Source: Bryopsis sp. KO-2023
Taxonomy: Eukaryota > Chlorophyta > Ulvophyceae > Bryopsidales > Bryopsidaceae
Length of the DNA stretch: 64,000 bases
NCBI GenBank assembly: GCA_030272585.1
Contig: BSYQ01000004.1
Location: 6,138,001 to 6,202,000, forward strand
Direction of reading: 5' to 3'
Part shown: piece after piece, positions 1-64,000 of the stretch
Layout: each line of letters opens with the position of its first letter
Position numbering within the stretch: the stretch's first letter is position 1
Program-made: the position numbers and the translations under genes
The notes under the pieces: generated by a model
Databases searched by the model: none
Told to the model about the DNA's origin: nothing
Seen by the model: only the letters and a program-made list of their open reading frames with translations

Positions 1-569
1 CGGTTGGGGAGGAGCGAATACGACCGTGCAGAAGTCGAAGCAGCTTTTGATCTCGACGAATTCGCGCTTGATGTGGTACGACTATCAGAACGATACTGTC
101 GGGATTCTGAGCGAAGCCCAGGTGAAAAAACATACTCACCTGAGACAGCAATATCTTACATTTTTTCGATTTTTTTCAGAACTTTTATTGTTTTTTCTTT
201 GTCCATTTTTTTGTTTTGTTTGGGAGAGAGGAGTTGATATTCTGTTTTCTTTAAATTTTCTTTTTTTTTTTTGGAAACCCTGAAAACCAAAAACATGATT
301 CTGAGACCGGATAAGATGACAGAAATGTGGACTTTTTTTTTTTCAACTTTGAATTGAATTATTTTGACCCTTTACCTGATTTTTTTTTTTTTTTTTAGGA
401 AGGTGTATTTTATGGTATGTTCCCTGGGCAAATGAACAAACTTCATCAATCGACACCGGTATGGGTGGTCACTAGAGCTAAAGACTGGAAGGCAGCCAAC
501 AGCAAAGAATATCTTACTAAAATGGACACAGAAACAGTTCTGGAATTCCAAATCAACAATGAAACATGA
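1..569 (+). CDS. Kelch-like small protein, 3' part (copy A, cut by window edge)
   Basis: Same gene as at 45211-46114. Only the end of exon 2 (1-121) and exon 3 (399-569) are present, separated by a T-rich intron with a GTGAAA donor and a TTTTAG acceptor. The two exons join in phase and end at TGA 567-569. Exon 2 carries the Kelch-like 'WYDY' strand. Exon 1 and the start lie outside the window. See the complete copy for the description. Confidence 0.5.
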
Positions 570-2468
570 GAAACTGAAATTCTTATTTAAGAAAAAGAAG
601 AAGAAATAATCAGTACCATGCAGTTTTATTTTGGGTTACATAATGAGCTCTGAGATGGATGAGGTTTATATTTTGGTTTTTAAGATTATGAGTAATCAGC
701 TTTTCAAATTATGGATTTTTTTGTTGGTAACTTTTCTGCGGATGCATTTTCTTGCTTTATTTCGTTTCAGTGATATTTCTGTTTGAGGTGCTGTGGCCGA
801 AAGTGTTCTGAGAAAAAAAATAAACTTCCCCATGCGTATGTGCATTTCCTTAGAATCTCGGTCAGGATGTTCCTGCAAATATATAATTTTAAAATTACCA
901 AATCAATAGTACTTGCTGCATGCCCATTCCAATTTTCTTGATATTCCCAATTTTTACTTTTAACTTCTTCGGAAGGGGGGAAGGAGGCTGAGTGCTGTGC
1001 GTACAAAAGAGAGCCATTTCTGCTTTTTCTGCCCGTCATTTTTTTTCAGTGTGTTGTGACGGCATAAACCTTTTACAACAGTGACCTTCAAAAGGCGAAT
1101 AACGAACAATGTGTGTAGTTTTATCTTTGCCCCAGTCGTACAATTACGACACCAACTTTACGGGTACAACAAGTGTTAATTTCTGAAAGGTTATGTTATG
1201 CTAGCAATCGATTGTTAGAGGTCATTTCAGTCTTTTTCTTTTTTTCCCAACAATGCATCAGGATCTTTTCCCTTTTCGGGGGATGACTGTATTTATATTA
1301 TACAAATATATTATATATATGGTTGCTATCATGCTAAAAATATATGTATACGCGACATTTTTATGTGTTGATCTTAGGCAAAAGATATGCATAGTAATTT
1401 ACAGAACAGTTCTTGATACATCATCATATAACTCTGGTCCCAGCAAAAGGACAAAAATTAGAAATGCGACTTGTTTTTCATGCACAGATTGAACAGGTGT
1501 GGTTTCCTTTCTGGACACGCATCCAGAAAGGCTCTCTTTTTCCGGATCCCAATGTGGACTTTTTTTGAGCAAAGATTTGCTTACGAATGTTGAATGTCAG
1601 GAATGAGCTCATCTGCTGCTCCATCTGGAAACGTGGAGGAAACACGAAAAGAGGAAATCGTGAAAAATGCCGAACTCTGAGTGAATCCAAGAGGTGCTGT
1701 GGGTGTGGAAAGATTTGGTGATTTGGTGTGTATTGTGGCAGGGAATGTCAAAAAGCAACACTGGGGGGGGCCATCACCACCCAGTGTGGTCGTCTGCAAG
1801 GACAAAAGTGGCAAGTGAAGTGGGCGTTGGAAAGTGGAGGGATCCTTGACTCCTCTTGACCTGTCCCCAAAATGCACAATAGCTAGGGTGTTACCCCCTT
1901 CTGCAAACGTGTCACAGACCCCCAACACCCCCAGTGATACACTTTGATACACAGTATGATACACTTTTCATCACCCGTATACGCAAGTGGTGATCGAAAG
2001 GGATTTGTAAAAACTGAAATTAGACCCAGTGGGGTGACCCCACGCGCTTTCTACATTTCTCCAGTCTCGAATCAACAAGGACTAAAGCTAACAAGTCCGG
2101 AAAGAGTGTGTTTCGTTGAGAACGTTGAGAATCGAGAATATGCTCCAGCTCTTCCGAAGCAGCCTTGGCGGCGTTGGGATGCTGATTAAAAAAAGGGTCG
2201 ACTGCGATAAAACTCGTTCAGGTCTTGAAACTAACGGGGTCGGCACGGCAGGAGGCCAGTGGTTTGACAACTGTGCCGAAAGTGATACCCAGTTGATTTT
2301 AATCAACATGTTTCAATTATGCTTGCGTATAAATGGGGCGGGCTTATTGCGGCGGGTATTCTTTTTGTTTTTTCCGTCTAGAACGGTACCGGTGTGAACC
2401 GACCAGTGAAACACTGGAGCCCAAGAAGGGCTAGAAGAACGACTGTAGGCGACAGTCGCAGTTTAGGA
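570..2468. other. No recognisable gene; leader of the DIRS-like element
   Basis: Between the Kelch-like stop and the gag ATG I see AT-rich sequence with a dispersed repeat (1278-1470). At about 1938-1970 there is a short GATACAC-type repeat block that could mark the 5' end of the retroelement. The open frames here are short, overlap on both strands and have no recognisable family. The same stretch recurs at 46115-48013 and, inverted, at 54364-56262. Confidence 0.4.
1278..1470 (+). repeat. Dispersed ~180-bp repeat, copy 1 (MITE-like)
   Basis: The stretch from about 1318 to GAAATGCGAC at 1461-1470 closely matches 35988-36140 in single-copy DNA, with scattered substitutions and small indels. 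Copies carried by the duplications lie at 46823-47015 and 55362-55554. In the single-copy instance the ends are GTCGCA and TGCGAC, a short terminal inverted repeat; here the left end is less clear. Confidence 0.6.
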
Positions 2469-3158
2469 ATGGGATTCCAGGTGGACCCAGAAGCTATACG
2501 AAGCTACCTAAACGATCTCAGGGAAGAGATAGGGGTAACTGGGTTGCCCGACGCCGCCGACTTCTACACTTCGCTACTGACGGGGGTTGTACCTCGGTAC
2601 GTGAAGAATCCAGTTCCAAGACCCGAAGGTTTGGGGTTTGGGGTGGGTTGGTTTTCGGCGACGCACACTATCCAAGGAGCGAGGGTCTTACAGGGGTTAG
2701 GCACTCAGACAGGCTACGGACAGGAGTATTTGAATTGGTATCCCGTCACCAGCAATCTTTTTGATCTGGTTTGCGCACTGGCGCAGGTTGTTTTGAGCGG
2801 AGGTTTAGGTGACGCAGAAAAGATTTTGTTGTTACCCTTTCTGAAAGGCGCCAAGGATATACTCGACCTTGCCACGTCGAACCTGGAAGTGCTTCGTTTA
2901 AAGGTCGACGAGCCTGAGCTTCCAGTATGGGCGATAGTCAAAGACAATATCCGCCTGCACGGGCGACCTGGGACCTTTGTGCCCGAGTCAGTCCGAGAGC
3001 AGATTCGCAAGGTGGAGGACCGCCGACAGATCGCCAGCATGAAAGTGGCCGTGGAACGCCGCAACCATTCGGGCGGTGGGAGTCGAGAGAACAAGCGGTG
3101 GAAAGGGAACGGACCGGCGAAAGGACGCGGGGACGACAACACGAAGAAAGAGAACTAA
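2469..3158 (+). CDS. DIRS-like retrotransposon gag-like protein (copy A)
   Basis: The reading frame is open from 2394, and the first ATG is at 2469, giving about 229 aa. It is the first of two overlapping frames upstream of a reverse transcriptase, which is the position of gag. The C-terminus is rich in Arg, Lys and Gly (from about 'VERRNHSGGG' onwards), as expected for nucleic-acid binding; I see no CCHC knuckle. It stops at 3156-3158, 17 bp before an ATG in the RT frame. Stop-and-restart or a -1 shift in the 2927-3158 overlap could both give RT. Identification rests on position and composition, not on a recognised Gag domain. Confidence 0.6.
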   Translation: MGFQVDPEAIRSYLNDLREEIGVTGLPDAADFYTSLLTGVVPRYVKNPVPRPEGLGFGVGWFSATHTIQGARVLQGLGTQTGYGQEYLNWYPVTSNLFDLVCALAQVVLSGGLGDAEKILLLPFLKGAKDILDLATSNLEVLRLKVDEPELPVWAIVKDNIRLHGRPGTFVPESVREQIRKVEDRRQIASMKVAVERRNHSGGGSRENKRWKGNGPAKGRGDDNTKKEN

Positions 3159-3175
3159 CTGAGGTACCACCATTT

Positions 3176-4660
3176 ATGAGATTGCGAAAAAGTTATGCGC
3201 AGTGGGAGGCGCTGGGGTGTGAAAAAGAAGTTCTTAGGTGGATAAAAAAGGGGGTTCCCTGTTCGTGGAACGAGCTAGGTCCACCCCCGCCGTTTCGGCC
3301 TCGGCGCGTTAGTAAACTTACTGTCGACGAACGACAGAGTTGGGATACGCTGCGGGAAAGTTATCTTGAAAAGGGCGTGATAAAAAGAGTGAGCTCAGCT
3401 AGTCATGTGTCTGCGGCTTTTTTACGTCCTAAGAAGGACGCTGGCCACAGGCTGATTGTAAATTTAATACCTTTGAACAAATACTGTAGAAAATTTAGTT
3501 CAAAGTTCGAAACCCTCGGAAAGCTGGGTAGTAGGATTCGTAGGGGAGGAAAAATGTTTTCGTTTGATATTAGCGATGCTTATTATCATTTGGAGATAGA
3601 GCCCCGATTTAAAAAATACTTTTGTTTTGAATTAGACGGTGAATTGTTTCAAATGGAGTGTTTGCCAATGGGTTGGACAAATAGTGTGTATATGTTTACT
3701 CGACTAATGAAGCAAATTTTGAGATTCTGGAGGAATCCGAAAGGGAAATTGTTAGAAATGGAATCAGGGGCAGTTCCTACCCATAATTATGCAGATTTGT
3801 ATATACTACCATGGTTAGATGATTTTCTGGGGATTGGATATTCTGATGAAAATTTGGGTCGAGCTATACCATGGATGAGACGAATTCTGGGGTTGCTTGG
3901 ATTGAAAACGAAAGAAGAGAAATGCACGTGGGAACCTACAGATAGGCTAGAACACTTAGGCGTGATCATTGATTTGAAGGAAGGGGTTTTTGAGATGACC
4001 CAAAATAGATTACAGAAAATCAGGGGACTGGCCAGTTCGCTGTTGACGAATGCGAAACAGCGATGTCGCATGGTTCGCGCGAAAGACCTTGCAGTATTTA
4101 CCGGGAGTGCGATTTCTACTCTCTTGGCGATTCCTATCGCTAAATTCTTTTTGCGATCACTCTATGACGCTCTAGCAAAGCGAACGCACTGGGGCAGTTT
4201 CGTCAGAATATCCCATCAGGGGATGCAAGATTTGTTATGGTGGCGCAGCTTGACTAAAAAGTTTAATGGTGCACCCATATGGCGAGAGCCACAGACTGTG
4301 GTGGTCGCTACTGATGCGTCGAATACAGGGTGGGGTGGGGTGATCGGACCAACTGTGGAAGGTATTTCAAAAGAAACGCAGGGGAAAACGAATTTAGTGC
4401 GAGGATTTTGGCAGGGAGGTGAAAAAGAAATGCACATCAATTTTTTGGAGCTGCGCAGTGTACGCAACACTGTGAAGGCTTTTGGGGAACGACTGTTTAA
4501 TCGACAGGTTCATTTGCTGTCGGATAGTCAAGTCGTGTGTGCGATTTTAGAGAAGTGGTCTACGCCCAGTAGGGCGCTCATGAAGGAGTTGCGCCTGTTA
4601 TGGTATTATTTGGATCTGAAACGAATTGTGTTATCCCCCTCGTATATTTCAACTCACGAA
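3176..4660 (+). pseudogene. DIRS-like reverse transcriptase-RNase H, truncated (copy A)
   Basis: Probable start at ATG 3176, although the frame is open from 2927. Reverse transcriptase motifs are present in order: 'HRLIVNLIPLN', the motif A aspartate in 'FSFDISDAYYHL', and the catalytic pair in 'LPWLDDFLG'. RNase H follows with 'VVATDASNTGWGG', 'NFLELRSV' and 'LLSDSQVV'. The last RNase H block ('HENTWADALSR' in copy B) is cut: after 'STHE' the foldback element begins and the frame continues through it to 4912 as non-homologous residues. The YxDD box reads W-L-D-D. No tyrosine recombinase follows, so this copy cannot be autonomous. Confidence 0.9.
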
Positions 4661-6043
4661 CAGTCATGGGCCGAGACCCCTGTGCACAGGACAGGACAGC
4701 ACAGACTTCCTGTTCTGTGCACAGGGTTTGACCTGTGCTGCACAGGCGCACAGACCTGTACAGCACAGCACAGACAGGGTCTGTGCGCTGACTGTGCACG
4801 GTCTGTGCGCCTGTCTGTGCAGCACAGGGCCATCCTGTCCTGTGCGCAGCACAGGACAGCCCAGACGCGCACAGGCGCTTGGGACCGTACGTCTGTGCAG
4901 AGTCTGTCTTGACTGTGCAGCACAGATCAAGTACTGTACTGCACAGTCCGCAGTCGGTGCTGCACAGACTACGAACTGACACCTACTACGCCTGTTTTAG
5001 GCAGGCGCCAGGTCGGTCTGGACAGGTGGGGTGCCTGTCCAGACCGACCTGGCGCCTGTCTAAAACAGGCGACTTAATTAAGCACATATTAGCGTGCTAA
5101 CTGGGTATCAATCAGTTAAGTATTGAGTTAATTAATTAAAGAAGTGATATTAGTATATACAATTTTCAATGTATGAATGACGTGAGCCGAGCTCACCAGC
5201 CACCGACTAGAGGGAGTTGGTCGACTCTAGGAGGATTCGAACACGGGTTGGCTAAGCCCGAGTCGAAGGCACTACGAAGTAGCGGACCCCACCATAGGGA
5301 CGCTTAAGTGGGGGCCGTTACCTATAAGTACCTATTTTTAGCAATAGAAACAATCGGGTACTTAAAAGTAACTGCCCCCACTTGAGCGTCCCTATGGTGG
5401 GGTCCGCTACTTCGTAGTGCCTTCGACTCGGGCTTAGCCAACCCGGGTTCGAATCCTCCTAGAGTCGATCGACTCCCTCTAGTCGGTGGCTGGTGAGCTC
5501 GGCTCACGTCATTCATACATTGAAAAATGTATATAATAATATCACTTCTTTAATTAATTAACTCAATACTTAACTGATTGATACCCAGTTAGCACGCTAA
5601 TATGTGCTTAATTAAGTCGCCTGTTTTAGACAGGCGCCAGGTCGGTCTGGACAGGCACCCCACCTGTCCAGACCGACCTGGCGCCTGCCTAAAACAGGCG
5701 AAGTAGGTGTCAGTTCGTAGTCTGTGCAGCACAGACTGCGCACTGTGCAGTACAGTACTTAATCTGTGCTGCACAGACCACGTGTACTGTGTGCTGCACA
5801 GTGTGCAGTCTGTCCTGCACAGACTGCGCACTGTGCTGTACACAGTCCCACGTGTGCGCACAGGCTGCACAGGGTGTGGGACTGTCGCGTTGCACAGGGT
5901 GGGTGTGACACAGGACAGACGTGGGTCTGTCCTGTGGAATTTCGCAAAACAGAACAGGACAGCACAGAGTGCACAGAACCCGCACAGAACCCTGTCCTGT
6001 GCATCGCACAGGACAGGGGTCTGTCCTGTTCAGCCCATGACTG
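4661..6043. mobile_element. Foldback element FB1 (1.38-kb imperfect palindrome)
   Basis: The ends are CAGTCATGGGC and GCCCATGACTG. Arms 4661-5344 and 5345-6043 are complementary but visibly diverged, so this is not a read artefact. From outside to inside each arm holds: about 330 bp rich in CTGTGC/GCACAG words; an 83-bp hairpin of its own (4989-5071 and 5618-5700); an AT-rich segment with TTAATTAA; and a block with a tRNA-type B box, perfect in the right arm (GGTTCGAATCC at 5446-5456) and with one mismatch in the left. The centre is asymmetric. No ORF of its own is convincing. The left side adjoins RNase H; the right side adjoins unrelated DNA. No target duplication can be assigned. Confidence 0.85.
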
Positions 6044-6988
6044 GTGGTGGGGGTGGTGGAATCGACATGGCTCCGAAACCATAAAGAGAATAGACAGAAA
6101 TATGGCAGTATTCGAACAGTAGGACACACGATGGACACCAAACCCGGCGAACCGAGATACATTCTTACACACTCTGTTCCCTTTTATCCCTACTAACACA
6201 ACCACTTCCAGAAACGCCTACCAGTCCACGTTCGGTCATAATTTCCATAACCGTAACTCCAAAAATAGACATACTGAATCCAATCTGTACCTTTCTTCCC
6301 AACATTCATCACGAACCCCCAAAGATCTGATATTCCTCCCCCCTGTAAGATCTGATGTTCAATTCCTCTCATTCTCAACTCCCAAAACTTCCCTATCTTT
6401 CACAGTCACATTGAGGCCTTCCCACCCCTACCGTGGTCGAATAAGGAGGGGGTCCCCTCCGTCAGACCAGGCGTCAGTGGAATGGTCAGTGAGATGGTCC
6501 CTTGCATCGTGCACGCACCTTGTTTTGCAAGCAAATTCAAGGAGCACAGGCGAACCACCCACCCAACATATAATCCCACTTGGAACAAATCGCTTGGAGC
6601 GGTTTGCAATATTTCCACATTCCAGCCCATTGGATTCATTGCTGTTCCACCCCTAGGGGCCTGTCACTCCGCTGCCTGAGTGATAGAAAGCCCTCCGATC
6701 CTGTTGGGTAAACTGTGCTAGAATTTTCGTGTATTTTTGCACCATTGAATTTAACCATCGCACGGCAGAAAGACACCACGAAAACAGTTCTTACATCAAA
6801 ATGATTTGTAAATATTTCTAACTCGTGTCCATTTTATCGCTGCAATGAGGCAGCCGCATACACTCTGGCATTCCTGCATCGTCAAATTTCAACCTATCCT
6901 CTTCCCCATTGGTTTCCAATTGCATTATTTTTTCCTTCGTATATCTATATCTATATTACCGCCTTCCACTACCACCATCTTGTCTAGT
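6044..6988. other. No gene seen
   Basis: About 0.95 kb between the foldback element and the end of the Gemin5-like gene. It starts with a G/GGT-rich stretch. No exon-like frame, repeat or RNA gene could be supported; it is the presumed 3' flank of the Gemin5-like gene. Confidence 0.4.
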
Positions 6989-9900
6989 CTCTACTGCCAC
7001 CCGTCCACAATATTGGCGTTTTCCATATGTCCATTAGAGGATGGCTGAATGTCTTGTTGATCCCTCATTTCAACATCTGGAGCTGCCGCCTCGGCTGGGG
7101 GGTCTTCCAGAGCAAGATCGCCCCAATTAGAAAGTGTTTGCAGGGCAGCATTGGTCTGACCGTTGCAGTGGTGCAAATAACATTCACACAAAAGCTTGGT
7201 TCGTTGGCATCGAACCTACCAGCAAGAAGAGAAAAGAAACTCGTCTCAAGGAAAACACTGACATTATCAATGAAATTCACTCCTACATAGACACAAGACA
7301 CATAAAATTTCCAACAGCCAGGAAGCCGTTGCACTGATCTTATTTCGAGCAATACAAACGAACTGATAAAAGCATGGCTTGGTTGCTTGCGGATTCTTAT
7401 CAGAAAATTAACGCACCTCATTTTTCACCGACTCCAAGTTGCCCATGTCCCTGAGATGAGCCATCACTTCTTCACTTCTTCTACGATAATAGACATTTTT
7501 CGGTGCGAACAGCATCTGCTCCTCAGACACACTCTCAGGCTTCAAGGCCGATGCGACTGGCATTTGTCCTGCTTCTGTACCAACATGGTGCCCATCGCCC
7601 ACCGCCTCCATTAAATCATCCTGATTTGCTGTGATGGGTCCGTTATCCATCCCTTCATTCTCTCTGCCTGTGTCAGCTACTCCCTCTCCATTACCAGCCC
7701 TAATTGTCACAGCTCCACTGGTTTCTGCTACCCCACCATCCTCCCCTTTCATCTCCGTCGCTTCATGCTCTCTGGTGGGGAGGGCCATTGGATTGTCAGG
7801 AATATCGTCCATCACGTCGTCATTCAACCTGACATGCCATCCACGCTCCCATCTTTTTCCAGTCTCAACCCAGCGTCTGATATTGCTATCTGTTCCTCGG
7901 CACCCTTTGGTTCTGGTGCTGCTGTGACTGCATTCCCTAAGTCTGACTCGGCAAGTTTTTCAGCTCGATTGGCCTCTTGTTCGTTCTTTGCCCTTGCACG
8001 GGCACCCCCCCGCTGGCCACGAATGCCCGGACGAGGCATTGATAGGATGTGAATCCTGGTCACACAATTGTAGTCCCTCGATGCAATCAAGGTGTTGTTA
8101 TCGGAAAACAAAAAGTCTTCGACACAGAAGAAAATCGTCCTGGAAAACCAGGCAGACTTCATGGCCTTGACATCCCAAGCTCTCAGCGAAGTGATGCCTC
8201 TCCCTTGTTTCGTCACTCCGTACAGGACGTTGGCTTCAGAAATCCCCCAATTGATGACCTGGGCTCGGTCCGACACTATTTTGCAAACGGAGTTCAACAC
8301 CATGCACTGCGTCCCATCCTTTTCCCCGATGCCGATTTCGTGGACACCAAACCGGCCATCGTTGTGCAAAGCAGCGATCATGGGGCTGGCGTCCTTGGGA
8401 AGCTTCCATCTGATGGATTTGATGGGGGACTGGTAGTGCCGCGCTGAACATTGCATGGAGAGGTTTCCTTGGCTGAGCTCCATGTAAATCGCAATTTGGC
8501 CGTCAGTGGCCCCCAATGCTAGGAAGGTTCCGGAGATATCCCAAGAGAAATCGCACCACATCATGCGTTCACCGCCAGGGGGTCCTTGCAGCTTCCTTGA
8601 CATCTGATATATTTCGAGCCAAAAGCAAATTCATTTCGACATGCAGATATTTTTTCAAAAAATTCATGTATTCAGCATTCTTACAGCCCCAAAATTTCGA
8701 TTTGGATTGGAAAATATTGAAGAAGTCGGTGGTTGGAAGAGGATGGACAAGGCATTTTTTTCTTTTCTTGAGCTCACATCAACGGGGTGATTCGAAAGGC
8801 ATCTCGGCTCTCTGTTCGATTTCTTGCGTTCCTCTACAGGTGGACGGAGACACTCATCTGGGGCTTCCGGCCATTCTAACAAGCACCCCTCTTGGTCCAA
8901 CGTGAACAAGTCAGCACTCAACTCTCCATCAGCTGCCGAAGACAAAACCAAAAAAAACAAATTATGTGAGGTACTGCATCCCACATAAAAAAAAGACTTC
9001 CTGAAATTGAAGATTCTTGAAAAAATTGTCGTTCTTCGAAAATTAACATCTTCTCTTTCTGGGCTTGCATGAAAGTCAATTGCAAACGAACATTTTTTTT
9101 TACACTTCCAACCTATCCATTGCTCCGGCATTGGATCATTCGAGAAGCTTAATCTTTCCCAAAACTTTTCGTGGAAGCTCTCAGATATCATGTTTTGGAA
9201 TAATGAATTTTATTTTTATCATAATTTCATTTCATGAATTTTTTCGGGCTTGTTCACCTCGAACACAAGACTTCCATTGAGCATGTTTGACCGCCGTTTT
9301 GTGCCGAATGGAGTAAGCATAGACATCTTCGGAAGCCACTTTCATCAACCCCACCGTTCCATCATCACAACCAAAAGCCAACAAATCTGCAAACAGCATC
9401 CTCGTTCAATTCTAACTCATCCTTTTTTTCTAATCCTATTCAATTTTGAATCTTCAGTTCCTTCACCACTCACAACAACTAATCGAAAACAAATGTATTC
9501 CGTTTTGTATCCTATTCTCGTTTGGAGCGCAAAAGGGATTTTCGAAAGCATCCCTAGCATGTTTTTCTTTTCCTTCAGTTTCTATCAATCTTCAGCATGA
9601 AATCAAGAGAAAAACACTTAACCCCAAAACAAGATCAAACCATGAATTTTAGGCAGGTTCCATGAAAAAGCTCTCACGCAGATCAATATTTGATCGATGA
9701 TTTCAAAATCAGTTTTCCATTACCTGCAGCGTACGGGTGCCAGGCGACGCTGGTAACTCGACCAGTGATCCCTCTCCATCGAAGAAGGCCTATTTTGGTC
9801 TCTCCAGAATTCACCGTTGGGACGATCCTGTTTCCACACACGAGAAATTTTAGTATTTTCCTTTCCCAGTTCGGACGGCTTTCATCTTCCCCTTCCCCCC

Positions 9901-12900
9901 CCCAAAAAAAAATGAAAAAGAGACTGGGGCAGCAAACCAGAACTGACAATACATTTCTCCAAAGACAAAACAGATGCATCCAGATCCATAGGAGCATATG
10001 CCCAAATCAAGCAATAGAATAGGAGGATCTATTTTTGTAAATAGTGTAGTTGGTTCCAGTGTGTTTTACCAGTCTGGAGCCAAAATGTTCGTTTCTGCAG
10101 AGGACAGCCCACAACAGCACAGATCCTTTCATTCATATGGATTCAACCACCCCACCTGACAGTCTTGTCGGCACATCCAAGAGCAACGCATCCCGCCCCA
10201 GGTTTCAGTTGCATGGACAAAATATCCGCTCCTACCCCAGCAAAGCGCCACGTCAATTTCATGGTTTTCAAATCGATCTCGGCCAATTGACTGGTTGCTC
10301 CGGGGCGGTCAGCCTTCCAGACGATGAGGTTTCTATCCAGAGAGTTAGTCACCATGACAAAACTTTGGTCGGCAGTCTTCCTGATGAAATCGATGGTGAA
10401 AACGTTCCGGTGGTGATGCGTGGCGAGCTGGACCCGCTTTCCGAGGATCCGACCTGACGGAATCAACCAAATCATTCTTTTTGATTCTGAGTGATCCTAA
10501 AACGCATTTCCATGAAAACGGGGCTGAACTCCACTCGATCAATTTCAAATACACCACCACTTCAACATCAGTTTTTATTCAGTTTTTTTGGGAAGACACT
10601 AGTTTTTACACATCATCGTTCACAATCAAACGTGTCCTTTTCCATGCTTACCCAATCCCTTTCGAAAATCTAACCTTCTGTATTTACAGTTATTCTGGGG
10701 GAAAGGTCCCATGATGTGTAATTCAAAAGCGCGCTCCACTTTATCCTCAAATTTCTCAATCTGTTGTGTGTGCGTGTTGCTTACCTTTGCGCATGGGGAC
10801 GATCCAAGCCATGAGTTTACCCTTGTGCCCACTGGCCAAAACCCAAAAATGGTTGGGTAGGAAGGTAGCAGGCACCCCACAGGGAAAAGGAACCACCCGG
10901 GCACACACCCACAGCTTCTTCAGTTGCTCCTCCGTTGTAGCTATACAAACAAACAGAGAAAAGAAAGAAAAAGTTACAAGAAAATCGAGCGATTTAAGAC
11001 ACTTTTATTAAAGTACTAGCCAATCCACAGCAACCCTCCCTGTATAATTGAGAAAGAAACACTTGGGTTACCACTTGGGTTACCACATTGCAAACACATC
11101 TATTTTTCCTGTTTCGTTTGCATTGTATTAGGGCTGGAAGAACATATTTTCTTTTCTGGATATCAACTAACCCGAGGAAGGCTTTTTGATGTGCATCGTT
11201 TGGATCAAATCCACATAGTCGACCTTGGGGGGATCCCCAGAAACTCCAGTTTTCCATATTCGAATTCCACCATCTTGACAACCTGCCCATTCAACACAAG
11301 AACCAAAACCGTCTTTCTCAAAATGATTTTATTTACCTTGGACAAGCAGTGCATGAGTTTAAAAAAAATGAAAAAACGTGAAAAAGTTTAAAACAAATAT
11401 ACACTGCATCCAAGGGAAGTTTGTGCGGTGCTCGATTCATGGAGAATTAAATTTTTTGAACAAAACGAATATTTGTGTTTTTTAAATACGAATAAGACTC
11501 ACCTGCCACGATGACTGCTTCTTTCACCGACAGCTCTTCTTCCAAATCAGCACCCAGATTGACCCCGTCCACCGAATTGTCCATATCCAGGCCATTCTCC
11601 TCCCTCTTAATCGAATCCACCACCAACTCGCACTGGACCCTTTCCCCACTCTCATCCAGCACCACACTCAACGAAACCGTCACATGATCCTCACTTCCAC
11701 CCACTCTATTCATGCCGGAGAACGCTCGAGATTCCAGTCCACAATGAGGAGATTCCGAGCGATTCGACCCTCCAGACACGCATTCGCTGGGGGCGTCCGT
11801 TATGCCTGGGATGTGCTGCTCCGGTTCTACCTCCATGGCGTCAGCGTCCGCGGGGTTTTGCTTCCTTCGTTTTGGACGGGTTAGTTGTCTGGGGGGCAGA
11901 ACCCAAGAGAGCGTTTGGATGTGATAGTTTGTTTTGCACTGAAGGATGTTCAGCAGTGCGTCTGCTTCCACATCCACGATCGCCACCATTCCGTCCTCGC
12001 AACCCACAGCGACCTGCAGAATTTCCGTAATGAAATATATCAAGCGTTTCTGCGGGCGTTCTTCCACTTGCATGGCTAATCTGATTTGACGGTGTCGATT
12101 GTGGGTTGTACGCTCAAGTTCGGAGATATGACTAAAAACTTGAATAGAGGATCAACAGGTCGGCAACAAGAATATGTCGATCACAAAAGACAAAATCGCT
12201 GGGGTGCTGGTATGGCCAATTTTGCTGAAAAGAGATGAATTTTTTTTTCAGGTTTTCATGAGCAGAAACGCTGGATACATCCAGCACAACATTCCAGACC
12301 GGCCTCATTTACATATTTCAAACATGCTTTGCAAGGTGCCATTCTTACGTGAGAAGCTGCTGGGTAGGGGGATGCAGCAATCGACATGACTGAGGAAGCC
12401 ATTTTCGTTTGGAGCACTTTGGGTTTTGACTCTGCAAGCACACGCAGTCATCTTTGAACAATTTCTTTCCATTTGCCTCAGTATTTTTTTTTACCGAAAG
12501 AAAAAACTTTTAATTGATCAACCAGCAAATGTGCCGAGTTTTCAAAGCCTTCAGGCTGTTCTGTGAATAATTTGGACAGAAGATGGACTTTCCCCATTTG
12601 CGTCACCTCCTTTACTCTGTGCATGTTACATGTGGACCAATCCAATAAAATCATAGGGAATGCATATGAGTTGGTATTTTTGGAATCAGAAGTGCAAAAC
12701 GATGATTTGCACGTCGAGTGTATTATGGTCGATCACTAATAATAACGAAAAGTCCTTGTTGGAGAAATGAAGCAGGATTTAACAGCAAAATAGAAGAAAG
12801 AAAGCATAGAAAACTCACCAAACTCCAACGTCCACAGCGACAATTTTCCTGCCTTGTCGCCAACCACAGCACACTCCGAAAAGCTGAACCACAGAAGAAA

Positions 12901-14305
12901 AAAAAATCTGCAAAAATTAGACATTGAGACACTACCAGGGCTCCATTTATCACTGGGTATGGCCTCTCAACTCGAAATAGTGTACACCCTTCACCTTTAA
13001 AAAAAACGCTGAGAGCTTTTCAAGTGTTTGCTTTTTCATGTTCTTTGGATGCATGTCTGGGGAAAAAAAGTCAAAGCAACAAAAACCCCCCACAAGAAGT
13101 GCAGCAAGCTAAAACTTAGCGATGGTCCATCGATATTTCACTCTAACCTGTTGAGAACCACCATCGCTGTGATTTCGGCTGGCATTTCGCTATAGTTTTT
13201 GAGTGGATGGATGCAACTCATGTTCCATATCTTCAGAGCCCTATCCATTCCCCCAGACAACAAAGTTCCAGAGTCCGTAATGCACAGCCCTGACACTCTG
13301 AACACAGAAACAACCTCAACGAAAAAAAGACAAACTAAACTAAAATAAAAATAATGCCATCTTAAATTTCACTGACGAAAAATGCGATTCTTTCCCCCAA
13401 TCAACAGTGATGCGACAGTAATGTTGAAACACGAAATACGTGTGTCTTGATTAAGAAAACAAAACAAAAAAACTCTCATTTTCTGGTGTTATCATCCAAC
13501 GATATGTACTGTATATACATATACACAGGATTTTTTTTCAATAAAGAAAAACAAGAATCTTCTGCTTTTAAGCTCCGGATAACCAACCGATCCGATGCAT
13601 CCAACGACAAATTTCTTCACCAAAAAAAAATACATGTGCCACATCCTTTACTCATTGCCACTTCTTTGCAAGATTCAGGTGTGCTGCTGCTAAAATAGCA
13701 TTGCTTGACAGAATGCAAAAAGAACCTACCTTTTGGTGTGGTGGTCCAGTTTGTTCACAAACTTCCTGTTGATGGGGTCGATCACAACGATAGAATTACC
13801 AGCGGCATAAGCATAATATTGGCCATCCCGAGAACATGCCGAAACACAACTGAAATACCTGTGCAGCAAAAACTATTTTACCACACTTTTCTCACTTTTT
13901 TCTAATGAAAATATCTTGCCCAGGCAAAACACCCCAACAGTGACGACTTGAGGCTTTGACGTCTTTATGAATAGACACGTGCAAATACGTCAGCCTATTA
14001 GAAGGGTGGGCTGGGGTTGTGTTTGAGGTTTCAACAGACGATTGTGATAAAAATTTCACTGGCACAACACCCTACGTCCGTTTGAATGAATAAAAAGAAG
14101 GATAGATCGTTGTCTAAAGACATAGTGTCCAGCATCCAGCAAACATCCGGATCGGTCGCGGAAAGATGTTCGACCATCAAGAAGAATCCTGGCGACGACG
14201 CAGACGTCCTCACAAAAGATCGCCATCAACGGGCTGAACAGGGCAGGGGTTGGCGTACCAGTTAACCGAGGGTGGCAGCAAGATCTCCTCTCCCCGCGTG
14301 CTCAT
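6989..14305 (-). CDS. Gemin5-like WD40 protein, multi-exon
   Basis: Gemin5 is the tandem WD40-propeller subunit of the SMN complex that recognises snRNA precursors. Exon 1 (14305-14214) encodes 'LLPPSVNWYANPC', matching the Gemin5 N-terminus. Further exons, all in consistent phase, are 13858-13730, 13297-13148, 12883-12819, 12431-12349, 12013-11503, 11282-11172, 10940-10785, 10453-10156, 9827-9724, 9386-9258, 8932-8838 and 8603 to about 7825 (641 codons before the last). Segments such as 'TNSLDRNLIVWKA', 'GRVTSVAWHPY' and 'LLAFGCDDGTVGLM' line up with Gemin5 in order. After 'SVDGMSG' the frame stops, but coding resumes in another frame with an acidic linker (to about 7416) and a final exon (about 7208-6989) ending 'VDGWQ'. 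The helical C-terminal half of animal Gemin5 is not visible. Confidence 0.78.
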
Positions 14306-14451
14306 CGTTTCGCAAGGGGTTCCACTCCAGACCGCGACGGCAGCGAATTGCGGGTGCTATTTTTGAACTCGTTTTGGGCACTGTTGGCTGTCCGTAGTAC
14401 TGCATCCAGCGGATCAACCAGATTTGCTGGATCTGTGGGGGTGGTTCAAGA

Positions 14452-14941
14452 CTAGGGATGTCCCTGAAAACTTTTCAAGAGAAAATCCACATTTGGGTGG
14501 ACCTTCACAAAATCCACATTTGGGTAATCGTTCGCATTTTTCCCAATAGGATGATTGGTCGCTGGTGAAATTTTGAAAAATTTGTGAGACTAATGACTTC
14601 GCCGATAATAATATTTGCAATCATGGTCACTTGAAGAAACCGTGGAGACAACTGTGATGTTGCAGTACAACAAACATATATGGGTGTTTTGATGCTCTTG
14701 ATGCGAGGTTGATAGGCTGGATATTTTTTGAATAGTGCTTGGGGGGTGAGATACATTTCTTTTTTGTAAGGTTGGTGGTTCAAAAAGTCATTGTTATGAA
14801 TTTTACAAGCCAGAAAAATTCACAGACAATTCACAGTTGGGGAAAAAGTTGCACGTTTTTTCTCACATTTGGGCACCGAAACGTTCCCATCAAAAGTCCA
14901 CATTTGGGTGAACCGGAATTCACACACAGGGACATCTCTAG
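14452..14941. mobile_element. MITE, about 490 bp, probably hAT-like
   Basis: The ends form a terminal inverted repeat: CTAGGGATGTCCCTG at the left and CAGGGACATCTCTAG at the right, with one mismatch. Inside both ends is the subterminal motif CCACATTTGGGT (twice at 14487-14525, once near 14900). There is no coding capacity for a transposase. The TIR style resembles hAT elements, but I could not find an 8-bp target duplication. It lies just upstream of the Gemin5-like start. Confidence 0.65.
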
Positions 14942-16202
14942 TCCCCAGCCTCACCCCCAACCCCCCTCGTTTTCTTTAATCTTTTATATATATATTTTCT
15001 CCCTTACTAAAAAGAACTGAAGCATTGCTTTCCCAAACTCAACCCCCGGCATTCACCGGTCCCATCTCTACCCACATTTTCGTGGAATTGTTTTTTAGCC
15101 GGACATTTTTTTAATACAAACTACCAATGAAAAAAAAAAAAAAAAACCTCGCTGTTTTTTTGGTTTTTTTTCTTCTTTTTTCTCCGTCATTGATCACTTT
15201 GAAACCCGAAATGTCACTTTCAACTAATGTTTTTTTTTTCTTTATAAAAGATGACCTTTTGTGTTTTTTTTTGTTTTTTTTTTTTAACTTATCCGTGCCT
15301 CACAATATCAATGGGAGATGGTTTATAAAACAAAACAAAAACAAAACATAAAACATAAACAAACCCTCCTTTTCATTTTTTTCTTTTTGCCAGCTTCTTT
15401 TTTTTTCCTTCCCTTTTTTTTCCCTTCGGTTTCAACCAATGCTTTCGATGTGTTAATCTATCCTTTAGATTTTTTGTTCTAAATTTAGAAATCTATTCAC
15501 ATGTGTGCATTTTATCACACACATGTACTTATCAGCATGTAAAAAAAAAAAAAAAACAATAAAAAAAATGCAGCGATCACACTAGACATATCTTTTTTTC
15601 TTTTGTTAATAATCTAACAGTTTTTTTTTTCGGACTTTTTCTTTTCTCTATATATTTTTCTTTTCTTTTTTTCGAATCACCAAAGGTCAAAATTTCTTCA
15701 AATAAAAAAAAGAAAGAAAAAATTGCAGACAGCAATCTCCCCATGCTTCCTTTTCTTTTTCTTTTAGTCCCATTCTCAAAACAAACAGCTAGAAATCAAA
15801 ACCCCTGAAAAAAAGAAAAAAAAAAGAAAAAAACCCACCTAAAAACAAAACATCTCCTGCCAAAAATACATCATTTTCTGGCTGTCTTTTTTTCTATGAA
15901 ATTCTCCCCTTTTTTTCTCCCCCATCCCTGTTTTTCTCCCCCTCGTTTTTTGCTGCCTATCTCACTTTTCCCCCCACCTCGGTCACACTTTTTTCGGGAG
16001 GGTCCCTGCTGACTACCTCACTCTTTTCATATTCGTCACACCTTTTTTTTGGGGGGAGGGGGGGGGTCTCCATCACCCGATCACACCACCACAAGGTTCA
16101 ATATCAACCCTTTCCCCCCCCCCCCAAAAAAAAAAGAACCAACCAACCATATTTTCAAAAACGAGGATAGAAATAGACTTTCGAATACTAGTATACGATA
16201 AA
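14942..16202. other. Homopolymer-rich DNA without a gene
   Basis: About 1.26 kb of T-, A- and C-runs (for example poly-A at 15125-15146 and 15541-15556). No reading frame with protein-like composition is visible on either strand. It separates the Gemin5-like start from the end of the ankyrin gene. Confidence 0.5.
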
Positions 16203-17650
16203 TTAAAACGAAGCGTGCTTAGGCTTCCGTCGCCAAAATCCTGACATGGATCGCCTTCTCAAGAATTTTTGCAGTTCCACGTGCCCGTAATCTTTTGCCA
16301 GCTGCAATGGCCGCCGGCGCCGCCGGGGCAAATCATTTCCGAATTCGCAGTCGCTGGAGCTGGCAAAACATCGAAGGCTTCGACTCCTGGCAACCCCCGG
16401 GGAAAAAGGCTGGAAAGTATTTTTTTTTTTTTTTGGTGGGGAAGGGAAATCGATGGTTAGAACGGGAAGAAAAACAAGAATAGACCACGGGAAGATAAAG
16501 AAGAAGAATTGGATATTTGGGGGGGAACCAGAAAAAAAAAAACAAGAAGAAAAAAAAAAGAAAAGGGATCGAAGGAAAAAAAGAAAAACAAAAAACAATG
16601 AATAAAACAAAGGGTGGTGATGAGTTTCTTATTATCAAATTTTTTTGGTTTTGGTGGGGCCGATGCTTTTTCTGGTTTAAATACAGCCATTGATTTGTTC
16701 TTCAGGCGAAAAAAAGAAAACAAAGTTGAAAAAAATTAAAAATTAAAATTAAAAATAGGTAGCGGTGAAGAAAAGCTCCTCACTTTGGTTTTCTTGCGAA
16801 AATCTGCCCCTCCTTCTAGAACGAGCATTCTGGCAAATTCAGCATGATTTGCGATTATGGCCGAATGCAAGGGCGTCATTCCATCCTGACGCAAAACCCC
16901 CCACAAAAACCCATCTTTTCAGTAAAAAGAAACCAAGGATAACACAATATGCCAAAGTAACACCCCGTCCATCGAAATCAACACAATTTTTTATAGTATA
17001 ATATAATATATACTTATTCGGTTAGTATTATATATACATATTTTTTTTTGGGGGGGGGAAGTTGAGGGGGATAATTCCAATTCCTAGCATCTCTTGATCT
17101 TCTTTCTGTTTGTTTATTTTTTGTGCTTTACCAAACTGGATGGTTTTTTTCTGGCTCTTTTTCTAGTTACAACCCTGCTCATCGGCCAACTGTCAACGAT
17201 GCCCTTTCCCACAAATACTTCCAAGTCGAACCCAAGCCCGCCACCCCCGAAGAAATCGCAACTCTAGTCCAAGGAAGTACAAAATTCCACAACTGAAAAG
17301 GGGGGGAAAAAGAAAAAAAAGGAAAAAGCAAAGAAAACGAACAAGAAAAAGCTGATGGGAGGGAGGCCTTCAGAAAAAGAAATTCTAGAAAACGATTTAT
17401 ACATAGAATATACTCCTAGAACAACTCCTCCCTCCCTTGCTTTTTTTTTTTTCCTGTTATAATAATATGCGGCATTTTTTTTCAAGACAAGTTTCCAATT
17501 TCTCCACCATGCACCAAAAACCTGACAAAACCAACATCTAGAAAAGGGAAGAAAAAAAAACGTCTCAAAAAAGGGAAAAACAAACAAACAAAGAAAAACT
17601 CCGTCTTCATTTGCTGCATTCAATCTCCCATCATATTGCTCCACAGCAAC
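16203..17650 (-). CDS. Ankyrin-repeat protein, C-terminal exons
   Basis: Minus-strand exon fragments carry ankyrin repeats. About 17650-17595 reads 'YDGRLNAANEDG'; about 16895-16788 reads 'DGMTPLHSAIIANHAEFA' followed by 'MLVLEGGADF'; about 16390-16203 reads 'PLQLAKDYGHVELQKFL' and ends in a basic tail '...RRKPKHASF' with stop at 16203. Ankyrin repeats mediate protein-protein contacts, and nothing here fixes a more specific role. Introns are rich in T and A. Exact borders are uncertain because each intron offers several GT/AG choices, and the 5' end was not found. A plus-strand kinase exon lies inside the longest intron. Confidence 0.6.
17167..17296 (+). pseudogene. Orphan C-terminal exon of a CDK (CDK7/CDKD-like) kinase
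   Basis: After a TTTTTCTAG acceptor, the frame reads 'YNPAHRPTVNDALSHKYF', then 'EPKPATPEEIATL', and stops at TGA 17294-17296. This matches the end of a cyclin-dependent kinase catalytic domain (subdomain XI 'NP..R.T...AL...YF') with a Pro-rich tail as in CDK7/CDKD. No upstream kinase exon (activation loop, HRD, DFG) can be seen on this strand back to the Gemin5-like gene, and the exon lies within the minus-strand ankyrin gene. I read it as a displaced fragment; a very long gene with distant exons is less likely. Confidence 0.55.
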
Positions 17651-17911
17651 AAAAAATTCTCAGTTTCTCGACATCATACCATTTTCCTCGCATTTCTCAA
17701 AAAGAAAAACAACACAGAAAGAAAAGAGGGGAGTCCTCTCAGGGGACCCCCCAAAAAAAACACCCTCCAGCTGATTGTTTCTTTCGTTTTCTTACAAATA
17801 TCCTTTTCAATTCCAATCTCACCCCCTCCAAATTGCAACCAAGACAAAAAAAAATTCAAATCCATCCAAAAGGGGGGGAGGGGGGGGAGGGAGAGAACAA
17901 CCCCCGCCCCA

Positions 17912-23098
<5,187 letters not shown>

Positions 23099-23143
23099 TG
23101 AAGGAAATGGACTGAGCTGCGAAATTTATGGGCAGAAAGGTTC

Positions 23144-23374
23144 ATGGTGGAGCGTCAACAACCAGCACTAAAATCAAATGGAGGATCAAAATTCCAACAA
23201 GCCAGAGTTGCAAGCACGTGGAAACAAGGGAACACAGAGCAGTTGCTGTATAACAAAGCTTGGAAGATGGTGGAACTCCTCACCAGGCCAATGGGAGAAA
23301 GGCAAGTACTGGAAGATCTTATTTCTGATCCTGAATTGGCACAATATGGGCTGGAAATGATCAGAGATTTTTAG
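23144..23374 (+). CDS. Small ORF of unknown function (76 aa)
   Basis: ATG to TAG frame with protein-like composition ('LLYNKAWKMVELLTRPMGE', then 'LEDLISDPELAQYGL'). It lies on the plus strand between the first recognised Naa35 exon and the H2A gene, both on the minus strand. It is not recognised. It could be a short independent gene, an exon, or chance. Confidence 0.3.
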   Translation: MVERQQPALKSNGGSKFQQARVASTWKQGNTEQLLYNKAWKMVELLTRPMGERQVLEDLISDPELAQYGLEMIRDF

Positions 23375-23547
23375 GGGAATCCCTACCACCGCCAAGAGGA
23401 GATGTTTGTGAGGATCCAAACTGATAATCACGTTTGCGAAAAGGATATTACACGAAACTCTCACCGCCAGATTTCAAAAATCTCTTGTCTTCCCTCTACA
23501 CCCCTCTAAACTGTGTTCAAAAGCAAACGCCCCTCTCTTCAAAATTC

Positions 23548-23703
23548 ATAAGGCTTCCCATTTAATTCTACTCTTCTCCCCCTTCATATTTTCTCCTGCT
23601 TCCACCCTTTTCAAAACGTTCATAATGCTTCCACCCTCTTCAAAACGTTCATAAGGATAAGGCTTCCCATTCAATTCTCTCTCACTCTTCTCCCCCTTCA
23701 TTT
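23548..23703. repeat. Imperfect ~105-bp tandem duplication in the H2A 3' flank
   Basis: ATAAGGCTTCCCATT plus CTCTTCTCCCCCTTCAT occurs at about 23548 and again at about 23653, and TTCAAAACGTTCATAA occurs twice in between. The second copy overlaps the last codons of the H2A gene. Confidence 0.7.
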
Positions 23704-24032
23704 TCTCGATTTGCTTCTATTCGCTGCTTGAACTTGGGAAGGAGCGAAGCCAACAAGTCCAGCTCGTCATCTTCACTTATCGCCCTTCGAACGTCTCCAG
23801 GGTATATCTTAGAAACAGAGGTGTTGGTTTCGATCTCCGCGTAACCCGATAGCTCCAAAACTTCGGCGGTCATACATTCCAAGACTGCTGTTATATAAAC
23901 TGACGCAGATTGGGCCACACGCGTGTTTGGGTTGCGCGCCTTCAAAAGTCGGGCGACCTCCCCGACTGGGAATGTGACGCCTGCCTTTTCTTGAAGGCTA
24001 GGTTCTTGTTCTTGTTGGCTCCTCTCCGCCAT
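23682..24032 (-). CDS. Divergent histone H2A variant, intronless
   Basis: A 116-aa histone-fold protein. 'AGVTFPVGEVARLL' corresponds to the H2A start of helix 1 ('AGLQFPVGRIHRLL'). 'VLECMTAEVLELSGYA' keeps the acidic-patch glutamates of helix 2, and 'AISEDDELDLLASLLPK' corresponds to the C-terminal 'AIRNDEELNKLL...LLPK'. The N-terminal tail is only about 16 residues, Gln/Glu-rich and almost without lysine, unlike the basic tail of canonical H2A. Loop 2 ('SVSKIYPGDVRRA') is also unusual, and the tail ends 'ENEGGEE'. I chose ATG 24032 (context TTGGATGG) because the upstream in-frame extension to 24173 is unlike histone. Expected role: a nucleosome variant pairing with H2B, function unknown. 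Confidence 0.85.
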   Translation of the reverse strand: MAERSQQEQEPSLQEKAGVTFPVGEVARLLKARNPNTRVAQSASVYITAVLECMTAEVLELSGYAEIETNTSVSKIYPGDVRRAISEDDELDLLASLLPKFKQRIEANRENEGGEE

Positions 24033-24750
24033 CCAAACCGATGAGCTTACTCGAGACTCGAGACTCGTGTATCGAAGGAGCAGAAAACGCAGGGAGTGTT
24101 CGTGCAAAATAGGGGGTTTTGCCAGTATTAGTAGTCGACGCAGCCGTACGACGGACGGGAAAAGCTGGGACATGCTGGCGATGTGTCGTGTGTGATGTGT
24201 GTGTCGTGTGCGTTGGCGTTCTCACGCCTCTGGGAAACGCAACGGCCTTACTCGATTTCGCTTGATGTTGCCTGAGAACTGCGTTCCGTTGCCACCCCTG
24301 CCGTCGGCAACAGTTTTCGCCCCCTTGAGATCTTCGTTGCACTCCTTCACACTCCCTCTCACCTGAACACGACCACCGACAGCTTATCAAGGTGCCCAGG
24401 AGGCTCCACCCAACACTGTTGGTCGCCGAATCGACGACACTGGCGAAACGCGAGCGAGGATGAGAGTGGGGCCTTGATGAAAAGCAGTAGCATGGGATCT
24501 GGACCAGTGTATTTTTTTTCAATTTCACTCAATGGCAGTTGATAGCAATCATCCATATGCTAGGTTTCGCATGGTGGATGGTGCAAGAAATGTTCATTAG
24601 ATTCCTTTGCTCATGTTTTCCACTTCGTGCAATTTTTTTCCATTTGTATTATTAACATTGGTGGAAATTGGTGTTAACCTATGACAGAAAGATATTGGTG
24701 GCTACCAGAGCAGGTGTGGGCAAGAATGTCCAAATGGGCCTCCAATGCTT
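24033..24750. other. H2A upstream region; one unassigned minus-strand ORF
   Basis: Contains a GT-rich stretch at about 24175-24215, probably H2A promoter or leader. A minus-strand frame at 24556-24359 (65 aa, starting 'MDDCYQLPLSEIEKKY') ends at a plausible GTGAGA donor. I do not recognise it and cannot connect it to a downstream exon. Confidence 0.3.
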
Positions 24751-24756
24751 GAGGAC

Positions 24757-25466
24757 TTCACGAACGTTTTGGACAATGCGCAGAACCTGTGGTCGGTGAG
24801 CTCAGGAAGATTCGGGATGCCCTTGAAAGGAAAGCAATGCCACAGACAGTCACAGGAGACAAGCTCTGCATGACAGAGACACCCAGTCACATCAACAAGG
24901 GATCTACGAGCACAGGTAATATGTATAGATATATGTTGGAAGAATTTCTTGCTTGAGTATGTATCATCAAAGGGATGGGTGGATTTGTTTGGGATTTGTG
25001 GTTGCTTGCCAGGGTCAGCAGAGCGTCGACTCGGACCTGAGATTTTGTGGACTTATTGTTTCTGTGATGACTGTTTTCTGCAGAAGGATGCTACAACAAA
25101 GGTGTTGCTGCACGTTTGCTGACCAGGCTGGGCCATCGCACCACACTCCTTCGAAAAGATCCGCCATGAAAGGCAATTGATCGTGCCAAAGAGAGATCAC
25201 CCACGCTGAGGTCGGTTGAAAAAGTGGATGCATTGGCCAGCTCTGAAACGACAGCAGCTGATTCCTTTCAGGAGGGCGTGTCTACTTCCCCAAGCGAGGA
25301 TTTTGCCTGGCCTTGTCCCCCGATTCACATGGATCCGCTTACCCCAAGCTTTCTTCAGGAGAGATCTAAGCAGCCGACGGAGCTACACACTCCAGAATAC
25401 TCAGAAGTCGGGTCGACGATACATCGCAAATTGTTTTGGGTTGATCTCAGGTTTTCCAAAGAGTAA
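24757..25466 (+). CDS. Unidentified two-exon gene with an in-frame TGA
   Basis: Exon 24757-24917 (about 'GELRKIRDALERKAM', 'CMTETPSHINKGSTST') ends at a GTAATA donor in phase 1. Exon 25091-25466 after TTCTGCAG restores the phase ('GCYNKGVAARLLTRLGH'). The frame reaches TGA at 25167-25169 and then stays open for 98 more codons of natural-looking sequence ('AIDRAKERSPTLRSVEKV', 'SSETTAADSFQEG') to TAA 25464-25466. The TGA may end the protein, be a mutation or sequencing error, or be read through. Family not recognised; the 5' border is uncertain. Confidence 0.4.
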
Positions 25467-25479
25467 GGCCCCTAACAAG

Positions 25480-26850
25480 ATGTCCATTCGCGATCCGAGT
25501 GATGGCAAGCAATGGGGGGTGCTGCTGGAATATCTCAACCCAGACACCGAAGCCCAGTTTCTCAAAAATTTCAGCGCCTGCAGTTTCAAATACGATGTGG
25601 CCAACCACGTGATCATGATTTCGCTGGGCTGCGCTTTTTCATTCATAATGACCATGATCAACGGAGCCACCCTGGGGGTGAACCTCTTCTTGGTTTGCAT
25701 TTCTGTGACGGCCCTCCGGCTGTATTTCATTCTGAAAAGGAAGGATATCTACGTGAAAAACCGGACAGTGATTTTGATGTTTTCCCAAACCATGCATGCA
25801 CTGTTGGCCACTCTTTCCAGCAGCTATATGCCGATGCCGGACTACACCAGACTGTCGTTTCTGGTTATGTACTTGATGAGAACCCCCATTTTGATTCTCA
25901 ACATGGTGGGGATTGGCCTTTCCGTTCCAATCAAGGTGACCCTTTTTATATGTCAAAAGTGCATGGAAAAAAAAAAAAAAAAAAAGACTAACTATATAAG
26001 CAATTTCCATCATTAATAGCTCAGAAAACTTTTTTATGAAGGCATATGACTTCAAAGTATTCAAATTCTAGGTCAAAACCAATGTGCACCGTTCTATTTT
26101 TAGCAATCTTTTCTCAGTGGGTTTTTTGCTTCTCGAACATCAGTTTCTCATCCTGGCAACCCCACGACCTTTCAATCATACTTTTTTTTTATCTTGGTCG
26201 GAACATTTCTGCTCCTAAATGTAGCTTTCTTTTTTACATTTGAATCGTTTATGATTGTAGTTCTTAACCCTTTGAAGTTTAGTAACCATTTCAAGTTTAT
26301 GAATTCTATTTGTTTCTTTCGGACCGTTTTGGGGTTTTTAAAGAATTTTAGTTCAATACAACGTGAATTTACGTATCTCCCCTTCTGTTCAGTTCGGTTG
26401 TTTGTTTTTTCCTTTGCAGGCCCATGTGTTTTCCAGCTTATTTGCTTGTTTGGCTTCTTCGGTGTGGATCCTGCCCTTTTGCAGTCGGTGCCAAAACGTG
26501 GACCACGCCTACCCAACCACAGTGTCCCAAACTTTCTTTCCTGACTTGAGTCGAACTATCACCGAGTGGCTGCATCGATCCACAGTCATCGGAGCTTTGG
26601 TCGATGCGACTAATTCGGGGACACCCAGGCCAGCCCCCACACTTGCTGGGTCCCCATGCTGTTCCTGCACTTGACGTTCGGCTATTTCTTCCCTTGTGCG
26701 GTGATGTACTGTGCAGAAGCATATCAAAGAGCCCAGTTCGTTTGTAGGAGGCGTTCCCAAGGGGAGTCTGACATAGGGACACCGGTTTCATCGGCCGAAT
26801 CCAACGCAGCACCGACCAGAACAGAGTTAGATGCAGGACAGCTCAAATTC
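25480..26850 (+). CDS. Polytopic membrane protein, unknown family
   Basis: Exon 1 starts at ATG 25480 ('MSIRDPSDGKQWGVLLEYL') and runs to a GTGACC donor after 25935. It contains several hydrophobic helices ('VIMISLGCAFSFIMTMI', 'VNLFLVCISVTALRLYF', 'FLVMYLMRTPILILNMV'). Exon 2 starts at 26420 after TTTGCAG in the same phase ('AHVFSSLFACLASSVWILPF'). At about 26640 the protein-like signal moves to another frame ('MLFLHLTFGYFFPCAVMY') followed by a polar tail, so either an unrecognised intron or a frame error lies there. No family recognised. About six transmembrane segments suggest a channel, transporter or receptor-like protein. Confidence 0.5.
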
Positions 26851-27386
26851 CTGACCACCCAGAAGCAAAACTGTCGTTTTGGTGTTTTTACTGCAGCTCA
26901 CCACTTCTTGCTTTTGAATACAACGACAAAAAAAGAGTTTGATCTGTATTTCAATTTGTCTACTACTGAAAATAACGCTCTTTCTGATGGGAAAAAAAAA
27001 ATAATTTTCTTTTTTCTTCTCGTTTTGTTGAAAAAAGATTCATACAAATTTTTGGTTTCCTCTCTGAAGCATTTAAAAAAAAAAAAATTAAATGAGGAGG
27101 AAAAAGCGTCGATTTGACTGACCAGTTCCAAAATTGGCATGCTTTTGCTATCAAGCTCCCCAAAATCATCCATCTGCATTATTTGAAGTCAAATAATCAT
27201 TCCTTATTCTTTAAACATAGCATAAACACAATTTCAAAACTTCTTGCTTTTTCTCTTCAATATAAAGAGCAATAAAAAACGTGTTTCAAGCCTTTATTCA
27301 GCATTTAACAAAAGCCACAGAAAACGTTAATGCATCATTTAGGCGTAGATTTTGTCTATTTTTTCCATTATTATAATTTTTTTCAT
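26851..27386. other. No gene seen
   Basis: AT-rich DNA with A- and T-runs between the membrane-protein gene and the 3' end of the minus-strand HEAT-like gene. Only low-complexity frames are present. Confidence 0.4.
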
Positions 27387-29560
27387 TAGGAAATTGTCAC
27401 CTTCGTGTCAGGAGATGGGTCGAAAAGCATGGTCACTATATCGGTAATAATTTGAGCTTCTTTTCCCTGGCTTTTTCTTGTAGCATACAGAGATGCTTTC
27501 ACAATTTTTCCATCGCCACACACTTCCACCAGCAATCGAACGCAATTCATGAAATTTCTATCAGGAAAATCAATACATAAATTAATTTAGGAAAACTAGC
27601 TCCACAGAGAAATAATATTTTGGTTTGGTGTGAAATATTGGTGCGTTTTGAGTGTCAATTGTTGGCAAGTGAAACAGCAATTTTGAGTGGATTTCAGTTT
27701 TGGGAAGAAGCCCTTCCTTGTGTATTGCCTTCACACATCTCAATGCGCACCCCACCCCCCTCCCCTTCTTTCAAATGAGTCTCAGCCAATTTTAGTAATA
27801 CCTTTTTCTCAGTCAAAAAAAAAAAGTCTTCATTATTTCATTTGCATTAAAAAACACACAAACTTGGAAATTTATGAACTTGATACAAAGTATTGTAGAG
27901 GAAACGCCAGCCCAATCTGAGATAATAAAAAAGTACCTTGATTTTCCAAATGAGAAAACAATGAAAAGAGAAAAAGAAAAAAACAAGAAGAAGAAAAAAA
28001 AATTAAACAAGAAGAAAACCTCCGCTCACCTGTGTTTCAGTCTCTTTCACATCCTCAATATCTATTGCCTTGGCTTGAATTTTCTTCAGAAATTCGTAGG
28101 GATCAGTTAAGAAAGCGATGCATTCGGATGGAAGGCAATGCTGCCCTTGTTTCAATAACAGTTTTGCCAATTTCAAACACATCCATCCTGCAGTCGAGGT
28201 TTTCACTCGTGGATGTCCAGCCCAGCCCTTCAATCGTGAAAGAGTGTTGCAAGCCAATGCCTGCCAATGTTTTCAGGAAAATTAAACAAAAAATTTAAGA
28301 AAAGTCGATCAATTATTAGAAGTAAAAACATAAATGTATGCAAAATTCCCCGTAATTTCGACCTGAAGCAATGATGACTAATAGAAACTTGCATTTCACT
28401 TTCCTACTTCTGAAAATTCTGTTGTAGGAATTTTTTGGAAAATGCCTTAGTTGAACAGTAGCCCCTCCCAAAATTCTTCCTGTTGCTTTCAAGAAAAATT
28501 CTGTAATATAGAAGAGAAAACAATGGCCTCACAATCATACTCGAGCTGCTTCCCCCCTCATTATAATAATCTGGATGTCAAAATTTTCAGCAAGAACTTA
28601 TCCCTACCTTTCTTTCGCTTTTTCATCTCTTGGCACTTGAACGATCAGACTAAATAAATCACTGAAAAAAAAAAAAATTATGGAAAATTCGACCAACAGC
28701 ATCCAATATTAAAATTGTGATATTTTTCCGAAGCTTCTTCTGTTGCACCGCAGAGGAGGAAAAAAATGCCCAAACTGGTGGCTGATATTTCCTTATCAAA
28801 TTGATATTTTCTTGGACAGCTTTCTTTCCACTTCGCCCGCATTACAGTGAAAAGGAAATTTTTCTGATGTGAACCACACATTCATAGCCAGGAATTTCCC
28901 TCACTTTGCGATTTGTTGAAGTGAATTTATTTCGCCTTCCTGTTCAGATTCCCTCAATGTATCTGCGCTTTTCTCCTAAAAAAAACTCCAAAACCATGTT
29001 TTGGTGTCGATGAAGGGTTTCGTCCAGCCAAAAATTTCATTCAAAGCCGTACCTTGGGCATCTGAATTCTTGAAGTTTAATCGAAACTGGTTTCAGAGGA
29101 TGTCTTCCCCAACATTTGCAGCAAATTTGCCACACGTCCGCCACATCTTTTTCATGCAAAGGGTTTGAATTCTCCAGCAAGGTCATCTCAGCCAACGAAG
29201 GCAAGGAGTTTTGCAGGGCAAAAACTGCCCCACGTAGACCATCCAATTCATCCGCCAGTGCCACCTCCGCTTTTCCAGTCTAACGATGCCATTGACCAAG
29301 TTCTGAATCGGAAAACAACTTCTTTCACCGCCACCACCTGTCAAAAGACTTGCTACCGATGAAAGGGGTGCTCAGAATTATTCCGAAGCCCTCGCATTGA
29401 AACAACCAACACAAAACTTGACATTGGGATTTTAAACATGCAGTAAAATTGGTGTGGGCGTTGGTCTGTCCGTATTGGTCATTGAGGATATGCTGGAGAA
29501 GGCTCACTTTTTGCCCCCAAAAAGCCATAATGGGTTGAACATCTGGGGTCTGTGGATTTC
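27387..29560 (-). CDS. Unidentified helical (HEAT/ARM-like) protein, C-terminal exons
   Basis: Four minus-strand segments look coding. About 29520-29430 reads 'SLLQHILNDQYGQTNAH'. About 29285-29050 reads 'ALADELDGLRGAVFALQN' and 'EKDVADVWQICCKCWG'. About 28810-28690 reads 'INLIRKYQPPVWAFFSSS'. 28260-28030 reads 'LACNTLSRLKGWAGHPR' and 'GWMCLKLAKLLLKQG', ending at GTGAGC. The last, about 27560-27387, reads 'MNCVRLLVEVCGDGK' and ends 'TKVTIS' plus TAA. The alternating amphipathic helices suggest an armadillo/HEAT-type scaffold. I could not assign a family, and exon borders other than 28030, 27560 and the stop are approximate. Confidence 0.4.
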
Positions 29561-30181
29561 AGGAAAAATCCGCTACTGCGTCCTAGATCCAACCGCAAAA
29601 CCAAGGTAAACATTTCATGGAACCGACGATTCCCAGAAGTCCGGGGGATTCCTGCAACAGAGGAGGTGCCCACCTGGAGGTGAATCAATCGATTCTCCAG
29701 CTTTTCAGAACAGCTGCCGTAAACCCCGGACTCGCAGGTTTGATCGGTATTTTCCCCATCATCCTCATGCAAAGAGCGCGGATCCACGCCCGATCGATCG
29801 TCTCGTGAGCGCTGAATGTGGTTCTTCACGACCCAGTTAGCTCGTCTCCACAGAAGTCCGATCCCAACTGTTTCAACCTCGATCAAGGACTGTCGGACCT
29901 CCCCATGATTGTATCTTTCTGGCACTCTTAGACGCCACATCAATCGACCACCCAGATTGCGTACAGCGCACATAAACAGCGACGGACTCACTTCACAGTC
30001 ACCCATCTTTGGGGTGGTTGGGTCGTCGACCCGTACAACAGCGTTTCCTTCCTTCCCGTCAGTTTGGGACCAAGGCACTGAAAAGGCGGCGCAGACTCTG
30101 TCTCCCATCCCCAAACCTCCTGTGTTGCTATATATATATATATAGCAACACAGGCACAGACACATAAAATTACAGATCGCT
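29561..30181 (-). other. Coding-like minus-strand segments, unresolved
   Basis: A 228-aa frame (30165-29479) is open but changes character along its length. The best protein-like pieces are 'RQSLIEVETVGIGLLWRR' (about 29900-29830) and, in another frame, 'DRAWIRALCMRMMGKI' (about 29810-29700). They may be exons of the neighbouring HEAT-like gene or remnants. A 36-bp perfect palindrome lies at 30119-30154. Confidence 0.25.
30119..30154. repeat. Perfect 36-bp palindrome with (TA)n core
   Basis: CCTGTGTTGC, then a TA run, then GCAACACAGG. The whole stretch is its own reverse complement and could form a cruciform. Confidence 0.95.
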
Positions 30182-30797
30182 TTACGATGGAGGACTTGGG
30201 GCGGCAGGTAGGTTCAGGAGGAATTGTGACGCCATAAGAATAGACCGGGTGAATTGCATTTTTACATCAGATGGCGTTGTGGGCTTGGTTGTGTTTGCCG
30301 GACTGGCATTGCGTAGGCAAGCACACATATGCATGAGAGTTAGGGATAGTCCATGTGATCCAGCAGTTGCTTTGTTTCTGTTGCATGTAAACCAAACCAA
30401 ACCAAAAATTACTGGCTTGCCCAGACAGTTCAACCCATCGTCAGAGAAGATCTGGGCGCCAGCCTTGAACCACACAGACTCCCCGAAAGTAGCACCAGTG
30501 TACCTCTCGAGGGCCTCAGGGGTGAGGCATCCAACAGTTCCCATCATCGCCCACCGGGCGTGGATCAACTCGATCTCAAAAAATAACGCTCACCTCTCGA
30601 AGGATTCGGGATCAGCAGACAAGCCATCCGTACTCACCAGGGAACTCTCCAGCCAGGTAGCTGGGGACGGCACCAGAGGAGTAGGGCCCCAACCACAACT
30701 CGGGACCGGGTCCATACCACTGAACGGCGGCTCGAGGAGTTCTTACCGAGGATCTTTGGACGGTTGCGAAAAGCCTGCTTTGGAGTGCAGTCGCCAT
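30182..30797 (-). pseudogene. LHCII chlorophyll a/b-binding protein, damaged copy
   Basis: LHCII binds chlorophylls in the thylakoid antenna. From ATG 30797 a short transit-like leader is followed by '[18 protein letters not shown]' and '[14 protein letters not shown]'. The helix B region '[11 protein letters not shown]' follows in another frame, as if about 11 nt were lost. A TGA precedes '[18 protein letters not shown]' (chlorophyll-binding E..H..R). Helix C '[18 protein letters not shown]' is intact. The last helix survives only as '[10 protein letters not shown]' before a stop, lacking its EGYR-type ligand end. Three independent defects make a functional product unlikely. It could still be a split gene if the defects are assembly errors. 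Confidence 0.8.
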
Positions 30798-30868
30798 GTT
30801 TTGGGGGTATAATATTGTTGCTAAATTTGATATTTTTGGGGTTTGTTTTTTTGTTTTTCGAGGCTTAG

Positions 30869-30971
30869 ATTGAAGAATTGAGGAAGCATGTATTAGCTTC
30901 TCACTCCACCATCCCGGCGGACCTATTGGAAGCAGTGAAAAGAAACGTCGAAAATTGTATCAATGAATCAG
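30869..30971 (+). CDS. Isolated coding-like exon, unidentified
   Basis: Between a GAGGCTTAG acceptor and an AG/GTACC donor the frame reads '[16 protein letters not shown]' and '[16 protein letters not shown]'. This is good helical protein sequence on the plus strand, next to the start of the LHCII pseudogene. No partner exon was found, and the family is unknown. Confidence 0.35.
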
Positions 30972-31446
30972 GTACCTTGTTGGTCTGGCGGCCCTTGTCT
31001 GACTGGTGGTGCCGTGTGTTTGGCAGTTTCGTTTCCCTCCTCCCTTCCGTTGTGTTCAACACGTTGGGCAAATAAAGTTTATCAGCGATTTTGGGGGGTT
31101 TGAAAGACTAAACGAGTAGAATCCAAGTTGTAACCCCCCTTGTAGGGACAAATTCGCATATTGCGATCCAACCATGTGGAGTACCACTGCGCATGTGTTT
31201 TACGTGTCGTGTCGAGGGTGTTGTGTCCCGCCCATCTCTTTCCGAAACAGTAGAGTCCCACCTTCGCGAGCTACAGTTTGGCTCCGTTGCATCCACCTGT
31301 ATCGATCGAGCTGGTCCAACGCGCGCAATGTCGAGGGGGGCTTTTACGGGGAGGAAGACCAAGGGGCATCGGCTCGACAGGGGGTTTGCCGCACTGCCCA
31401 CCACCCACAAATTGATTAGCTACCCAGGGCGTTACACTCTTCCACA
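30972..31446. other. Presumed promoter of the LppX-like gene; no gene seen
   Basis: About 0.47 kb without a supportable exon. Short frames on both strands only. Confidence 0.35.
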
Positions 31447-32370
31447 ATGGCTGGTCGCTCTCTTTCGTTGGCGTTTCTCCTTTTCGTTGTTTTGTCTGGC
31501 GCCGCTCGGGCGGAGCTTTCGTCCATGGAGAAAGAGATGGTGCCGAGGCTTCACACCGCCGCTATCGACACCTACTCGCAAAAGTCTTTTTCTGTGAGTA
31601 CGAGGGCCACGATATATCGATATCTATATAGACGCGACAACATATTCAAAGTATCTGGAAAGGGACTCTTACAAGATGGGGCGGAGGTGGTGGTCATTGG
31701 AGACAAGACGTGGGCCAGAAGGGAGGGAGAAAAAAGTTGGACTGAGCTCGATCTTGACGACGAAGACAGCTCTGACTTGTTGGCAGACCTGGACATTTTC
31801 GAGAATGATGCCAACGGCGGGCAGGTGAAGTTTCTGTCGCAACGACATACATGTGTTTGTGTTTGTGTTTGTGTTTGTGTGTGTGTGTTTATTTGTTTGT
31901 CTCAAATGGGTGCACGGAAAATCAAAAGAAATCGCACTCATCGCGCCAGCAGCGCTAACAAACGGCTTTCTTGCAGCTGACGGAGGAATTTGACGTCAAA
32001 AATATCGAGAGGATCGAGCCGACCGAGGCGCCGACCAAGACAGAGTTTTGCTTAGGAATATTGCCCACGCGCGTGAATTCCTGTTCGAGGATGCTGACGA
32101 TGTTTTCCGGACGGTGTTCGATAATGGCCAGTACCGCGCCACTGCTTGCGTGGACGAGACAACTGGTTTTATGTCCAGCTTGAGCTTTTTCCTGGAGGCG
32201 AAAGACTAGGGAGGGAGCTAAAAAACGTTCTTCGTCTGTCCAGTTCTTCGTCTGGATTTCGAAGACGACATATTCCAAATTTGGCGAGCCTGTCGACTTC
32301 CCAGATGATTCTTCTCCTACGGCCACCCGAGCCAACTTTCCACGTCATCACCTCAGATCGGCTTTTTTTT
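31447..32370 (+). CDS. Secreted LppX/LolA-like lipocalin-fold protein (tentative)
   Basis: ATG 31447 begins a clear signal peptide ('MAGRSLSLAFLLFVVLSG', cleavage near 'ARA'). Exon 1 to 31824 reads 'FKVSGKGLLQDGAEVVVIG', then 'WARREGEKSWTELD', a pattern like LppX/LprG-type lipid-binding domains. Exon 2 from 31977 ('LTEEFDVKNIERIEP') changes frame near 32020 into 'LLRNIAHAREFLFEDADD' and ends 'FFLEAKD'. A third segment from 32244 reads 'YSKFGEPVDFPDD', resembling the 'YSD-G-PV-I--P' end of that family. Probably exported. The family call is an inference from short motifs. A (GTTT)n run lies in the intron (31852-31890). Confidence 0.45.
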
Positions 32371-32818
32371 TCGTCTTGAGCTCATGTTTTTTCAGAATAA
32401 ATCATGATTACACACGATTTCATGCTTTTTCCATGTCGACTGTTTTTTTTTGTCCCCGTCTCTTTCTCTCAAACTCAAGCAGCGTCCGTTTTTTTTGACA
32501 GAGACGAGTTTTGGAGGAGTTTTGGTAGGAGTTTTGATTTTTTTCTGGCTTCCATCTTCTTTCCTCTTTTCCTCTTTGAAAAGAGACTGTGAAAGCCACT
32601 GGCTGGCCACCAGCGCAGACTCAGCGAGGATCGTAAATTCGCCGGACAAAGTCAGTCACAAGTCACAGCGCGATTTCCGAAACGTCTTGTCGACGGGACG
32701 TCCCCTTTTTGTTCGGAGCGATAAGAGTCTGGGTGAGTGCAAACGGTGCTGCGTACCTTTCCCTGGCTGCTGCGACCTCTAAAACAGCCCCTGATCGTAG
32801 GAAGGGGAGCTCACACAA

Positions 32819-34352
32819 TGCGGCGGCCGATAGCATCCCTCGCGATCTTGTTGATTTTCGTCTCGTCGACGCTCCATGCGGCCGAGATAGGTACGAACGC
32901 ACGGTAGTGTGGTTTCCCCCGCATACTATGTCTAGTAGACCGCCCGTTTGTTTTCTGGGAAAGCCGCTAGTCTGGGAAGGGGACATCATCGATCGAGCGA
33001 TCCGATCGCTACAATGGTGGCTACGTATTCAAATGCAGTGTCCCTTCTGCTGATGCCAAAGCCACACAGGGCGGCGATGTTGAGGTGCACCTCCATTCAC
33101 CTCCAGAGAATTTTCCATTCGTTTTTTACGCTGCGTCTGTTCTAGGTTTTCTTTTTTCCAAGGCTTCTTTCAGGGATGTTGTATTGTGATGGTGGGCTTT
33201 TCATTGGGGTGTTTTGAAACCAGGTGGATGCCAAAGCAATTGCTGCCGCCCAAGCCGAAGTGAAAAACGACATTGCTGAGGCCGTCGCTAAAGCCGTTTC
33301 GATAGTGGAGAGCGTGGCCACCGTGGTTGCTTCTGCCATTGCGAATGCCTTTTCCAGTGCAAAGGGAGGCTCCTCGGAGGCCACCTCTGCAGTCAAATCC
33401 TCCGTTTCTACTTCTGGAATTGTGACAGCGGCTGCCAGAGCCAGGGTGGTGGCCGAAAGCAAAGGGGGTAGCGTCGAAGTGGTGAGCAACTTTGATTTGA
33501 CTGAGGAAAACCCTCAGAATAGAATAAAAAATTGGGGAATTCCCACTGTCAGTCGTGAATTTAGTGAGACTTCTCAAGATCAAAAAATAGTGTTTGGATT
33601 TCTTGTCGATTGATATGTTTTCGCTCTTCTTTTTGCTGGTGTTTTTCCGGTAAGATGCTGTGGTGGTTGCATTTTAGACCGTTTCAGAAGCAGTAACCAG
33701 GGTGGTTGCCAAAGCTATCGCTAATGCGTTGGCTGTCGTCCAAGAAGATTCGGCTGTGGCCACAGCTGGAGTGGAAGCTACAACCGGAGTGAAGGAGCAA
33801 GCCACTGTGGACTCTACCAGCAGAGTCACGGGCAGAGGCAAGTTTCCCGAAGTGTTGTTTTTTTTTTTTTGAAAATCCATGGGAAGCTTCCTTTTCTGCC
33901 TCACTCTATTTCCCCCTTTTTTTCATATCGCAGTTTTTTTTTTTGGGGGGGGGAAACCAACCGATCTGGTGCTGTGAGGTTTTCCTCTGTGCATTCTGGT
34001 GGGATGTATTATTCTTATCTGCCACTGGATTGGTTTTTTCAATGCAGTGCAATATGAAGTAGATATTTAAGCGCTGGCTACAGTAATAACCAATACTGTA
34101 TGAGAAAGAGAGAAAGGGGGGGGGGAAAAGTATTATGGACTGCATATTGATGTGGATATATTTTTTCCTTTGGCTGCAGGTGACAGCTGTGATGTGAGAT
34201 CTAACACCAATTTACCGTCTAGCAGTGGGGTGATTAATGATGGGAAAAAAGATACAGCTCGAACGGACGGAGATTGCTGCAAACTGTGCAATGATAATCG
34301 GGTACTGTGGGAAGACGTAGGTCAGAAGCCACTATATATGTGGAGAAAATAA
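32819..34352 (+). CDS. Secreted Ala/Val-rich repetitive protein, five exons
   Basis: ATG 32819 starts a signal peptide ('MRRPIASLAILLIFVSST', cleavage near 'LHA'). Exon 2 (about 32969-33146) reads 'YNGGYVFKCSVPSADA'. Exon 3 (33223-33482) and exon 4 (about 33680-33840) consist of Ala/Val heptad-like repeats ('AIAAAQAEVKNDIAEAVA', 'TRVVAKAIANALAVV'), likely a long helix or coiled coil. The donor of exon 4 is GC rather than GT (AGAG/GCAAGT), and only this choice joins in phase to exon 5 (from 34182). Exon 5 ends 'GDCCKLCNDNRVLWED' and stops at 34352. It lies head-to-tail behind another secreted-protein gene. The function is unknown, perhaps cell wall or extracellular matrix. The phase of exon 1 to exon 2 is unresolved. 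Confidence 0.6.
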
Positions 34353-35960
34353 ATAATACATCATGCAACCTTTTGTTGTGGTGTGTGTTTTTAGTCATAA
34401 TTGTTTTTATTGATGGAAAGGGATGTATTTATTGAATGACCTGTGAACATCATCGAGGGCAGTTTTCCTGAAGGTCTTTTCATTTTTTTTTCATTTTCTC
34501 AATTTAGTGATTTTGCTGTGCTGCCGAGTCAATGAATTTATGTTTGTTTAAAATTATTAAAATTATAATAATTATTTATTGATCTTAATTCTGAAAAATT
34601 GTTTAAATATGTCATTTTGTAAATGTGTAGACTGCAGGGCCTTGACCAGAATCACAGAAGGGACTGAATGGAACAGGCAGGGCGAATGCTGGATGCAAAA
34701 TCTTGTGCCAACCGGAAAAGCGTGCAGCCATTGCAATATATAAAAAATGGAAGGACCCCCATTTCTTTTTGAAGGCTTTTTTTTGGCTCAGTTTTATCAA
34801 AACATGGAAGCATGTCCTTTAGAGGTCGTTTCGTAGAACAATATATCAACTGTGTGTGTGTGTTTTTTGAGTTGAGCGCAAGCGCCACCGCTGAGACATG
34901 AAACGCCTGTTATGATCCGGGGGGGGGGTCGTTACTGTCTCCATCGTGGACAGCTGCCCATGCAACGACACTGGAAACTCTCACTCAAACAAGAGGTGGT
35001 GGGTTGCTGTTGAAATCGTTCCACGCTCCGTTGCAGAGACTGGGTTGACCTGGTGGTGCAAAATTGTGGTGATTTGTTGTTTACGTCTCGCAGGAGTCTG
35101 ACATTCAATTACCTTATCCAATTGCTCTTTCCTCCCAGAGCCAGCACGCCAGGACAGCCGTTTGCTCGACAGTCGACCCAACGACACATTTCAACGAAAC
35201 TGTTCCACTGTTCGCCCAAAACGACCCGGCGGCGACTCCGATCAAAGAGCGCCTGCCCAGATCGTGTCCAAACCCATTCGTCGCGCTCACATCAACGCAC
35301 CAGCATTGCGTCATGTGTGCTTTCAACTCAACACAAAAACACGCGCACGATGTTTTAGTCCGAAGAGGCTTGGGTGGGGTAAGGGATCAATCCAAATTCT
35401 TACAACCACAACGTCGGAACCCAATCAATATATAGTGGAACAAGTCATAACTGTATCGTCCCAATTACCACTGGTGAGTCAGCCAACACAATCTGTTCCC
35501 CCACAGTCATCACACATTCCCCACTGGAACACTATCCGCCCACATTCGGAGTTGAGCCCCACGAAAATCAGAACGTCCCACTGAAAACAGTGTCCAAATC
35601 CCTCCTCAGATCTCACACGCTAGAAGCCCTTGCCAGCTCCTGGTCACATGTTCCGCCTATCCGTACTTTCGACACAAGAATTCCTGCTCGCTCAATGAGC
35701 ACCATTGCAGGTGTCCCCTGAAACTCAGCAGCGCCCGTTTGATGGCAGTTATCATGGATCGGAGAATGTCACGACGGTTTGCCCTTGATTTGTGATGCCT
35801 GCCCAACTCCTTCACCATCAACCACTCGTCCAGCTCCGTGGCCTCTTGGAACTAATGACAATTTGAAGACTGCTCGTTCGTCCTTTTTGATTTTTGCCAG
35901 ATCCTCGTTTCCACCACCTCCACGATCTGTCACTCCTTGGGGTGTAGGCGCGAGAGTGTC

Positions 35961-36140
35961 GTCGCACGTGATACGACTGTATATACTATATATGGTTGCT
36001 TTCATGCTAAAAATATATACACGCGACATATGGATGTGTTGATCTTAGGCAAAGATATGCAAAGTAATTTACAGAACAGTTCTTGATACACCATCATATA
36101 ACTCTAGTCCCAGCAAAGAGACAAGAATTAGAAATGCGAC
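35961..36140 (+). mobile_element. MITE-like repeat, single-copy-region instance
   Basis: 180 bp bounded by GTCGCA (35961) and TGCGAC (36135-36140). Closely similar to 1278-1470 and to its duplicated copies, with scattered substitutions, so it transposed or was copied independently. Non-coding. Confidence 0.65.
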
Positions 36141-36705
36141 AATCAATATTTCCCTGGACGTTATTATTTCCTGCGCGCGAAAAAACAGCGAAGGAAAACT
36201 CCCTTCGCATTCCGCGGGCCTCAAGAAAAGTAGAGCAAAAAAGCACAGACAGCCGGTGCACCCAGCAAACACTAGTTTTCGACGGTCGACCAGACACAAT
36301 CCTTCAAAAAAATGTAACGATCCCATCCGCTCTATTTTCCCACCGGCTCCTTACCAGCTGGAGGTCAACAAATCGCACCTGAAGGAATTAATCCAAGCAC
36401 CAGCCAACGAGTCGGAAAAAAAAGAGCTCTCAATGCGGTTCCCAGACTCTGGTGAACTTTCAGTGGGTTCTTTTTGCCCCTAATCTGCTTGAAAGGTTTG
36501 ATTCTGCTGTGCACATTGCGCGAGCCCAACACGCTTCCCAGTGGGTATTTTCGTCGAGCAGAGAAGAGAAGGAAGCAACGTTTTTCTTAACATCCCCCCG
36601 ATGCTTTAGGCTCTGGCCTGGCATGTCTTGTACTTCTTTTGGTTGGAAGATCATGTATGCTGAAGTTTTTTTTATGTTGCAATAGAGGCCTGGGCTGTTG
36701 CCATG

Positions 36706-36750
36706 CAATATTCAATATTGCTTCTTCTGAAGAAGCAATATTGAATATTG
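36706..36750. repeat. 45-bp near-perfect palindrome
   Basis: Two 22-bp arms (CAATATTCAATATTGCTTCT plus TC, and the complement) around one unpaired base. It would form a tight hairpin. Confidence 0.95.
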
Positions 36751-37489
36751 ATTGATTTAGTCTTTTTGTCATTTTTTCTTCTCTCCATATACAAGGTGCT
36801 GGATTTCACCAAGGATCCATGAACAACACCAAATATATTTTCAAAAAAGAAAACCAACCGGAGAATTTTAAAGGGCAAAAAAACAAAAAAGCTAGCAGAA
36901 CATTCTTTTTTTCAAAGCACAAGCACAAGCCTGCAACATCAACTGTAAAAACAAAAAAAGCCAACCAAAGAAAAATATTACAAGAAATATTACAAGAAAT
37001 GCCATAGCATTCAAAAAAAAAGGGAAAAAAGAAAAAAGAAGCCCTCTAGCCTTGGAAGAAAGAATCCATTCCACTCTATCAAAAACCAAGCTTTGGGAAA
37101 AGTTCGAAAGAAAATTTGCGACAATAACTAGAGAAGATCCTTGTGAGGGAGACGGCCAGAATTCTGACTTTTCATCCATGGAGCACCCCACTTTGGGAAA
37201 GGCACCAAAAAAACCCCATTTAAACATATGCACCATCAACAAACAAACAATCATAATTACATGCAAAGATGCCGATAAGACCGAATCTCATGTTTCAATG
37301 TCGATTATCAGTTTTATAGTTTATAAATCTGCAAGATCTACCAGAATTCCAAAAATGTAATATGACCTTGATATTCCACAGCCCAAAGACACCCAACCAC
37401 AAAAAAAAAGTGTTCCTTTCTTCCCGATTATCCAATCACACAGAACCACAACAAAACCACCGAGAATTACTAGCTCAATAACATACCGC

Positions 37490-38536
37490 TCATGTAAAAT
37501 CCCACATCAAGCAAGTCCCTTTATCAGTGACCCCAATTATCATTTTGTCGTCACACCATAACCAAACATAAGGGTATTCCATATCGAATGCCAATGCATC
37601 TGGTGGTGTCTGCAATTTTCGAATGCAATCTCCTTGTTCCAGATCCCATACACTCACGACACCATGTAAAGAGCCCGACACCAGACGACCGCAACCCATT
37701 GCGATACAGGAACAATCCCCGTCCCCTTGGAATTTGCTTACTACACTCCCATCATTCAAATCCCAGACGAGAACAACTTCATCACTCGCCCTACTTGCTA
37801 TCAAGCCTTTGAAAACTCTAGATACCTCGATAACTTTGCCATAATTCCCAGGAAACACGTGAATGCATGTCCTTTCCGCAACGTTCCATATCCTTATATC
37901 CAAAGATCCGCTTATCAAGCGCATCTTATCATCGGTGGAGGACAATGTCACCACATGGTTTGGATGCCCCCTCAACACTTTCTTGCACTTCCAATCCCCT
38001 TTTCCCCAAAGTTTGATGAGGCCATCACTACTCGCCGTCGCTACCTCTTCTCTAAGCTCCTCGATTGCCCAAAGAGTGTCACTATGAGCCTTGAATTGAA
38101 GCAAAGACTTGGACGTATCAACATCCCAACCACAAAGTTCTCCCTTGTAGTCCCCACTCAACAAGATTTTATCGATAAAATGGACCGAAAAAACCACACG
38201 ATTGCCAACATCCAAGACCACGTAACTTTCTGGTCCAATTGTAGTATTCCAACAGACCAGGGAAAAATCACCACCAAGTGCGATAAGGTCATCTTTCTTT
38301 GTTCCACATCTGAAATCACTTGATTCCTCGAGACGAGTTGCTATGGGTAAGACCTGCTTTGATCGCCACAAGTTCTCGCACCGAAGTTTTTCGGACAAAC
38401 GAGGCTCCTCGCTTGCTTGACACCATATGGACGCTACAGAGCGAGACCTGGCTAGATCCCTTTTTGAGGTTTTTTCAAGAATGCCATTTATGATATTCAA
38501 GGGCAGATCCCACTCCATGGCTGGAACTTGGTTCAT
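37490..38536 (-). CDS. F-box/WD40-repeat protein, intronless (left copy)
   Basis: 348 aa from ATG 38536. The N-terminal F-box spans residues about 8-50 ('LPLNIINGILEKTSKRDLAR' region), the Skp1-binding module of SCF ubiquitin ligases. It is followed by about six WD40 repeats with visible W-D ends: 'GDYKGELCGWDVD', 'SSDGLIKLWG', 'ISGSLDIRIWNV', 'SDEVVLVWDLND', 'SGSLHGVVSVWDLEQG' and 'GTCLMWDF' at the C-terminus. This is the FBXW type of substrate receptor. The lack of introns in an intron-rich genome suggests a retro-derived or young gene. Bases from 38377 up belong to the palindrome arm, so the first 53 codons recur at the right edge of the window. Confidence 0.85.
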   Translation of the reverse strand: MNQVPAMEWDLPLNIINGILEKTSKRDLARSRSVASIWCQASEEPRLSEKLRCENLWRSKQVLPIATRLEESSDFRCGTKKDDLIALGGDFSLVCWNTTIGPESYVVLDVGNRVVFSVHFIDKILLSGDYKGELCGWDVDTSKSLLQFKAHSDTLWAIEELREEVATASSDGLIKLWGKGDWKCKKVLRGHPNHVVTLSSTDDKMRLISGSLDIRIWNVAERTCIHVFPGNYGKVIEVSRVFKGLIASRASDEVVLVWDLNDGSVVSKFQGDGDCSCIAMGCGRLVSGSLHGVVSVWDLEQGDCIRKLQTPPDALAFDMEYPYVWLWCDDKMIIGVTDKGTCLMWDFT

Positions 38537-39282
38537 TGGAACCCTTGGGAACGAATTAGTAAAGAAGACCTACAACACATTGTATCAACAATTTCTAAAC
38601 AGCCAGCCCCCAAAGTCAGGATAGTGCTTGAAAACTCTGAAAATCGCTATTTCACAAATGATTGACGAACGACCACAGAAAAAAAAGGATCGTCGTTTTC
38701 TCTCAGCGCAAAGGAGAAAAAAAAAAACAGAAACAGAAAAAAGAGCGATAGAAGTTGAAACCCACGCACACCTTTTTTTTCCTTCGCGGGACGAAAAAAG
38801 CCGAACGTTTCGGGAGGCAAAAGCGTTGCGGTCCAGCAGATCGCACGCACACAGAGAATCCACGCGTTGCGAAAAGATAAAAATATCCTGCACACAGCAC
38901 AGCAAAACCCTGCCCCCCAACCTTTTAAGGGAAGAGACGACGGAGACCGGTAAGCGACTTCGAAGGGGAGCTGGACGGGTTTGGTGCTGTCACTCCGAAC
39001 TCTGTCATTCCGAACTCCGTCAGTCCGACACCCATTACTCCGAACCCTGCAACTCCGAATGCTGTCACTGCCGCCGCTGCCGCCGCCGCTGCGTCGACTG
39101 CGTGGCGAAACGTCTATCACCGTCGCGCAGGCATGTACAAAAGTGGCATTTGGCCCATGGAAGGGTGCAATATTGTCTGTGCATTGGTTTTTCGGTTTAA
39201 GCTATGTCTGAAGTAAAAAAAGAAACTTTGTTCTTGAAGCATTGCCACCTTGACAGTTGATTGGTTGCCTCTTTTTTGCCAG
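38537..39282. other. F-box promoter side; 15-nt tandem repeat
   Basis: At about 38985-39070 a 15-nt unit (core ACTCCGAA) repeats five to six times and would encode a 'TPNxV' repeat followed by Ala-8 on the plus strand. That frame is open 38929-39211 but has no ATG, so coding status is undecided. The rest is probably the F-box promoter and leader. Mirrored at 63095-63840. Confidence 0.45.
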
Positions 39283-39345
39283 GTTCGGAGTGTTTTCAAC
39301 TTGGCTGTGTCTTGTCATGACACAGACCTGAAAAGGGCTGCCTGC

Positions 39346-40794
39346 TACTTTATCGCTCTTTTTTTCGATTTGTTTTGAGGCTTCCTCCCAATGTGCACAC
39401 TGGATACATTTTCGCAGAGTTGGGTATTTGGCCTTTACATTATAATTTGGTCCGACAGACTATACGGTTTTGGAATTCGTTGTGTGATCTATCGGAGGAT
39501 CACCTTTTGTATGATTTGCTAAGGGCGTTACAAGAATATGCGACGCATCGGGCTTGTTGGTTGAAGGGTTTAGGGAACTTGATAAAAAAGGATTATCCGG
39601 CCTTTGATGGAAGGTCTCCGATTGATTTGCGGGTATGGTCATGTTCATATAAAAGGAGGATGCGTGGCCAGTTCTTTGATACTTCGATTAAGCGGGCAGG
39701 TTTATATCGTCTTTTGCGGGGTTTAGTGGTCAGATACTGTGTAACGAATCTGCCCTGCAGACCGCTTTTTCTGCTTCAACACCGAAGACTGCGACCCTGC
39801 CGGTCTGCCAGTCTGACTGCCGTTCTATTGAACGACCATCAAGGGAGACACTTGAACCTAGCAAGGTTCAAGGAGAGATCAGGTTCCAAACCAAGGTTAG
39901 GTTAAGTTACAAGAATGTCCAAGCCCCAACAACTTATACCGTTTCTTCCAACCCTGATCCAAACTGATCCTAAGCTATAACATCAGTCTGCATCAGTGTT
40001 GCAGACCATCAAACTGCCAAGTCCCTTCCATGACATGCAGCCTCAGACACCTTGCAGGGTACCGCGGTTCTGAGTCTGCCATCTAAGACCTTCTAGAACT
40101 TTCTGCCTGCCAGCTCTGCAGCCCACGTTCTGCAGCGCTGTCAGCATCTGTCTGTCGTCAGCCAACCTGTCAGCCCGACTACTCTGGCACTTCGTCAGTC
40201 TGCCAATCTGCTGACTACCAGCCTATCAATCTGCAGGTCTGAAGGACCTGAACCATTCCTGCTTCTGCAGAATCATAGCAGTCAACCTGCAGCCTAATCT
40301 GTCAGCCCAATCACTGCCAGTCTGCAAGCCTGCAGGTTTGCCTGAATCTACTTAGATTCTGCCGAATCCTTACATACTGGGATCCATTGTCAGTGATAAA
40401 GGATATTCCTTTACGGACCATTTATGTGCGATTTCGGGCGGGTTTACATGACTTGAGGGTATATGGTGGGATTCGACATGAGTTTACGGATCGTACCTGT
40501 CCGTTAGGTGGCAATGGACAAATTGAAACAGAGATTCATTTTTTGTTTATATGTGGTGCATTGTCTTCGATTCGTAATACGTTCCCAGAATTTTTGGGTT
40601 TTACATCTTTACGTACTTTGTTTTTTTATCACGATCAAGTGAGGGTGGCAAATTTTATTAGGATAATGTTGAGGTTTCGACGAACATTATTAGACCTTTA
40701 GTCTCTGAAATGGTGGTTTGAGCTTGTGTTTGGGATTTGGTTGCGATAGAAGCGGAGCGGCTTCTCAGGCAACATTGTAATCATTATCATTATC
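39346..40794 (+). mobile_element. 5'-truncated LINE inserted in the BIG exon (left copy)
   Basis: Flanked by a 12-bp target duplication AGGGCTGCCTGC (39334-39345 and 40795-40806); removing the insert restores the BIG reading frame exactly. Content: the C-terminal part of a non-LTR retrotransposon ORF ('RLPPNVHTGYIFAELGIW', 'NLVRQTIRFWNSL'), then after an interruption 'PLRTIYVRFRAGLHDLRV' and a degenerate zinc-knuckle region 'CPLGGNGQIETEIHFLF'. The 3' end is a short (ATTATC)n tail directly before the duplication, typical of target-primed reverse transcription. Same orientation as the host gene. Confidence 0.88.
39765..40385. repeat. CTGC/CAG-rich insertion within the LINE fragment
   Basis: About 620 bp rich in CTGCAG, TCTGCC and CAGTCTG words splits the two conserved LINE ORF blocks. 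It has no coding character. It could be a nested non-autonomous element; borders are approximate. Mirrored at 61992-62612. Confidence 0.5.
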
Positions 40795-42142
40795 AGGGCT
40801 GCCTGCAATTCCTTGCTGCAAATGCTCAACACCATCATAAAAAGAGTGACAATCATGCAATTTCAATTGGTAAGCTCCACGCTTCTTCTATCTTCTTCCT
40901 TATGTTGATTTTCTCTTCCCATAATTGGAAAAACTCATTTGTTTCTTTTTTTAATGTGTATTGTTAACACATTTTGTGATTTATTGTTTCTTTTGGGGGG
41001 GCTTTCAGAGGCTGCAAAAATCAATGGATTCTGCATTGTCTCCAAAAACTCCGACGGGCGATGACAGACTGGCTGGAATACAGGAAACAGGGAACGACTC
41101 TCCGAAATCCAAAGAACCACTGGAAGGTTCAGAAAGCCCTGCACCTGGGTCTGAACATCGGGCACCCGTTCTCTACTCTACTGAAGGTAATATGACTCAG
41201 GTTTGGTGATGGCATTGTGGGTGAATATCTACATTTTTTTATTTTTATTTTTTTTTTTGGGGGGGGGGGGTGAGGAGGGGTCGGTGAAAAGGGCCCAATA
41301 AGGTTGCTGTTTGAACATGACCCGACAAGGATGTTTTCCAATAAGGAAACCAACAGTTTTTGGAGGCATACCGAATTTAATTTTTTTTGGTAAAGCCAGT
41401 TATCCGTCCACCTCCTCCCAGATTTTCACAAACAGCCAAAACCTTTGAATTCCAAGTCTGAGCATTGCTTAACCTCATTGCCTCACTACTTTATTCGCAG
41501 ATCGATCTTTTTCTCAATCTTGTATGCATGAGCCTGCTGGTCTCTTATTGATGCATCGTACCAATCGTTCACTCTTTCATGTTTTTCTTTTGCTTTTCCT
41601 GGTCACTGTTTCTGCATGATGAATCAGAGGGTGAAGTTCCGAGCACTTCAGCCCTGACAGCTGAATTAGCATCACTTGCGGAGAAAGAAGACATCAAAGG
41701 TCTGGCTGCTCTAGAAAAAGCTGAGCAATCCAGAAACATGGATGAACAGCCTGCAATCAAAGTGAGCGAAGAAAGCAAGGACTCCGAAGAAACACATGCT
41801 GAATCGTCCGATGCACAGGTCGCTTCGACCAGTGGTTCGATGGTTAGATCTAACACTGCCGGGATTGAAGGCAAGTGGCCGAAAGGCTAAAATAATCTGA
41901 GTGTTTTGGAGAAGGATATGCTGCGGTGCAAAACTCAGTGGTGGTGTGTCGTTTCTTCCCCTGTAATATAATACTGTTTGGTTGCTTCTTCCTTTTTTTC
42001 TCTGAAAAAGTCATTGCAAGTTAGATAAATATTAGGACCCCTATCTTCTTAACCAACGGCTTCGTTTCGTGGAAAGACATTTTTCAGCTGGAGCTTTGAG
42101 CAAATTGCTCTCATTCCAATAATTCAGGAGGTACTGTCTTTT

Positions 42143-42192
42143 GTATGAAAATTGTACCTTGCAAATTCTTTTGTGAGGTACAATTTTCATAC
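42143..42192. repeat. Short inverted repeat (17-bp arms)
   Basis: GTATGAAAATTGTACCT and its exact complement are separated by 16 bp within a BIG intron. Mirrored at 60185-60234. Confidence 0.9.
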
Positions 42193-43919
42193 ACCTACAA
42201 TTTTTTTTTAATTTTTTTTTAAAATTGATGCAACTGAATGGATGCGATGATGTTCACAGCCTTTGCATCCCACTCCAAAAAAAACAAAAAGTCGTTGAAC
42301 AGCACCTTAGTGAGTGTTTTTGAATTGTCTTGTCAATATGCAGTGAACTGATCCACTTGTTCTTCGTGTGTTGAAAATCCAGCTTGCTGGGATGACGCCT
42401 GCGAGTGGGTCCACAGAGGACTATTATCGACAGGGAAAGCTGCTGGCTTTGGAGCTGCTGGTCAAAGTGTTTGAGAACTCAGGGCACAAATGGGATAATG
42501 TCCGATTGCCGTTTTGCGAACAGCTCAGACTGCCATTATGTCTGGTCCTTGTTAGAAACTGTTCGCCTTCCGAAGCTAAGGTGATTGCCATAATTTATTT
42601 CTTCAATCTGTTGTTCGACCACCCACTGGGCAGTATTTGTGCTGGGAAAATTCATTTGCCGATGCTGCTGATGGTTGATGTTTGCTATGTTGAAATCTGT
42701 GGAACAGTCGTTTCAATTTGCGGTGCGATTATTCTGTGCGATAATGCTTCAGCCACAGCTGAGATTGGGCTTGAAAGCAGAATTGGGAGCTCTATATCCA
42801 TTGCTGCTGATGAGACCTCTGGAGAGCAGGCCCTTGGACCCAGGATTGCTGTTTGTGGCTCTTTCATCTGTCAAAAGGCAACGTCGGGAACCCCAAATGC
42901 AGGTATACTACCTCTCTCTACCTCTCCTTCTCTTTTCCAAGCCAATGGTGCTCTTTGTCCAATCTTTAATGAAACCCTTTCCCTGAATTCAAGCCAAGCA
43001 AAAAGTGTGAACACAGAGTCATTATTAGTAATTGTTGAACTTGAATCCACCAGATTAGCACCTCTGCGAAATACATGATTCATGAAGGTGTTAATGGTGT
43101 GGGTGGCTTTCTTTTTTTTTTATGGAAGGGAACGGGGTAAGTATGAGTGAACGGCTGCAAGTCCGTTATGAATGGGAAGTGATGTGGTGTCATTGTTTGT
43201 GTGTTGAGGTGGATCTTTTTATCAATTTTGACTGTGACTTGCAAGCTGCCAATTTGTATGAAAGAACTGCCAAAGCCTTGAGCTTGTTGACTGTGTATGG
43301 CGATCCCAACGCTCCCCCTGGCCAAAGCTCCAGAGTCAGAGATTGCATACACTGTGGCAATGTTGAATAGCCTGGATGCCTGGGCAGGTATTTTAAGTCA
43401 AGATAGGCGTTTTGGGGTTACTAAAGGCTTTCCAAAACTGCATTAAATACAGGGGGAAACCATGAAAGCAAAGATCTGTTCGATAAGTAGAAAACTGAAA
43501 ACTGGGCCAGGCTTTTCACTTCAATTAGTTTTGATCAATTTAGCATTCATCGTAAGAATTTCTTTGCAACACTTAAAATGAAAAATGTATAAGGTACTGG
43601 TTTGGTTAGGGTTTGGCTAGATTTGGCTTCATATGCAGGATTGTCGTTATTTTGACAGGTCCAATACGGGAAGCAGCTGCCTTCACTGAATTTCCAAGCC
43701 GTGGGTTGCAAATGGCGTAGAAAACAAGCCGGAAGCGCTGGGAGCGTTTTTGAGGAAACACAGAGACGAATTGGACGAAACCATGATGAAGGAATACTTG
43801 GGACATCATGATGACATGCCCATTGCTGTCATGCATGCCTATATCGATATGGAGCAGTACATGAGTCTCACAATTGATGAAGCTTTAAGGAAGCTGCTCG
43901 CTGGGTTCAGAATTCCTGG

Positions 43920-45210
43920 TATGGTGAGGTCATCCTGAATTGAGATATAAACAGGAGATGTGCAGAGAAAAGAGCAAATTAAGATGGGAAGAAATAAAAA
44001 TGTCGATGTGGCCATGGACGGTCACTCAGAGTTATCGGGGGAGGATCGCCGCCGGCGAAGCAGTGCAGATGCTGAGGGAAACCATCCAGAGGGCTGTCGG
44101 AGCGGAACGACTCAAGGTGGACTGAACAAAACCACGTCTGGTTTTTTGTAGATATCTGCTTCTTGAATGTACGCTGGGGTGGATGTCCGGGGCATCGACA
44201 TTCAAATATGAAAAAAAAATGACTGATAGTTTGCACAACACATATGTTATTGGTTTGCACGAGGCCGCCCTAAAATGCCCGAGTGAAATTCTTCCACAAT
44301 GTTTTTTTTTTCAAAATTCAATAATAATGAGAACAGTTGTTGGAAAATGGTCCACGGTCTGGTGGAGTGGGGCAAAGTTTTCGTGATTCGTGAAAAAAAT
44401 CCGAATTTGTGCAATCTACTTTTCATGAACGTCACCACTGGACTCAGCTTTTGCATGAGACCTTGGGTACCCGCCCCTGAATCTGCATGAACACATGCAT
44501 GTGCATGTTGGATTTCATGCATCCGTGCATCTCTTTGATCAATATGATGCATGCCTCCAGTTTGACCTGAAATCTGCCACACATCACATGCACATCAATT
44601 TAAAAATTTGCAGAAGCTTGAGAGACTGGTGTTTTATATCGACTCATTCTTCTAAAAATATCATCTTTTCATTCCACAACTGGAAAACAAGAAAAACGAA
44701 AGATGACCGAACATGATACAGAAAAAATTGTCGTTCGCGTTCACAGTCGTCAAGAGACGTCACCAACGCGACGTTTTAGTATCTTTTCTCTTGTTTTGAA
44801 AATCAGTCTGCTCGCGCAGGAGATCCCACCGTCCAGCCCATCGTCGCCCCACTGCGATGGAATCTCGCAAAGATTCTCACCAGCGTGTGTGTCCAGAAAC
44901 GACTTGAAGCGAGAACGCGCCTCCCCGACGACTTTCTTCACGCTCGATTGGCGTGTACGACCAAAGAACAAACAAACAAATATACAAATATACAAGTAAA
45001 CAAATATAACATCTGTCAATTCTCGAATCTATGTCCCTAAAAAGACTGGAAAAAAGAATGAAAACCCAAGCACTCAATCCATCAATAATTTAAAAACCAC
45101 AAAAAAGAATCGCAATATGTAGGCACCGCCGTACGAACCCAGCATCAAAGCAATCAATCAATGATACACTCAGCGCCCGAGGTTGCGGGTGTTTTGCAAG
45201 CGAAGGACTG
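43920..45210. other. Between the BIG remnant and the Kelch-like gene; two unassigned ORFs
   Basis: A plus-strand frame 43940-44125 ends 'GEAVQMLRETIQRAVGAE' plus a basic tail and stop. A minus-strand frame 45019-44750 reads 'VKKVVGEARSRFKSFLDTH' and 'WGDDGLDGGISC' before its stop. Both have protein-like composition but no recognised family or proven start. The remainder includes ATGCAT-rich DNA near 44480-44550. Mirrored at 57167-58457. Confidence 0.3.
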
Positions 45211-46114
45211 ATGCGAGTGGCTTCCGTGGAAGGGAAGAAAATGTTATCCGCAGAAGCCTTGAAAAGTGAACTTTCTGATCCATGGTAGTCTGTGGCCCCT
45301 CCCCCCCCGTCTTCCTCGAAAAACGACGTTTCTTTCAGATCTGACTCGGCCGCCCGGCTCCGCTCGAAGCGCCTTTGCCCAAGGAAGAGGGTACATTCTC
45401 GCAGCTGGACGCGGTTGCATGGACCCCCTGTACCTGCGCAAAGGACGCCAAAGAAAACGTCGATGTGGGATTCTGTGCGTTTTGACGTTTTTTGCCATTG
45501 GGATGACGTCTTTTCGGCTGTTCGCGGGAGGATATGTCTTATTGGCGGTTGGGGAGGAGCGAATACGACCGTGCAGAAGTCGAAGCAGCTTTTGATCTCG
45601 ACGAATTCGCGCTTGATGTGGTACGACTATCAGAACGATACTGTCGGGATTCTGAGCGAAGCCCAGGTGAAAAAACATACTCACCTGAGACAGCAATATC
45701 TTACATTTTTTCGATTTTTTTCAGAACTTTTATTGTTTTTTCTTTGTCCATTTTTTTGTTTTGTTTGGGAGAGAGGAGTTGATATTCTGTTTTCTTTAAA
45801 TTTTCTTTTTTTTTTTTGGAAACCCTGAAAACCAAAAACATGATTCTGAGACCGGATAAGATGACAGAAATGTGGACTTTTTTTTTTTCAACTTTGAATT
45901 GAATTATTTTGACCCTTTACCTGATTTTTTTTTTTTTTTTTAGGAAGGTGTATTTTATGGTATGTTCCCTGGGCAAATGAACAAACTTCATCAATCGACA
46001 CCGGTATGGGTGGTCACTAGAGCTAAAGACTGGAAGGCAGCCAACAGCAAAGAATATCTTACTAAAATGGACACAGAAACAGTTCTGGAATTCCAAATCA
46101 ACAATGAAACATGA
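45211..46114 (+). CDS. Kelch-like small protein, three exons (copy B, complete)
   Basis: Exons 45211-45284, 45405-45666 and 45944-46114 join in phase to give 168 aa. Kelch features: 'WTRLHGPPVPAQR' (the W...P.PR strand), 'GRICLIGGWGGANTT' (hydrophobic run then GG) and 'RLMWYDYQNDT'. That is about one and a half Kelch repeats, too few to close a beta-propeller, so it may be a fragment of a larger ancestor or an adaptor domain. The C-terminal part ('FYGMFPGQMNKLHQSTPVW') is not recognised. Introns have GTAGTC/CTCGCAG and GTGAAA/TTTTAG borders. Present three times in the window. Confidence 0.5.
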
Positions 46115-48013
46115 GAAACTGAAATTCTTATTTAAGAAAAAGAAGAAGAAATAATCAGTACCATGCAGTTTTATTTTGGGTTACATAATGAGCTCTGAGA
46201 TGGATGAGGTTTATATTTTGGTTTTTAAGATTATGAGTAATCAGCTTTTCAAATTATGGATTTTTTTGTTGGTAACTTTTCTGCGGATGCATTTTCTTGC
46301 TTTATTTCGTTTCAGTGATATTTCTGTTTGAGGTGCTGTGGCCGAAAGTGTTCTGAGAAAAAAAATAAACTTCCCCATGCGTATGTGCATTTCCTTAGAA
46401 TCTCGGTCAGGATGTTCCTGCAAATATATAATTTTAAAATTACCAAATCAATAGTACTTGCTGCATGCCCATTCCAATTTTCTTGATATTCCCAATTTTT
46501 ACTTTTAACTTCTTCGGAAGGGGGGAAGGAGGCTGAGTGCTGTGCGTACAAAAGAGAGCCATTTCTGCTTTTTCTGCCCGTCATTTTTTTTCAGTGTGTT
46601 GTGACGGCATAAACCTTTTACAACAGTGACCTTCAAAAGGCGAATAACGAACAATGTGTGTAGTTTTATCTTTGCCCCAGTCGTACAATTACGACACCAA
46701 CTTTACGGGTACAACAAGTGTTAATTTCTGAAAGGTTATGTTATGCTAGCAATCGATTGTTAGAGGTCATTTCAGTCTTTTTCTTTTTTTCCCAACAATG
46801 CATCAGGATCTTTTCCCTTTTCGGGGGATGACTGTATTTATATTATACAAATATATTATATATATGGTTGCTATCATGCTAAAAATATATGTATACGCGA
46901 CATTTTTATGTGTTGATCTTAGGCAAAAGATATGCATAGTAATTTACAGAACAGTTCTTGATACATCATCATATAACTCTGGTCCCAGCAAAAGGACAAA
47001 AATTAGAAATGCGACTTGTTTTTCATGCACAGATTGAACAGGTGTGGTTTCCTTTCTGGACACGCATCCAGAAAGGCTCTCTTTTTCCGGATCCCAATGT
47101 GGACTTTTTTTGAGCAAAGATTTGCTTACGAATGTTGAATGTCAGGAATGAGCTCATCTGCTGCTCCATCTGGAAACGTGGAGGAAACACGAAAAGAGGA
47201 AATCGTGAAAAATGCCGAACTCTGAGTGAATCCAAGAGGTGCTGTGGGTGTGGAAAGATTTGGTGATTTGGTGTGTATTGTGGCAGGGAATGTCAAAAAG
47301 CAACACTGGGGGGGGCCATCACCACCCAGTGTGGTCGTCTGCAAGGACAAAAGTGGCAAGTGAAGTGGGCGTTGGAAAGTGGAGGGATCCTTGACTCCTC
47401 TTGACCTGTCCCCAAAATGCACAATAGCTAGGGTGTTACCCCCTTCTGCAAACGTGTCACAGACCCCCAACACCCCCAGTGATACACTTTGATACACAGT
47501 ATGATACACTTTTCATCACCCGTATACGCAAGTGGTGATCGAAAGGGATTTGTAAAAACTGAAATTAGACCCAGTGGGGTGACCCCACGCGCTTTCTACA
47601 TTTCTCCAGTCTCGAATCAACAAGGACTAAAGCTAACAAGTCCGGAAAGAGTGTGTTTCGTTGAGAACGTTGAGAATCGAGAATATGCTCCAGCTCTTCC
47701 GAAGCAGCCTTGGCGGCGTTGGGATGCTGATTAAAAAAAGGGTCGACTGCGATAAAACTCGTTCAGGTCTTGAAACTAACGGGGTCGGCACGGCAGGAGG
47801 CCAGTGGTTTGACAACTGTGCCGAAAGTGATACCCAGTTGATTTTAATCAACATGTTTCAATTATGCTTGCGTATAAATGGGGCGGGCTTATTGCGGCGG
47901 GTATTCTTTTTGTTTTTTCCGTCTAGAACGGTACCGGTGTGAACCGACCAGTGAAACACTGGAGCCCAAGAAGGGCTAGAAGAACGACTGTAGGCGACAG
48001 TCGCAGTTTAGGA
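46115..48013. other. DIRS leader region, copy B
   Basis: Same content as 570-2468, including the dispersed repeat at 46823-47015. No gene recognised. Confidence 0.4.
46823..47015 (+). repeat. Dispersed repeat, copy B
   Basis: Duplicate of 1278-1470 carried by the segmental copy. Confidence 0.6.
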
Positions 48014-48703
48014 ATGGGATTCCAGGTGGACCCAGAAGCTATACGAAGCTACCTAAACGATCTCAGGGAAGAGATAGGGGTAACTGGGTTGCCCGACGCC
48101 GCCGACTTCTACACTTCGCTACTGACGGGGGTTGTACCTCGGTACGTGAAGAATCCAGTTCCAAGACCCGAAGGTTTGGGGTTTGGGGTGGGTTGGTTTT
48201 CGGCGACGCACACTATCCAAGGAGCGAGGGTCTTACAGGGGTTAGGCACTCAGACAGGCTACGGACAGGAGTATTTGAATTGGTATCCCGTCACCAGCAA
48301 TCTTTTTGATCTGGTTTGCGCACTGGCGCAGGTTGTTTTGAGCGGAGGTTTAGGTGACGCAGAAAAGATTTTGTTGTTACCCTTTCTGAAAGGCGCCAAG
48401 GATATACTCGACCTTGCCACGTCGAACCTGGAAGTGCTTCGTTTAAAGGTCGACGAGCCTGAGCTTCCAGTATGGGCGATAGTCAAAGACAATATCCGCC
48501 TGCACGGGCGACCTGGGACCTTTGTGCCCGAGTCAGTCCGAGAGCAGATTCGCAAGGTGGAGGACCGCCGACAGATCGCCAGCATGAAAGTGGCCGTGGA
48601 ACGCCGCAACCATTCGGGCGGTGGGAGTCGAGAGAACAAGCGGTGGAAAGGGAACGGACCGGCGAAAGGACGCGGGGACGACAACACGAAGAAAGAGAAC
48701 TAA
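48014..48703 (+). CDS. DIRS-like gag-like protein (copy B)
   Basis: Identical in translation to copy A (2469-3158). The first ATG is at 48014; the frame is open from 47939. Basic, Gly-rich C-terminus. It overlaps the RT frame that opens at 48472 and stops 17 bp before the RT ATG. Confidence 0.6.
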   Translation: MGFQVDPEAIRSYLNDLREEIGVTGLPDAADFYTSLLTGVVPRYVKNPVPRPEGLGFGVGWFSATHTIQGARVLQGLGTQTGYGQEYLNWYPVTSNLFDLVCALAQVVLSGGLGDAEKILLLPFLKGAKDILDLATSNLEVLRLKVDEPELPVWAIVKDNIRLHGRPGTFVPESVREQIRKVEDRRQIASMKVAVERRNHSGGGSRENKRWKGNGPAKGRGDDNTKKEN

Positions 48704-48720
48704 CTGAGGTACCACCATTT

Positions 48721-50489
48721 ATGAGATTGCGAAAAAGTTATGCGCAGTGGGAGGCGCTGGGGTGTGAAAAAGAAGTTCTTAGGTGGATAAAAAAGGGGGT
48801 TCCCTGTTCGTGGAACGAGCTAGGTCCACCCCCGCCGTTTCGGCCTCGGCGCGTTAGTAAACTTACTGTCGACGAACGACAGAGTTGGGATACGCTGCGG
48901 GAAAGTTATCTTGAAAAGGGCGTGATAAAAAGAGTGAGCTCAGCTAGTCATGTGTCTGCGGCTTTTTTACGTCCTAAGAAGGACGCTGGCCACAGGCTGA
49001 TTGTAAATTTAATACCTTTGAACAAATACTGTAGAAAATTTAGTTCAAAGTTCGAAACCCTCGGAAAGCTGGGTAGTAGGATTCGTAGGGGAGGAAAAAT
49101 GTTTTCGTTTGATATTAGCGATGCTTATTATCATTTGGAGATAGAGCCCCGATTTAAAAAATACTTTTGTTTTGAATTAGACGGTGAATTGTTTCAAATG
49201 GAGTGTTTGCCAATGGGTTGGACAAATAGTGTGTATATGTTTACTCGACTAATGAAGCAAATTTTGAGATTCTGGAGGAATCCGAAAGGGAAATTGTTAG
49301 AAATGGAATCAGGGGCAGTTCCTACCCATAATTATGCAGATTTGTATATACTACCATGGTTAGATGATTTTCTGGGGATTGGATATTCTGATGAAAATTT
49401 GGGTCGAGCTATACCATGGATGAGACGAATTCTGGGGTTGCTTGGATTGAAAACGAAAGAAGAGAAATGCACGTGGGAACCTACAGATAGGCTAGAACAC
49501 TTAGGCGTGATCATTGATTTGAAGGAAGGGGTTTTTGAGATGACCCAAAATAGATTACAGAAAATCAGGGGACTGGCCAGTTCGCTGTTGACGAATGCGA
49601 AACAGCGATGTCGCATGGTTCGCGCGAAAGACCTTGCAGTATTTACCGGGAGTGCGATTTCTACTCTCTTGGCGATTCCTATCGCTAAATTCTTTTTGCG
49701 ATCACTCTATGACGCTCTAGCAAAGCGAACGCACTGGGGCAGTTTCGTCAGAATATCCCATCAGGGGATGCAAGATTTGTTATGGTGGCGCAGCTTGACT
49801 AAAAAGTTTAATGGTGCACCCATATGGCGAGAGCCACAGACTGTGGTGGTCGCTACTGATGCGTCGAATACAGGGTGGGGTGGGGTGATCGGACCAACTG
49901 TGGAAGGTATTTCAAAAGAAACGCAGGGGAAAACGAATTTAGTGCGAGGATTTTGGCAGGGAGGTGAAAAAGAAATGCACATCAATTTTTTGGAGCTGCG
50001 CAGTGTACGCAACACTGTGAAGGCTTTTGGGGAACGACTGTTTAATCGACAGGTTCATTTGCTGTCGGATAGTCAAGTCGTGTGTGCGATTTTAGAGAAG
50101 TGGTCTACGCCCAGTAGGGCGCTCATGAAGGAGTTGCGCCTGTTATGGTATTATTTGGATCTGAAACGAATTGTGTTATCCCCCTCGTATATTTCAACTC
50201 ACGAAAATACTTGGGCTGATGCGTTGTCACGTTCACGAAGGGAGGACGAGTGGATGTTGGCGCCCAAATATTTCCGAGCTATGGAGAGATGCTACGGCCC
50301 GCATGGCCTGGATTTGTTTGCAGACCGCCACAACTACCAACTTCCTCGGTACGTCAGCCAGGTGTGGGATCCGCAGGCGGATCGTTTGGACGCATTCTCG
50401 GCGAAGTGGGAGGGCAACCTGTGGGCTTTCCCACCGCCATATCTTTTGGATCGAGTTTTGGAGTTCCTGTACCTCAACCCCGTCGACAT
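48721..50489 (+). pseudogene. DIRS-like reverse transcriptase-RNase H (copy B, most complete)
   Basis: About 590 residues from ATG 48721. RT motif A 'FSFDISDAYYHL' lies near residue 130, the catalytic 'LPWLDDFLG' near 212, RNase H 'VVATDASNTGWGG' near 375 and 'HENTWADALSR' near 493. The DIRS-type extension 'LDLFADRHNYQLPRYVSQVW' lies near 528 and 'WAFPPPYLLDRVLEFLYL' near 575. That order (RT, RNase H, then the FAD...LP...PPYLL block) is characteristic of DIRS retrotransposons, which normally continue to a tyrosine recombinase. Here the foldback element follows at once, and the frame stays open to 50823 with about 110 Cys/His/Gln-rich residues encoded by it. The element is therefore not complete. 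Confidence 0.92.
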
Positions 50490-51887
50490 CAGTCATGGGC
50501 TGAACAGGACAGACCCCTGTCCTGTGCGATGCACAGGACAGGGTTCTGTGCGGGTTCTGTGCACTCTGTGCTGTCCTGTTCTGTTTTGCGAAATTCCACA
50601 GGACAGACCCACGTCTGTCCTGTGTCACACCCACCCTGTGCAACGCGACAGTCCCACACCCTGTGCAGCCTGTGCGCACACGTGGGACTGTGTACAGCAC
50701 AGTGCGCAGTCTGTGCAGGACAGACTGCACACTGTGCAGCACACAGTACACGTGGTCTGTGCAGCACAGATTAAGTACTGTACTGCACAGTGCGCAGTCT
50801 GTGCTGCACAGACTACGAACTGACACCTACTTCGCCTGTTTTAGGCAGGCGCCAGGTCGGTCTGGACAGGTGGGGTGCCTGTCCAGACCGACCTGGCGCC
50901 TGTCTAAAACAGGCGACTTAATTAAGCACATATTAGCGTGCTAACTGGGTATCAATCAGTTAAGTATTGAGTTAATTAATTAAAGAAGTGATATTATTAT
51001 ATACATTTTTCAATGTATGAATGACGTGAGCCGAGCTCACCAGCCACCGACTAGAGGGAGTCGGTCGACTCTAGGAGGATTCGAACCCGGGTTGGCTAAG
51101 CCCGAGTCGAAGGCACTACGAAGTAGCGGACCCCACCATAGGGACGCTTAAGTGGGGGCCGTTACCTATAAGTACCTATTTTTAGCAATAGAAACAATCG
51201 GGTACTTAAAAGTAACTGCCCCCACTTGAGCGTCCCTATGGTGGGGTCCGCTACTTCGTAGTGCCTTCGACTCGGGCTTAGCCCACCCGGGTTCGAATCC
51301 TCCTAGAGTCGACCGACTCCCTCTAGTCGGTGGCTGGTGAGCTCGGCTCACGTCATTCATACATTGAAAAATGTATATAATAATATCACTTCTTTAATTA
51401 ATTAACTCAATACTTAACTGATTGATACCCAGTTAGCACGCTAATATGTGCTTAATTAAGTCGCCTGTTTTAGACAGGCGCCAGGTCGGTCTGGACAGGC
51501 ACCCCACCTGTCCAGACCGACCTGGCGCCTGCCTAAAACAGGCGAAGTAGGTGTCAGTTCGTAGTCTGTGCAGCACAGACTGCGCACTGTGCAGTACAGT
51601 ACTTAATCTGTGCTGCACAGACCACGTGTACTGTGTGCTGCACAGTGTGCAGTCTGTCCTGCACAGACTGCGCACTGTGCTGTACACAGTCCCACGTGTG
51701 CGCACAGGCTGCACAGGGTGTGGGACTGTCGCGTTGCACAGGGTGGGTGTGACACAGGACAGACGTGGGTCTGTCCTGTGGAATTTCGCAAAACAGAACA
51801 GGACAGCACAGAGTGCACAGAACCCGCACAGAACCCTGTCCTGTGCATCGCACAGGACAGGGGTCTGTCCTGTTCAGCCCATGACTG
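50490..51887. mobile_element. Foldback element FB2 at the centre of the giant palindrome
   Basis: 1398 bp with ends CAGTCATGGGC and GCCCATGACTG; arms 50490-51188 and 51189-51887. The layout is the same as FB1: CTGTGC/GCACAG-rich outer parts, nested 83-bp hairpins, TTAATTAA-containing AT-rich part, and B-box motif GGTTCGAATCC in the right arm (51290-51300) and its complement in the left (51077-51087). The arms are almost identical, unlike FB1, but the central ~60 bp is asymmetric in the same way and orientation as in FB1, so both descend from one element. Beyond each end the DIRS RT-RNase H begins, in mirror image. Confidence 0.85.
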
Positions 51888-53656
51888 ATGTCGACGGGGT
51901 TGAGGTACAGGAACTCCAAAACTCGATCCAAAAGATATGGCGGTGGGAAAGCCCACAGGTTGCCCTCCCACTTCGCCGAGAATGCGTCCAAACGATCCGC
52001 CTGCGGATCCCACACCTGGCTGACGTACCGAGGAAGTTGGTAGTTGTGGCGGTCTGCAAACAAATCCAGGCCATGCGGGCCGTAGCATCTCTCCATAGCT
52101 CGGAAATATTTGGGCGCCAACATCCACTCGTCCTCCCTTCGTGAACGTGACAACGCATCAGCCCAAGTATTTTCGTGAGTTGAAATATACGAGGGGGATA
52201 ACACAATTCGTTTCAGATCCAAATAATACCATAACAGGCGCAACTCCTTCATGAGCGCCCTACTGGGCGTAGACCACTTCTCTAAAATCGCACACACGAC
52301 TTGACTATCCGACAGCAAATGAACCTGTCGATTAAACAGTCGTTCCCCAAAAGCCTTCACAGTGTTGCGTACACTGCGCAGCTCCAAAAAATTGATGTGC
52401 ATTTCTTTTTCACCTCCCTGCCAAAATCCTCGCACTAAATTCGTTTTCCCCTGCGTTTCTTTTGAAATACCTTCCACAGTTGGTCCGATCACCCCACCCC
52501 ACCCTGTATTCGACGCATCAGTAGCGACCACCACAGTCTGTGGCTCTCGCCATATGGGTGCACCATTAAACTTTTTAGTCAAGCTGCGCCACCATAACAA
52601 ATCTTGCATCCCCTGATGGGATATTCTGACGAAACTGCCCCAGTGCGTTCGCTTTGCTAGAGCGTCATAGAGTGATCGCAAAAAGAATTTAGCGATAGGA
52701 ATCGCCAAGAGAGTAGAAATCGCACTCCCGGTAAATACTGCAAGGTCTTTCGCGCGAACCATGCGACATCGCTGTTTCGCATTCGTCAACAGCGAACTGG
52801 CCAGTCCCCTGATTTTCTGTAATCTATTTTGGGTCATCTCAAAAACCCCTTCCTTCAAATCAATGATCACGCCTAAGTGTTCTAGCCTATCTGTAGGTTC
52901 CCACGTGCATTTCTCTTCTTTCGTTTTCAATCCAAGCAACCCCAGAATTCGTCTCATCCATGGTATAGCTCGACCCAAATTTTCATCAGAATATCCAATC
53001 CCCAGAAAATCATCTAACCATGGTAGTATATACAAATCTGCATAATTATGGGTAGGAACTGCCCCTGATTCCATTTCTAACAATTTCCCTTTCGGATTCC
53101 TCCAGAATCTCAAAATTTGCTTCATTAGTCGAGTAAACATATACACACTATTTGTCCAACCCATTGGCAAACACTCCATTTGAAACAATTCACCGTCTAA
53201 TTCAAAACAAAAGTATTTTTTAAATCGGGGCTCTATCTCCAAATGATAATAAGCATCGCTAATATCAAACGAAAACATTTTTCCTCCCCTACGAATCCTA
53301 CTACCCAGCTTTCCGAGGGTTTCGAACTTTGAACTAAATTTTCTACAGTATTTGTTCAAAGGTATTAAATTTACAATCAGCCTGTGGCCAGCGTCCTTCT
53401 TAGGACGTAAAAAAGCCGCAGACACATGACTAGCTGAGCTCACTCTTTTTATCACGCCCTTTTCAAGATAACTTTCCCGCAGCGTATCCCAACTCTGTCG
53501 TTCGTCGACAGTAAGTTTACTAACGCGCCGAGGCCGAAACGGCGGGGGTGGACCTAGCTCGTTCCACGAACAGGGAACCCCCTTTTTTATCCACCTAAGA
53601 ACTTCTTTTTCACACCCCAGCGCCTCCCACTGCGCATAACTTTTTCGCAATCTCAT
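51888..53656 (-). pseudogene. DIRS-like reverse transcriptase-RNase H (copy C)
   Basis: Mirror copy of 48721-50489 with identical translation. Its 3' end faces that of copy B across the foldback element, and the open frame likewise continues into the foldback to 51554. Confidence 0.92.
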
Positions 53657-53673
53657 AAATGGTGGTACCTCAG

Positions 53674-54363
53674 TTAGTTCTCTTTCTTCGTGTTGTCGTC
53701 CCCGCGTCCTTTCGCCGGTCCGTTCCCTTTCCACCGCTTGTTCTCTCGACTCCCACCGCCCGAATGGTTGCGGCGTTCCACGGCCACTTTCATGCTGGCG
53801 ATCTGTCGGCGGTCCTCCACCTTGCGAATCTGCTCTCGGACTGACTCGGGCACAAAGGTCCCAGGTCGCCCGTGCAGGCGGATATTGTCTTTGACTATCG
53901 CCCATACTGGAAGCTCAGGCTCGTCGACCTTTAAACGAAGCACTTCCAGGTTCGACGTGGCAAGGTCGAGTATATCCTTGGCGCCTTTCAGAAAGGGTAA
54001 CAACAAAATCTTTTCTGCGTCACCTAAACCTCCGCTCAAAACAACCTGCGCCAGTGCGCAAACCAGATCAAAAAGATTGCTGGTGACGGGATACCAATTC
54101 AAATACTCCTGTCCGTAGCCTGTCTGAGTGCCTAACCCCTGTAAGACCCTCGCTCCTTGGATAGTGTGCGTCGCCGAAAACCAACCCACCCCAAACCCCA
54201 AACCTTCGGGTCTTGGAACTGGATTCTTCACGTACCGAGGTACAACCCCCGTCAGTAGCGAAGTGTAGAAGTCGGCGGCGTCGGGCAACCCAGTTACCCC
54301 TATCTCTTCCCTGAGATCGTTTAGGTAGCTTCGTATAGCTTCTGGGTCCACCTGGAATCCCAT
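53674..54363 (-). CDS. DIRS-like gag-like protein (copy C)
   Basis: Mirror copy of 48014-48703, identical in translation. Confidence 0.6.
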   Translation of the reverse strand: MGFQVDPEAIRSYLNDLREEIGVTGLPDAADFYTSLLTGVVPRYVKNPVPRPEGLGFGVGWFSATHTIQGARVLQGLGTQTGYGQEYLNWYPVTSNLFDLVCALAQVVLSGGLGDAEKILLLPFLKGAKDILDLATSNLEVLRLKVDEPELPVWAIVKDNIRLHGRPGTFVPESVREQIRKVEDRRQIASMKVAVERRNHSGGGSRENKRWKGNGPAKGRGDDNTKKEN

Positions 54364-55361
54364 TCCTAAACTGCGACTGTCGCCTACAGTCGTTCTTCTA
54401 GCCCTTCTTGGGCTCCAGTGTTTCACTGGTCGGTTCACACCGGTACCGTTCTAGACGGAAAAAACAAAAAGAATACCCGCCGCAATAAGCCCGCCCCATT
54501 TATACGCAAGCATAATTGAAACATGTTGATTAAAATCAACTGGGTATCACTTTCGGCACAGTTGTCAAACCACTGGCCTCCTGCCGTGCCGACCCCGTTA
54601 GTTTCAAGACCTGAACGAGTTTTATCGCAGTCGACCCTTTTTTTAATCAGCATCCCAACGCCGCCAAGGCTGCTTCGGAAGAGCTGGAGCATATTCTCGA
54701 TTCTCAACGTTCTCAACGAAACACACTCTTTCCGGACTTGTTAGCTTTAGTCCTTGTTGATTCGAGACTGGAGAAATGTAGAAAGCGCGTGGGGTCACCC
54801 CACTGGGTCTAATTTCAGTTTTTACAAATCCCTTTCGATCACCACTTGCGTATACGGGTGATGAAAAGTGTATCATACTGTGTATCAAAGTGTATCACTG
54901 GGGGTGTTGGGGGTCTGTGACACGTTTGCAGAAGGGGGTAACACCCTAGCTATTGTGCATTTTGGGGACAGGTCAAGAGGAGTCAAGGATCCCTCCACTT
55001 TCCAACGCCCACTTCACTTGCCACTTTTGTCCTTGCAGACGACCACACTGGGTGGTGATGGCCCCCCCCAGTGTTGCTTTTTGACATTCCCTGCCACAAT
55101 ACACACCAAATCACCAAATCTTTCCACACCCACAGCACCTCTTGGATTCACTCAGAGTTCGGCATTTTTCACGATTTCCTCTTTTCGTGTTTCCTCCACG
55201 TTTCCAGATGGAGCAGCAGATGAGCTCATTCCTGACATTCAACATTCGTAAGCAAATCTTTGCTCAAAAAAAGTCCACATTGGGATCCGGAAAAAGAGAG
55301 CCTTTCTGGATGCGTGTCCAGAAAGGAAACCACACCTGTTCAATCTGTGCATGAAAAACAA

Positions 55362-55554
55362 GTCGCATTTCTAATTTTTGTCCTTTTGCTGGGACCAGAG
55401 TTATATGATGATGTATCAAGAACTGTTCTGTAAATTACTATGCATATCTTTTGCCTAAGATCAACACATAAAAATGTCGCGTATACATATATTTTTAGCA
55501 TGATAGCAACCATATATATAATATATTTGTATAATATAAATACAGTCATCCCCC
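55362..55554 (-). repeat. Dispersed repeat, copy C
   Basis: Mirror copy of 46823-47015. Confidence 0.6.
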
Positions 55555-56262
55555 GAAAAGGGAAAAGATCCTGATGCATTGTTGGGAAAAAAAGAAAAAG
55601 ACTGAAATGACCTCTAACAATCGATTGCTAGCATAACATAACCTTTCAGAAATTAACACTTGTTGTACCCGTAAAGTTGGTGTCGTAATTGTACGACTGG
55701 GGCAAAGATAAAACTACACACATTGTTCGTTATTCGCCTTTTGAAGGTCACTGTTGTAAAAGGTTTATGCCGTCACAACACACTGAAAAAAAATGACGGG
55801 CAGAAAAAGCAGAAATGGCTCTCTTTTGTACGCACAGCACTCAGCCTCCTTCCCCCCTTCCGAAGAAGTTAAAAGTAAAAATTGGGAATATCAAGAAAAT
55901 TGGAATGGGCATGCAGCAAGTACTATTGATTTGGTAATTTTAAAATTATATATTTGCAGGAACATCCTGACCGAGATTCTAAGGAAATGCACATACGCAT
56001 GGGGAAGTTTATTTTTTTTCTCAGAACACTTTCGGCCACAGCACCTCAAACAGAAATATCACTGAAACGAAATAAAGCAAGAAAATGCATCCGCAGAAAA
56101 GTTACCAACAAAAAAATCCATAATTTGAAAAGCTGATTACTCATAATCTTAAAAACCAAAATATAAACCTCATCCATCTCAGAGCTCATTATGTAACCCA
56201 AAATAAAACTGCATGGTACTGATTATTTCTTCTTCTTTTTCTTAAATAAGAATTTCAGTTTC

Positions 56263-57166
56263 TCATGTTTCATTGTTGATTTGGAATTCCAGAACTGTTT
56301 CTGTGTCCATTTTAGTAAGATATTCTTTGCTGTTGGCTGCCTTCCAGTCTTTAGCTCTAGTGACCACCCATACCGGTGTCGATTGATGAAGTTTGTTCAT
56401 TTGCCCAGGGAACATACCATAAAATACACCTTCCTAAAAAAAAAAAAAAAAATCAGGTAAAGGGTCAAAATAATTCAATTCAAAGTTGAAAAAAAAAAAG
56501 TCCACATTTCTGTCATCTTATCCGGTCTCAGAATCATGTTTTTGGTTTTCAGGGTTTCCAAAAAAAAAAAAGAAAATTTAAAGAAAACAGAATATCAACT
56601 CCTCTCTCCCAAACAAAACAAAAAAATGGACAAAGAAAAAACAATAAAAGTTCTGAAAAAAATCGAAAAAATGTAAGATATTGCTGTCTCAGGTGAGTAT
56701 GTTTTTTCACCTGGGCTTCGCTCAGAATCCCGACAGTATCGTTCTGATAGTCGTACCACATCAAGCGCGAATTCGTCGAGATCAAAAGCTGCTTCGACTT
56801 CTGCACGGTCGTATTCGCTCCTCCCCAACCGCCAATAAGACATATCCTCCCGCGAACAGCCGAAAAGACGTCATCCCAATGGCAAAAAACGTCAAAACGC
56901 ACAGAATCCCACATCGACGTTTTCTTTGGCGTCCTTTGCGCAGGTACAGGGGGTCCATGCAACCGCGTCCAGCTGCGAGAATGTACCCTCTTCCTTGGGC
57001 AAAGGCGCTTCGAGCGGAGCCGGGCGGCCGAGTCAGATCTGAAAGAAACGTCGTTTTTCGAGGAAGACGGGGGGGGAGGGGCCACAGACTACCATGGATC
57101 AGAAAGTTCACTTTTCAAGGCTTCTGCGGATAACATTTTCTTCCCTTCCACGGAAGCCACTCGCAT
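56263..57166 (-). CDS. Kelch-like small protein (copy C)
   Basis: Mirror copy of 45211-46114; exons 57166-57093, 56972-56711 and 56433-56263. No difference was seen in the translations. Confidence 0.5.
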
Positions 57167-58457
57167 CAGTCCTTCGCTTGCAAAACACCCGCAACCTCGG
57201 GCGCTGAGTGTATCATTGATTGATTGCTTTGATGCTGGGTTCGTACGGCGGTGCCTACATATTGCGATTCTTTTTTGTGGTTTTTAAATTATTGATGGAT
57301 TGAGTGCTTGGGTTTTCATTCTTTTTTCCAGTCTTTTTAGGGACATAGATTCGAGAATTGACAGATGTTATATTTGTTTACTTGTATATTTGTATATTTG
57401 TTTGTTTGTTCTTTGGTCGTACACGCCAATCGAGCGTGAAGAAAGTCGTCGGGGAGGCGCGTTCTCGCTTCAAGTCGTTTCTGGACACACACGCTGGTGA
57501 GAATCTTTGCGAGATTCCATCGCAGTGGGGCGACGATGGGCTGGACGGTGGGATCTCCTGCGCGAGCAGACTGATTTTCAAAACAAGAGAAAAGATACTA
57601 AAACGTCGCGTTGGTGACGTCTCTTGACGACTGTGAACGCGAACGACAATTTTTTCTGTATCATGTTCGGTCATCTTTCGTTTTTCTTGTTTTCCAGTTG
57701 TGGAATGAAAAGATGATATTTTTAGAAGAATGAGTCGATATAAAACACCAGTCTCTCAAGCTTCTGCAAATTTTTAAATTGATGTGCATGTGATGTGTGG
57801 CAGATTTCAGGTCAAACTGGAGGCATGCATCATATTGATCAAAGAGATGCACGGATGCATGAAATCCAACATGCACATGCATGTGTTCATGCAGATTCAG
57901 GGGCGGGTACCCAAGGTCTCATGCAAAAGCTGAGTCCAGTGGTGACGTTCATGAAAAGTAGATTGCACAAATTCGGATTTTTTTCACGAATCACGAAAAC
58001 TTTGCCCCACTCCACCAGACCGTGGACCATTTTCCAACAACTGTTCTCATTATTATTGAATTTTGAAAAAAAAAACATTGTGGAAGAATTTCACTCGGGC
58101 ATTTTAGGGCGGCCTCGTGCAAACCAATAACATATGTGTTGTGCAAACTATCAGTCATTTTTTTTTCATATTTGAATGTCGATGCCCCGGACATCCACCC
58201 CAGCGTACATTCAAGAAGCAGATATCTACAAAAAACCAGACGTGGTTTTGTTCAGTCCACCTTGAGTCGTTCCGCTCCGACAGCCCTCTGGATGGTTTCC
58301 CTCAGCATCTGCACTGCTTCGCCGGCGGCGATCCTCCCCCGATAACTCTGAGTGACCGTCCATGGCCACATCGACATTTTTATTTCTTCCCATCTTAATT
58401 TGCTCTTTTCTCTGCACATCTCCTGTTTATATCTCAATTCAGGATGACCTCACCATA

Positions 58458-61400
58458 CCAGGAATTCTGAACCCAGCGAGCAGCTTCCTTAAAGCTTCAT
58501 CAATTGTGAGACTCATGTACTGCTCCATATCGATATAGGCATGCATGACAGCAATGGGCATGTCATCATGATGTCCCAAGTATTCCTTCATCATGGTTTC
58601 GTCCAATTCGTCTCTGTGTTTCCTCAAAAACGCTCCCAGCGCTTCCGGCTTGTTTTCTACGCCATTTGCAACCCACGGCTTGGAAATTCAGTGAAGGCAG
58701 CTGCTTCCCGTATTGGACCTGTCAAAATAACGACAATCCTGCATATGAAGCCAAATCTAGCCAAACCCTAACCAAACCAGTACCTTATACATTTTTCATT
58801 TTAAGTGTTGCAAAGAAATTCTTACGATGAATGCTAAATTGATCAAAACTAATTGAAGTGAAAAGCCTGGCCCAGTTTTCAGTTTTCTACTTATCGAACA
58901 GATCTTTGCTTTCATGGTTTCCCCCTGTATTTAATGCAGTTTTGGAAAGCCTTTAGTAACCCCAAAACGCCTATCTTGACTTAAAATACCTGCCCAGGCA
59001 TCCAGGCTATTCAACATTGCCACAGTGTATGCAATCTCTGACTCTGGAGCTTTGGCCAGGGGGAGCGTTGGGATCGCCATACACAGTCAACAAGCTCAAG
59101 GCTTTGGCAGTTCTTTCATACAAATTGGCAGCTTGCAAGTCACAGTCAAAATTGATAAAAAGATCCACCTCAACACACAAACAATGACACCACATCACTT
59201 CCCATTCATAACGGACTTGCAGCCGTTCACTCATACTTACCCCGTTCCCTTCCATAAAAAAAAAAGAAAGCCACCCACACCATTAACACCTTCATGAATC
59301 ATGTATTTCGCAGAGGTGCTAATCTGGTGGATTCAAGTTCAACAATTACTAATAATGACTCTGTGTTCACACTTTTTGCTTGGCTTGAATTCAGGGAAAG
59401 GGTTTCATTAAAGATTGGACAAAGAGCACCATTGGCTTGGAAAAGAGAAGGAGAGGTAGAGAGAGGTAGTATACCTGCATTTGGGGTTCCCGACGTTGCC
59501 TTTTGACAGATGAAAGAGCCACAAACAGCAATCCTGGGTCCAAGGGCCTGCTCTCCAGAGGTCTCATCAGCAGCAATGGATATAGAGCTCCCAATTCTGC
59601 TTTCAAGCCCAATCTCAGCTGTGGCTGAAGCATTATCGCACAGAATAATCGCACCGCAAATTGAAACGACTGTTCCACAGATTTCAACATAGCAAACATC
59701 AACCATCAGCAGCATCGGCAAATGAATTTTCCCAGCACAAATACTGCCCAGTGGGTGGTCGAACAACAGATTGAAGAAATAAATTATGGCAATCACCTTA
59801 GCTTCGGAAGGCGAACAGTTTCTAACAAGGACCAGACATAATGGCAGTCTGAGCTGTTCGCAAAACGGCAATCGGACATTATCCCATTTGTGCCCTGAGT
59901 TCTCAAACACTTTGACCAGCAGCTCCAAAGCCAGCAGCTTTCCCTGTCGATAATAGTCCTCTGTGGACCCACTCGCAGGCGTCATCCCAGCAAGCTGGAT
60001 TTTCAACACACGAAGAACAAGTGGATCAGTTCACTGCATATTGACAAGACAATTCAAAAACACTCACTAAGGTGCTGTTCAACGACTTTTTGTTTTTTTT
60101 GGAGTGGGATGCAAAGGCTGTGAACATCATCGCATCCATTCAGTTGCATCAATTTTAAAAAAAAATTAAAAAAAAATTGTAGGTGTATGAAAATTGTACC
60201 TCACAAAAGAATTTGCAAGGTACAATTTTCATACAAAAGACAGTACCTCCTGAATTATTGGAATGAGAGCAATTTGCTCAAAGCTCCAGCTGAAAAATGT
60301 CTTTCCACGAAACGAAGCCGTTGGTTAAGAAGATAGGGGTCCTAATATTTATCTAACTTGCAATGACTTTTTCAGAGAAAAAAAGGAAGAAGCAACCAAA
60401 CAGTATTATATTACAGGGGAAGAAACGACACACCACCACTGAGTTTTGCACCGCAGCATATCCTTCTCCAAAACACTCAGATTATCCCAGCCTTTCGGCC
60501 ACTTGCCTTCAATCCCGGCAGTGTTAGATCTAACCATCGAACCACTGGTCGAAGCGACCTGTGCATCGGACGATTCAGCATGTGTTTCTTCGGAGTCCTT
60601 GCTTTCTTCGCTCACTTTGATTGCAGGCTGTTCATCCATGTTTCTGGATTGCTCAGCTTTTTCTAGAGCAGCCAGACCTTTGATGTCTTCTTTCTCCGCA
60701 AGTGATGCTAATTCAGCTGTCAGGGCTGAAGTGCTCGGAACTTCACCCTCTGATTCATCATGCAGAAACAGTGACCAGGAAAAGCAAAAGAAAAACATGA
60801 AAGAGTGAACGATTGGTACGATGCATCAATAAGAGACCAGCAGGCTCATGCATACAAGATTGAGAAAAAGATCGATCTGCGAATAAAGTAGTGAGGCAAT
60901 GAGGTTAAGCAATGCTCAGACTTGGAATTCAAAGGTTTTGGCTGTTTGTGAAAATCTGGGAGGAGGTGGACGGATAACTGGCTTTACCAAAAAAAATTAA
61001 ATTCGGTATGCCTCCAAAAACTGTTGGTTTCCTTATTGGAAAACATCCTTGTCGGGTCATGTTCAAACAGCAACCTTATTGGGCCCTTTTCACCGACCCC
61101 TCCTCACCCCCCCCCCCCAAAAAAAAAAATAAAAATAAAAAAATGTAGATATTCACCCACAATGCCATCACCAAACCTGAGTCATATTACCTTCAGTAGA
61201 GTAGAGAACGGGTGCCCGATGTTCAGACCCAGGTGCAGGGCTTTCTGAACCTTCCAGTGGTTCTTTGGATTTCGGAGAGTCGTTCCCTGTTTCCTGTATT
61301 CCAGCCAGTCTGTCATCGCCCGTCGGAGTTTTTGGAGACAATGCAGAATCCATTGATTTTTGCAGCCTCTGAAAGCCCCCCCAAAAGAAACAATAAATCA

Positions 61401-63094
61401 CAAAATGTGTTAACAATACACATTAAAAAAAGAAACAAATGAGTTTTTCCAATTATGGGAAGAGAAAATCAACATAAGGAAGAAGATAGAAGAAGCGTGG
61501 AGCTTACCAATTGAAATTGCATGATTGTCACTCTTTTTATGATGGTGTTGAGCATTTGCAGCAAGGAATTGCAGGCAGCCCTGATAATGATAATGATTAC
61601 AATGTTGCCTGAGAAGCCGCTCCGCTTCTATCGCAACCAAATCCCAAACACAAGCTCAAACCACCATTTCAGAGACTAAAGGTCTAATAATGTTCGTCGA
61701 AACCTCAACATTATCCTAATAAAATTTGCCACCCTCACTTGATCGTGATAAAAAAACAAAGTACGTAAAGATGTAAAACCCAAAAATTCTGGGAACGTAT
61801 TACGAATCGAAGACAATGCACCACATATAAACAAAAAATGAATCTCTGTTTCAATTTGTCCATTGCCACCTAACGGACAGGTACGATCCGTAAACTCATG
61901 TCGAATCCCACCATATACCCTCAAGTCATGTAAACCCGCCCGAAATCGCACATAAATGGTCCGTAAAGGAATATCCTTTATCACTGACAATGGATCCCAG
62001 TATGTAAGGATTCGGCAGAATCTAAGTAGATTCAGGCAAACCTGCAGGCTTGCAGACTGGCAGTGATTGGGCTGACAGATTAGGCTGCAGGTTGACTGCT
62101 ATGATTCTGCAGAAGCAGGAATGGTTCAGGTCCTTCAGACCTGCAGATTGATAGGCTGGTAGTCAGCAGATTGGCAGACTGACGAAGTGCCAGAGTAGTC
62201 GGGCTGACAGGTTGGCTGACGACAGACAGATGCTGACAGCGCTGCAGAACGTGGGCTGCAGAGCTGGCAGGCAGAAAGTTCTAGAAGGTCTTAGATGGCA
62301 GACTCAGAACCGCGGTACCCTGCAAGGTGTCTGAGGCTGCATGTCATGGAAGGGACTTGGCAGTTTGATGGTCTGCAACACTGATGCAGACTGATGTTAT
62401 AGCTTAGGATCAGTTTGGATCAGGGTTGGAAGAAACGGTATAAGTTGTTGGGGCTTGGACATTCTTGTAACTTAACCTAACCTTGGTTTGGAACCTGATC
62501 TCTCCTTGAACCTTGCTAGGTTCAAGTGTCTCCCTTGATGGTCGTTCAATAGAACGGCAGTCAGACTGGCAGACCGGCAGGGTCGCAGTCTTCGGTGTTG
62601 AAGCAGAAAAAGCGGTCTGCAGGGCAGATTCGTTACACAGTATCTGACCACTAAACCCCGCAAAAGACGATATAAACCTGCCCGCTTAATCGAAGTATCA
62701 AAGAACTGGCCACGCATCCTCCTTTTATATGAACATGACCATACCCGCAAATCAATCGGAGACCTTCCATCAAAGGCCGGATAATCCTTTTTTATCAAGT
62801 TCCCTAAACCCTTCAACCAACAAGCCCGATGCGTCGCATATTCTTGTAACGCCCTTAGCAAATCATACAAAAGGTGATCCTCCGATAGATCACACAACGA
62901 ATTCCAAAACCGTATAGTCTGTCGGACCAAATTATAATGTAAAGGCCAAATACCCAACTCTGCGAAAATGTATCCAGTGTGCACATTGGGAGGAAGCCTC
63001 AAAACAAATCGAAAAAAAGAGCGATAAAGTAGCAGGCAGCCCTTTTCAGGTCTGTGTCATGACAAGACACAGCCAAGTTGAAAACACTCCGAAC
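58458..63094 (-). pseudogene. BIG/Sec7-type ARF-GEF, decayed (right copy)
   Basis: Mirror of 39283-43919 with the same LINE insertion and frame changes. The one informative difference is at 60487-60489: this arm keeps TGG, so 'KWPKGWDNLSVLEKDML' is open, where the left arm has TAA. This is the less damaged, presumably ancestral, state. Confidence 0.85.
61583..63031 (-). mobile_element. 5'-truncated LINE in the BIG exon (right copy)
   Basis: Mirror of 39346-40794, with target duplications at 63032-63043 and 61571-61582. Presence in both arms shows the insertion is older than the inverted duplication. Confidence 0.88.
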
Positions 63095-63840
63095 CTGGCA
63101 AAAAAGAGGCAACCAATCAACTGTCAAGGTGGCAATGCTTCAAGAACAAAGTTTCTTTTTTTACTTCAGACATAGCTTAAACCGAAAAACCAATGCACAG
63201 ACAATATTGCACCCTTCCATGGGCCAAATGCCACTTTTGTACATGCCTGCGCGACGGTGATAGACGTTTCGCCACGCAGTCGACGCAGCGGCGGCGGCAG
63301 CGGCGGCAGTGACAGCATTCGGAGTTGCAGGGTTCGGAGTAATGGGTGTCGGACTGACGGAGTTCGGAATGACAGAGTTCGGAGTGACAGCACCAAACCC
63401 GTCCAGCTCCCCTTCGAAGTCGCTTACCGGTCTCCGTCGTCTCTTCCCTTAAAAGGTTGGGGGGCAGGGTTTTGCTGTGCTGTGTGCAGGATATTTTTAT
63501 CTTTTCGCAACGCGTGGATTCTCTGTGTGCGTGCGATCTGCTGGACCGCAACGCTTTTGCCTCCCGAAACGTTCGGCTTTTTTCGTCCCGCGAAGGAAAA
63601 AAAAGGTGTGCGTGGGTTTCAACTTCTATCGCTCTTTTTTCTGTTTCTGTTTTTTTTTTTCTCCTTTGCGCTGAGAGAAAACGACGATCCTTTTTTTTCT
63701 GTGGTCGTTCGTCAATCATTTGTGAAATAGCGATTTTCAGAGTTTTCAAGCACTATCCTGACTTTGGGGGCTGGCTGTTTAGAAATTGTTGATACAATGT
63801 GTTGTAGGTCTTCTTTACTAATTCGTTCCCAAGGGTTCCA

Positions 63841-64000
63841 ATGAACCAAGTTCCAGCCATGGAGTGGGATCTGCCCTTGAATATCATAAATGGCATTCTT
63901 GAAAAAACCTCAAAAAGGGATCTAGCCAGGTCTCGCTCTGTAGCGTCCATATGGTGTCAAGCAAGCGAGGAGCCTCGTTTGTCCGAAAAACTTCGGTGCG
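63841..64000 (+). CDS. F-box/WD40-repeat protein, 5' end (right copy, cut by window edge)
   Basis: The first 53 codons of the gene at 37490-38536, same sequence, opposite strand: start plus the F-box helices. Whether the WD40 part follows depends on how far the palindrome arm extends. Confidence 0.75.
   Translation, partial: MNQVPAMEWDLPLNIINGILEKTSKRDLARSRSVASIWCQASEEPRLSEKLRC

Follow-up and report, generated by a model that had tools for sequence, protein, structure and literature searches.

A foldback element of probable hAT affiliation at the junctions of an apparent tandem and inverted triplication in Bryopsis

The best explanation of the locus as a whole, and in our judgement a probable one, is that the foldback element described here, E, is a non-autonomous hAT element, and that an exchange between an ancestral copy (E*) and a second copy in opposite orientation (E3), followed by a tandem step through a further copy (E1), led to the triplication of a 44-kb chromosome segment, S. 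E* itself, the order of the events and the molecular route of the rearrangement are what we infer.

Results

Architecture of E in the window

The stretch of DNA analysed (the window; 64 kb, C4:6138001-6202000) belongs to a 91-Mb assembly of 28 contigs, which was the genome searched throughout. It contains two copies of E, named E2 and E1, with the following features.

50482..50489, plus strand: left flank of E2, GTCGACAT, DIRS sequence
50490..51887, plus strand: E2, foldback element with a B-type arm on both sides, in the middle of a 91-kb palindrome
50490..50830, minus strand: outer arm, B type reversed, rich in CTGTGC/GCACAG, matching one end of the hAT element L049
50831..51546, no strand: palindromic core, about 84% to a second family with different arms
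50831..50917, no strand: internal hairpin with the second-family arm motif (motif counted on the equivalent E1 hairpin)
51177..51200, no strand: asymmetric centre (loop), pattern common to E0, E1, E2 and E3
51290..51300, plus strand: B-box-like GGTTCGAATCC; its mirror copy starts at 51087 on the minus strand
51460..51546, no strand: internal hairpin with the second-family arm motif (motif counted on the equivalent E1 hairpin)
51547..51887, plus strand: outer arm, B type
51888..51895, plus strand: right flank of E2, ATGTCGAC, half of a split 8-bp target duplication
4653..4660, plus strand: left flank of E1, CTCACGAA, within DIRS, 284 bp short of the E2 junction, fitting nTnnnnAn
4661..6043, plus strand: E1, the second copy (A arm 4661-4912, core 4987-5702, B arm 5703-6043)
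6044..6051, plus strand: right flank of E1, GTGGTGGG, identical to the right flank of E0 and to the reverse complement of the E3 target duplication

E2 has exact ends, CAGTCATGGGC at 50490 and GCCCATGACTG at 51887. A repeat search of 50000-52400 returned one inverted repeat with arms of 1177 nt each (50000-51176 and 51201-52377) and a 24-nt spacer; the arm identity printed as 100% is a rounded value, the halves of E2 differing at five sites. Of these five mismatches, found base by base outside the 24-nt centre, four lie no more than 40 bp from the centre and the fifth 96 bp from it. Hairpins with 39-nt stems lie at 50832-50916 and 51461-51545. The nested-palindrome architecture that an initial annotation had read at this place is borne out by the exact ends, the single inverted repeat and the hairpin in each half, and its further statements, that E has no protein of its own and that the same ends and central asymmetry recur in a second copy at 4661-6043, proved correct. 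What it had missed is that the palindrome extends beyond the element, E2 being the centre of a larger one with a self-match over 38377-64000 in the window and over C4:6143656-6234770 in the assembly (about 91 kb; 91,166 aligned columns, 99.853%), and that the left arm of E1 (A) is unlike its right arm (B), whereas E2 has B on both sides. The outer symmetry of E2, previously regarded as a property of the element, is instead a product of the local rearrangement.

In E0 and E1, self-complementarity over about 870 of 1383 bp reaches 96.1% and 95.6%, respectively, so that long inverted repeats occupy most of the element; the outermost arms are asymmetric (52.8% and 55.5%). Outside the innermost 40 bp on each side of the centre, symmetry extends to 125 bp in E0 and to 102 bp in E1; the nearest difference between A and B that is common to E0, E1 and E3, and able to locate the switch in E2, lies about 357 bp from the centre. 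The symmetry of E2 was consequently rejected as proof of a fold-back at the 24-nt loop, since E0 and E1 are themselves symmetric over these distances; with the first common A/B difference so far out, the switch may lie anywhere in the core, and it may have come about by fold-back at the loop or by recombination elsewhere in the core.

A dispersed family with 8-bp target duplications

Searched against the genome, E2 gave at least 106 BLAST matches among the best 40 of 409 candidates; the DNA search scores the best 40 candidates per query, and absence from such lists is weak evidence. A 25-base pattern from the core, with up to two mismatches allowed, matched 50 times forward and 52 times in reverse genome-wide, and the reversed control did not match on either strand. 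One hundred of these 102 matches were grouped by position; they make up 62 loci distributed over 17 contigs. Of these loci, 38 are minus/plus pairs, 35 of them at a spacing of 107.

Nine family loci (L025-L033) and one hAT locus (L049) were examined outside the C4 locus, and those with an end or flank outside the fetched stretch (L026, L030, L031, L032 and L033) were excluded from the duplication count. Perfect 8-bp target duplications flank four of the five elements outside the locus for which both ends and flanks were in hand (L025, GTCGTGAC; L027, CTGTTCAC; L028, ATTGGGAA; L049, CTGAGCAG), and L029, the fifth, has no matching duplication. Inside the C4 locus there are three more: E3 has CCCACCAC, a second-family element nested within it has CTGTACTG, and the third, ATGTCGAC, is split. 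T stands at position 2 in six of these seven duplications, A at position 7 likewise in six, and both in five, which corresponds to nTnnnnAn, the form of the duplications made by hAT elements.

The whole-genome search and the comparison of ends and duplications that the initial annotation had suggested thus yielded dispersed copies with defined ends and 8-bp target duplications, which upholds its view of E as a member of a family rather than a chance structure. It had also considered that only two copies might exist genome-wide, or that all might lie within one DIRS segment; the number of loci speaks against the former and the copies on C2, C5, C7 and other contigs against the latter. E2 and E1 both touch DIRS sequence, as they would if E were a by-product of DIRS rearrangement and nothing else, yet we give this reading practically no credence and have rejected it, given that the elements on C2, C5 and C7 have 8-bp duplications of their own and that the core pattern marks 62 loci.

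Both arms of E match an element with a hAT domain

The element at L049 (C10:62900-69400) extends from 478 to 6445 of that stretch (5,968 bp, about 6 kb) and its ends correspond to the arms of E, one to the B arm (82%, 278 columns) and the opposite one to the A arm (86%, 233 columns). One open stretch within it matches the hAT dimerisation domain PF05699 (E 2.7e-12), the sole domain recognised there, as five of the six L049 stretches scanned gave no Pfam match. The core of E had no match in L049. The ends of the element, CAGTC/CAGAC, fit four of the five positions of the short end repeat of type YARNG that is the usual hAT end consensus, the fifth being C, not G. PF05699 has 150 matches in the genome, and the B arm occurs in at least 40 places among the matches listed. 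Nine of the 36 B-arm places outside the rearranged locus lie within 8 kb (2.6-6.3 kb) of a PF05699 match, two of the nine being one C10 locus, in a count that used 22 of the 150 matches, the lower-scoring groups; for all 150, 0.95 such places would be expected. In a comparison aimed at an autonomous partner of the second family described below, an end-like match with one mismatch was present at a fixed place beside the hAT domain in 14 of 15 hAT loci, L034 having none, within stretches that span 1.5 kb on each side of the domain, beyond which element ends may fall.

On the strength of its sequence, E is a non-coding, non-autonomous hAT element with a foldback core, both ends of which are common to the hAT-domain element L049; we assign it to hAT because both arms match L049 with its PF05699 domain and because of the 8-bp duplications. 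The earlier statement that E resembles no known foldback or MITE family does not hold, both end arms being those of an element with a hAT transposase domain. Presumably, a hAT transposase acts on E in trans, and the CTGTGC repeats of the arms are perhaps bound by it. In E1, the two arms contain 19 and 16 CTGTGC/GCACAG and the core none, compared with 0.2-0.3 in shuffled sequences. In the middle of L049, too, CTGTGC is common (24, versus 2.2 in shuffles), so the motif is not special to the ends, and a role in binding is no more than a suggestion.

A core shared with a second family

The similarity of loci L028-L032 to E is limited to about 337-1062 of the 1398 bases of E, which corresponds to the core; this core is common to E and the second family at about 84%, and the arms of the second family are unrelated to those of E. 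The four second-family arms counted (in L028 and L032) contain 9-15 GACCGG and no CTGTGC, and the E1 arms contain no GACCGG. GACCGG itself is absent from the 87-bp hairpins at the edges of the core, in which two other motifs occur: CCTGTCCAGACCG (with up to two substitutions), also found in all four second-family arms and seven times in the element nested in E3, and TCTAAAACAGG (with up to one substitution), also found in three of the four arms and not in the nested element. Neither motif occurs in the E1 arms, and L049 has one chance-like match of each.

E looks like a second-family-type core placed between first-family arms, from which we infer a chimera of two hAT families; such a composition would explain why the initial annotation perceived a palindrome made of smaller palindromes. 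A bolder extension, which we consider rather improbable, is that the core is a module passing between hAT families, with remnants of the arms of one family as its hairpins and the arms of another now around it. Repeated fold-back repair would keep it palindromic, it would act as a rearrangement hot spot producing tandem-plus-inverted triplications, and its conserved B boxes may in addition serve to bind TFIIIC or to yield a hairpin RNA.

The B-box-like motif

The initial annotation had furthermore described Pol III B boxes. The B box as such is present: all three matches to GGTTCGANTCC in the 64-kb window (51290, plus; 51087, minus; 5446, plus) lie inside copies of E, and GGTTCGAATCC or AGTTCGAGTCC occurs in the core of seven of the eight copies tested, L026 being without a match. 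This distribution would suit a SINE-like Pol III element whose B boxes drive a short transcript, a reading that is nevertheless very unlikely and was not supported by the other searches, as the 110 bp upstream of the B box contain no A-box-like match in any of the seven copies, ARAGORN found no tRNA gene in the window, no Rfam family was found at gathering score, and the 8-bp duplications and the ends of E are of the cut-and-paste type. The 78 weak RNA-model matches, mostly to miRNA models, reflect the hairpins, and the identity of E as a tRNA or known RNA was rejected on these searches. The B box may have arisen by accident in a conserved palindrome, or it may bind a protein.

Three copies of a 45-kb stretch

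In the assembly, the order of the locus is DIRSa-E0-S+-E1-S+-E2-S- -E3, and the window contains the following parts of it.

6044..50489, plus strand: second copy of S (S+)
51888..64000, minus strand: start of the third, inverted copy of S (S-), which continues to C4:6234382
47927..50489, plus strand: part of a DIRS-type retrotransposon, inferred site of the ancestral E* (RVT_1, weak RNase H, weak Dam)
51888-54450, minus strand: mirror copy of this DIRS part
ending at 4660: truncated copy of this DIRS part

A 45-kb stretch, consisting of S and one element, is present in three copies in the order + + - (C4:6097067-6142660, 6142657-6188205 and 6190172-6234770), which are 99.85-99.88% identical. 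Fourteen runs of change separate copies 1 and 2, eight in the element and the base before it and six elsewhere in the 44 kb (three single bases, one GGG/AAA and two indels). Between copies 1 and 3 there are 11 runs, counting as one the beginning of the stretch, where no comparison was made. Four of the departures from copy 1 are common to copies 2 and 3, GGG/AAA occurs in copy 2 only, and a 25-bp insertion and four single-base changes occur in copy 3 alone. As for the flanks, E0 has ATGTCGAC on its left (C4:6097063-6097070) and GTGGTGGG on its right, and E3 has CCCACCAC on both sides, an intact target duplication; ATGTCGAC represents an 8-bp duplication split between the left side of E0 and the right side of E2.

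The locus is read from the assembly, in which the arms are nearly identical and the junctions lie within the repeat, as would also be seen if the 91-kb palindrome and the triplication were an assembly artefact caused by false joins at the long inverted repeat, with E still a real hAT-type family. We regard this as unlikely in view of the non-identity of the S copies (the 25-bp insertion of copy 3, the GGG/AAA of copy 2, the four differences shared by copies 2 and 3, and three different lengths of a GAAA microsatellite) and of the exchanged 8-bp flanks, which false joins made at random would hardly produce, although the wrong joining of genuine E copies, or of two haplotypes, could mimic them.

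The DIRS sequence around the split duplication

The DIRS part beside E2 matches RVT_1 (1.3e-14) and, weakly, RNase H and Dam. A 456-codon frame beside E0 has no Pfam match and a weak match to the tyrosine recombinase XerD in NCBIfam (E 0.0017, far under the cut-off); in the DIRS order, the recombinase comes after the reverse transcriptase. To the left of E0, a 564-codon open frame (L005 5698-7392, minus strand) runs from the E0 arm into a weakly tyrosine-recombinase-like stretch and probably belongs to the recombinase of the interrupted DIRS. When the DIRS flanks are joined at the E* site, two of the three frames are open across the join, one with 675 codons before and 90 after it, the other with 90 before and 454 after, and the reverse-transcriptase frame stays open for about 90 codons more. 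Since the second frame is also open, openness alone proves little for the continuity of the DIRS, and the notion of a frame restored by the joining is weakened, with two of three frames open, the far frame without a Pfam match and no empty site. The genome search returned no empty E* site, and at least six matches were listed for the last 2 kb of DIRSb, none of them beside the DIRSa-like stretch on C2 (80%).

Discussion

Considering these findings, we propose the following hypothetical course of events, in which (i) a hAT transposase would bind the arms of E, cut at CAGTCATGGGC and paste the element with 8-bp duplications; (ii) E*, located in the DIRS element (target ATGTCGAC), and E3, in the opposite orientation (target CCCACCAC), would have flanked the 44-kb S; (iii) E* would have broken within its core or close to it, and copying or recombination into E3 would then have formed E0, with the flank of E* on its left and that of E3 on its right; (iv) the exchange with E3 would have produced S in reverse, and the return via the palindromic core of E* would have left E2 with two B arms and the leftover half of ATGTCGAC, giving E0-S+-E2-S- -E3 in a single step for which a separate inversion is not needed; (v) a second, tandem step through E1, whose hAT-like insertion end lies at CTCACGAA, would have led to S+ S+ S-. 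The two B arms of E2, the exchanged flank of E0 and the split ATGTCGAC would all be accounted for by the exchange between E* and E3 with a return through the core.

One clean duplication of E0 does not explain E1, because E1 differs from E0 by seven private changes within positions 1-583 and by none after, with only six runs of change elsewhere in S. E0 has the same bases as E3 at these seven sites and, wherever L025-L027 can be aligned, mostly the same as those copies too. From the placement of the changes, we take E1 to be a separate insertion that recombined with E0; no sampled copy has the bases of E1 at the private sites, so the changes could also be later mutations. Alternative transposition, with reversed or hybrid hAT ends, could likewise have generated E1 in place of a separate insertion and unequal crossing-over, and we treat it as a possible route that we do not favour. 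The right flank of E1 equals that of E0 and its left flank, CTCACGAA, is partnerless at the element and fits nTnnnnAn, a pattern that corresponds to the structure of reversed-ends duplications, in which the middle element has the duplication of the first on one side, as far as the available part of the source describes them (PMC3744419). However, the confinement of the seven differences to positions 1-583 suggests that the left part of E1 came from another copy, and the hybrid-element model expects identical copies and ectopic recombination chimeric ones, according to the accessible text of PMC2775673.

hAT MITEs and Ds-like deletion derivatives are non-coding, share their ends with a transposase-encoding element and are flanked by 8-bp duplications. 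E is like them in being non-coding and in having L049-type ends and 8-bp duplications, and unlike them in that its palindrome is much longer and its interior is not a remnant of L049 but the core shared with the second family. In maize, reversed-ends transposition of Ac/Ds yields a tandem duplication and a middle element with one unmatched flank, as the part of PMC3744419 available to us reports. The C4 locus resembles these products in the hAT ends at the tandem-duplication junction and in the single flank that E1 shares with E0, the other being unmatched; in contrast to them, the left part of E1 differs from E0, and simple reversed-ends transposition of E0 is therefore insufficient. The Foldback (FB) element of Drosophila has very long inverted arms and is prone to rearrangement, in the description given in the available text of PMC2775673; E shares such arms with FB, which we compared by its description, and is set apart by the linked hAT domain.

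A close parallel to the breakpoints themselves is Galileo of Drosophila, a P superfamily element with long, internally repetitive arms; at breakpoints, its copies face opposite ways, have exchanged their target duplications and are chimeric (PMC2775673, in the portion available). E has the long repetitive arms, the opposite orientation of the breakpoint copies and the exchanged duplications in common with it, and these features might place E in the P superfamily as well. Such a placement is extremely improbable and was rejected on the duplication sequences and the linked PF05699: Galileo duplications in D. willistoni have 7-8 bp and the consensus GTATTAC, as stated in the accessible part of PMC4168063, whereas those of E have 8 bp and are mostly nTnnnnAn, and the element that carries both arms of E encodes the hAT dimerisation domain. 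The outcome also differs, being a simple inversion for Galileo and a tandem plus inverted triplication at the E locus.

In the open literature searched, as far as its texts were accessible, the documented foldback element at breakpoints is Galileo, and we recognised no hAT foldback element there. The parts are known; their combination, a hAT foldback whose core two families share together with a tandem-plus-inverted triplication, we have not seen in that literature. E ties a foldback element to hAT, through shared ends, target duplications and a transposase domain, and the flanks at one locus (one split duplication, one intact, one unmatched) point to a path from a single segment to S+ S+ S-. 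If the assembly is right, the locus documents in compact form how pairs of inverted transposons with palindromic cores multiply parts of a chromosome in nature, and the chimera of two families suggests how hAT passengers can exchange parts.

Further features of the locus

Two other elements are inserted in E3 (both in L004). One is the nested second-family element at C4:6236177-6236666, with the ends CAGAGGTGGGC and CCCAGGTCTG. The other, of 656 bp (C4:6234771-6235426), has end repeats beginning with GGCTGGCAA and ending with TTTTTGCC, an apparent 9-bp duplication (GGTGGGGTG) and a short CCCTAAA telomere-like run inside; near-identical copies of it occur on C10 and C2, and we presume it to be Mutator-like.

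S contains host-type genes, which are accordingly present here in three copies: a WD40 repeat protein (window 37490-38569, minus strand) and a weak Sec7/Mon2 HUS-like stretch (window 42347-43078, plus strand). The GAAA microsatellite at about window position 18950 is longest in copy 1, which exceeds copy 2 by 44 bp and copy 3 by 20 bp. Between 7600 and 46400 of the window, S is a mosaic of matches to C6 (89-92%), to C19 (97-99%, in both orientations) and to C7 and C4:7.25 Mb (86-89%), which indicates a region with an older history of segmental duplication. C19 was considered as the unrearranged allele and rejected, as S matches it in pieces of both orientations and no C19 match was among those listed for the junction queries and the start of S; we take it to be another duplication. 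Finally, a repeat of about 636 bp (window 39740-40375) is found in at least 32 places at 90-94%, often as two copies on one strand at a distance of about 7.6-9 kb (as on C13, C9, C1, C7, C5 and C8), as expected of retrotransposon LTRs, of which the copy in the window would be a solo one.
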